NCBI GenBank assembly: GCA_021804785.1
Contig: JAJZGY010000018.1
Span: 1-41,946 of the forward strand
Source: Pseudomonadota bacterium
GTDB lineage: Bacteria > Pseudomonadota > Alphaproteobacteria > Micropepsales > Micropepsaceae
DNA: 41,946 nucleotides
Reading direction: 5' to 3'
Every line of letters starts with the position of its first letter. Position 1 is the first letter of the stretch. The notes beneath the pieces were generated by a model. The model searched no databases and was not told where the DNA came from. It worked only from the letters and a program-made list of their open reading frames with translations. A program made the translations under genes and the position numbers. Shown here one piece after another: positions 1-41,946 of this stretch.

Positions 1-352
1 GGCCCTCGGTGACGATTTCTCCCGGGCAGAGCGCGAGCGGCTTGGCGCCGGCATCGACCTTGATGCCGGGAATGGATCCGGCGCGCTCGATCAGTTCCAC
101 CAGAGATGTGCCATCCTTCGCCTTCTGGCGCAGGGTTTCGTCGAACAGGATGACACCGGAAATATATTGCCGCATCGCCGCTTCGGAGCGGAACAGAAGT
201 TCACGATAGTCGCGGCGGTTGTCTTCCGAGTTGGCAACGCCGATGGCATCGAAGCGCTTCTGGATTGTGCCTGTGGATTCGTCGGCCGCGAGGATTCCCT
301 TGCCGCGGGCCACCATCGCCCTGGCGATGCGGTTCAGCTCTGCACTGTTCAT
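1..352 (-). CDS. fba: Class I fructose-bisphosphate aldolase, N-terminal part (cut by window edge)
   Basis: Reverse translation from the ATG at 352-350 gives about 117 residues, beginning [19 protein letters not shown] and continuing with [14 protein letters not shown], the N-terminal signature of class I (Schiff-base) fructose-1,6-bisphosphate aldolase. The enzyme cleaves FBP to DHAP and glyceraldehyde-3-phosphate in the cytoplasm and works in the reverse direction in gluconeogenesis. The start overlaps the pgk stop by 4 bp (ATGA), so it is translationally coupled to pgk as the last visible gene of tkt-gap-pgk-fba. The active-site lysine region lies beyond the left edge and cannot be checked. 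Class I rather than class II is judged from the ADESTGTI motif. Confidence 0.9.
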
Positions 353-1563
353 CTTACTTTTCCCTTGTTGGCCGCCAGTGCTGCCACCCCCGGCAACTCG
401 CGGCCTTCCAGCCACTCCAAGAACGCCCCACCTGCGGTCGAGACGTAGGTAAACTGATCGCCGACGCCGGCATGATTGAGCGCCGAGACCGTATCCCCGC
501 CCCCCGCTACCGAGAGCAGCGCACCGGAGCGCGTCCGGGCTGCAACCAGACGGGCAGCATGAACGGTTCCCGCATCAAAGGGAATGGTTTCGAAGGCGCC
601 CAAAGGACCGTTCCACACCAGAGTGTTTGCGGTGAGCAGGCGTCGTTGGAACTCGGCGAGAGTCGCCGGGCCGACGTCCAGGATCATCTCATCCGCAGCG
701 ACCTCGCGTGCCTTGCAGGTGCGATAGGGGGCATTGGCCTTGAATTCCTTCGCCACCACTACGTCCGCGGGCAGGATCAGCACCGTACCGGTTATGGTCG
801 CCAACCCGACGATGCGCTGCGCGGTCTTGAGCTGATCGTGCTCGTAAAGCGAGCGGCCAACATTGATGTCTTCGGCGGCCAGAAAGGTGTTGGCCATGGC
901 GCCGCCGATGACCAGAACATCAACTTTGTCCATCAGATGCTCGATGACGGCAATTTTGGTCGAGACCTTGGCACCACCGACCACCGCAATCACCGGGTGT
1001 TTGGGATCTTCGAGAGCCTGGCTCAGATGTTCAAGTTCAGCCTGCATCGCCCGACCAGCAGCCGATGGCAGCAAATGGGCGAGGCCTTCGGTTGAGGCGT
1101 GCGCACGATGGGCGGCCGAAAACGCATCATTGACGTAAATCTCGCCCAATGCGGCCAGCGCATCACGAAAACCTGGGTCGTTGCTCTCTTCACCGTCATG
1201 AAAACGGGTATTCTCGAGCAGAAGCACTTCGCCATCCTGAAGCGCGCTGACAGCCTTCTGTGCGGCTTCACCGATACAGTCATCGGCAAACGCTACCGGC
1301 CGACCGATCGCTTCGGCCAGCGCTGGCGCAATCGGTCCCAGCGACATGCTGGCCACGCGCTTGCCCTTGGGGCGTTCAAAGTGCGAGAGCACAATGACGC
1401 GGGCACCTTTCTGCGCGAGTTCGCGGATGGTGGGGGCCTGCCGATCAATGCGCGAAGTGTCCGTGATCTTGCCATCGCGCATCGGCACATTGAGATCAGC
1501 TCTAACCAGAACACGCTTGGAACGAACCTCAAGGTCATCCAAGGTGGCGTATCGGCCGCGCAT
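349..1563 (-). CDS. pgk: Phosphoglycerate kinase
   Basis: A 404-residue protein of typical PGK length. It transfers phosphate from 1,3-bisphosphoglycerate to ADP in the cytoplasm (reversible). Visible landmarks are RADLNVP near residues 21-27 (substrate-binding loop), LSHFERPKG near 59-67 (most relatives have LSHLGRPKG), GGAKVSTKI in the middle (hinge/nucleotide domain) and GGGDTVSAL near the C-terminus (ADP-binding glycine loop; usually GGGDS or GGGDT). The ATG is preceded by a strong Shine-Dalgarno (GGGAGGAG, about 4 nt away). It lies 11 nt after gap and overlaps fba by 4 bp, so it is certainly part of the same transcript. Confidence 0.97.
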
Positions 1564-1574
1564 CGGCTCCTCCC

Positions 1575-2582
1575 TCAGATCAGCTTGCCCATGGCGACCG
1601 CGGTGTCAGCCATCCGGTTGGAAAAGCCCCACTCGTTGTCATACCAGCTCATCACCGCCACGAGATTGCCATCCATCACCTTGGTCTCGGCCAAAACAAA
1701 GGACGAGGAGGCCGGGTCGTGATTGAAATCGTGACTGACAAGTGGCACGTCAACGATCTCGAGCACACCCTTGAGGGCCCCCGTTGCGGCTTTTTTCATA
1801 GCTTCGTTGACTTCCTGCACCGTGGTCGAGCGGCTGGTAATCACCTTGAGATCAACCAGCGATACGTTGGGTGTGGGAACGCGTATCGAGACGCCGTCGA
1901 GCTTGCCCTTCAGTTCCGGAAGCACGAGCCCGATTGCCTTGGCGGCACCGGTCGAACTCGGAATCATCGACATCGCTGCCGCGCGGGCACGCTGCAGGTC
2001 CTTGTGCAGCTGGTCGAGAATGTTCTGATCATTGGTATAGGAGTGAATCGTTGTCATCATGCCTTTTTCGATACCAATGGTTTCGTGCAGCACCTTGGCC
2101 ACCGGTGCCAGGCAATTGGTCGTGCACGAGCCATTTGAGACAACAACGTGATCCTTGGTCAGGATGTGGTGATTGACGCCATAAACGATCGTTGCATCAG
2201 CGCCATCGGACGGAGCAGACACCAATACGCGCTTGGCCCCAGCATCGAGATGCGCCTTGGCCTTGTCTCGCGCTGTGAAAATTCCCGTGCATTCCAGTGC
2301 AATGTCCACGCCAAGCTCGCGATGCGGTAACTCCGCCGGATTCTTGATGGCGGTAACGCGTACCTTGTGGCCATCGACAGTCATGACATCGCCGTTGACC
2401 TCGACCCGGCCAGGAAAGCGTCCGTGTATGCTGTCATAGCGCAACAGATGGGCATTGGTGTCGACAGGTCCCAGATCATTGACTGAGACGACGACAATGT
2501 CGTCGCGCTTTGACTCAATAATGGCACGCAGAGTATTGCGGCCGATGCGACCAAAACCATTGATAGCGACACGAATGCTCAT
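1575..2582 (-). CDS. gap: Glyceraldehyde-3-phosphate dehydrogenase, type I
   Basis: A 335-residue phosphorylating GAPDH that oxidises glyceraldehyde-3-phosphate to 1,3-bisphosphoglycerate with NAD(P) in the cytoplasm. The N-terminus has the Rossmann motif NGFGRIGR (residues 8-15). The catalytic cysteine sits in [12 protein letters not shown] (Cys153) and the partner histidine in [10 protein letters not shown] (His180). Asp36 in VNDLG follows the second beta strand, which suggests NAD use, but cofactor choice is not settled by sequence alone. The start is supported by GGAGA 8-9 nt upstream. It lies between tkt (91 bp upstream) and pgk (11 bp downstream) on the same strand. Confidence 0.97.
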
Positions 2583-2673
2583 CTGAATTATCTCCGATCT
2601 GTCCGGCCGCGCCGGAGCCTGAATGAGGTGGGCACAAACTAGGAGCGGGCCGTTCCGGCGTTATTGATCGATC

Positions 2674-4701
2674 TCAGCACACCTTCAGACAAATCTCTGT
2701 AGCGGCTGCTGCCACGTTTTGTGCCGTGATGCCAAATTTCTGGTAAAGCTCGAGATAAGGTGCGCTGGCGCCAAAATGATCGAGCCCGATGAAGCGGTCA
2801 GAAGAGTCCAGATAGCGGTCCCAGCTCATGCGAACCGCCGCTTCCACCGCAACCCGCGGCACGTTCCCAAGCACGCGGGCACGGTAATCCGCATCCTGCG
2901 CCGCAAATAATTCGAGGCTTGGCATGGACACCACGCGGGCCGCTATGCCCTTCTCCTTCAGCAGTGCCTGCGCGGCGACGGCGATCTCGACCTCCGAGCC
3001 ACTTGCCATCAGCGTGACTTTGGCGATGCCATCTGCCGCGGCAATCTCATAGCCGCCGCGCGCGCAGAGATTTTCACCGGAAGCCGTCAGCCGCAGTGTG
3101 GAAAGGTTCTGACGGGTCAGCGACAGCAGAGCCGGGGCCTTGCGCGTCAATGCCAGTTCCCAGCACTCGGCAACTTCCACGGCGTCGGCCGGACGATACA
3201 CGCAGAGCCCCGGAATGGCCCGCAAGGCAGCCAGCTGTTCGATCGGCTGGTGCGTGGGGCCATCCTCGCCAAGGCCAATGGAATCGTGGGTCATCACATA
3301 AACCACATGGCATTGCATGAGCGCCGCCAGCCGGATCGACGGTCGGGCATAGTCGGAAAACACGAGAAACGTGCCGCCATAGGGAAGGAAGCCACCATGC
3401 AGCGCGATGCCGTTCATCGCGGCGGCCATTGCGTGCTCACGGATGCCATAGTGGATGTAGCGCCCGCCATAGCTCTGCGGACCTATGCTCGCCAATCCTT
3501 TGGTCAGGGTATTGTTAGAGCCGGTGAGATCGGCCGAGCCACCCAGCGTCAGTTCGGTCGCCGCATTGATAATTTCAAGCGCCGCTTCCGAGGATTTGCG
3601 GGTAGCAAGCTTGGGCTTCTCGGCAAACAGCTTCTGTTTGAAGGCGGCAAGGGCGGTGAGGGCTTCAGGGCCAATCTCGCTCCTGATCGCCGCCTCAAAG
3701 AGGGGGCGCTTGGCCGACGTGGCGAGTCGCCCCGTCCAGTCGCTGTGTGCCTTGGCCCCGCGCCCACCAAAGCGGCGCCAGGCCGACAGGATATCATCGG
3801 GAACCATAAATGGCGGGTAGGGCCAGTTGAGGTTCTTGCGAGCGCCTTCGATTTCGCTCGCCCCCGGTGCTTCGCCATGGGCCTTGTTGGTGCCAGCGCG
3901 GGTCGGCAGGCCGTAACCAATGGTGGTACGGCAGGCAATGAGGACGGGACGATCGCTGTTTTGGGCCGCCTCGAGTGTGGCGTGCACCTCGGCCCCGCTC
4001 ATGCCGTCGCAGGACATCGTCTTCCACCCCATCGCGTCAAAACGTTCAAGCGTGTTGGTGGAATCGGCCAGGCTCGTGGCGCCGTCGATGGATATATGAT
4101 TGTCGTCGTAGAGCACGATCAGGCGATTGAGCTTGAGGTGGCCCGCGAGGCTGCAGGCTTCATGGCTGACGCCTTCCATGAGATCGCCATCGCCGGCGAA
4201 CACGTAAGTACGATGATCGACGAGCTCATCGCCAAAGCGGGCGTTTAGCATGCGTTCGGCCAGGGCCATGCCGACCGCGGTGGCGATGCCCTGGCCGAGC
4301 GGGCCGGTGGTGGTTTCGACCCCGGCCAGGTGGCCATATTCGGGGTGGCCGGCGCAGGGGCTGCCAAATTTGCGGAAATGTTTGATGTCCTCGATGGTCG
4401 GGCGAGCATAGCCGGTGAGATAGAGCAGCCCATAAAGCAGCATCGAGCCGTGGCCTGCCGACAGGACAAAACGATCGCGGTCTGGCCAGGCGGGGTCCTT
4501 GGGATCGAACTTGAGAAAGCGGGAAAACAGGACCGTTGCGACATCAGCCATGCCCATCGGCATGCCAGGGTGCCCACTATTGGCGTTTTGCACCGCATCC
4601 ATGGCGAGGGCGCGGATGGCATTGGCCAGGCGGCGTATCTCCCCCGGCTCAAGGGTCTCCGTCGCTGTGGCTACGGAGGACGCAGGCGCGGTGGTGGTCA
4701 T
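2674..4701 (-). CDS. tkt: Transketolase
   Basis: A thiamine-diphosphate enzyme of the pentose-phosphate pathway (or Calvin cycle) that moves two-carbon units between ketoses and aldoses. From the ATG at 4701 it has 675 residues, the normal transketolase length. Landmarks are NSGHPGMPMGMAD near the N-terminus, the ThDP motif with GDGDLMEGVSHEA, HISIDG, and in the pyrimidine domain TLGGSADLTGSN, GIREHAMAAAMNGI and HDSIGLGEDGPTHQP. The open frame extends 63 nt further to an ATG at 4764, but that extension (MALALLRPAG...) resembles no transketolase N-terminus and would cover the probable promoter, so 4701 is preferred. It is the first gene of tkt-gap-pgk-fba. With no RuBisCO in view, glycolysis/PPP is the safer role. 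Confidence 0.95.
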   Translation of the reverse strand: MTTTAPASSVATATETLEPGEIRRLANAIRALAMDAVQNANSGHPGMPMGMADVATVLFSRFLKFDPKDPAWPDRDRFVLSAGHGSMLLYGLLYLTGYARPTIEDIKHFRKFGSPCAGHPEYGHLAGVETTTGPLGQGIATAVGMALAERMLNARFGDELVDHRTYVFAGDGDLMEGVSHEACSLAGHLKLNRLIVLYDDNHISIDGATSLADSTNTLERFDAMGWKTMSCDGMSGAEVHATLEAAQNSDRPVLIACRTTIGYGLPTRAGTNKAHGEAPGASEIEGARKNLNWPYPPFMVPDDILSAWRRFGGRGAKAHSDWTGRLATSAKRPLFEAAIRSEIGPEALTALAAFKQKLFAEKPKLATRKSSEAALEIINAATELTLGGSADLTGSNNTLTKGLASIGPQSYGGRYIHYGIREHAMAAAMNGIALHGGFLPYGGTFLVFSDYARPSIRLAALMQCHVVYVMTHDSIGLGEDGPTHQPIEQLAALRAIPGLCVYRPADAVEVAECWELALTRKAPALLSLTRQNLSTLRLTASGENLCARGGYEIAAADGIAKVTLMASGSEVEIAVAAQALLKEKGIAARVVSMPSLELFAAQDADYRARVLGNVPRVAVEAAVRMSWDRYLDSSDRFIGLDHFGASAPYLELYQKFGITAQNVAAAATEICLKVC

Positions 4702-4742
4702 CGCCAAAGTCTTTCTGTTTGGGACTTGAGATCGTCCTGCCG

Positions 4743-4778
4743 GCCTTAAGAGAGCTAGTGCCACCCGTCAAGGGTGGT
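4743..4778 (-). promoter_or_regulatory. Candidate tkt promoter with inverted repeat over the -35
   Basis: CCACCC (4761-4766) and GGGTGG (4772-4777) form a perfect 6-bp inverted repeat around a 5-nt centre. Read on the minus strand, the centre supplies TTGACG (4771-4766), a good -35 hexamer. A weak -10 (TTAAGG or TAAGGC) lies 16-17 nt downstream, which would put transcription start about 35 nt before the tkt ATG. An operator over the -35 is a reasonable reading, but the poor -10 keeps confidence low. Confidence 0.35.
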
Positions 4779-4947
4779 ACCGAAACCAGGCGCGTACGGG
4801 AGCGAAAATAAGGTGAAAAGGCCCAAAAGTGCCGGTGCTCAGGGGCGCCGACGGCGTTGACCTTGCCTTAGCCCCATGCCTAAGGTGGCCTTCATTTGCG
4901 GGGTGATTTGCGCGCGCCGCGCGGCGCCCGCGAGGGAGATTGCGCGA

Positions 4948-5214
4948 ATGACCAGGCTTGAAGCCGCACAAGCCCGCTTTGCCGAGGCGATGACGCGTCT
5001 TGAAGAGGTCGCCCTGTCGTTGGCCGGATACCGGGCGCGCGCCGAGCGCGATGCCGCTGAGATTGCCCGTTTGCGACAGGAGCGTGAAGCCCTGATTGCG
5101 CGGGTGCAGGAACTTGAAGAGGAAGGCCGGCAGCTGGCGGGAATTACCGAAGAAGTTGAGCAGCGCCTCGACGGCGCAATTGCAGAAATCCGCAGCGCAC
5201 TGGGAAAATCTTGA
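4948..5214 (+). CDS. zauP: ZauP-like coiled-coil protein encoded upstream of ZapA
   Basis: An 88-residue, highly charged protein made almost wholly of heptad-like helix (MTRLEAAQARFAEAMTRLEE, then RARAERDAAEIARLRQEREA), ending LGKS. It matches the small coiled-coil protein encoded directly upstream of zapA in alphaproteobacteria; in Caulobacter this protein, ZauP, pairs with ZapA to focus the FtsZ ring. The ATG at 4948 was chosen over one at 4876 because GGGAG lies about 10 nt upstream and the 24 extra residues are arginine/alanine-rich and not helix-like. Its stop TGA is followed immediately by the zapA ATG, so the two are translationally coupled. Function is inferred from position and coiled-coil character, since sequence in this family is poorly conserved. 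Confidence 0.75.
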   Translation: MTRLEAAQARFAEAMTRLEEVALSLAGYRARAERDAAEIARLRQEREALIARVQELEEEGRQLAGITEEVEQRLDGAIAEIRSALGKS

Positions 5215-5580
5215 ATGGCGCTTGTCAATGTCATGATCAGCGGCCGGGCCTACACCATCGCCTGTGACGATGGTGAAGAAGAGCATTTGCGTGAACTGGG
5301 AGCCCTGGTGGACGCCAAAGCCCGTGAGGCGCAGGAGACGGTGGGCCAGGTCGGAGACCAGCGTCTGTTGCTGATGGCGGCGCTGCTGATGGCAGACGAG
5401 GTCTTCGAGGCCCGCAACCGCCAGGCCGCCTTGAACCAGGAACCCGCCCCGGTGCCCCCGCAGCCCTCAGCTGACAGTGGTGGGCGGGGCGAGGCGGAGA
5501 GGATTGCCGCGCAGGTCCTGGAGCAGGCTGTCGGTCGGGCCGAAGCTGTGATCGCTCACCTTGTAGAGACGGGGACATAG
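5215..5580 (+). CDS. zapA: Cell division protein ZapA
   Basis: A 121-residue ZapA-family protein that binds and cross-links FtsZ filaments at midcell. The N-terminal beta-hairpin domain (VNVMISGRAYTIACDDGEEEHLRELGALVDAKARE) is characteristic. It is followed by the GDQRLLLMAALLMADEVFEAR helix and a less conserved, proline-rich linker before a C-terminal helix. The ATG directly abuts the upstream zauP stop (TGAATG). Immediately downstream are the 6S RNA and fau, the neighbourhood seen in many proteobacteria. Confidence 0.9.
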   Translation: MALVNVMISGRAYTIACDDGEEEHLRELGALVDAKAREAQETVGQVGDQRLLLMAALLMADEVFEARNRQAALNQEPAPVPPQPSADSGGRGEAERIAAQVLEQAVGRAEAVIAHLVETGT

Positions 5581-5589
5581 CCTTAAGTT

Positions 5590-5765
5590 CGGATTGACCG
5601 GGTACTGCTCCGTACGTCAGGTATGCGATGCCCAGGGGCCTTAATGGTACTCACCGGGAGCTGTCCCTGCCCAGGATCGTGGTCTTGGGCACATGGCGCC
5701 CACCTGCACTTGCAGGCCCGTGAGGATCCGAATTCCAACGGCGGCTGCGGTCCCGGTCACATGAT
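5590..5765 (+). ncRNA. ssrS: 6S RNA
   Basis: The non-coding gap between zapA and fau folds as 6S RNA should. The closing stem is TGACCGGG (5595-5602) with CCCGGTCA (5752-5759), continued past one bulged T by ACTGC (5604-5608) with GCGGT (5747-5751), then CCGT with GCGG-side bases near 5741-5744. An inner stem pairs TGCCCAGG (5629-5636) with CTTGGGCA (5684-5691), leaving two unpaired flanks as the promoter-mimic bubble. 6S RNA binds the sigma70 holoenzyme and is commonly encoded between zapA and fau/ygfA. Ends are approximate. Confidence 0.8.
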
Positions 5766-6351
5766 TGATGCCCCTCATGCCAAGCAAGTCCTGCGCCCAC
5801 TGATGCGAAAGCGGCGGGCAGCGCTTGCCGCCGCGCATCCGGACCATGCCCGGCGGCTGGCAGCGCACGCCGGTGACCTGCCATTATCCTCCGGCGCGGC
5901 CGTTGGCGGCTACTGCGCGCTTCCTGGCGAAGCTGATCCCGCCGCTCTGCTGGCGCGTCTGCGCCAAACTGGCCATCCCATTGGATTGCCGCGCATGTGC
6001 GGTGCCAAGGCGCCGCTGGCGTTTCATCGTCATGAAGAGGGCTGTCCACTGCAGCAGGGCCCCTATGGCATTTATGAGCCGCAGGCCCACGCTCCCCGCC
6101 TGCGTCCCAGGTTCATTCTCGTGCCGCTGCTTGCCTTTGATGCAAAGGGCCACCGTGTGGGCTATGGCGGCGGGTTTTACGACCGGACGCTGCAGGCGCT
6201 GCGCCGGGGCGGGCGTGTCTGTGCCGTCGGTGTGGCCTTTGCCGGCCAGGAGGTCGAGGCCATTGCCAGCGAGGACTTCGATGAACCCCTTGACGGGGTG
6301 CTGACCGAAGCGGGTTTCCGGCAATTTTCCGGAAGCGGCGTCCTGGCTTGA
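5761..6351 (+). CDS. fau: 5-formyltetrahydrofolate cyclo-ligase
   Basis: A 196-residue 5-FTHF cyclo-ligase (YgfA/MTHFS family) that converts 5-formyl-THF plus ATP to 5,10-methenyl-THF. It has the N-terminal basic helix (KQVLRPLMRKRRAAL), the folate-side GLPRM, VPLLAFDAKGHRVGYGGG and the signature GYGGGFYDRTL near the C-terminal third. The ATG at 5761 is the first that gives a normal N-terminus. It lies only 2 nt after the last paired base of the 6S closing stem and has no clear Shine-Dalgarno. Its stop (6349-6351) abuts the glgA stop on the other strand with no gap. Confidence 0.92.
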   Translation: MIDAPHAKQVLRPLMRKRRAALAAAHPDHARRLAAHAGDLPLSSGAAVGGYCALPGEADPAALLARLRQTGHPIGLPRMCGAKAPLAFHRHEEGCPLQQGPYGIYEPQAHAPRLRPRFILVPLLAFDAKGHRVGYGGGFYDRTLQALRRGGRVCAVGVAFAGQEVEAIASEDFDEPLDGVLTEAGFRQFSGSGVLA

Positions 6352-7872
6352 TCAGGCCGTGGCCTTTTCGGTTGCCGGCTCTGGCTTGGAGCCGGCAACG
6401 ACAGCCACCCCGCTGGTCACCGCGGGGAGGTCCGCGGTGAGGGACTGATAGAGGGAAAGGTAGGCGTTGGCGCTGCGATGCCAGCCGAAATCCTGCTTCA
6501 TGTCGTTGAGCTGCAGACGGCGCCAGGCGAGGGGTTCGCGATAGAACGCCACCGCGCGCAAGATAGCCTCCCAAAGGCCAGCCACTGAGGGATCGGCGAA
6601 TACAAAACCGGTTGCGGTGCCATCACTGATGGAGGTTCTGCTGGTATCAACCACCGTGTCGGCCAGGCCGCCGGTCGCCCGTACCACCGGTACCGTGCCG
6701 TAGCGCATGCCATAGATCTGGGTCAGGCCGCAGGGCTCAAAGCGGGCAGGTGCAAGGAGCAGATCCGCACCAGCCAGCATGCGATGTGCCAGAGCTTCCT
6801 GATAGCCAATGCGCACGGCAAAGGTGCCGGTGTGGGCATGGGCCATCTCCCGAAAACGCTGTTCGAGCCCGTGATCGCCATCACTCAGCACGCAGAGCTG
6901 CAGATTTTGCTGTGCGAGTTTGGGCATGATCTCCAGCAACACATCAGCCATCTTCTGCTCCGTCATGCGGCTGATGAAGGCCAGTAATGGCAGATCGGGG
7001 TTTCGGGCCAGCCCGAGTTCTTGCTGCAGAGTGGCCTTGCAAAGCTTTTTGCCGTTCAGACCGCTGAAATCATAATTAGCCGGCAGAGACGCGTCGTATG
7101 TCGGATCCCAGATGCCGTAATCGGCTCCATTGAGGATGCCGGTCAGATTGCTGGCCCGAGAGCGCAAAAGGCCATCGAGGCCGAAGCCATACTCTTCAGT
7201 GAGAATTTCGCGGGCATAGGTGGGGCTGACCGTTGTCAGCTTGTCTGCAAAGCGAATGCCCGCCTTAAGGAACGAGATTTTACCATAATATTCCGCACCG
7301 TCTGGACTGAAGCTGCCCGGCGGCAGGTCCAGTCCGGCCACGCACTCGGCCGGGAAGAGGCCCTGGAAAGCCAGATTGTGCAGTGTAAAGACACAGGCGG
7401 GGCGCTGAGCGTGGGCGGAAACCAGCAGTGGCACGAGGCCCGTATGCCAGTCATTGGCGTGGATGACGTCCGGTTGCCAGCGCGGCTCAAGTGCACTCAG
7501 GCCTATCCGCGCCGCCACATGGCTGAGGAAGGCGAAACGGCGCGCATTGTCGGGCCAATCCTCGCCCTGGCTGTTCTGGTAGAGACCGTCACGTTGGTAA
7601 AGTTCAGGGGCATCTGCGAGCCAGACCGGTATGTCGGAGCCAGGAAGTCGTGCTGACAGCAAGCGCGCATCTTGAACGCCCAATATTCCTGACAAATCCG
7701 CGATCGGCTGTGGCCGAGAAACCGTGCGCAACGCGCAGCCATATGCCGGCATGAGAATGCGGACATCTGCGCCCAGATTGGCCAGCGCCCGCGGCAAGGC
7801 TTCACTGACGTCAGCCAAACCGCCGGTTTTGGCAAACGGATAGACTTCGGAGGATACGAAGAGCAGGCGCAT
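6352..7872 (-). CDS. glgA: Glycogen synthase (ADP-glucose type, GT5)
   Basis: A 506-residue glycogen synthase that transfers glucose from ADP-glucose to the non-reducing end of alpha-1,4-glucan. It starts MRLLFVSSEVYPFAKTGGLADV, containing the KTGGL ADP-glucose site at residues 15-19. The C-terminal domain has the GT5 motif RFEPCGLTQIYGMRYGTVPVVR with the catalytic glutamate. An ATG 51 nt further upstream exists in frame, but 7872 is preferred because AGGAGG lies 6 nt before it and the family begins here. The C-terminal tail (about 25 residues, PAVTSGVAVVAGSKPEPATEK) extends past the usual end, and its DNA contains an 11-bp perfect hairpin. It diverges from glgX. Confidence 0.95.
   Translation of the reverse strand: MRLLFVSSEVYPFAKTGGLADVSEALPRALANLGADVRILMPAYGCALRTVSRPQPIADLSGILGVQDARLLSARLPGSDIPVWLADAPELYQRDGLYQNSQGEDWPDNARRFAFLSHVAARIGLSALEPRWQPDVIHANDWHTGLVPLLVSAHAQRPACVFTLHNLAFQGLFPAECVAGLDLPPGSFSPDGAEYYGKISFLKAGIRFADKLTTVSPTYAREILTEEYGFGLDGLLRSRASNLTGILNGADYGIWDPTYDASLPANYDFSGLNGKKLCKATLQQELGLARNPDLPLLAFISRMTEQKMADVLLEIMPKLAQQNLQLCVLSDGDHGLEQRFREMAHAHTGTFAVRIGYQEALAHRMLAGADLLLAPARFEPCGLTQIYGMRYGTVPVVRATGGLADTVVDTSRTSISDGTATGFVFADPSVAGLWEAILRAVAFYREPLAWRRLQLNDMKQDFGWHRSANAYLSLYQSLTADLPAVTSGVAVVAGSKPEPATEKATA
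6371..6399. repeat. Perfect 11-bp hairpin inside the glgA 3' end
   Basis: GTTGCCGGCTC (6371-6381), a 7-nt loop, then GAGCCGGCAAC (6389-6399). It lies 20-48 nt inside the glgA stop, at the convergent fau/glgA junction. No T-run follows on either strand (only TTTT-CG on the minus-strand distal side read as AAAA), so it is not a canonical intrinsic terminator. It could still stall or protect 3' ends of either convergent transcript. Confidence 0.6.
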
Positions 7873-8007
7873 TCCATCCTCCTTAGGGGTGAGATTTAAG
7901 TATTGCGGAACTTTTAACAACACGCTGGTACGCTCGATTGATCAACATCAGAAAGTCTCTATTGGTTGCTGGCATCGGCTAAGAAAGTTCGATGGAGGCG
8001 GGCTGTC
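7873..8007. promoter_or_regulatory. Divergent promoter region glgA / glgX
   Basis: A 135-bp non-coding spacer between the divergent glgA and glgX starts must contain both promoters. Clear ribosome sites are visible at each edge (AGGAGG for glgA, GGAGG at 7994-7998 for glgX). It is AT-richer than its surroundings, with a TTGATCAA palindrome near the centre. No convincing -35/-10 pair could be fixed by eye. Confidence 0.5.
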
Positions 8008-9996
8008 ATGGCGAATATGCGCGCAACCGCCCTGGAAGTGGGCAATACCGAACGCCTTGGCGCCAGCGTCGATGCCGAAGGTGTCAATTTTGCGGTATTC
8101 TCGGCCCATGCCAGCAATATTCAGCTGTGCGTCTTCGATCAAATGGGCGAACACCGCTACGATATGCCTGCACGAACGGGCGATGTCTGGCATGGGCGCC
8201 TTTCTGGTGCCGGTCCCGGACTGGCCTATGGCTTCCGGGTTTTCGGACCTTATGCACCGGGTGAGGGTCATCGCTTCAACCCCCAGAAACTACTCATTGA
8301 CCCCGCCGCGCGCGCATTGAGCGGGTCCTGGTGCTGGGACGACCGCCATTGCGGCTACACGCCCGGAGATCCGCGTGGCGATCTGTCCTTTGATAGGCGC
8401 GACAATGGCGCTTTCGCGATCAAGTCCCTGGTCGCGCCAACGTCGTCGCCTAAGCCACCGCGAAGACCTGCTGACAGCGATTTCATATACGAGTTGCATG
8501 TCCGTGGTATGACGATGCGTCATCCCGACGTGCCCGGGCCGCTGCGGGGCCGCCTGGATGCACTGCGCAGTGATGCCGTGCTCAGGCATTTGCGCGCGCT
8601 CGGGGTGGGCGCCATCGAATTGCTTCCAATTGCTCCGTCCGCGACGAGCCGCAGGATCACACCTTTCGGGCTGACCGATTACTGGGGCTACAATCCGATC
8701 GCCTTTGCTGCAGTCGAGCCACGCTTTCTTGCCGCCGGCGAAGATGGCTTGCGGCAGACCGTTGCAGCGCTGGGTGAAGCTGGAATCGGTGTCATCCTTG
8801 ATGTCGTGTTCAATCACAGTGGTGAAGACGACGAGATGGGGCCGACCATCAGCTTTCGCGGGTTGGATAATGCATCCTACTACCGGCTTGCCGCTGATCC
8901 ACGCTACTATGCGGACTTCACCGGATGCCGTAACACGCTCAATACCGCCCATCCGGCAGTGCAGCGCTTGATCCTCGAAAGCCTGCGTCATTGGGCGCAT
9001 ATGGGGGTCGCGGGATTCCGCTTTGACCTTGCAGCAACTCTGGGTCGCGACAGTGCCGGCCAGTTTCGTGGCGATGCGGGGTTGCTCGCCGCCATCAAGG
9101 CCGAACCTGCTCTCGCCGACTGTCAATTGATCGTCGAACCCTGGGATGCAGCCCCAGATGGCTATCATGCTGGCGAGTTCGGCGCCCCATGGAAGGAGTG
9201 GAACGGGCGCTATCGGGACTGTGTGCGTCGATTTTGGCGCGGTGATGCGGGGCAGGTGGGCGAGCTGGCGACGCGGCTGTCCGGTTCGTCCGATCTTTTT
9301 GGCTCAGACGCTGCGCGCAGCCTCAATTTTGTAACCTCCCATGATGGCTTCAGCCTGGCCGATGTCGTCACCTATAGCCGCAAACACAATATGGCCAATG
9401 GTGAAATGGGAGAGGACGGTACGAATGATAATTTCAGTGACAATTGCGGTGTCGAGGGACCAAGTGCAGAGCCGGCGATTGCGCAGCTGCGGCTGGCGCG
9501 GATGAAGGCTTTCCTCGCCACACTGATGATTTCACGCGGTACCCCGATGCTCCGTGCCGGAGATGAGTTTGGTCACAGCCCAGGGGGAAACAATAATGCA
9601 TACGCACAGGACAATGCGGTGAGCTGGCTTGACTGGTCATCGGCTGGAGGCGAGTTGCAGGACTTTGTCGTGACCGTGTCGCAGCTGCGTCACAGGCACA
9701 GGGCCCTGCGCGGTGAGGGGGTTCCTGCACGCTGGTTTGCCCCGGCTGGCCACGAGATGGGCCTTGTCGACTGGCAGGATGGCGGGCTTCGCAGCCTAGC
9801 CATGTTGCGCGAGGCCGGGGACGAGCGCTTTCTCATTCTTTTTCATGGCGGGCCTGCGCCCCAGGACTTCTGCCTTCCAGAAGGAAACTGGCTTGAGATC
9901 CTCTGCACGCTGGCTCTGCCGCACACGCAGTTTCACGGGGCCAAGAAGGTGACGGCGCCGGCCAACGCGCTCATGATCTTGCAAGGAACCGCATGA
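8008..9996 (+). CDS. glgX: Glycogen debranching enzyme GlgX (GH13)
   Basis: A 662-residue isoamylase-type debranching enzyme that hydrolyses alpha-1,6 branches of phosphorylase-trimmed glycogen. The N-terminal CBM48-like domain (LGASVDAEGVNFAVFSAHA, residues 18-36) is followed by a GH13 barrel. The region I motif DVVFNH ends at residue 270, the nucleophile is Asp340 in GFRFDLA, the acid/base is Glu377 in LIVEPWD, and the third carboxylate is Asp446 in FVTSHDGFSL. The start at 8008 has GGAGG 9 nt upstream; an in-frame start at 7966 lacks one. Its last codons overlap malQ by 4 bp (ATGA), forming a glgX-malQ unit divergent from glgA. It is shorter at the C-terminus than GlgX of about 700 residues but keeps all catalytic residues. 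Confidence 0.94.
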   Translation: MANMRATALEVGNTERLGASVDAEGVNFAVFSAHASNIQLCVFDQMGEHRYDMPARTGDVWHGRLSGAGPGLAYGFRVFGPYAPGEGHRFNPQKLLIDPAARALSGSWCWDDRHCGYTPGDPRGDLSFDRRDNGAFAIKSLVAPTSSPKPPRRPADSDFIYELHVRGMTMRHPDVPGPLRGRLDALRSDAVLRHLRALGVGAIELLPIAPSATSRRITPFGLTDYWGYNPIAFAAVEPRFLAAGEDGLRQTVAALGEAGIGVILDVVFNHSGEDDEMGPTISFRGLDNASYYRLAADPRYYADFTGCRNTLNTAHPAVQRLILESLRHWAHMGVAGFRFDLAATLGRDSAGQFRGDAGLLAAIKAEPALADCQLIVEPWDAAPDGYHAGEFGAPWKEWNGRYRDCVRRFWRGDAGQVGELATRLSGSSDLFGSDAARSLNFVTSHDGFSLADVVTYSRKHNMANGEMGEDGTNDNFSDNCGVEGPSAEPAIAQLRLARMKAFLATLMISRGTPMLRAGDEFGHSPGGNNNAYAQDNAVSWLDWSSAGGELQDFVVTVSQLRHRHRALRGEGVPARWFAPAGHEMGLVDWQDGGLRSLAMLREAGDERFLILFHGGPAPQDFCLPEGNWLEILCTLALPHTQFHGAKKVTAPANALMILQGTA

Positions 9997-12110
9997 CCGA
10001 CGACGATCTTATATTTCGTCTAAGCAGGAAAGCCGGCATCTTCGCGGAATACTGGGATGTGCGTGGCCAACGCCATGCCACCAGCCGCGAGACCGCGCAG
10101 GCTATTCTGGCCGCAATGGGGATTGCCGCAAAGACACCGACAGAGATCGCAGCAAGCCTGCGTTTGTTGGAGGAGGAGCCCTGGCATGAAAAGCTGCCGC
10201 CCGTGGCTGTCCTGCGCCAGGGTGACAGCGCCGTGGTCGGCGTGGTGGTGGAGGATGGCAAATCTGCCGGCGCCTTTCGGCTGCAGCCGGAAGGCGAGGA
10301 GATGTGCGAACTGCGCGCGCAGCTTGACCCAACGCCGCAATGCCATTCTTTGGCCGGCCGGAACTATCACCGCGTGATGCTGACGCTGCCGCAGCTACCT
10401 TGCGGCTATCACCGCCTGATCCGCGAGGACGATGACGGGCAGGTAGAGACTTCACTCATTGTCGCCCCCAGACGCTGCTATCTGCCACCCGAACTCGAGA
10501 GCCAGCGGGTTTTTGGCATCACTGCTCCGCTTTATGCGCTGCGCCGGGCCGGCAATCTGGGGATGGGGGATTTCACCGACCTCAAGGAGCTGATCGTCTG
10601 GTCGCGCCATCAAGGCGCCGCCGCAGCTGGAATCAATCCGCTACACAGCCTGTTCCCGACCCAGCCAAATCTCGTCAGTCCTTACTCGCCAAGTAGCCGG
10701 CAGTTTCTCAATCCGCTCTACCTTGATCTGGCGCAGATCGAGGAATTCGCGGCCTGCGACGGGCTCACATCGCTCAGGGTCTCGGCGACGTCGGACGCTC
10801 TCTTCGTCGACTATGAGGCGGTTAGCCGGCTAAAGAACAAGTTTTTCGAGATGCTGCATTTTGCCTTCCGTACGCGGCAGCAGCAGCAACCCGATCACGG
10901 ACGCATAAAAACCTATAACGCATTTGTCGAGCAGCAGGGTCAGGCGCTGCGACGCTTTGCGCTGCATGCCGCACTGTGCGAGCAGTTCGCCACCTGTGAC
11001 TGGACGCAGTGGCCGATCTCTTACCGCAGTCCGGACTCTGCGGCTTGCACGGAATTTTCCAGGCATCGTGCTGAGCGGCTCGAATTCCATATGTACCTGC
11101 AGTGGTTGTGCGACCTGCAACTCCGCTCTGCAGCGGAACAGGCCGATAGCATGGCAGTGGGGATCTATGGCGATCTGGCCGTATCGTCCTCACCGGACGG
11201 CGCGGATGTGTGGGGTGCCCAGCAATTGTATGCGACCGATGCGCGCATCGGTGCGCCCCCCGATCCTCTGGCTGAACGTGGACAGGAATGGGGTGTGGTG
11301 CCCATGAACCCACAATCGTTACGACGCCATGCCTACCGCGAGGTGATCGCGCTGCTGCGGGCCAATATGCGCCACTTCGGGGCCCTGCGCATCGATCATG
11401 CCATGGAATTGGAACGTCTGTTCTGGATCCCCCGGGATCTGCCGTCGGGCGCAGGCACCTACGTGGCTTATCCGTTTTCTGACCTTTCCGCCGTTGTTGC
11501 GCTTGAAAGCGTGCGCAATCGCTGTCTGGTGATCGGTGAGGATTTGGGCACGGTACCGCAGGGGTTTCGTGCAGCTCTAGGCGAACAAAACATGTTCTCC
11601 TATCGTGTTCTCTATTTCGAAGTAGAGGGTGGACGTTACAAGCAGCCGCGGGATTATCCGCAGAATGCGGCAGCTTGCGTTTCGACCCATGACCTGCCGA
11701 CTTTGCGGGGGTTTTGGGAGGAGCACGACATCGCTGATCGTCTACGGGCCGGGCAATTTGCCGATGACGAGGAGCGCCTTGCGGCCCAGCGTGAGCGCCG
11801 CAAGGCCAAGGCGGCACTCATTGCTGCTCTGGTCGAGGCAGACCTGTTGCCCGGCGCAGAACCTGGCGTGCCGCTGCATCTGACGGTGTCTCTGGCTGCG
11901 GCGCTGCACCAATTTCTGGCACGAGCACCCAGCCGTCTCCTGATGATCCAGCTCGATGACCTGGCAGGAGAAGTCGCCCAGATCAACATGCCGGGCACCA
12001 CCGATACCTACCCCAACTGGCGTCGCCGTATTGGCCAGTATTGGCAGGGGCTGGATGGGTCTGAGCTTGCAGGCGAAATCCTGGCAGCCGTCCGCATTGC
12101 ACGTTCCTAG
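9993..12110 (+). CDS. malQ: 4-alpha-glucanotransferase (amylomaltase, GH77)
   Basis: A 705-residue GH77 enzyme that moves alpha-1,4-glucan segments between maltooligosaccharides, releasing glucose. The N-terminal ~150 residues form the MalQ extension domain. The catalytic part has GSWWGV-type equivalents: GINPLHSLFPTQPNLVSPYS for substrate binding, RIDHAMELERLFWIP with the nucleophile Asp near residue 468, IGEDLGTVP with the acid/base Glu near 516, and STHDLPTLRGFW with the third Asp near 567. The ATG overlaps the glgX TGA. With GlgX and GlgA this gives a local set for building, debranching and recycling storage glucan; glgB, glgC and glgP are not in the window. Confidence 0.94.
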   Translation: MTDDDLIFRLSRKAGIFAEYWDVRGQRHATSRETAQAILAAMGIAAKTPTEIAASLRLLEEEPWHEKLPPVAVLRQGDSAVVGVVVEDGKSAGAFRLQPEGEEMCELRAQLDPTPQCHSLAGRNYHRVMLTLPQLPCGYHRLIREDDDGQVETSLIVAPRRCYLPPELESQRVFGITAPLYALRRAGNLGMGDFTDLKELIVWSRHQGAAAAGINPLHSLFPTQPNLVSPYSPSSRQFLNPLYLDLAQIEEFAACDGLTSLRVSATSDALFVDYEAVSRLKNKFFEMLHFAFRTRQQQQPDHGRIKTYNAFVEQQGQALRRFALHAALCEQFATCDWTQWPISYRSPDSAACTEFSRHRAERLEFHMYLQWLCDLQLRSAAEQADSMAVGIYGDLAVSSSPDGADVWGAQQLYATDARIGAPPDPLAERGQEWGVVPMNPQSLRRHAYREVIALLRANMRHFGALRIDHAMELERLFWIPRDLPSGAGTYVAYPFSDLSAVVALESVRNRCLVIGEDLGTVPQGFRAALGEQNMFSYRVLYFEVEGGRYKQPRDYPQNAAACVSTHDLPTLRGFWEEHDIADRLRAGQFADDEERLAAQRERRKAKAALIAALVEADLLPGAEPGVPLHLTVSLAAALHQFLARAPSRLLMIQLDDLAGEVAQINMPGTTDTYPNWRRRIGQYWQGLDGSELAGEILAAVRIARS

Positions 12111-12220
12111 GCCGTGATTTTCGCGTGCTGCGCCAGATCAACACTTGCGACGGTCTCAGGCGCTAGGAAACAGCGTGCCTTCGCAACTGGATGAGGGCGC
12201 ATAAGCACGGGAGGCAACAT

Positions 12221-12700
12221 ATGCGCCGTCCTTTTCCTGCCACATGGATCGTGGTGATGGATTCGTCACGCGCCTTCTTTTGGCGGCTCGAAACCGATGA
12301 GAATGGGCAAGAGCGTATCGAAGAGGTAGCCACGCCTATGTATTCGCATCTGCATGCCCATGGGCGTGACGTGCGAAGCGACCAGCCCGGTCGCTACCAG
12401 CGGGGTGGCAGTCGCCAGCAGCAGGACACCTTCGAACCCGAGCACGATCCTCACAAGCTGGAAAAGCACGACTTTATCCGGAAGGTGGTTGAGCGTCTCC
12501 AGTCCGCGCACGACGCGCATGAGTTTGTCCGGCTGGCGATCGTGGCACCAGAGCGGACGATCGGTGAAATACGTACGCTGGCTAAGGAAAAACTGAGCCG
12601 GACCTTCTGGCGCGAGATCGGCAAGGACCTGGTCAAGCTGGACCCTGCTCAGCTGTGGATGCATATCGCCCCTGAACTGGTTGAGCATCCCCACGACTGA
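12221..12700 (+). CDS. Host attachment protein family (Host_attach)
   Basis: A 159-residue soluble protein. The N-terminal strand TWIVVMDSSRAFFWRLE, the charged middle rich in His, Arg and Gln (DQPGRYQRGGSRQQQ), and the C-terminal FVRLAIVAPERTIGEIR and DLVKLDPAQLWMHI segments match the Host_attach family (protein required for attachment to host cells, related to archaeal RF1-like baeRF folds). The start has GGGAGG 6 nt upstream. The name comes from an early plant-attachment phenotype; the biochemical role is unknown and the name should not be read as function. It stands alone, 110 bp after malQ. Confidence 0.7.
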   Translation: MRRPFPATWIVVMDSSRAFFWRLETDENGQERIEEVATPMYSHLHAHGRDVRSDQPGRYQRGGSRQQQDTFEPEHDPHKLEKHDFIRKVVERLQSAHDAHEFVRLAIVAPERTIGEIRTLAKEKLSRTFWREIGKDLVKLDPAQLWMHIAPELVEHPHD

Positions 12701-13014
12701 AGACAAGGCCTTGGCCCTGGCCTCGGTCGCGGGGCGCAGGCCGGCGGCGACGTGGCGCCACGTCCGGTGGGGTCGCGCCACCGGCGTGCCCTTTCCAGCT
12801 TCCCTGAATTCTCCAGTCGCTTGCAGTGGACGGGCTACATTTTCCGATGCAAGCATCCCTGCCTCATGCTTTGGTCTGTGAGCGCAAGGCAGGGGTGTCT
12901 GATTACGATCCCGCTGGATCACGCCCTTTCACGCGCAGCCGATGAGACGTCAGACAATCGCGCCACAGGCCAAGAGTGGGCCACCTGGCCGTTCGACAGA
13001 AGGAGTTCCCGATA
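12701..13014 (+). other. Structured intergenic region before the trans-sulfuration gene
   Basis: No gene is seen in this 314-bp gap, but it holds three structures. GACGTGGCGCCACGTC (12749-12764) is a perfect 16-bp palindrome. CCGGTGG (12764-12770) pairs with CCACCGG (12778-12784) around a 7-nt loop. Further on, CCCTGCCT (12857-12864) pairs with AGGCAGGG (12887-12894), extendable by four more pairs (two of them G-U) to a 12-bp stem with a 22-nt loop, ending about 117 nt before the next start codon. The first two may end the upstream transcript; the last could be a leader RNA element. No known riboswitch consensus was recognised. Confidence 0.45.
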
Positions 13015-14160
13015 ATGGGAAAGAAGGATTGGACACCGCAGACACAGGCCGCGCAGGCGTTGGGCTGGACCGATGCCGAAACAGGTGCCGTGGTGCTGCC
13101 TGTGCATCCCTCCACCACCTATCTGCGCGATGAGGACAATCTCTATCGCCGGGGCCGGCAGTATGCACGGGCTGATAATCCCAGCTTCGATCAACCACAG
13201 GCTTTGCTCTCGGCCCTTGAACACGGTGCGCAGGCGCTGATTTTCTCATCGGGCATGGCGGCGGCCACTAGCTGCTTTCTGGCCTTGCATCCCGGCGATC
13301 ATGTTGTGGTGCCAGAGGTGATGTACTGGTCCTTGCGGGCCTGGCTCAAGAGCTATGCGCAGGAATGGGGACTTCATGTCGATGGTGTCGACATGGCTAA
13401 TCTTGAGGCGGTGAGGGCCGCACTGAAGCCGGGGCTTACCAAGCTCGTATGGATTGAAACGCCCTCCAATCCATTGTGGCAGATCACCGATATTGCCGCA
13501 GTCGCAGAGCTTGCCCATGGCGCCGGAGCCCAGCTGGCCGTAGATTCCACATGTGCGACGCCGGTATTGACACGTCCGCTGACACTGGGTGCCGATATCG
13601 TCATGCATTCGGCGACCAAATATCTCAATGGACACAGCGATGTCATTGCCGGTGCCCTGGTGGCCAAAACCTGTGACGACTACTGGCAGCGGATCACCAG
13701 TCTTCGCGTCAGGCTGGGTAGTGTCCTTGGCCCGTTTGAAACCTATCTGTTGACGCGTGGCATGCGCACGCTTTTTGTTCGCGTGCAGGCTGCCTGTGCC
13801 AATGCGCTGAAAATCGCATTGGCGATGCGCGAAAACCCGCATGTCGCGGAGGTACTCTATCCAGGTCTAGTCCACCGACCCGATCATGCCCTGGCGACCA
13901 GACAGATGCAGGGTGGTTTCGGTGGCATGCTGTCACTGCGGGTCAAGGGTGGAGAGGCCGCGGCGGTCAGGACTGCGGCCGCGGTAAGGCTCTGGAAACG
14001 CGCCACCTCCCTGGGTGGAGTTGAGAGCCTCATTGAACATCGTGGCTCCGTGGAAGGGGCGGGTTCGCCCTGTCCAATGGATCTCTTGCGCCTGTCGGTT
14101 GGGATTGAGACGGCCGAGGACCTCATCGCCGATCTCGAGCAGGCGCTAGCAGCCGGATGA
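13015..14160 (+). CDS. PLP-dependent trans-sulfuration enzyme (cystathionine gamma-synthase/beta-lyase family)
   Basis: A 381-residue Cys/Met-metabolism PLP enzyme. The pyridoxal lysine lies in HSATKYLNGHSDV. FSSGMAAATSCFLAL is the phosphate-binding loop, WIETPSNPLWQITD and AVDSTCATPVLTRPL line the cofactor, and SLGGVESLIEHRGS is the C-terminal signature. The motif YARADNPSFDQPQALL replaces the commoner Y-x-R-x-x-N/G-PT segment, as in many alphaproteobacterial members annotated either as MetC (cystathionine beta-lyase) or MetB-like. Sequence alone does not separate these activities, so no symbol is given. The ATG at 13015 has AAGGAG about 10 nt upstream. It probably acts in methionine/cysteine interconversion in the cytoplasm. 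Confidence 0.85.
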   Translation: MGKKDWTPQTQAAQALGWTDAETGAVVLPVHPSTTYLRDEDNLYRRGRQYARADNPSFDQPQALLSALEHGAQALIFSSGMAAATSCFLALHPGDHVVVPEVMYWSLRAWLKSYAQEWGLHVDGVDMANLEAVRAALKPGLTKLVWIETPSNPLWQITDIAAVAELAHGAGAQLAVDSTCATPVLTRPLTLGADIVMHSATKYLNGHSDVIAGALVAKTCDDYWQRITSLRVRLGSVLGPFETYLLTRGMRTLFVRVQAACANALKIALAMRENPHVAEVLYPGLVHRPDHALATRQMQGGFGGMLSLRVKGGEAAAVRTAAAVRLWKRATSLGGVESLIEHRGSVEGAGSPCPMDLLRLSVGIETAEDLIADLEQALAAG

Positions 14161-14416
14161 GTGCGGCTTTGCAGGCAGGCTGATGGGCGCTGCCGTTGTC
14201 TTGGACATGATGGCTGGCATGAAGCGCTGATGCGCCTCATGGGTGCGCTGTCTGTGCTGCGCAATGACACAGGTAACGCATCCGGCGATTGATGCGCATG
14301 AGCACCTGATCGCCGTGCGACAATTTTGTGCAAGTCAAGGGTTCCTATTGGCGGCTTTGTGCGTTTTGTTGTCGTCGATGTGGAAATATCAGCCGTTCCT
14401 TGTCCGGACCTTGAGC

Positions 14417-16180
14417 ATGGCCCGCACAGTCGCGCTTGTGAGCGCTTTGGGGCTCCTCGCGCCTGTGCTGGCGCGGGCGGGCGGTGGTACGCTCAACTAC
14501 AAAGTTCACATTACTGGTGGTAACGATGCGCTGAACAGCCAGTTCCGACAGGTCTCGCGGCTGTTTCAGGACCAGAATCATCCGCCTCCCGGCTATGCCG
14601 GGCTGGAACAGCGGGTAGACAATGATCTGGATACCTTCCGCAAGGTGATGCTCTCCAACGGCTATTACGGCGCCGAAGTGACGGCGAGGATCGATGCAAA
14701 GTCTTTGCCTGCCCAGGTCACGCTCATCGTCAAGTCAGGGCGGCTCTTCACCCTGCGACGCTGCAAGATCACCTACATGGTTATGCCGCCATCCGCTGCA
14801 CCAAAATCCTGCCCACAGATCGGCCTCAAGCTTGGTCAGGCGGCCAGGGCCGCCCCCATTCTTGCGGCAGCCTCCCAACTCGTCCTCAGATTGCACAGCG
14901 AAGGGCGTCCCGCGGCGAGGATTGTCGAGCGCAAGGCGGTTGTAAATAGCGCGGATGCCGGCATGTTACTTGATTTCAGGGTGGATCCCGGACCGGTCGG
15001 CAGCTTTGGCAAGATTACAGTCACCGGTACAGCGCGCACACGCCCGGCGTTCCTGAAGCGCATTGTGCCCTGGAAGCCAGGCGCACTTTATGATGTCCGC
15101 CTGCTGCACAAATATCGCACGACGCTGTCCAATCTGGATCTCTTTGACTCGATCCTCGTTCAACCCGACGTCAAGGCGATGGGAACTACCGGGCAGACGC
15201 CGATCTTCGTGGATGTGCACGAAATGCCCCACCACACCATTCAGTTGGGAGCCAAATATGCAACTGACACCGGGCCGGGAGCTCTGGTCGGCTGGGAGGA
15301 TCGCAATTTGTGGGGTGATGCTGAATCTCTGAAGTTGAGGGCCCAAGAAGGAACCCTTGGTCAATTGCTCAGCGTGTCGTTGACATTGCCCGATCGACCT
15401 GGTCTCGACCAGACTTTAGCGTTTTCGGCGACCACCGCGCACGAGACCACCGATGCCTACACGCTTAGCGGCATCCGTCAGTTGTCCCAGATTTCGACGC
15501 CACTGGGGGGCGACTGGAGCGGCAAGGCGAGCCTCGGGTTTCAAGCTGCAACGGTGAATCAGGGGGGCGTTTCGACAGGAAGCCTGCTTGCGTCTCTGGC
15601 CGTTGAAGCGGCTTATGATTCCACAGGCTCACTGCTTAATCCCAGCCACGGGATGCGCTTCGACGTCTCCGCCATGCCGGTCGGCGGCACGCAGGTTACG
15701 CGTACCGCTTTTGTGATCCTCAAAACCCAGGCCTCGACCTATCAGCCGCTGAACGACAAGCTGATCGCGGCCGCGCGGGTCAAACTCGGAACTATTCTCT
15801 TTGCTCCGGAATTTTCCATTCCGCCCTATCTGCGATTCTATGCAGGTGGTGGCGGGTCAGTGCGCGGCTATGCCTATCAGCATGTTTCACCGCGCAATGC
15901 AGATGGCATCTTGATCGGCGGCCGCTCGCTCGCTGAAACCAGTGTCGAACTGCGCTATCGCGCCTGGCAGAATATCGGCATTGTGGGCTTTGTGGATGCT
16001 GGGATGGTTTCGACCAGCCCCTATTTTGCCTATAGCGGCAGCCCGCGCGTGGGCGCGGGAATCGGCTTGCGCTATTTCACGAGCTTCGGTCCGCTGCGAC
16101 TGGATATCGGTACACCACTCAATCCCGGGCCGAGTGATGCGCCGATCCAGCTCTATATCAGCCTTGGGCAGGCATTCTGA
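14417..16180 (+). CDS. tamA: TamA, outer-membrane BamA-family (Omp85) translocation subunit
   Basis: An outer-membrane protein with a signal peptide (MARTVALVSALGLLAPVLARA, then GGG), POTRA domains over roughly residues 25-250 and a C-terminal 16-strand barrel. GGSVRGYAYQHV (near residue 480) is the conserved loop-6 VRGY/F motif of Omp85 proteins, and the chain ends LYISLGQAF with a terminal Phe. TamA with TamB helps insert autotransporters and other envelope proteins and is tied to lipid traffic. From ATG 14417 it has 587 residues. Alternative starts are ATG 14378 and a TTG at 14348 that has AAGGG 6 nt upstream. The stop overlaps the tamB ATG (TGATG). Confidence 0.88.
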   Translation: MARTVALVSALGLLAPVLARAGGGTLNYKVHITGGNDALNSQFRQVSRLFQDQNHPPPGYAGLEQRVDNDLDTFRKVMLSNGYYGAEVTARIDAKSLPAQVTLIVKSGRLFTLRRCKITYMVMPPSAAPKSCPQIGLKLGQAARAAPILAAASQLVLRLHSEGRPAARIVERKAVVNSADAGMLLDFRVDPGPVGSFGKITVTGTARTRPAFLKRIVPWKPGALYDVRLLHKYRTTLSNLDLFDSILVQPDVKAMGTTGQTPIFVDVHEMPHHTIQLGAKYATDTGPGALVGWEDRNLWGDAESLKLRAQEGTLGQLLSVSLTLPDRPGLDQTLAFSATTAHETTDAYTLSGIRQLSQISTPLGGDWSGKASLGFQAATVNQGGVSTGSLLASLAVEAAYDSTGSLLNPSHGMRFDVSAMPVGGTQVTRTAFVILKTQASTYQPLNDKLIAAARVKLGTILFAPEFSIPPYLRFYAGGGGSVRGYAYQHVSPRNADGILIGGRSLAETSVELRYRAWQNIGIVGFVDAGMVSTSPYFAYSGSPRVGAGIGLRYFTSFGPLRLDIGTPLNPGPSDAPIQLYISLGQAF

Positions 16181-19100
16181 TGTCGGAACGATGGTACACG
16201 GGCTGGCGAAAATGGGCGCTGTGGGGCGGCGGCGCTTCTTTTGCCATCCTCTTGATCCTCTTTGCGGCGCTTGAAGCGGGTCTTATGAACGGTCCGGTCC
16301 TCTGGCTGGTTGGCCGCGTGAGCGGCTATGAAATCTCCTGCGCGCAACTCAAGGGAAGTCTCATCCGCAAATTCAGCTGCGAACACCTGACTGTTGCCGA
16401 TCAGCAGGGCACATTCCTTGTTGCCAAAAAAGCGGCACTTGCATGGAATTTGGCGGCGATCATTGCCAACCACGTCCGCATTCAGCGTCTTGTTTTGCAG
16501 GACGCCAGACTTACGCGGTTCCCCAAAACACCCAGAAGCCACTCGCAGAGTTTTCTGCCCAGCACAAAGATCACACTGGCGCAAATTGACATCCAGCACT
16601 TTGTACTTGCAGCATTCAAGGCTCCTGCGGCGTGTGTCGGTCTTGTCGGCCAGGCAGCCATCGGGCCAGGTGGCCTCAGCACCAAGCTGAAACTAGCGCG
16701 TTGCCATCCCGGAAATGGAGAATTTGTCTTTAGCAGTGCGTACACAAAGTCCACGGGAAAAGTATCGTTGCATGCAAAGGCTGCTGATGATGGCATGCTG
16801 CTGGCGCAGCTTGTTGGCCTTAAACGAGTCGGGGCAACGCAGCTTTCGCTCGATCTGGAAGGCACCTTTCCTGCGCTCAACGGCACCATCCAGTTGCGTG
16901 CAGACAAAGTTGGAAGCATGGCCGCGACGTTTCAGGCGAAGGCGCCCGATCTAACCCGGATCGACGGACACTTTGTGATTGCGCCCGAGAGGTTACCCGG
17001 CTTTGCGTCAACCACCCGCGGCACGGTATCGGCCACGCTTTCCTACGGACCTAAGAGCGGAAGCCTGCTACGCCTCCTAACGCTGGCATGGGGAGGCGTG
17101 AACGCCAAGGGTGAACTGGGGGAGAACGCCAAGGGCGCCCTCTATGGTCAACTCGCTGTCAGCAGCAGCATGGCGCACAGCATCACAGGCATCCGCGTCG
17201 GCAGCTTCGAGCTTGGAGTGATACTTGGTGGCAGCGAAGAAGCGCCGCTTATGCACGCCACAGCGACGCTGAAGGACATCGGCACCGCCCGCACCTTGGT
17301 CTCTCAATTCAAGGCCAATCTCCGTGCAGCGCAAAAAGCCGACGGAGCGCTCTCGCTGCAGCTTACCGGCGCCGCTACTGCTGCGCGCTTGCCGCGTCAA
17401 CTGTCAGCACTATTGGGTTCGCGCTTCAGTTTTGATGCCCATATTGATCGCCAGGGCCATGGCCGGCTCATGATTCAAGCCAGCCTGAAGGGCAATGCCG
17501 CAAACGCGGAATTGACGGCGTCACTGGGGCAGACGACGGGTGCTGGCATTCTCAGCCTGCACGTGCCGGACCTCATGAAAGCGGGGACCGGTTTTGGTGG
17601 CAGCGTGGATGCAGGCCTGAAACTGACCAACCTCACGCTGGGTGGCACGCTGACGGGGGAGTTTGAGGTTGCGGGCCGGGCCATCAGCGCGCGAGGACTG
17701 GGTCGCGCCTTGGGCCGCTCACCCACCCTGACAGGGCGCATCGCGGTACATGACAGCAGTTACCAGCTGAGCAATCTAAGGCTCGACCTGGCGGCATTAT
17801 CCGGCTTGGGAGCGTTGTCGGTATCCAAGTCTGGCACACTCCTCGGCCATCTTAGGATTTTTCATGGCGAGCTTGCGCCGTTCGCGTCCGTGCTTGGCTT
17901 GCCTCTTGCGGGACGCTTCGCCTTAGAGGCGCGTGCAAGTGGCAATCTGCAAGCCCCAGTCATCGCTCTGGATGTCGACGCCCCCAAGCTGCGTCTGGGC
18001 AGTGGTTTCCTGCGTGAGGTCAAACTAGGTTTGCACACCACGTTGACGCCCAGTTCGCACAGCGCTCTGCATATGACGGCCGTAACTGCCGTCGGCGCGC
18101 TGGCGCTCGCGAGCACCCTTGATGTGCGCAGGCAAGGCTGGACGCTCGGGGTTACGCAGGGCGCAATCGGACCTGCGATGCTTGCAGGGACGCTTGCGCT
18201 TGACCATGGCACCTATTCTGGCCAGCTGCGTCTGACAGGGGATTTGCTGGCGCCAGCAGGCTTGTTGCTTGGACAACCGGTACGAGGGGTAGGAAGCATC
18301 CTTGTGCAAGGACACGACCACGATCTTCAGTTCCGTGCCAATCTCCATCACATCACTGTGGCGTCGCTCAAGCGCGCCAGCCTGACCGCGATGGCCAGCC
18401 TGCATGCGCTGTCGGGACCAGTCGACTTCGCGGCCCGGCTCCGGGAGGGCGCAAATGAGCTGCAGGCTCGTGCCCAGGCCCGCCTGACACCGCTCACGGT
18501 CACGTTGACAGAACTAAAGGGTCAGTGGGCCACAATCCACTTTGGTCTTACAGCCCCAACATCGCTGCAGCTCAAGCAGAGCCAGTTCCAGCTTGCCCGC
18601 ACACGGGTCTCGATATCCAGTGGTACCGTTGAACTTGCAGCCCAAGGCGACGCAAACCAGTTACTGGCACACGCACAGCTAACTTCGCTGCCCATCTCTG
18701 CGTTCGCTGCCATGCTTCAGCTGCACCATGCTCGCGGATTCCTCGACGGCTCCCTGACCGTTGCGCTCACCCAATCGTCAACAGCGGCTCGCTTCGCGTT
18801 ATATGGGCACAACCTGGTATTTTCCTCCGGGGCCCAACTTGTCCAGCCAGCTGACCTTGCTTTCCTGGCTGACTGGAACGGAAAGCGGTTGACGGCGACT
18901 GCTCGCATCAATGGCTTCAGCCCTGAACCGGCCAAGATCAGTCTTGAGTTGCCCGTGCAGCGTCGTGCCGGCAGCTTTGTACCCGTTCTGCCCGCTTCTG
19001 GAGCGGTCAATGGCCAAATTCTTTTCGCAGGCCTTGATGCTGGCCGCCTGTCCGCTTTGCTGCCTTTGGCCGAAGAGAATGCAAAAGGTCTCGTCACCGC

Positions 19101-20349
19101 CGACGTTAATCTTGACGGCGACATGGCCCAACCCCACTTCCACGGCCGCCTCCAGGTTACGAAGGGCAGCTTCAGCGATCTGCGCACCGGAACGAGGTTG
19201 ACAAATCTTGACGCCAAATTAGTGGCAGAGCACGGCGGACAGATCGATGTGATGCTGACTGCCAATGATGGCGGCTCCGGCACAATTAAGCTGAGTGGCA
19301 GGGTTTCTCCTGTGGTCTCCGAGTCAGGAACTCTCGGCCATGTCACTGGCAGCTTGGCGGTGACGCTGAATGATGCGGAGCTGATTCGCGAGGATCTCTT
19401 CCGCGGTGCGCTCAGCGGTACCCTGAACGTGAACCTGCCTGCCACAGGTGTTGCGGCGATCCGTGGCAAGCTGCGCAGCGATACCGTTCGTGTTGACCTC
19501 GGTGCTGCTATTCCGCCCGCCATTCCCACTATCAAAGTAAGCTACGCTGGACAGCAGGAAGACCCGGTGCAGCGCCTAGCGGCGGACACAGCCAGGCCTC
19601 CAGCACCGACGATGTTCAACGCCGCGCAGCTTGACATTGCTGTGGACATTCCCAACCGGTTTTACATCGCGGGTCGTGGCCTGAATTCAGAGTGGGGCGG
19701 ACATCTTGATGTTTTTGGAACGGTAGGCCGGCCCGCCTTCCGTGGGCAGTTGCAGCTCATCAATGGCACAGCCGATGTGATCGGCAAGGCATTCACGCTG
19801 CAAAGCGGGGTAGTTCAAATCAGTAACGCCCTGCCGGGCAACGCCAATATCAATGTTACGGCGCAGCATACCGGCACCAATATTTCGGTGATACTGACCA
19901 TCACCGGTGCTGTGACCGATCCCAAGATCAACTGGAGTTCCGTGCCGGCATTGCCCAAATCCGAGATTCTCTCCAATCTGATGTTCGGATCAGGCACGCC
20001 GCAGCTCAGCCTCGGACAGGCGTTTCAGCTCGCTCAGATGTCAGGTGCATTGAGTAGCCTCGGGGTTGGTGGTGGCGGTGAGGGCGGTCTTTTAGGCTTT
20101 GCCCGCAATCTGACAGGTCTTGATGTCCTGAACGTCACTGGCCCAGACACCGCCCAGGGTACCGGGGCCTCCGTGACGGCTGGAAAATATATCGGAGGGA
20201 AGGTCTATGTCGGTGTTACGCAGGGCGCAAACACGTCTGCGAGTTCTGCTGAAGTACGAATCAACGTAGCGCCACACGTTACGGTGACTGGTACGGTGGG
20301 AGCCAACAATGCCAACTCGCTTGGCCTCGACTGGCTATGGCGCTACTGA
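16180..20349 (+). CDS. tamB: TamB, inner-membrane-anchored translocation/assembly subunit
   Basis: A 1389-residue protein with one N-terminal membrane anchor (residues ~17-36, ASFAILLILFAALEAGL), a very long repetitive beta-rich periplasmic body (AsmA-like repeats forming a hydrophobic groove), and the conserved TamB/DUF490 C-terminal domain. In that domain, DIAVDIPNRFYIAGRGLNSE, GHLDVFGTVGRPAFRG and the closing GLDWLWRY are typical. It spans the periplasm and joins TamA; family members act in outer-membrane protein assembly and phospholipid transport. Start overlap with tamA indicates coupling. It ends 3 bp before the stop of the oppositely oriented DUF2891 gene. Confidence 0.9.
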   Translation: MSERWYTGWRKWALWGGGASFAILLILFAALEAGLMNGPVLWLVGRVSGYEISCAQLKGSLIRKFSCEHLTVADQQGTFLVAKKAALAWNLAAIIANHVRIQRLVLQDARLTRFPKTPRSHSQSFLPSTKITLAQIDIQHFVLAAFKAPAACVGLVGQAAIGPGGLSTKLKLARCHPGNGEFVFSSAYTKSTGKVSLHAKAADDGMLLAQLVGLKRVGATQLSLDLEGTFPALNGTIQLRADKVGSMAATFQAKAPDLTRIDGHFVIAPERLPGFASTTRGTVSATLSYGPKSGSLLRLLTLAWGGVNAKGELGENAKGALYGQLAVSSSMAHSITGIRVGSFELGVILGGSEEAPLMHATATLKDIGTARTLVSQFKANLRAAQKADGALSLQLTGAATAARLPRQLSALLGSRFSFDAHIDRQGHGRLMIQASLKGNAANAELTASLGQTTGAGILSLHVPDLMKAGTGFGGSVDAGLKLTNLTLGGTLTGEFEVAGRAISARGLGRALGRSPTLTGRIAVHDSSYQLSNLRLDLAALSGLGALSVSKSGTLLGHLRIFHGELAPFASVLGLPLAGRFALEARASGNLQAPVIALDVDAPKLRLGSGFLREVKLGLHTTLTPSSHSALHMTAVTAVGALALASTLDVRRQGWTLGVTQGAIGPAMLAGTLALDHGTYSGQLRLTGDLLAPAGLLLGQPVRGVGSILVQGHDHDLQFRANLHHITVASLKRASLTAMASLHALSGPVDFAARLREGANELQARAQARLTPLTVTLTELKGQWATIHFGLTAPTSLQLKQSQFQLARTRVSISSGTVELAAQGDANQLLAHAQLTSLPISAFAAMLQLHHARGFLDGSLTVALTQSSTAARFALYGHNLVFSSGAQLVQPADLAFLADWNGKRLTATARINGFSPEPAKISLELPVQRRAGSFVPVLPASGAVNGQILFAGLDAGRLSALLPLAEENAKGLVTADVNLDGDMAQPHFHGRLQVTKGSFSDLRTGTRLTNLDAKLVAEHGGQIDVMLTANDGGSGTIKLSGRVSPVVSESGTLGHVTGSLAVTLNDAELIREDLFRGALSGTLNVNLPATGVAAIRGKLRSDTVRVDLGAAIPPAIPTIKVSYAGQQEDPVQRLAADTARPPAPTMFNAAQLDIAVDIPNRFYIAGRGLNSEWGGHLDVFGTVGRPAFRGQLQLINGTADVIGKAFTLQSGVVQISNALPGNANINVTAQHTGTNISVILTITGAVTDPKINWSSVPALPKSEILSNLMFGSGTPQLSLGQAFQLAQMSGALSSLGVGGGGEGGLLGFARNLTGLDVLNVTGPDTAQGTGASVTAGKYIGGKVYVGVTQGANTSASSAEVRINVAPHVTVTGTVGANNANSLGLDWLWRY

Positions 20350-20352
20350 GCG

Positions 20353-21369
20353 TCACGCCGCGACGGGATCGAGGGCCAGCAGAGCGAAGCTGGCAAGCCA
20401 GTGTTCCCCCATATAGTCACCGGCAACGTGTGCCAGGGCGCTGGCAAGATGCTCATCAATGGCAAGGCGCGCGCGCGCATGAAGCGGATCTGTCTGCGAA
20501 ACTTGCCCAAGGATCAGCTCGAAACACCAGGCGCGTGAGAGATTGAGACCATCCAGATGGGCAATCTTACCATCGCTGCGGTCGCTCACGCTGGCCGGTG
20601 AAAAGACGTTGGCAGGTGCCCCATGTCCTGCGCCTGGAAGAAATGCGGCAAACCACGCCGTAAACTCCTCCGGGGATAGCACATCAGCCATCAGCGCTGC
20701 TTCGATAAGTGTCGGGGAGAGGAATTCGTCCTGAGATGGTTCGAGGCTGCGATAGTCACGATCTTCGCCATACCAGCGGCGGGCGGTCTGAACACAGAGG
20801 GCGTCAAAATCCCTGTTGCCAACCGTACGGGCGTAGTCCCGTGCCAAGATCAGGGCAAAGGCAGTGTTGGAATGGACGCCAGCCCGCACCGGATAGGTGC
20901 AAAGCGGCAGATAGGACTCAAAGCGCTGCACGAATTCTTCCGCCAAGGGTCTGAGTGCCTGAGCCCATCCGCGCCCTTCGGCACTGTCGTGACGCTCGAG
21001 TTCACCGGCCAGCATGAGTGCCCAGGCCCAGCCGTAAGGCCGCTCGAAGCCGCGTGTGCCCGGCCGGCGCAGATAATCGCGCTCGCCCTCGACCTTCGCC
21101 GGGCTGAACTGGTGGTTGAACAGCGTCCTTATTGCCGTGGCATCAGGCAGCTCTGGGAAGCGGCGATACAGACGCGCAAGCAGCCAGTGGCCATGAACAC
21201 AGGAGTGCCAGTCAAAACTGCCAAAAAAGATGGGATGGAGCTCCTGCGGGGAGCGGACATCATCTGGCCCATTGAGAACATGATCGAGCTTGTTGGGATA
21301 TTCGCGGCCGACATGTTTGAGCGCGATTGAGGCAAATTGGCTCGCGGTCGTCAGGACAAGGCTTGTCAT
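20353..21369 (-). CDS. DUF2891 family protein
   Basis: A 338-residue protein, probably soluble and all-helical (alpha/alpha-barrel-like), with no signal peptide seen. It matches the DUF2891 family. Landmarks are HPIFFGSFDWHSCVHGHWLL, GFERPYGWAW, YPVRAGVHSNTAFAL, DEFLSPTLIEAALMADVL and HLDGLNLSRAWC. The concentration of conserved His, Trp and Asp residues suggests an active site in a toroid fold, but no reaction is established. The ATG at 21369 has GAGGG about 6 nt upstream and is preferred over 21423. It is the last gene of the DUF969-DUF979-DUF2891 unit, so it may process the transported compound. Confidence 0.8.
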   Translation of the reverse strand: MTSLVLTTASQFASIALKHVGREYPNKLDHVLNGPDDVRSPQELHPIFFGSFDWHSCVHGHWLLARLYRRFPELPDATAIRTLFNHQFSPAKVEGERDYLRRPGTRGFERPYGWAWALMLAGELERHDSAEGRGWAQALRPLAEEFVQRFESYLPLCTYPVRAGVHSNTAFALILARDYARTVGNRDFDALCVQTARRWYGEDRDYRSLEPSQDEFLSPTLIEAALMADVLSPEEFTAWFAAFLPGAGHGAPANVFSPASVSDRSDGKIAHLDGLNLSRAWCFELILGQVSQTDPLHARARLAIDEHLASALAHVAGDYMGEHWLASFALLALDPVAA

Positions 21370-21379
21370 GGAGGGCCCT

Positions 21380-22336
21380 CTAGAAGCGGAAGACGAGAAA
21401 AGACATGAGTGCGATGTTGCCAATCAGCAGGGCAATGGCAGTTGGAATCTGCACCTTGATCACGCCATTGCGGTCAGGCAGCTCAAGAAGTGCAGCAGGA
21501 ACAATATTGAAGTTGGCTGCCATCGGTGTCGTCAGCGTACCACAAAATCCGGAGAGCATGCCGATCGTACCCATGATCGCAGGATCGCCACCGAACTTCT
21601 CCACGATCAAGGGGACTCCGATGGCTGCGGTCATCACGGGAAAGGCAGCGAAGGCATTGCCCATGACACTCGTGAAGAAGGCCATGCCAATGCAGTAGGC
21701 CGCTACCGCGGCCAATGGGTGAGAGAGCGGCAGCCATGTGGTCGCGATTTGCCCCACAGCCTGACCTACTCCGCAGACGGCAAACACAGCGCCTAGCGCG
21801 GCAAGCATCTGCGGCAGGACTGCAGCCCAACCAATGGTGTCGCTCAGACGCCTTGCTTCCTCGATTGGCGCGTGCAGCGACGGGCGCAACCATAGCATGG
21901 CCGCGATCAGCGCGATGGCAATACCGAGTGCGAGAGCGATCAGCGTCGTCTCTTTGGGATCTGCGAGGGGAAACCCCCAAAGCTGGATCCGTCCCAGCAT
22001 GAAGGTGCCGATGATGGCGATGACCGGGATGAGCAGGGCTGGCCCGAAGAGCCAGTTACCATGCCTGCGGGCACGTGCATCGCGCGCCACGGCGCTGGTC
22101 GTTCTGATCGACCCCAGGCCTGTTGCACCACTGCCGGCCAGGGCCACGAGGGCAAGAACCAAGATGCCATTGGCAAGACTGCCGATGATCGTGCCGAACA
22201 GAAAGCTGATTCCAAGAAGCCCCCAAAATGCGGTATTGCCGAGCCATTTGCGATGACTGCGGTCGCGCCAGGACTGCACGGCGATGGCAATGAACATCAT
22301 GCCGATAAGCCAGTAAACCTGCTCCAGCCCGATCAT
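21380..22336 (-). CDS. DUF979 family membrane protein (putative permease subunit)
   Basis: A 318-residue polytopic membrane protein with about nine hydrophobic segments. It belongs to the DUF979 family: GNTAFWGLLGISFLFG near residue 32, and the conserved late stretch AFFTSVMGNAFAAFPVMTAA with GNAFAAFPVMTA, followed by GMLSGFCGTLTTPMAANFN. Together with DUF969 it resembles the two halves of an ion-transporter-superfamily carrier. The pair is widely found beside peptide or 5-oxoproline metabolism genes, which makes a 5-oxoproline-like substrate a guess, not a finding. The start overlaps the DUF969 stop by 4 bp. Confidence 0.82.
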   Translation of the reverse strand: MIGLEQVYWLIGMMFIAIAVQSWRDRSHRKWLGNTAFWGLLGISFLFGTIIGSLANGILVLALVALAGSGATGLGSIRTTSAVARDARARRHGNWLFGPALLIPVIAIIGTFMLGRIQLWGFPLADPKETTLIALALGIAIALIAAMLWLRPSLHAPIEEARRLSDTIGWAAVLPQMLAALGAVFAVCGVGQAVGQIATTWLPLSHPLAAVAAYCIGMAFFTSVMGNAFAAFPVMTAAIGVPLIVEKFGGDPAIMGTIGMLSGFCGTLTTPMAANFNIVPAALLELPDRNGVIKVQIPTAIALLIGNIALMSFLVFRF

Positions 22337-23010
22337 CTTGCCTCATCCTTGCTCTGGCGGGTGAGTTTGGCGTCAAGCCGCCAGAGCCGCACTCCGTGTA
22401 TGACAAAGGCGAGCAGTGCACTGGGGATGGCCCACAGCGAAAGACTCAAAGGCGCCACGAGGATACCCAATTGCTGCAGGAATCCTTTGATCAGCAGGAT
22501 GGAGCCCACCGCCAGGAAAATGTCCTCACCAAAAAAGGCTCCCACATTGTCGGCGCTGGCGGCATAGGCGCGGATCAGCATGCGCGATTTCTCGGATAGA
22601 CCACCCAGCCTCGTTTCGGCGGCACCTTCAGCCATGGGAGCAATCAGGGGCCGAACGGTCTGGGCGTGACCAAACAGCGACAGCAGTCCCAAAGCTGCCG
22701 TAACCTGGCGCAGAGCCAGATAGACGACGAGCAGGCGTCCCGCGGTGGCCGCGCGCACGCGCCCGACCAGCATGCGGGCACGCTCCTGTAAACCTTCGCG
22801 TTCCAGCAGGCCGATGACCGGAAGTATCAGCCACACGATCGAAACGTAGCGACTCTCATTGTAGGCTTTACCGAAGGTGGCGATGATGGCGAGCGGACTC
22901 TGATGTGCGGCGATGCCTGTCGCCAGCGCCGCCGCGATGATGACAATCAGCGGGTTCACCCGGGCCGCAAACCCAGTGATGATTACGCCGATACCTATTA
23001 GCGGCCACAT
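22333..23010 (-). CDS. DUF969 family membrane protein (putative permease subunit)
   Basis: A 225-residue membrane protein of the DUF969 family and the first gene of the three-gene unit. It starts MWPLIGIGVIITGFAARVNP. The stretch YNESRYVSIVWLILPVIGLLEREGLQERA is the typical core, and AASADNVGAFFGEDIFLAVGSILLIKGFL lies towards the C-terminus. About five to six hydrophobic segments are visible. GAGG lies about 8 nt before the ATG. It always travels with DUF979, so the two probably form one transporter in the inner membrane. The substrate is unknown. Confidence 0.82.
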   Translation of the reverse strand: MWPLIGIGVIITGFAARVNPLIVIIAAALATGIAAHQSPLAIIATFGKAYNESRYVSIVWLILPVIGLLEREGLQERARMLVGRVRAATAGRLLVVYLALRQVTAALGLLSLFGHAQTVRPLIAPMAEGAAETRLGGLSEKSRMLIRAYAASADNVGAFFGEDIFLAVGSILLIKGFLQQLGILVAPLSLSLWAIPSALLAFVIHGVRLWRLDAKLTRQSKDEAR

Positions 23011-23505
23011 TCAACGGCCTCGTCACTTGAGCCTCGGTTGCTCGATTGCACAGGCGGTTGAGACGCGCAATGGGGCGGAGGATCTGCGACATTGCGTTGG
23101 CTTGGTACGCGACCAGGCTCTCGGGTTCTGGGCCGGGCGCGATGATTAAATGATTTTCAGGCCTGTCGGCGCCAATTGCGTGTCTGCGGGAGCCACGGTC
23201 GACGCGCCTGGGGCTCCGGGCGGGATCTATGTGCTTGAGCTTGGTCAGCGGACGCTTGGCCTTCCGGCGAAAGCCGGAATTTCCCTAATCTCGTAGGGTT
23301 ATTGCTCCGCACCGGCGCCCTGAGCGAGGTTCCCTACAGATCGGTATTTTGCGCCGCGGGATGAACCTATATATACCGCCCCCTAGGACCTGACGCTTTC
23401 GGGATACACCGCGCCGCGACCAGCTGGCGTTCTCGGTGCGTGGCTGGTTGACCTCGCTTGACTTATCAGCAGTGTGAGCGGCTGCGATTCCCGACGGATA
23501 TTCGG
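23011..23505. other. Intergenic region between the DUF969 unit and hpnN
   Basis: A 495-bp divergent spacer with no supported gene. It holds a perfect GAAA-tetraloop hairpin: TTCCGGC (23262-23268) with GCCGGAA (23273-23279). Directly after comes a second one: CCCTA (23283-23287) with TAGGG (23294-23298). The first looks like the REP-type palindromes common between proteobacterial genes. The only strongly AT-rich spot is TATATATA at 23368-23375. No tRNA fold was found. Confidence 0.5.
23349..23377 (+). promoter_or_regulatory. Candidate hpnN promoter
   Basis: TTGCGC (23349-23354) and TATACC (23372-23377) are spaced by 17 nt, the latter inside a TATATATA tract that stands out in GC-rich DNA. It lies about 120 nt before the hpnN start. 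TATATATA reads the same on both strands, so it could instead serve the divergent DUF969 unit. Confidence 0.3.
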
Positions 23506-26127
23506 ATGCTCGCCAGTTTTGTCAGTACTATCGTTCGCACCTCGACGCGGTTTGCGAGCCTTGTCGTGCTCGTGGCGGTTGTGCTCGGCGTGGTCTGCAG
23601 TTGGTACACGGTGAACCATTTTGCGATGGATACCAACAGCGACAATCTCGTCGCGCCCAATACCCTCTGGCGCCAGAATGAAATTCAGTATGACCGCGAA
23701 TTTCCCCAGCAGAACAACCTAATCCTGATTGTCCTTGATGGGGCCACGGCCGAGCGCACCGAAGAAGCCGCGACGGCGCTGGCCGCCGCCCTGCGCAAGG
23801 AGCCACAATTCTTCCGGAACGTGCGCCAGCCTGACAGTGGACCTTATTTCAATCGTGACGGACTGTTGCTGCTGTCCAAGGACGAGATCCACACTGCCAT
23901 GCAGCAGCTGATCAAGGCGCAGCCCTTTCTCGGTGGCCTGGCCGCAGATCCCAGCTTACGCGGTGTCTTGACGACCTTGCAGACCATTTTGCAGGGGGTC
24001 ACAAGTGGGCAAGCCAGGCTCGCCTCACTCGACACGCCGCTGGTCATCTTCAATCAGACCTTCACCAATGTCCTGGCTCATCGACCGGCCTTTTTTCCCT
24101 GGAGCAAGCTCGTTGAATCCTCGTCGCGCGGCGGCGTTCCTGCAACGCGGGCGTTCATCGAAGTCAAGCCGAAGCTCGACTATGCTCTTTTGATGCCCGG
24201 CAAGAGAGCGACCAATGAGATCCGTCGCGTGGCCCGTGCCCTCCGCCTCGATGCGTCAACCGGTGTGCGGGTACGCCTGACCGGACCGGTGCCCATGGCG
24301 GATGAGGAATTTGCGACCATCATTCAAAATGGCGCACTGCTCGCCAGCTTGATGATCGGTCTGCTTCTCACAATGCTTTGGCTGGCATTGCGCTCAAAGC
24401 GCATGATTTTTGCAGTACTGACGACCATGGTCATCGGCCTTTCGGTTACGGCTTCGATTGGGCTGCTCACCTACGGGGCCTTCAACATTATCTCGGTGGC
24501 CTTCATCGAATTGTTTGTCGGACTGGGCGTCGATTTCGGTATCCAATTCTGCGTGCGTTACCGCCATGAGCGTCGGGTGTACGGTGACCTTGATGTGGCC
24601 CTGGTTGCCGCCGGCAAGGGCATTGGCGCCGGTCTCACCTTGGCGGCGTTGGCCGCGGCGGCAGGGTTCTTTTCCTTTCTTCCGACCGACTATGCCGGTG
24701 TGAAGGAGCTTGGCTTGATCGCTGGCGCCGGCATGGTGGTCACTTACGTACTCAGCATCACCCTTCTGCCTGCGCTTTTGAAACTCTTCCGGCCCCACAG
24801 TGAACAGACGGAAGTGGGGTGGGCGGCATTGGGGCCGGTCGATGACTTTCTCTGCAATAAGCCCAAGCGTGTATTGCACACAGCCCTTGTCCTGCTCATC
24901 GCGGGCGCCGCACTGATCCCGTTCTTGCGCTTTGATTCCAATCCTCTTGATCTGCGCAATCGTCACACCGAGGCTGTGGCGACGGCTCTTGATCTGATGA
25001 AGAACCCGAACACCTCACCCAATACCATAAATGTCCTGCAACCTTCTCGCAGCGCTGCTGAGGCACTGGCCGCCAGGCTGGAGAAGCTTCCGGAGGTAAG
25101 CCAGGTACTGACCATCGACAGTTTCCTGCCAACCGATCAGCAGGCCAAGATTGCGATCGTCAAGGATGCGGCCAATGTTCTTGGCCCCACGCTCAATCCG
25201 GTATTTACGCCTTTGCCTCCGACGGATGTGCAGACCATTGCCACGCTGAAGACGGTCGCTGCTGCGCTCGTTGCGGCAGCACCCCACACCAAGTCTCTCA
25301 AGGCGGCTAAGGATGCCAGAGCTCTGGCAGTGACCTTGGACCGGCTCGCTGCCGCGCCACCCGAGCCGCGCAACGCCGCCGCCGCTGCGTTCGTGCCCGG
25401 ACTAAAGACCCTGCTCGCACAGCTACGCCTTGCGCTGTCGCCCTACGAAATTGATTTTGCAGGGTTGCCCGCATCCTTGAAGGCAGACTGGATCTCGGCC
25501 AGTGGCCAATATCGCGTCCAGGCCTTTCCATCGGGTGACGCGAACAAGGATGCCGTCCTCACGCGCTTCACCGCTGCCGTTCTGAAAGTGGCACCCAGCG
25601 CCACTGGAACCCCAATCATCATCCTGGAATCGGGCAGGACGATTGTACGCGCTTTCCTGATGGCTGGTATCTATTCATTCCTGTCCATCGCCATCATCTT
25701 GCTGTTTGCCCTGCGCCGCTTCGGTGAGGTGCTGGTGGCGCTGGCACCGCTCGTGCTCGCAGGGGTTATGACGTTGGCGTCATGCGTGCTGGCCGGGATC
25801 GACCTCAACTTTGCCAACATCATTGCACTGCCACTGCTGTTTGGCATTGGGGTCGCATTCGACATTTATTTTGTCATGGCTTGGCGCAGTGGCCAGCGAC
25901 AGTTGCTGCGTTCGCCTCTGACCCGTGCAGTAGTGATGAGCGCGGCAACCACGGCAACCGCCTTTGGGACACTCTCGATCTCATCTCATCCAGGTACTGC
26001 CAGCATGGGAATTATTCTCATGCTGGCCCTGGTCTGGATCCTGGTGTCTATGCTGTTGGTGCTGCCGGCACTTCTGACCTATATGCTGCCACAGGAGGGG
26101 CTGGCCCGTCCGCATGGCACCGTTTGA
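23506..26127 (+). CDS. hpnN: HpnN, hopanoid-associated RND transporter
   Basis: An 873-residue RND/MMPL-type inner-membrane protein. It has an N-terminal membrane helix (SLVVLVAVVLGVVCSW), a large periplasmic loop starting MDTNSDNLVAPNTLWRQNE, a bundle of helices with GVDFGIQFCVRYRHE, a second periplasmic loop, and a second bundle with GIGVAFDIYFVMAWR. This duplicated layout and the MDTNSDNL motif are those of HpnN, which moves hopanoids from the inner to the outer membrane. The start at 23506 gives a short cytoplasmic N-terminus; an upstream in-frame TTG at 23458 is less likely. It is convergent with hpnM (13 bp between stops). Confidence 0.92.
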   Translation: MLASFVSTIVRTSTRFASLVVLVAVVLGVVCSWYTVNHFAMDTNSDNLVAPNTLWRQNEIQYDREFPQQNNLILIVLDGATAERTEEAATALAAALRKEPQFFRNVRQPDSGPYFNRDGLLLLSKDEIHTAMQQLIKAQPFLGGLAADPSLRGVLTTLQTILQGVTSGQARLASLDTPLVIFNQTFTNVLAHRPAFFPWSKLVESSSRGGVPATRAFIEVKPKLDYALLMPGKRATNEIRRVARALRLDASTGVRVRLTGPVPMADEEFATIIQNGALLASLMIGLLLTMLWLALRSKRMIFAVLTTMVIGLSVTASIGLLTYGAFNIISVAFIELFVGLGVDFGIQFCVRYRHERRVYGDLDVALVAAGKGIGAGLTLAALAAAAGFFSFLPTDYAGVKELGLIAGAGMVVTYVLSITLLPALLKLFRPHSEQTEVGWAALGPVDDFLCNKPKRVLHTALVLLIAGAALIPFLRFDSNPLDLRNRHTEAVATALDLMKNPNTSPNTINVLQPSRSAAEALAARLEKLPEVSQVLTIDSFLPTDQQAKIAIVKDAANVLGPTLNPVFTPLPPTDVQTIATLKTVAAALVAAAPHTKSLKAAKDARALAVTLDRLAAAPPEPRNAAAAAFVPGLKTLLAQLRLALSPYEIDFAGLPASLKADWISASGQYRVQAFPSGDANKDAVLTRFTAAVLKVAPSATGTPIIILESGRTIVRAFLMAGIYSFLSIAIILLFALRRFGEVLVALAPLVLAGVMTLASCVLAGIDLNFANIIALPLLFGIGVAFDIYFVMAWRSGQRQLLRSPLTRAVVMSAATTATAFGTLSISSHPGTASMGIILMLALVWILVSMLLVLPALLTYMLPQEGLARPHGTV

Positions 26128-26140
26128 CCAGGCCTCGTGG

Positions 26141-26797
26141 TTAGTTCTTCAGCGTCTGATCTGCCATCGCGTCAAGTTTCCTGGTCAGGGCCGTCACGCC
26201 GCCACTTTGCAGGGTTGACGCGAAATCTGCCCGCCGCGTTGCCACTTCGCTGATATAGCCGTTGAGATAGATGTCCACGATACGCCAACCCCTCGGTGTT
26301 TTATGCATGCGGTAGACGAAGGGAATTGGCGCCTTGTCCGGCACATTCATTTGCGTCGATACGATATCGTCGCCATCGCGCTTCTCGACCTTTGGCCTAA
26401 CGACGAAACTTTCGCCGCCATAGTCGTTGAAGCTGCGCGCATAATCCGCGGTGGTGAGCTTGCGAAAGGCGTCCATCAGGGCGACGCGCTCATGAGGCGT
26501 CATTTTGCCCCAGTTTTGGCCCACGGTGAATTGAGTCATCACCTCGAAGTCGAAGACGTTGCTCACAGCAGGCTCAAGATGGGCAAAACGCCCTCTTATT
26601 CCAAGCTGTTTGGCATGCTTCATTGTGTAGAGAAGCGCATCATAGAACTCTCTTACGGGCAGGGTCGCGGCCCGGGCTTCCGCAGGGGAAACCTGGCTGG
26701 AAGCCGGCGCCGGACTTTGCGCCAGCGCTATGACAGGGCCCCCCAGGGACAGGCATATTGCTGTCGCCAGCAGGCGGGTTCGGTATTGAAATCTCAT
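26141..26797 (-). CDS. hpnM: HpnM, MlaC/Ttg2D-like periplasmic lipid-binding protein
   Basis: A 218-residue secreted protein. The signal peptide (MRFQYRTRLLATAICLSLGG..., cleavage near IALA-Q) is followed by an MlaC-fold domain: FYDALLYTMKHAKQLGIRGR, VFDFEVMTQFTVGQNWGKM, ALMDAFRKLTTADYARSF and VYRMHKTPRGWRIVDIYLNG. MlaC proteins ferry phospholipids across the periplasm. The hopanoid-locus variant is called HpnM and is expected to act with HpnN. Start supported by GGAG before the ATG. It is divergent from mlaA and convergent with hpnN. Confidence 0.88.
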   Translation of the reverse strand: MRFQYRTRLLATAICLSLGGPVIALAQSPAPASSQVSPAEARAATLPVREFYDALLYTMKHAKQLGIRGRFAHLEPAVSNVFDFEVMTQFTVGQNWGKMTPHERVALMDAFRKLTTADYARSFNDYGGESFVVRPKVEKRDGDDIVSTQMNVPDKAPIPFVYRMHKTPRGWRIVDIYLNGYISEVATRRADFASTLQSGGVTALTRKLDAMADQTLKN

Positions 26798-27094
26798 GTC
26801 GTCTCCGAAGCGTATGAATCTATATGGGCAGGACCCGAAAAATTTCTACAGGAGGGAACAACCCATAGGGGCTTCGGGCCACGGCTAGCAGTTGTAGAGG
26901 TTTCCTTGTTCCATCTGGGAAGGGCAAAAATGCGGCCAAGACAAGGGTAAAATCAGGTGACTCGGGTTATAGGCCTCTGGCCAGGCCCGGGCCAGATTTT
27001 GTTGCACTTGCGAATATCAAATGAAACCAGCATTTTACTCATATACACTATCCTTTGAATTGCTCATTTGCGGCGTGCCGCAGCGGAGGACGAC
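26798..27094. promoter_or_regulatory. Divergent promoter region hpnM / mlaA
   Basis: A 297-bp spacer between divergent starts with no gene seen. The mlaA-proximal part (27001-27060) is AT-rich, with CATATACACTATCC near 27040-27053 as a possible -10 area. No matching -35 at 16-18 nt could be named with confidence. Confidence 0.4.
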
Positions 27095-27859
27095 TTGACC
27101 ACCACACAGCATCGGGCCACGGCTCGCCCTCGCTCGCAGCATCGCCAAAAGCTCATTGGCGGTTTGGTCCTGGCTCTGGGCCTCATGGTCAGCGGCTGTG
27201 CCAGTAATTCACCCAACGCACCCTATGATCCGTACGAGAGCTTCAACCGCAAGGTCTTCAAGCTAAACCTTGAACTGGACCGCAATGTCGCCCGTCCTCT
27301 GGCTAAGGGCTATGTCGCGGTGGTTCCCAAACCGGCACGGGAGGGCGTGCATAACTTCCTGGGCAATCTCGATCAGCCAGTGATCTTCATTAATAAGGTC
27401 CTTCAGGGTGAACCGGATGACGCGGGCGATACTCTGGCGCGCTTCTTTGTCGATTCGACCGCAGGGATCGGTGGCCTGATCGATGTGGCGTCGCTGATGG
27501 GGATCCCTGATCATTCGACCGATTTTGGCATTACCCTCGGGCGCTGGGGCGTCAATCAGGGCCCCTTTCTGATGCTGCCCTTGATTGGCCCTACCACGCC
27601 GCGCGATCTGACCGGAAAGCTCGTCGATATTGGTCTGGACCCTTCGACCTATATTCAGTATCGCAGCAGCCTCTATTACGGCCTGGGTGCAGGCTTCCTT
27701 GGGATCCTGGATGCCAGAGCACAGCAGCTGGGGCAGGTCGAGAGCCTGGAACGGACCTCGCTCGACTTTTATGCGACCACCCGCAACCTCTATCTGCAGT
27801 ACCGTGCCGCAAAGGTGAACCGCGGCAAACCCAACGTCCAGAATCTCCCGAATTTCTGA
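27095..27859 (+). CDS. mlaA: MlaA (VacJ) outer-membrane lipoprotein
   Basis: A lipoprotein of the MlaA family, the outer-membrane part of the Mla lipid-asymmetry system. The lipobox LMVSGC puts the lipidated cysteine at residue 35, and the following Ala-Ser fits outer-membrane sorting. The core DPYESFNRKVFKLNLELD, FLGNLDQPVIFINKVLQG, GDTLARFFVDSTAGIGGLID and DFGITLGRWGVNQGPF is classic MlaA. There is no in-frame ATG. The TTG at 27095 has GGAGGA a few nt upstream and is preferred over the TTG at 27068. With HpnM and HpnN next door, it may accept or hand over hopanoids as well as phospholipids (inference). Confidence 0.92.
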   Translation: MTTTQHRATARPRSQHRQKLIGGLVLALGLMVSGCASNSPNAPYDPYESFNRKVFKLNLELDRNVARPLAKGYVAVVPKPAREGVHNFLGNLDQPVIFINKVLQGEPDDAGDTLARFFVDSTAGIGGLIDVASLMGIPDHSTDFGITLGRWGVNQGPFLMLPLIGPTTPRDLTGKLVDIGLDPSTYIQYRSSLYYGLGAGFLGILDARAQQLGQVESLERTSLDFYATTRNLYLQYRAAKVNRGKPNVQNLPNF

Positions 27860-27955
27860 CCCTGGGAGTTTCAATGGGGCCTGCCGCCTGACCATGCTGC
27901 CGGCGGCCAGGCCCGATTTTGCTCTGCAGCGTGCAGAAGCGGACTGCGGCTGTTT

Positions 27956-28873
27956 TTAGCTTTCCCGTTCAAGCAGAAATCTTGGCAGCGCCACCAGGCC
28001 TTGGGCAGCTGTGCCGTACGGGTGCAGGAGGCTGACGGCATGGTCTGCGAGTTCGGTCGCCTTGGTTCTTGCGGCGGCCACGCCCCACAGCGAGACGAGC
28101 GTCGCCTTGCCTGCGGCGGCGTCCTTTCTGACCGCTTTACCGGTTTTATCCGCGGTCGAAAGCACATCCAGAAGATCATCGGTGATCTGAAAGATCAGTC
28201 CGATGTCGCGAGCATATTCGCGCAGCCGCAACACCTCGGCCGCGTTCGCCTGACCGAGTATGGCACCGGCTATGCAACAAAATTCGAAAAGGGCACCTGT
28301 CTTCATCTGCTGCAGCAAGATGATCTCGTCGGCGCCGAAAGTCCGTTGTGCTGCCAGCATGTCGACCATCTGTCCCCCGATCATCCCGTCGCGTCCTCCA
28401 GCCTTAGCCAGCTCTTCGACCAGCCTGCAGCGCACACTTGAGTCCGGATGTGTGGCCTCTGCGGCCAGGATCTCGAAGGCGACGGTCAAAAGGGCATCAC
28501 CTGCGAGCACGGCGGTCGCCTCATCGAAGGCGCGATGGGTGGTGGGGCGGCCACGGCGCAGATCATCATCATCCATGCAGGGAAGATCGTCGTGAACCAG
28601 GGAGTAGGTATGCAGGCATTCGATGGCGGCACCAACCCGCAGGGCGCGGGCAGAGTCTACCGCGAACAGCTTGGCGCTCTGGCTGACGAGGAAGGGGCGC
28701 AGGCGCTTTCCGCCAGCGAAGAGAGCGTAGCGCATGGCGTCGTGAATGCGGCCATGCAGAGCCTGCGAGGCCGGCACCAGGCGTTCCATCTCACCTTCCA
28801 CCGCCTGAGATGCCGCCTTGAGGAGCTGCAAAATATCGATGGACGCACTTGCGCCCCCGTCTACACCCGTCAT
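27956..28873 (-). CDS. ispA: Farnesyl diphosphate synthase
   Basis: A 305-residue trans-prenyltransferase that condenses IPP with DMAPP and then GPP to give FPP, the precursor of squalene. The first aspartate-rich motif DDLPCMDDDD is at residues 95-104, preceded by HTYSLVH (Tyr90 five residues before it, as in FPP synthases such as E. coli IspA). The second, TDDLLD, is at 231-236, and GGKRLRP at 54-60 binds IPP. It points away from hpnH on the opposite strand. A partner xseB upstream, common elsewhere, is not seen here. Confidence 0.93.
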   Translation of the reverse strand: MTGVDGGASASIDILQLLKAASQAVEGEMERLVPASQALHGRIHDAMRYALFAGGKRLRPFLVSQSAKLFAVDSARALRVGAAIECLHTYSLVHDDLPCMDDDDLRRGRPTTHRAFDEATAVLAGDALLTVAFEILAAEATHPDSSVRCRLVEELAKAGGRDGMIGGQMVDMLAAQRTFGADEIILLQQMKTGALFEFCCIAGAILGQANAAEVLRLREYARDIGLIFQITDDLLDVLSTADKTGKAVRKDAAAGKATLVSLWGVAAARTKATELADHAVSLLHPYGTAAQGLVALPRFLLERES

Positions 28874-29005
28874 GATGCCTTCCTGATTGGCTGTCTGGCC
28901 TAAATGTTCCTGGACCGAGCAGGCTGTAAAACAAATCCGGCACCGCTGCTACGCCAAAACGGAAGTCCAGCTCTCCCCCATGCCGCGCAGACAGCGGGCC
29001 GAGGC

Positions 29006-29632
29006 TTGAGAGTCTTCCATGCCGGTGATTTCACCTCAGCCACAGGCATGCACGCCGGTGTGGTGGGCAGAGACGATGGCGCAGGCGGACCTGCGGATCA
29101 GCTCGGCAAGGCGCCTTGTTTCCGCCATGGCATTATCCACATTCATCATATGGTTGAGATGTTGACAGGCAGACCGACATGGCTGGTCCAGGCCTTATCC
29201 CGTGGGCGCAATCAAGCCCTTGATATTCCTCACAATACCAAAATGCGGGAGATGATCCACAGCAGCCAGTCTGGTGCCGGCAACGGCGCGAGCGTTGTGG
29301 AGCGACGGGCAACCGGCAGCGGGCGGCACGCGAGCTTTGCAAGATTGCCGACATTGTTCTAGTAGTCGGGTCCTATTACAGCTCCAACCGCCTGCGCGAG
29401 ATCAGCAATGGAAACGGCGTTCCGAGTAATCTCTTCGCCGAGTTAGGAGAACGCGACCCCGCTGGCTTGTTGGCAAGTAAACGGGGACCTGACTGTTGGC
29501 CCCTCGTGGCGGAGGAGCTGGGTGTGGAGGTTCCGGGTACAGCTTGAGCTTTATCCGGAGCTGGAAGTGAGCCAGATGGACGGCAAGCGCGAACACATCG
29601 CCTTTTGTCGTCCAGCCGGGCTCAGAACATAA
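29006..29632 (+). pseudogene. ispH: Decayed ispH (lytB) remnant
   Basis: No intact frame spans this stretch, but pieces of 4-hydroxy-3-methylbut-2-enyl diphosphate reductase appear in order. An N-terminal LRVFHA...GMHAGVV equals the LRVFLA..GFCAGVV region, though the first iron-sulfur cysteine is lost. APCFRHGIIHIHHMVEML equals APVYVRHEIVHNRHVVE. In another frame CGATGNRQRAARELC then ADIVLVVGSYYSSNRLREI equals CYATxNRQ..ADxVLVVGSxNSSNSNRLRE. At the end, DGKREHIAFCRPAGLR equals the EENVVFxLPKELR tail. The DATCP region and its cysteine are missing, so an internal deletion, frameshifts and stops have all accumulated. Ends are approximate. The remnant lies on the hpnH strand and ends 30 bp before hpnH. 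The cell must have another ispH or another isoprenoid route. Confidence 0.85.
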
Positions 29633-29662
29633 CCGAGCGTTCGTTCGAAGCGGACGCGAAGC

Positions 29663-30823
29663 ATGGAGCGTTCAGTGCCGATCCCGTTTAAGCAGGCTGC
29701 CCGTATTGGGGCCTATGTCGCAAAGCAGCATGTAATGGGCCGCAAGCGCTATCCACTGGTGCTGATGCTGGAGCCTCTGTTTCGCTGCAATCTGGCCTGT
29801 GCAGGCTGCGGTAAGATCGATTACCCCGACGACATACTTAATCAACGCCTGTCGTACGACGAGTGCATGCAGGCGATTGACGAATGCGGAGCGCCAGCGG
29901 TGTCAATTGCAGGCGGAGAGCCGCTCTTGCATCGCGAGATGCCGCAAATCGTCAAAGGCTATATCGCGCGCAAGAAATTCGTCATCCTGTGCACCAATGC
30001 CCTGCTTCTGGCCAAGAAGATCGATCAGTATCAGCCGCACCCCAATTTTACCTGGTCGATACACCTCGATGGCGACAAGGCGATGCACGACAAGTCCGTG
30101 TGTCAGGATGGCACCTATGAGAAGGCGGTTGCAGCGATCAAGCTGGCCAAACAAAAGGGTTTCCGGGTGCAGATCAACTGCACGCTCTTCAACGACGCCG
30201 ACCCTGAGCGCACCGCGAATTTCTTCGATAACGTGATGGCGATGGGCGTGGACGGGATTACCGTTTCGCCTGGCTATGCCTATGAGCGCGCCCCAGATCA
30301 ACAGCACTTCCTCAATCGCGAACGCACGCGCAACCTCTTCCGTGACATCCTGCGTCGCGGTGACGGCGGCAAGAAGTGGGACTTTACCCAGTCGGATCTC
30401 TTCCTCGATTTCCTGGCTGGCAATCAGACCTATGAATGCTCGCCCTGGTCGATGCCGCTGCGCTGCGTGTTCGGTTGGCAGAAGCCCTGTTATCTGCTTG
30501 GCGAAGGCTATGTGAAGACCTTCAAAGAGCTGATGGAAGATACTGACTGGGACAAATACGGCGTCGGAAACTACGAGAAATGCGCCAACTGTATGGTTCA
30601 TTGCGGGTTTGAGGGCACTGCTGTGGCTGACTCTGTCAGGCATCCCTGGAAGCTGGTGGGGTTACACCGCAACGGCGTGCGTACAGATGGGCCAATGGCG
30701 CCAGATATCGATCTGTCGCACCAGCGCCCGGCCGAATATGTTTTCTCGCGCCATGTCGAACACAAGCTAACCGAGATAAGGGCAAGCAAACCCGACACCA
30801 AGAAGGCGCAGGCTGCGGAATAG
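29663..30823 (+). CDS. hpnH: HpnH, radical SAM adenosylhopane synthase
   Basis: A 386-residue radical SAM enzyme that joins the 5'-deoxyadenosyl group to diploptene, forming adenosylhopane, the first C35 hopanoid. The cluster motif CNLACAGC has Cys42, Cys46 and Cys49. GKIDYPDDILNQRLS, VSIAGGEPLLHREM and IHLDGDKAMHDKSV are family hallmarks, and later cysteines lie in ECSPWSMPLRCVFGWQKPC and CANCMVHCGFEG. A GTG at 29675 with GGAG 6 nt upstream would give MPIPFKQAARIGAYV, closer to usual HpnH N-termini, and may be the true start. Its 3' end overlaps hpnG on the other strand by 57 bp. Confidence 0.94.
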   Translation: MERSVPIPFKQAARIGAYVAKQHVMGRKRYPLVLMLEPLFRCNLACAGCGKIDYPDDILNQRLSYDECMQAIDECGAPAVSIAGGEPLLHREMPQIVKGYIARKKFVILCTNALLLAKKIDQYQPHPNFTWSIHLDGDKAMHDKSVCQDGTYEKAVAAIKLAKQKGFRVQINCTLFNDADPERTANFFDNVMAMGVDGITVSPGYAYERAPDQQHFLNRERTRNLFRDILRRGDGGKKWDFTQSDLFLDFLAGNQTYECSPWSMPLRCVFGWQKPCYLLGEGYVKTFKELMEDTDWDKYGVGNYEKCANCMVHCGFEGTAVADSVRHPWKLVGLHRNGVRTDGPMAPDIDLSHQRPAEYVFSRHVEHKLTEIRASKPDTKKAQAAE

Positions 30824-31435
30824 GCTGGAGAAGGCAGTTTGCGCCCGCCAGCCAGTGGCGACAAGCTCGCCGAGCTGTTTGGGCTCGCGCGTGAGCGCCA
30901 TGAGCACACGCGGCAATGACACCTTGCCCTCGCGCGTCATGGCCACATGCACAGCTGGTGGCAGGCGATGCTGGGCACCGTCTGCAATCACTCTGAGCGC
31001 ACAAAACGGTAGCCCATGGCGGGCTGCCAAATGAGCGGCAATATGAGATTCGAGGTCGACGGCGAGCGCTCCCGTCGCCGCTCGTAACTGCGCCTTCTGT
31101 GCCGGAAGCCCAACGATGCGATCGCTGCCTGTAAGCGGGCCTTCGACGACCGCGAGCCGGTCGCGCACCGCAGCACGCCATTGCTCGTCGCAGTCGAAGC
31201 GCACGCCTGAAGTCATGATCGTGGTGGCAAGAATCACGCTGCCTGGAGCAAGTGCAGGATCAAGCCCGCCGCATAGACCTGCAGACAGAATGGCGCGGCC
31301 GCCGCGTTTTATCGCGGCCTCAAGATCTGCAGCGAGAGCATGATTATCTCCGCCCCCGGACAGGACGATTGTACAGTCCGCGCCGAAGCATTTGGCTTCG
31401 CGCCGCATTCCGCTCACGGCAACAAGACCTGTCAT
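30767..31435 (-). CDS. hpnG: HpnG, adenosylhopane nucleosidase/phosphorylase
   Basis: A 222-residue protein of the nucleoside-phosphorylase fold, acting after HpnH to release adenine from adenosylhopane and give ribosylhopane. Seen are VAVSGMRREAKCF at the N-terminus, SAGLCGGLDPALAPGSVILA, ALAVDLESHIAAHLAARHGLPFCALRVIADGA (the MES-like catalytic segment, here LES) and the C-terminal family tail. Its ATG overlaps the shc stop by 4 bp, so it is the last gene of the hopanoid run. The last 57 bp are antisense to the hpnH 3' end. Confidence 0.9.
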   Translation of the reverse strand: MTGLVAVSGMRREAKCFGADCTIVLSGGGDNHALAADLEAAIKRGGRAILSAGLCGGLDPALAPGSVILATTIMTSGVRFDCDEQWRAAVRDRLAVVEGPLTGSDRIVGLPAQKAQLRAATGALAVDLESHIAAHLAARHGLPFCALRVIADGAQHRLPPAVHVAMTREGKVSLPRVLMALTREPKQLGELVATGWRAQTAFSSLFRSLRLLGVGFACPYLG

Positions 31436-33381
31436 AGACCGAACGCGACAGCACGGGTGTTGGAGGTACGCAAATTACGATAGCGGGCAAGCGCCCAAAG
31501 CGGGAAAAACTTCGGATAGCCGTGATAGCGCAGATAGAAGACACGGGGAAATCCGCCACCTGTGTAATGGTCCTGATCCCACAGGCCATCGGAGTTCTGG
31601 CTGGCTCGCAGATATTCGATGCCGCGTGCGACTGATGGATGATCCACCTGGCCGGCAGCCATCAGGCCGAGGAGCGCCCACGCCGTTTGGGAAGCGGTGG
31701 ATGGCGCTCGCTCATAACCCTGATAATCAAGCCTGTAGCTGTTGCAGTCTTCGCCCCAGCCGCCGTCTTCGTTCTGGATAGCGATGAGCCAGTCAGCCGC
31801 CTTCTTTAGCATCGGGTGCTCGGGCGCAATGCCGGCAGCGTTCAGGCCACATAAGGCTGACCAAGTGCCATAGATGTAATTCACACCCCAGCGCCCGAAC
31901 CAGCTGCCATCCTCGAGCTGGGTCCGCGCCAGATAATCGATCGCCTGCTTCATTCTGGAACTGTCTTTGGGCTCACCAAGCTGCGCCAGCATTCCAAGGC
32001 AGCGCCCGGTAACGTCCTCGGTCGGGGGGTCGAGCAGGGCGCCATGATCCGCAAAGGGAATATTGTTGAGGTAATGATAGGTGTTGTCGGCGTCGAAGGC
32101 GGCAAAGCCACCGTTGCGACTTTGCAGGCCAACAATCCATTCCGCGCCGCGAGCAATGGCCTCGGGTGCCTCCGGATCTGGCGCAATCGCATGCTGGGCG
32201 CGCTCGAGGGCCATGACCACGACGGCAGTATCATCAAGATCGACGTAATGGGGATTGTTATACTGAAATGCCCAGCCGCCCGGTCGTACATTGGGGCGCC
32301 ACTCGGCCCAGTCACCTTTCACCTCAAGGACCTGCAGGGGTTTGAGCCAGTCGAGGCCTCGGCGGACCGCGGCCAGAGCCGCATCTGCACTGGCCTCCAT
32401 GAGGGCATGGCAGGTGAGTGCGGTGTCCCAGACCGGGGAGACACAAGGCTGGCAATAGGCTTCGTCTTCCTTGATCACCAACAGATTTTCTACCGACTTG
32501 CGCGCGATTGCACGGTCGGGATGGACGGGTGGATAGCCTAGGCAGTCAAACATTATGACGCTGTTGGCCATTGCCGGATAGATGGCGCCAAGACCATCCT
32601 CGCCATTGAGGCGCTCGTGAACGAAGTTCCGGCACGCCTCGATGGCTCGTCGACGCAGCCTTTTTGGCCAGATCGGTTCGAGGCTTTTGAGGATAACGTC
32701 TAGTATGCCGAAAAACGCTGCCCAGTATGGATTTTGATGGACGGAACGCGATTGCGCCCTGCTGCCTTTGGGCAGAAATAGTTCCGGCACGTGCACACCG
32801 CGCGGATTTTTTGCCATGGGCTTTTCGGATTGCAGTACCAGGAGAGGTACGATGACGGTGCGTGCCCAATAGCTCATCTTGGACAGGTGAATCGGAAACC
32901 AGCGCGGCAGAAGGATCAGTTCGGCGGGGACGCTCGGTGTGTCCTGCCATGAACATTCGCCATAGAGCGCAAGCTGGATGCGGGTGAAGACATTGGCTTT
33001 GCGCGCGCCGCCTGCATCGAGGATGGCCTGGCGGGCGCGGCGCATATGTGGCGCGTCAGGATCATCACCGATCATCTTCAGAGCAAAGTAGGCCTTGATG
33101 GTGGCCGAGAGGTCGAAGACCCCGTCATGAAAGAGCGGCCAGCCGCCATGATGCGACGACTGAATGCGTCGCAGGTAATTGCCAATCTTGCGCTCAAGCT
33201 CAAGATTGGCATCCTCGCCGAGATAATGGACGAGCAGGATGTATTCGGCCGGAATGGTGGCATCGGCCTCGAGCTCATAAACCCAGTGCCCGTCCGGTCT
33301 TTGATCCTTGAGCAGCGCCGCGGTGGCCGCGCCGATCGCCTGCTCCAGCGCCTGCGGTTCCACGCTCATGATCCTGTCCAT
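31432..33381 (-). CDS. shc: Squalene-hopene cyclase
   Basis: A 649-residue triterpene cyclase (also called hpnF) that turns squalene into hopene/hopanol at the inner membrane. The catalytic DXDDTA motif is present as DLDDTA near residue 380. Several QW repeats are visible: NGGFAAFDADN, DGSWFGRWGVNYIYGTWSA, DGGWGEDC and DGLWDQDHYTGGGFPRVFYL. The C-terminus YLRYHGYPKFFPLWALARYR is typical. The ATG is preceded by GGAG. A 76-bp gap separates it from hpnE upstream, the largest break in an otherwise overlapping series except around the ferritin-like gene. Confidence 0.97.
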   Translation of the reverse strand: MDRIMSVEPQALEQAIGAATAALLKDQRPDGHWVYELEADATIPAEYILLVHYLGEDANLELERKIGNYLRRIQSSHHGGWPLFHDGVFDLSATIKAYFALKMIGDDPDAPHMRRARQAILDAGGARKANVFTRIQLALYGECSWQDTPSVPAELILLPRWFPIHLSKMSYWARTVIVPLLVLQSEKPMAKNPRGVHVPELFLPKGSRAQSRSVHQNPYWAAFFGILDVILKSLEPIWPKRLRRRAIEACRNFVHERLNGEDGLGAIYPAMANSVIMFDCLGYPPVHPDRAIARKSVENLLVIKEDEAYCQPCVSPVWDTALTCHALMEASADAALAAVRRGLDWLKPLQVLEVKGDWAEWRPNVRPGGWAFQYNNPHYVDLDDTAVVVMALERAQHAIAPDPEAPEAIARGAEWIVGLQSRNGGFAAFDADNTYHYLNNIPFADHGALLDPPTEDVTGRCLGMLAQLGEPKDSSRMKQAIDYLARTQLEDGSWFGRWGVNYIYGTWSALCGLNAAGIAPEHPMLKKAADWLIAIQNEDGGWGEDCNSYRLDYQGYERAPSTASQTAWALLGLMAAGQVDHPSVARGIEYLRASQNSDGLWDQDHYTGGGFPRVFYLRYHGYPKFFPLWALARYRNLRTSNTRAVAFGL

Positions 33382-33457
33382 CTGCCGTCTCCGAATTTTT
33401 GCGCGCGGCGGGCCGATGTTTTAGCGGAACGCGCGAGGGGTACCAACGCCTTTAGGT

Positions 33458-34708
33458 TTACGTAGCGCCCAAGCTAAGCTCCGCTGCGGTTTCGCCCGAA
33501 CGCAGCGCGCCTTCTATCGTCGCCGGTAGCCCGGTCTGGACCCAGTCCCCAGCGAGAACAAGGTTACGCCAGGGTGTGATTGGCCCGGGACGCCGGCTGT
33601 CCTCCTCAGGGGTGGCGGCGAAGGTCGCTCTGCGCTCCTTGACGATCTGCCAGCGCGGTAGAGGTCCGGTCAAGTTGTGCGCCGCGGCGACCTCTGCCCA
33701 CAGCTGGCGCGCCAGACTCTCACGATCCTCATCGAGCAATCGGTCGGCACCAGACACCGTGACCGAGAGGCGGTCGGAGAAGGCAAAAATCCATTCGGCG
33801 ACACCACCGATCACCCCGATGATGGGCTCGGCACCCGCTGGCGCGGGCTGCGCGAAGTGACCATTGACGATGGCCCGAAATCCCTTGGGTCCGTCGATCT
33901 GAGGAACCAGGTCGGTTGCCACCCAGGCGGGCACCGCTAGCACGAGCCCGTCATTTGGCCCCAGCGCGATGCTCTGACCCGCAAGTTCAAGGCCGACGAC
34001 GCGGGCATCAGCGAACAGGAGTTTTCGCACACGCTTGCCCAGAATCACATCGGCCGCGTGCTGCGCCAGAAAGCTGAGTGCCGGCGCCACGAAGGCATCG
34101 GCCAGATGGGGTGAGGCAATGCGCGGACAATACGCCCGCCCACCCTTGAACAGGGTTTGACGGATCACGGCCTGAGCCAGTCTTGCGGACGCCGTGCGCG
34201 GATCGGTGTTGAGGGCTGCGAGCAGGATCGGAGCCAGTAGCTTGTCCCACAACGGGCCATTACACGAGATCACGTTTTCGACTCGTGCATCGTCTTTGGC
34301 GCTGAAAAGCTTCAGGATCGCGAGATATTCGCCAAGCTGCGTGCCTGGTACGCGACGGTCCGGCGCCAGGATCCACCAAGCCAGCGGGCCGTCATTGGGA
34401 CGGATGATCCAGCGGGTGCCATTAGTGGCATCGAAGAAGGCAAAGCGCGCATGCTCTGGCCCCTTCAGCTGGGCGTGAGCGCCGATCTTCTGCACATAGC
34501 GGTTGACGGCAGGATTGCCGGAGAGAACGAGATGATTGCCATTGTCGATGACCTGGTCCAGCGCAGCGTCGAAGTAAGAACGACAGCGCCCGCCCGCCTG
34601 ATTGGTGCCTTCGATCAGCGTTACCCTGGCCCCACGCGCAACGAGGTTCACAGCGGCGCTGAGGCCGGCGAGCCCTGCGCCGATGATATAGATGCGTCCC
34701 GAGCTCAT
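33458..34708 (-). CDS. hpnE: HpnE, hydroxysqualene dehydroxylase
   Basis: A 416-residue FAD-dependent amine-oxidase-fold protein that reduces hydroxysqualene to squalene, the last of the HpnD-HpnC-HpnE steps. The N-terminal dinucleotide motif GAGLAGLSAA starts at residue 10, and IEGTNQAGGRCRS follows. The C-terminal NLVLAGDWVQTGLPATIEGALRSGETAA is the conserved FAD-binding closing motif of this family. The ATG overlaps the hpnD stop by 4 bp. Phytoene-desaturase-like relatives share the fold; context decides in favour of HpnE. Confidence 0.93.
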   Translation of the reverse strand: MSSGRIYIIGAGLAGLSAAVNLVARGARVTLIEGTNQAGGRCRSYFDAALDQVIDNGNHLVLSGNPAVNRYVQKIGAHAQLKGPEHARFAFFDATNGTRWIIRPNDGPLAWWILAPDRRVPGTQLGEYLAILKLFSAKDDARVENVISCNGPLWDKLLAPILLAALNTDPRTASARLAQAVIRQTLFKGGRAYCPRIASPHLADAFVAPALSFLAQHAADVILGKRVRKLLFADARVVGLELAGQSIALGPNDGLVLAVPAWVATDLVPQIDGPKGFRAIVNGHFAQPAPAGAEPIIGVIGGVAEWIFAFSDRLSVTVSGADRLLDEDRESLARQLWAEVAAAHNLTGPLPRWQIVKERRATFAATPEEDSRRPGPITPWRNLVLAGDWVQTGLPATIEGALRSGETAAELSLGAT

Positions 34709-35565
34709 CTGCCCAGCCCATTGGCAAGGACAATCTGCGCCAGCTTGAGCTTGGACAGGGACACGCGATGGCGCGGCGCTCGCCAGCCCGTATGCTCCAT
34801 CTCGGACAATATCTGGGAATAGACGGCACCCATCAGACGGGGCGTTGCGATGCGTCCCTTGGGTTTTGACGCCATCAGGTGATGTGCCTTGGCATAATGG
34901 CGATGGGCGAGGGCGGCCAGCTGGTGGCAGGCGTCGTCCAGGCGGGCGTCGCTCAGCACTGTTGCCGGATCGCGGCTCGTGATGCCGGCGGCTGCAAGAA
35001 ATTCATGTGGCAGATAGAGCCGGCCGATCTGGGCATCCTCATCAAGGTCGCGCAGAATATTGGTGAGCTGCAGCGCCCGTCCCAGATCGTGCGCAAGGGA
35101 AAACCCCGCGTCTTCGTTCATGCCGAAAATCTTGATTGAGAGCCGTCCGACGGCACTGGCAACGCGATCGCAGTATAGATCGAGCACGGCCAGCTCTGGC
35201 GCCACAATGTCTTCGCGCACGTCCATTTCCATGCCGTCAATCACGGCGAGAAAATCCTCAAGGCGCAGGGCGAAGTCGTGCACCGGCTGAACCAGGTAGG
35301 AAAGGTATGATGGGGGCTTGCCGGCGTAAAGGCTGGCAAGGTCCGTGCGCCATGAGTCCAGGGCGGTCTGCCGCTCGCTGCGTGTGCCAAGCCCGTCATC
35401 GGCGATGTCATCGACCGCACGACAAAAAGCATAGATGGCAAACATCGCCTCGCGCTGTACCGTGGGCATCAGACGCATGGCGAGATAAAAGGAACTCTTG
35501 GCTGCCTTCTGTTGGACCGGCGGCGCCACGGCAGCTCGTATCTCTTCTTGCATCGTTGCGCTCAT
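34705..35565 (-). CDS. hpnD: HpnD, presqualene diphosphate synthase
   Basis: A 286-residue trans-isoprenyl diphosphate synthase that joins two FPP into presqualene diphosphate. It carries two aspartate-rich Mg-binding motifs, DDIADD at residues 52-57 and NILRDLDEDAQIGRLYLP around 165-185, and the START segment SSFYLAMRLMP. Its start overlaps the hpnC stop by 4 bp and its end overlaps hpnE, so the squalene-forming trio is one coupled unit. It is distinguished from HpnC by the canonical second motif RDLDED. Confidence 0.94.
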   Translation of the reverse strand: MSATMQEEIRAAVAPPVQQKAAKSSFYLAMRLMPTVQREAMFAIYAFCRAVDDIADDGLGTRSERQTALDSWRTDLASLYAGKPPSYLSYLVQPVHDFALRLEDFLAVIDGMEMDVREDIVAPELAVLDLYCDRVASAVGRLSIKIFGMNEDAGFSLAHDLGRALQLTNILRDLDEDAQIGRLYLPHEFLAAAGITSRDPATVLSDARLDDACHQLAALAHRHYAKAHHLMASKPKGRIATPRLMGAVYSQILSEMEHTGWRAPRHRVSLSKLKLAQIVLANGLGR

Positions 35566-36440
35566 TGCCGTGTCCGCGCCAATTGCAAGGAACTACGGCT
35601 CAAGCGCTGGGCAGCGAAGCGCAGGCCTGTGCCAAGGACAAGCGGTACGAGCTCCAGCTTGGTGTGATGCACCCGTTCGCTCAAGGGATCCTTGCGCAGC
35701 AGTTTGGCGGTCAGATCTTGGGCAAATTCCTGGATCATCGCAACTTCGAAGGCCAGCCAAGGATCGCGGATCTGGTTCGAAAAGGGTTTGGCATGGGCGA
35801 GCAGCTGGCTGGTGCGCCGTGCCAAAGATTTGATTACCCGTTCCAGTGCGGGAGTTGCCCGCGGTTCCATCAAGGCTTCCGGCCCGATACCTTCGGCCCA
35901 TAATGCTTCCATCGGGATATAGACGCGATCGAGCTTCTGGTGATCTTTTTTGCAGTCCTGCAGGTGATTGATCACTTGCAGCGCCGCGCAAAGCGCATCA
36001 TTGGCAGGCCAGGTGCCGACGTCCTCGCCATGTACATCCAGTACGAAGCGACCAACCGGCATGGCGGAATAGCGGCAGTAATCCATCAGTGCGTTCCAGT
36101 CCCGGTAGCGCAGCTGCGTCACGTCGCGGCGGAAGGCCTCGAGCAGATCAAGTCCGTGCTGGAGCGATAGTCCCTGGGCAGTGGCGACCTCCCGCAGCCG
36201 AACAGCTTGGGCAATAGTCTTTTTTTCACCCAGAAGGCTGGCGCGGAATTCCTCAAGCAGCCTGAGTTTGTCATCGGCCGGGGCGGAGGGGTGATCGGCC
36301 ACGTCGTCGGCGGCGCGGGCAAACGCATAGAATGCATGAATGGCCGGACGGTGACGCCTGCGGATCAGTGCCGAGGCGACGGGAAAATTCTCGTCCCCCG
36401 ATCCCTTTCCGGACTGAAGTTCGGCTGCCGTAATGCTCAT
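35562..36440 (-). CDS. hpnC: HpnC, hydroxysqualene synthase
   Basis: A 292-residue squalene/phytoene-synthase-fold protein that converts presqualene diphosphate to hydroxysqualene. The first motif is DDVADH; the second is variant, HLQDCKKDHQKLDRVYIP, as is usual for HpnC. DENFPVASALIRRRHRPAIHAFYAFARAADD is the diagnostic N-terminal stretch. The ATG at 36440 was chosen because it overlaps the hpnB stop as ATGA and gives the normal N-terminus; the frame stays open 123 nt further into hpnB. Confidence 0.93.
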   Translation of the reverse strand: MSITAAELQSGKGSGDENFPVASALIRRRHRPAIHAFYAFARAADDVADHPSAPADDKLRLLEEFRASLLGEKKTIAQAVRLREVATAQGLSLQHGLDLLEAFRRDVTQLRYRDWNALMDYCRYSAMPVGRFVLDVHGEDVGTWPANDALCAALQVINHLQDCKKDHQKLDRVYIPMEALWAEGIGPEALMEPRATPALERVIKSLARRTSQLLAHAKPFSNQIRDPWLAFEVAMIQEFAQDLTAKLLRKDPLSERVHHTKLELVPLVLGTGLRFAAQRLSRSSLQLARTRQ

Positions 36441-37591
36441 GACTGTCCCATTGCCTGGGGCCGACCTTTCCACATGCCGCCCCGCCCCCGCCAGTGCTGG
36501 AGCGCGGAATCGAGGGTGAAGAGGGCATATAGAAGACCGATCGCCGGCAGGGCCAGCCCCCATAGCGGCGTGCGGCCGTAAAAGCGCAACATCGGCCGGA
36601 AGGATGCGGTCATCAGCCCATAGGCCGCGGCTGCCGCCAACCAGCTTCCGTCTGGTGCAAGCAGCATGTAGACCGGCGGGCTCAGGAACATCAGGCAGAG
36701 TCCGAGGAAGGTGCCGAGGAGCAACAGTGGATTGAAGCGGAGCTGGGCATAGGCCGAGCGAGCGACCATACGGCGGATTTCGCCCATATGCCGATAGGGG
36801 CGGATGGACTTTGCCCGCTCGGTCAGCCCCAACCAGATCGGGCCATGGGGCTTCATGAGCCGGCCCATGGCGCAGTCATCGATGATCTCGCCCCGAATAG
36901 CCTCGATGCCACCGGCGGCCTCCAGCGCAGAGCGCCGGACCAGCATACAACCACCTGCCGCTGCCGCCATTTTTTTACGAACACTGTTTACCCAACTGAA
37001 CGGATAAAGCATTGCGAAGAAATAAACGAAGGCAGGGATAAAGAACCGTTCTGGCCACGTCGTGCAGTGCAGCTTTGCCATGAGCGAGGTCAACACAAGA
37101 CCGTCGGCCTCGGCGCGGCGGACGAGTTCTGCCAGATTGTCCGGAGTATGGCGGATATCGGCGTCGGTCAGCCAGAGATAGTCGCTCGGCTCCTTGGCCG
37201 CCTCGAGCACGCCCTGGTGAACGGCCCATAATTTACCGGTCCACCCGGAGGGGCGTGGGTTTCCGGCGAGCACGCGCAGGCGTGCTTCATTGCCAAGGGC
37301 ACCGGCCTGAGCACGCGTTCCGTCGCTGCTTTCATCGTCGACCAGCAGAATACGGAAGCGGCCTGCGTAGGTCTGCGCTAGAAGGCTCGACAGCGTGGTT
37401 GCAATCACATCCGCTTCATTGCGCGCCGGCACGATTGCAGTCACCGAGGGCCAGCTGGTCGGTTCGGCATTGGGGACGTGGCGGTCGTCGCGCTCCTGAG
37501 CCTGCCAGAACAGGCCGCGAAACAGCAACAGGTAAAGCCAGATCACCAGCGGCAGAGCGCCAAATACCACATCGCGAAAGGCGAGCCACAT
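36437..37591 (-). CDS. hpnB: HpnB, hopanoid-associated glycosyltransferase (GT2)
   Basis: A 384-residue membrane-associated GT-A glycosyltransferase. An N-terminal hydrophobic helix (VVFGALPLVIWLYLLLF) is followed by SVTAIVPARNEADVI, LLVDDESSDGT and LTDADIRH (the metal-binding Asp motif), then a C-terminal pair of membrane segments. It belongs to the family regularly placed next to hpnA in hopanoid loci; its exact acceptor is unproven. The start is the ATG within TGATG overlapping the hpnA stop; a GTG one codon earlier is possible. It overlaps hpnC by 4 bp. Confidence 0.88.
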   Translation of the reverse strand: MWLAFRDVVFGALPLVIWLYLLLFRGLFWQAQERDDRHVPNAEPTSWPSVTAIVPARNEADVIATTLSSLLAQTYAGRFRILLVDDESSDGTRAQAGALGNEARLRVLAGNPRPSGWTGKLWAVHQGVLEAAKEPSDYLWLTDADIRHTPDNLAELVRRAEADGLVLTSLMAKLHCTTWPERFFIPAFVYFFAMLYPFSWVNSVRKKMAAAAGGCMLVRRSALEAAGGIEAIRGEIIDDCAMGRLMKPHGPIWLGLTERAKSIRPYRHMGEIRRMVARSAYAQLRFNPLLLLGTFLGLCLMFLSPPVYMLLAPDGSWLAAAAAYGLMTASFRPMLRFYGRTPLWGLALPAIGLLYALFTLDSALQHWRGRGGMWKGRPQAMGQS

Positions 37592-38580
37592 CACGACAGA
37601 TATCCTTCGGCTTCAAACCAGCCTAGCGCATCGCGCAAAGCCTCTGCATAGGGGCGTGCGCGATAACCGAGCTGCTCTGTCGCCTTGGCCGAAGAAAAAA
37701 ACATGTGATGGCGTGACATGGCGAGCGCATCACGCGTAACGAACGGTTCCTTGCCGCTCAGTCCGGCTGCGATTTCCGCCATCAGGGCCAAGGGATACAG
37801 CGGGAGCCTGGGCAGGCGGATTGCCGGAGCCCTTTTGCCCGTCAGCCGGGCGATTTCTGCGAGCATCTGCCTTAGCGTCGCGTTTTGGCCACCGAGTATG
37901 TAGGTCTCGCCGATGCGGCCATGGGCGCGGGCCAGCAGATGGCCTGCGGCAACATCATCGACGTGAACCAGGTTGAGGCCGGTGTCCACGAACGCCGGAA
38001 TGCGTCCGCGGGCTGCTTCCACAATGATGCGTCCGGTCGGTGTCGGACGGACATCGCGGGGGCCAACGGGCGTCGACGGACTGACAAGCACAATCGGCAA
38101 GCCTTGCTGGACGTAGTCCTCGACGATGCGCTCGGCCACCACCTTGCTCTTCTTGTAGGCACCGATGGCGGTGTCGAAGGAGGCGCGATCTCGCTCATCG
38201 GCATCGCCACCATCGCTGTGCGGCTTCAGCGTTGCCACCGAGGAGGTGTATACGATCCGCCGAACGCCAGCTTGTTTGGCTGCCTCCAGCACATTGCGCG
38301 TGCCTTCACGGTTATTGGCGATGATCTCCGCGGGATTACGCGCCCACAGACGATAATCGGCGGCGACATGAAAAAGGTCGTCGCAGCCATCCATCGCCCG
38401 GCATAGCGATGCCGGGTCCCGTAGATCTCCGAGCGCAACCTCGCAACCCAACCCCTGCAGGTTGGTTTTGGGGCTGGAGGGACGGGCGAGGGCCCGGACC
38501 TCCTCGCCCTGCGCGAGCAATGCCCGCAGGACTGCTGAGCCGACAAAGCCGGAGGCACCGGTGACAAGGACGCGGCTCAT
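37591..38580 (-). CDS. hpnA: HpnA, hopanoid-associated sugar epimerase
   Basis: A 329-residue extended short-chain dehydrogenase (NAD-dependent epimerase/dehydratase). The NAD site VTGASGFVGSAVLRAL is at residues ~6-21. The catalytic YxxxK is present as YKKSK, with the upstream VYTSSVATL serine region. HVAADYRLWARNP and NREGTRNVLEAA are typical of the HpnA subgroup. It probably modifies a sugar-nucleotide or the hopanoid headgroup together with HpnB; no reaction is proven. The ATG overlaps the hpnL stop by 4 bp. Confidence 0.9.
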   Translation of the reverse strand: MSRVLVTGASGFVGSAVLRALLAQGEEVRALARPSSPKTNLQGLGCEVALGDLRDPASLCRAMDGCDDLFHVAADYRLWARNPAEIIANNREGTRNVLEAAKQAGVRRIVYTSSVATLKPHSDGGDADERDRASFDTAIGAYKKSKVVAERIVEDYVQQGLPIVLVSPSTPVGPRDVRPTPTGRIIVEAARGRIPAFVDTGLNLVHVDDVAAGHLLARAHGRIGETYILGGQNATLRQMLAEIARLTGKRAPAIRLPRLPLYPLALMAEIAAGLSGKEPFVTRDALAMSRHHMFFSSAKATEQLGYRARPYAEALRDALGWFEAEGYLS

Positions 38581-39572
38581 CCTTGCACCTTGGCCTGCCG
38601 TTCCGCACGCAAGCGCGCTGCAAAGCTGCCTTCAGACAGCTGCCAACCCAGCAGGATCGGTGCACCGTCGGCTATCTGCTGAGCCCGGCGCAGCAGCGAC
38701 AGCGCAACCCCGATTTGGGCGGGCACCCCGAACAGTGGCATCAGGACGGCGTACCCGGCTTCCTGCACGCCGATGGCGTTGGGCACGAACACGGCGGCGC
38801 TGCGCAAAGCGCACATCAGTCCTTCGATGCCCAGCGCGTCTGCTAACACCACATGCCAGCCCATCAGTCTGAGTGCGAGCCAGGTGAAGAGGGCTGTTCC
38901 AACCCATCCTGCAAAATGGATGCAAAAGCTTGCGACCATGCGGCGGGGCTGGGCGTGAACCTGGCCAATAAGACGATGGATGTCGCCGGCATAGGGGGCG
39001 GCCTTGGGTAAAAAGCGGGTCGCGATACGTTCCAGGACATCGAAGCCGCGACGCTGGGCAACGATGAAGCCGCCGGCGCCCAAAACACCGAGCGCGATGG
39101 CCACGGAAGCAGCCTCGAGGATGTCGAGCTGGCGTCCGTTGGGGGGCAAGGTGATGACGAGGATGAGAATGCCGCAGATTATGAAGCAGATCTGCGCGAC
39201 CATCTCGAGCGTGACATCCACGGCCATTGTGGCCAGCGCATTGGCGATCGGTAGCCCGCGCAGGCTGGCGGCACGGGCACCGATCAGCATCCCGCCCAGC
39301 TGTGAGAACGGCAGCACGTCACCGGCCGAATCGCGCACCGCACGCCCCCAGACGAACGTGACCAGCCGTCGCGCATGGTGGGGAGGAACGATCAGGTACC
39401 AGGCGGTTCCCAGCAGCATGAAATTCGCTAATGCGAACACGCACAAACCCCCAAAGCCGGTCCAGCCGACATGCTCGACGGCGTGCCAGATTGCCTCAAA
39501 TCCGACAAAGGCAATGAGGTAGCCAGCACCCGCAAGGCCGGCCAGCGCAGCAAGAATGACGCTGAGTTTCAC
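38577..39572 (-). CDS. hpnL: HpnL, hopanoid-associated membrane protein (LPG-synthase TM fold)
   Basis: A 331-residue polytopic membrane protein of the lysylphosphatidylglycerol synthase transmembrane-domain / UPF0104 family. About eight hydrophobic stretches are visible, from SVILAALAGLAGAGYLIAFV onward. The motifs FSQLGGMLIGARAASLRGLP and AAVFVPNAIGVQEAGYAVLM are typical. The proposed role in the family is lipid flipping or export; for HpnL this is inference. It starts with GTG (39572-39570), supported by GAGGAG upstream. It lies 31 bp after the ferritin-like gene and overlaps hpnA. Confidence 0.87.
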   Translation of the reverse strand: MKLSVILAALAGLAGAGYLIAFVGFEAIWHAVEHVGWTGFGGLCVFALANFMLLGTAWYLIVPPHHARRLVTFVWGRAVRDSAGDVLPFSQLGGMLIGARAASLRGLPIANALATMAVDVTLEMVAQICFIICGILILVITLPPNGRQLDILEAASVAIALGVLGAGGFIVAQRRGFDVLERIATRFLPKAAPYAGDIHRLIGQVHAQPRRMVASFCIHFAGWVGTALFTWLALRLMGWHVVLADALGIEGLMCALRSAAVFVPNAIGVQEAGYAVLMPLFGVPAQIGVALSLLRRAQQIADGAPILLGWQLSEGSFAARLRAERQAKVQG

Positions 39573-39603
39573 GCTGTCTCCTCAAGGCTGGACCTGGTTA
39601 TGC

Positions 39604-40503
39604 TCACGCTCTACTTACTCCGCGCAGCACGCGCTGCCAGAGGCGTACCGCTCTGGGCACAAGGCGCGGACGCAACAGGCGTGGATCATATGCGCCCAGT
39701 CTCTTGTCGTTTTCAGCCAGGCACAACTCCATCAGTTCCTGCACCGAAACCTCTGCCCCGAGATCCTTTGCGCCCGTCACGGTAAAGTTGTTGTCTTGGC
39801 CATTGGCCAGGTTATTGCCGAGGCTGATCCGTTCGTAGATCAGAAACGCCCACACCGCCATGATTTTGAGTGCAAACCATGGCCGCCGCCAAGCGGGCAT
39901 ATTGCGCCGATGCCAGGCCACCCAGTTGACGAAGAACAGGATATGGCGCCCCTCCTCGCGCATAACCGGTTCGAAGGCGTCCACGAGTGCGGGGGGAAAA
40001 AATCCGGAGCGCTTGGCCAGTTCGAACAGGCCGAAGGCAAAGAAGCTGTCAATGCATTCGCTGTAGCCGGTGACCATGAAGGCCCATTCCGGATCGCGTG
40101 GCGTCACATAGTCAGGCTCGGGGGCCAGGCGGATGCCGTAGGCCTCGACCATGTTGTGCAGCACATGCTTGTGCCGCTTCTCTTCGTAGGCATTGAGCTC
40201 GATCGCCCGCCGCAGCAAGGGGTCCCGTACCGTTTCACCATAGGACGCGACCCGCAAGCCGGCCTTTCCCTCGGTCTGCACGGCAATGTCCCAGATCGGC
40301 AGCGAGATAATCTTGCGCTGCGTGGCAGCCGACAGCCGGGGCCATTCCATGAGGGCCGGTCGATAGGGATCAAAGGTTGCCAACAGCGTATGGCAGAACA
40401 AATTCTTGTGCGCGTCGCTGCCCAGCCGGATGGGGCCTGGGCCGGGGGGATTGCCCGCGTTGAGGGTGAGAGAAGCGGGTATATCGAGGGAAACAGCTCC
40501 CAT
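39604..40503 (-). CDS. Ferritin-like di-iron domain protein within the hopanoid operon
   Basis: A 299-residue protein with a ferritin-like four-helix pattern and a full set of candidate di-iron ligands: Glu78, Glu107/108 with His111 in AYEEKRHKHV, Glu149 or Asp152 in YSECIDSF, and Glu183/184 with His187 in REEGRHILFF. The two ExxH motifs on separate helices are what ferritin-like oxidases and hydroxylases use. The C-terminal part has one hydrophobic helix (WFALKIMAVWAFLIY), so it may sit on the membrane. AAGGTG lies about 6 nt before the ATG. It lies between hpnK (116 bp) and hpnL (31 bp), same strand, so it is expected to act on hopanoids or protect the radical SAM steps. No characterised homologue is known to me. 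Confidence 0.75.
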   Translation of the reverse strand: MGAVSLDIPASLTLNAGNPPGPGPIRLGSDAHKNLFCHTLLATFDPYRPALMEWPRLSAATQRKIISLPIWDIAVQTEGKAGLRVASYGETVRDPLLRRAIELNAYEEKRHKHVLHNMVEAYGIRLAPEPDYVTPRDPEWAFMVTGYSECIDSFFAFGLFELAKRSGFFPPALVDAFEPVMREEGRHILFFVNWVAWHRRNMPAWRRPWFALKIMAVWAFLIYERISLGNNLANGQDNNFTVTGAKDLGAEVSVQELMELCLAENDKRLGAYDPRLLRPRLVPRAVRLWQRVLRGVSRA

Positions 40504-40619
40504 GAGGTCACCTTTTGCGTCCGCTGATAAGTCGGCATGCCCAATCCGGCTGCCGTGCTACGAGTATATCCGATCGTTTTGCACGGATGAAAAGAGACGA
40601 AAGGGCGCGGGGTTGCGCA

Positions 40620-41459
40620 CTAAAAATCGACGAAGCCGCCCCGCCTGATGCTGGGATGTGCGGCCAGCCGGCCAACCTCCTCATCACAAAGTGCCGCCAG
40701 CTCTTCGGCATAGGCGTAGCCCTCTGCTGCACCAAAAAAGCCGCCGCGTGTGGCTGGGTGCAGGTAGATTTCGCTCAACCCCTCCGGTAGATGGGCCAGG
40801 AGCCCGGCAAGGCGTGTGCGTGTCATCGCCCCTGACCAGGCAAGGCCAAAGACATGGTCAGGAGTCAAAAGGCCCGCCCGGGCGATCCGGCCACGCATGA
40901 GTTTGGCCCAGGGCGCCGTCACCCACGCCGGTGATGGTGGCAGCTGACCTGGCTCCGCGGCAGCCAGCACCTGGCGGGGCTCCTGCGGCACGCGCATCGC
41001 CCGCATGCCGTAACGCTTTCCGATCTTGAGGATCAGCGTCGTGATGGTGGGATGCAGATGAAAATGCTTGTGGGTGTTGACGTGATCAAGCCGTAAGCCA
41101 CAGCTGCGGAAGGCTTCAAACTGGGCCGCGATCTCGTGGGCCAGCTGGCGGCGTACCCCGGGGCGCAGAAACATTTCCGCACCAACCACCGCCATGTCGG
41201 TTCGGAACCAGCCATTGCGATCGACCAGATCTGGTATCGCCGCCTGCGGCAACATGGGCTTGCCCTCGACAAGAACGATATGCAGCCCGACCCGCAGCTG
41301 GGGCATGCGGCGCGCGCGTGCAACCGCATCGGCGACGAAAGGAGCGCCCACCATCAGGCTCGCTGCCGACAGAACGCCATGGCAATGAGCGCGCTCGACC
41401 GCCTCGTTCACCTCCCAAGCGGCGCCGAAATCATCGGCATTGACTATGAGGCCCTTCAT
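40620..41459 (-). CDS. hpnK: HpnK, hopanoid N-acetylglucosamine deacetylase (YdjC/ChbG family)
   Basis: A 279-residue carbohydrate deacetylase. The family metal site is visible: NADDFG with Asp9/Asp10, His60 in VGLHIVLVEGKP, and His126/His130 in LDHVNTHKHFHLHP. The C-terminal LPEGLSEIYLHPATR carries the last conserved His. HpnK removes the acetyl group from N-acetylglucosaminyl-bacteriohopanetetrol made by HpnI, giving glucosaminyl-BHT, the substrate of HpnJ. It lies 23 bp after hpnJ. HpnI itself is not in the window. Confidence 0.92.
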   Translation of the reverse strand: MKGLIVNADDFGAAWEVNEAVERAHCHGVLSAASLMVGAPFVADAVARARRMPQLRVGLHIVLVEGKPMLPQAAIPDLVDRNGWFRTDMAVVGAEMFLRPGVRRQLAHEIAAQFEAFRSCGLRLDHVNTHKHFHLHPTITTLILKIGKRYGMRAMRVPQEPRQVLAAAEPGQLPPSPAWVTAPWAKLMRGRIARAGLLTPDHVFGLAWSGAMTRTRLAGLLAHLPEGLSEIYLHPATRGGFFGAAEGYAYAEELAALCDEEVGRLAAHPSIRRGGFVDF

Positions 41460-41482
41460 GGCCCGGCCTCATCGCCTGACGG

Positions 41483-41946
41483 TCACGCTGCGTGGCGCCG
41501 TTCGCGCAGGAACTGGAAGAACTCCACACCTTCGCGCAGACGGCGCTTCATCATGTCCGTGGAACGCACCATCTCACCAACAATTGCGGCGATTTTGGTC
41601 GGCCGGAAATAGAACTGTCTGTAGAAGTCTTCCAGCGAGTCAAAAATCTGCTTGTGGCTGAGGTGCGGATAATGCAGCGGCGCGATCTGAATGCCATGCT
41701 CATCCACCAGTTCTGCATTGGCGGCATCAAGCCAGCCATTCTGTACGGCCTGATTGTAGAGATAGGTACCTGGATAGGGTGCGGCCAGCGAGACCTGAAT
41801 GGTGTGCGGATTGATGCGCTTGGCGAACTCGACGGTCTCCCGAATGGTATCGGTGGTTTCGCCCGGAAGACCAAGGATAAAGGTGCCGTGAATTGTGATC
41901 CCCAGATCATGACAGTCCTTGGTGAAGCGTTCGGCGACTTCGATGC
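41483..41946 (-). CDS. hpnJ: HpnJ, radical SAM BHT cyclitol ether synthase, C-terminal part (cut by window edge)
   Basis: The frame is open from the right edge to the TGA at 41483, about 153 residues. It begins IEVAERFTKDCHDLGITIHG, then FILGLPGETTDTIRETVEFA, IQVSLAAPYPGTYLYNQA, and ends FFQFLRERRHAA. LGLPGET is the late radical SAM barrel motif, and APYPGTxLY plus the helical tail match HpnJ, which contracts the glucosamine ring of glucosaminyl-BHT to the cyclitol ether. The cluster-binding CxxxCxxC lies off the edge. It is the first visible gene of the hpnJ-to-hpnG run. Gene identity also rests on its place next to hpnK. Confidence 0.88.
   Translation of the reverse strand, partial: IEVAERFTKDCHDLGITIHGTFILGLPGETTDTIRETVEFAKRINPHTIQVSLAAPYPGTYLYNQAVQNGWLDAANAELVDEHGIQIAPLHYPHLSHKQIFDSLEDFYRQFYFRPTKIAAIVGEMVRSTDMMKRRLREGVEFFQFLRERRHAA

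Follow-up and report, generated by a model that had tools for sequence, protein, structure and literature searches.

A conserved ferritin-like di-metal protein encoded in hopanoid gene clusters, a candidate hydroxylase of the bacteriohopane side chain

Introduction

Hopanoids, the sterol-like lipids of bacteria, are widely used as lipid fossils. How many hydroxyl groups their side chain bears is read as a marker of their source. The extra hydroxyl of pentols adjoins the tetrol, since the Rohmer method converts tetrol derivatives to C32 hopanol and pentol derivatives to C31 hopanol (PMC5462960). A survey of alphaproteobacterial hopanoids from November 2025 gives the percentage of pentol plus hexol for 54 strains, 19 of them above 1%; it states that the genes for pentol and hexol formation are unknown and that its authors found no candidate near the hpn clusters (PMC12583986). 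The word "ferritin" does not occur in the main text of that survey of hpn clusters, and among the matches listed in the open-licence hopanoid literature (title and start of abstract) none describes the gene reported here, which we call FER.

By fold, the closest described systems are the R2-like ligand-binding oxidases (R2lox) and the R2 subunits of ribonucleotide reductase. R2lox binds a lipid (PMC6399176), and alkane hydroxylation by one R2lox and two-electron oxidations by an R2lox have been reported (PMC10867098). By location, the closest are the known hpn genes themselves, which share loci and genomes with FER but are covered by NCBIfam models, none of which matches it.

An unnamed gene within a hopanoid run

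The window analysed here is a stretch of 41,946 nucleotides. Its FER gene is an open reading frame of 299 amino acids with an ATG start, running from 40503 to 39604 on the minus strand (ORF listing), 116 bp from hpnK and 31 bp from hpnL. A first, sequence-only reading of the window had placed it between these two genes on the same strand, and so it lies. With NCBIfam naming, the minus-strand order is hpnJ-K-FER-L-A-B-C-D-E-shc-G, with hpnH convergent. Two types of the gene, FER1 and FER2, are distinguished below; the window holds FER1, and the FER2 paralogue is absent from it. The features are as follows.

41483-41944, minus strand: hpnJ, 3' part, running off the window (TIGR03471 positions 322-471, 239.2 bits)
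40620-41459, minus strand: hpnK, upstream neighbour (TIGR03473, 363.8 bits, cut-off 232.6)
39604-40503, minus strand: FER1, ferritin-like di-metal protein, candidate bacteriohopane side-chain (C-31) hydroxylase (ORF, conservation, model, co-occurrence)
38577-39572, minus strand: hpnL, downstream neighbour (TIGR03476, 253.1 bits, cut-off 195.65)
37591-38580, minus strand: hpnA (TIGR03466)
36437-37594, minus strand: hpnB (TIGR03469)
35562-36563, minus strand: hpnC, start probably internal (TIGR03464)
34705-35565, minus strand: hpnD (TIGR03465)
33458-34708, minus strand: hpnE (TIGR03467)
31432-33381, minus strand: squalene-hopene cyclase (TIGR01507)
30767-31435, minus strand: hpnG (TIGR03468, 190.7 bits, cut-off 187.1)
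29663-30823, plus strand: hpnH, convergent to hpnG (TIGR03470)
27956-28873, minus strand: farnesyl diphosphate synthase
23458-26127, plus strand: hpnN, hopanoid transporter (TIGR03480, 963.8 bits, cut-off 751.85)

The hpnJ score falls below the whole-protein cut-off because the gene is partial. The hpnC frame as listed overlaps hpnB by about 127 bp, and its true start is probably internal since the family match covers it only from residue 54 onward. The convergent 3' ends of hpnH (plus) and hpnG (minus) overlap by 57 bp (30767-30823), and a comparable overlap occurs at an acetobacteraceal locus (L218) and a sphingomonad locus (L228). Near hpnH, genes for precursor supply (farnesyl diphosphate synthase) and for transport (hpnN) also lie close to the hopanoid run. 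An antisense frame of 323 amino acids (39556-40527, plus strand) overlaps FER, and we found no support for it as a gene.

Conserved ligands and predicted fold

The motifs named in the sequence-only reading, two ExxH pairs (E108xxH111 and E184xxH187) and two further acids (E78 and E149), are present and near-invariant among relatives. In a set of 38 members from the window's genus and other families, with the fragmentary rows L074 and L075 left out, E78, E107/E108, H111, E149, C150, E183/E184 and H187 are conserved in 38/38. The same residues are conserved in 53/53 rows of a second set except H111 and C150, at 52/53 each. The codons of the putative ligands are the following.

40270-40272, minus strand: codon of E78, predicted helix 71-89 (38/38 and 53/53 rows)
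40171-40182, minus strand: codons of E108-x-x-H111, predicted helix 95-122 (E108 38/38 and 53/53; H111 38/38 and 52/53)
40057-40059, minus strand: codon of E149, predicted helix 138-166 (38/38 and 53/53 rows)
39943-39954, minus strand: codons of E184-x-x-H187, predicted helix 171-201 (row conservation)

The sole row with Gln in place of H111 is L153:4098-4931, and the sole row with Ala in place of C150 is L122:7507-8341, from the Myxococcales MAG SURF_8.

Known profiles describe this protein poorly. No NCBIfam model matches FER at E values up to 1. The Pfam models for rubrerythrin (PF02915, 16.6 bits, gathering cut-off 22.8) and AurF (PF11583, 13.2 bits, cut-off 29.6) share common ferritin-like motifs with FER1 but score below their curated cut-offs; comparison with profiles, proposed earlier as a check on the di-iron assignment, assigns FER1 to no family. 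A sequence search of solved structures returned FER matches only at E 0.4-1.2, namely a small GTPase by chance and an R2lox through a non-significant alignment of EEGRHI in FER1 with DEGRHI. An alignment search of the same kind gave three non-significant matches, the best of which (2fzf, E 0.39) spans a ferritin-like E...EExxH stretch.

An AlphaFold2 model of FER1 built with 53 sequences (pLDDT 85.7, pTM 0.85) distributes E78, E108/H111, E149 and E184/H187 over four long helices in succession, and further helices come after the bundle. The model thus has the features of a ferritin-like di-metal protein, a four-helix bundle carrying E/ExxH/E/ExxH with one contribution per helix. The earlier proposal of a di-iron protein is upheld as far as a ferritin-like di-metal protein goes; the ligands would lie on four helices of a confidently predicted bundle, their convergence being judged by helix positions alone. 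The model of a FER2 (locus L110; pLDDT 87.5, pTM 0.86) is similar, with R2 and R2lox as its best matches.

In a Foldseek search of the PDB, the first 14 matches to FER1 were all R2lox chains (probability 1.00, TM 0.38-0.51, 12-16% identity), followed by ribonucleotide reductase R2; with a best E value of 2e-3 and none below 0.001, these are weak matches. A second aligner scored an R2lox at Z 15.0 (213 residues aligned at rmsd 3.8), in effect a tie with several R2 proteins at Z of 14 or more. Because the best Z is typically 14 for a reference set of five mostly helical models that lack any clear match, these scores indicate fold class and not kinship. R2 itself belongs to the same fold class (Z about 14), but its radical tyrosine, which we take to lie four residues after the first His, corresponds to L115 in FER1, invariant in 53/53 rows. 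R2lox, for example GK2771 of Geobacillus kaustophilus, shares with FER1 the order E/ExxH/E/ExxH and a distance of 35 residues from the third-helix Glu to the fourth-helix Glu, but its Val-Tyr cross-link pair (V72/Y162 in G. kaustophilus) corresponds by spacing to A81/V144 in FER1 (PMC10867098). As both the cross-link pair and the radical tyrosine are missing, FER1 appears R2-like in fold and a member of neither the R2lox nor the R2 family. The distribution of the FER family also follows hopanoid makers, unlike that of R2lox.

Co-occurrence with the hopanoid pathway

FER is a real, conserved and unnamed gene that follows the hopanoid pathway. Of 61 genomes searched first (37 from the window's genus, its own genome included), 33 have a FER match, which in some cases is a fragment. 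When 387 alphaproteobacterial genomes were sampled evenly across the class, 31 had FER matches, of which 29 are strong; the two marginal matches (G375 and G183, E about 1e-3), both in genomes below the HpnH cut-off, were dropped. HpnH passes its cut-off in 98 of the 387 genomes and in all 29 strong carriers (Fisher p 1e-19; counting the marginal matches raises it to 4e-17; relatedness is ignored in both). The family is therefore not scattered without link to hopanoid genomes, the outcome that would have told against the sequence-only reading. Of the 98 HpnH-positive genomes, 69 are without FER. We also considered FER as the enzyme converting ribosylhopane to bacteriohopanetetrol (BHT) and rejected this, as predicted BHT makers without FER are common (those same 69 genomes).

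Within the Acetobacteraceae, FER is found in 74 of 140 genomes, and 121 of the 140 pass the HpnH cut-off; 72 of the 74 carriers are HpnH-positive (all but G752 and G777), and FER is missing from 49 of the 121 HpnH-positive genomes. The family of Sphingomonas formosensis has FER in 3 of 149 genomes and hpnH in 15, with all three FER carriers HpnH-positive. A scan of a larger collection returned at least 523 relatives, from which 80 loci were kept; among these 80 are representatives of Sphingomonas, Nevskia, Dyella, Burkholderia, Paraburkholderia and Cupriavidus. The carrier genomes of 35 of these 80 loci (of at least 523 relatives) were searched for HpnH, and 34 pass, the single exception being the Myxococcales MAG SURF_8 (L122), with no HpnH over the cut-off.

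Neighbouring genes

The proposed position beside hpnK and hpnL recurs at other loci. At 20 loci among the genomes searched first, the window's included, hpnK lies upstream in 16 and hpnL downstream in 18, and at 10 of the 20 a second FER gene stands between FER1 and hpnL. At the 80 scan loci kept from at least 523 relatives, neighbours were detected by BLAST with the window's hpn proteins within 1.5 kb: 52 of the 80 have an hpn gene at that distance. Upstream of FER and in its orientation, hpnJ or hpnK is present at 37, and 25 of these also have hpnL downstream. The remaining 28 of the 80 have no hpn gene within 1.5 kb, and 17 of them are from Burkholderiaceae. FER has hpn neighbours in Alpha-, Beta- and Gammaproteobacteria, including a single FER-hpnB-hpnA-hpnH cluster in Cupriavidus; in Burkholderia it lies away from hpnJ and hpnK, and in 18 stretches from Acetobacteraceae neither gene was detected next to FER. 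A hpnH-A-B-FER-D-shc cluster occurs on a contig labelled Mycobacteriaceae (L123), a label that may be wrong since this FER groups with Cupriavidus in our tree.

Among the sphingomonads, S. formosensis and G725 have FER between hpnK and hpnL; G602 has it after hpnK, and hpnL was not detected within the G602 stretch examined. Six otherwise syntenic sphingomonad hpnJ-K-L clusters have no FER (G605, G667, G617, G695, G706 and G711). As hpnJ-K-L is kept with or without it, FER looks like an optional tailoring step of the hopanoid pathway and not like a guard of its enzymes.

A conserved non-hopanoid partner, such as an electron donor or a hydratase, was sought in 34 stretches that came from the genus of the window and from other families. 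None was found, the recurrent neighbours being lineage-specific. The ten recurrent neighbours that were annotated gave clpP, alanine dehydrogenase, cbiN, a LysR regulator, SCO1, Cox11, an NMT1-like protein, a nitronate-monooxygenase-like protein, or nothing. In Burkholderiaceae, 17 of 19 loci (L104, L130, L135 and 14 others) have a member of one cluster of open reading frames upstream of FER in the same orientation, and the one member scanned is FMN-reductase-like (PF03358). This gene may be an electron donor, or it may just reflect synteny.

Comparison with bacteriohopanepentol and -hexol makers

Where a FER genotype and a lipid phenotype can be set side by side for a species, they agree in all four cases. 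Kozakia baliensis DSM 14400, with 29% pentol plus hexol (PMC12583986), carries FER1 and FER2 in tandem (G747, assigned by an identical plasmid). S. formosensis CC-Nfb-2, with 23% (PMC12583986), carries FER1 adjoining hpnK. A pentol cyclitol ether has been reported from Burkholderia cenocepacia K56-2 (PMC8560942), and another strain of this species has FER at 61% identity. On the negative side, Beijerinckia indica is listed at 0% pentol plus hexol (PMC12583986), and B. indica ATCC 9039 (G504, assigned by an identical plasmid), which is not the survey's strain, is HpnH-positive and FER-negative. Rhizomicrobium palustre is listed with only 1% (PMC12583986).

At higher rank, 9 of 10 strains of Acetobacteraceae are pentol-positive, and of 19 producers in the Hyphomicrobiales, 18 are at 0% pentol plus hexol and one at 1% (PMC12583986). 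FER is present in 72 of 121 HpnH-positive Acetobacteraceae genomes versus 0 of 24 HpnH-positive genomes in the order of Rhodoblastus (centre excluded), so that the contrast in phenotype agrees with the distribution of the gene. This contrast is not absolute. Rhodoblastus, which we take to belong to the Hyphomicrobiales, has FER in strain 17X3 itself, and its family has FER in 2 of 55 HpnH-positive genomes (centre excluded). Three further FER loci carry labels of Hyphomicrobiales type, namely Hyphomicrobiales bacterium (L114), Rhizobiales bacterium dw_265 (L115) and Rhizobium sp. Q54 (L156, a MAG); these labels may mismatch the sample taxonomy, since the tree places all three with the window's genus.

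The sphingomonads fit poorly. Six of eight BHPD-making sphingomonads make pentols (PMC12583986), versus FER in 2 of 14 HpnH-positive genomes of the S. formosensis family, centre excluded (p 0.008, relatedness ignored). The mismatch may be one of sampling, because the family sample holds genera absent from the survey table; one of its FER-less members is a Polymorphobacter, such a genus. A second route to pentols in sphingomonads is possible as well.

Proposed function and alternatives

The sequence-only reading had offered three functions for FER, namely hopanoid hydroxylase, hopanoid desaturase, and oxygen or iron guard. The first fits best, and we propose that FER1 is an R2-like ferritin-fold di-metal oxygenase that hydroxylates C-31, converting BHT to the pentol, with FER2 acting on C-30 to give hexols; we give this reading a probability of roughly 0.6. 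FER1 would take O2 and two external electrons and would hydroxylate the bacteriohopane side chain at C-31, the CH2 that adjoins the tetrol, its substrate being bacteriohopanetetrol, either free or as the glucosamine or cyclitol ether. The following hydroxyl, at C-30, would come from FER2, whose gene often adjoins that of FER1. Attack on an unactivated side-chain CH2 of a lipid is chemically plausible for a di-metal oxygenase of R2-like fold. We infer the function, the substrate and the hydroxyl positions, with C-31 and C-30 as the most likely targets, and likewise the identity of the metal, the electron donor and the oxygenase chemistry. As a gene for a step whose genes are stated to be unknown, FER is a strong candidate.

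The alternative that survives best, though we consider it unlikely, is an O2-dependent desaturase, with FER as the source of the double bonds in the hopanoid rings (delta-6 and delta-11). Di-metal enzymes of the ferritin fold include desaturases, and two of the species compared above have FER together with both modifications: Kozakia, with 56% unsaturated hopanoids (PMC12583986), and B. cenocepacia, with bacteriohop-6-ene forms (PMC8560942). The survey also counts the genes for hopanoid desaturation, in the sections used here, as unknown, but it proposes another candidate for this step, a sterol-desaturase family protein (PMC12583986). The two modifications come apart in other strains, and they do so in favour of hydroxylation. 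S. formosensis, with its FER and 23% pentol plus hexol, has 1% unsaturated BHPDs, and Afipia broomeae has 43% unsaturated forms and 0% pentol (PMC12583986); the order of the latter has FER in 0 of 24 HpnH-positive genomes, centre excluded.

Somewhat less likely again is a role at the head group, with FER modifying the glucosamine or cyclitol or carrying out some other oxidation close to the step of HpnK/HpnJ. Such a role would suit the 37 of 80 scan loci (of at least 523 relatives) at which hpnJ or hpnK lies within 1.5 kb upstream, in the orientation of FER. The 18 Acetobacteraceae stretches with neither gene detected by FER, the separate location in Burkholderia and the sphingomonad hpnJ-K-L clusters without FER all speak against it, and the survey, in the part used here, shows no head-group variant with the taxonomic pattern of FER (PMC12583986).

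A third reading, to which we attach a smaller chance than to either of these, keeps the pentol as product and has FER make the oxidised intermediate of a two-step route, from BHT to a 32-oxo compound that is then hydrated. Oxidation and hydration are favoured by the survey's authors, who cite a 32-oxo compound in Zymomonas (PMC12583986), and the two-electron oxidations reported for an R2lox (PMC10867098) lend it some chemistry. Against it, the 34 stretches with their ten annotated neighbours show no recurrent, lineage-spanning non-hpn gene beside FER; direct hydroxylation needs one enzyme per hydroxyl, which matches the one or two FER genes observed.

The idea that FER shields the radical-SAM enzymes HpnH and HpnJ from oxygen or supplies them with iron, in a rubrerythrin- or ferritin-like role, has in its favour the sub-threshold rubrerythrin match and the position beside hpnJ/hpnK, but it is very improbable given that FER is missing from 69 of 98 HpnH-positive genomes, that hpnJ-hpnK-hpnL is kept in six syntenic sphingomonad clusters from which FER is absent, so that the cyclitol-ether genes do not need FER, and that the nearest folds to the model are R2-like, with more helices after the predicted bundle.

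A diverged paralogue and possible sequential hydroxylation

The hydroxylase reading gives a role to FER2 as well. In a quick tree of 156 rows with midpoint root (127 FER1 and 29 FER2), the FER2 rows form one group apart from the FER1 rows (SH-aLRT 100), with two changes on the tree because one row (L093_8814) missed its motif label. FER2 is an anciently diverged paralogue of FER1. Each of the 29 typed FER2 rows belongs to a genome with FER1 as well, a count that is biased for the scan loci because these were found through FER1; in the 387-genome class sample, searched with both types, 8 of 8 FER2 genomes also have FER1. Two or more FER matches are found in 22 of the 74 Acetobacteraceae carriers, six of which were typed as FER2 holders. 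Among the rows typed, FER2 thus occurs only alongside FER1, a one-way dependence of the kind to be expected if the hydroxylations were sequential.

Taken together, FER1 and FER2 may form a new R2-like branch of di-metal lipid hydroxylases, acting at C-31 and then at C-30 and supplying the missing pentol and hexol genes, a wider claim to which we would give even odds. The family offers a concrete and testable gene candidate, with one predicted hydroxylation per paralogue. If the hydroxylase reading is correct, pentol and hexol production would become predictable from genomes, and FER1 and FER2 could serve as genetic markers for the sources of pentol and hexol biomarker lipids. The step would then need O2, with a bearing on how old sediments are read, and a lipid-modifying branch of R2/ferritin-like proteins would gain a physiological role.

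The tree also contains a divergent subtype on the FER1 side (L072:9500-10411 and L073:6585-7466, the FER genes of G114 and G287; SH-aLRT 98), which forms the first branch within the FER1 group.
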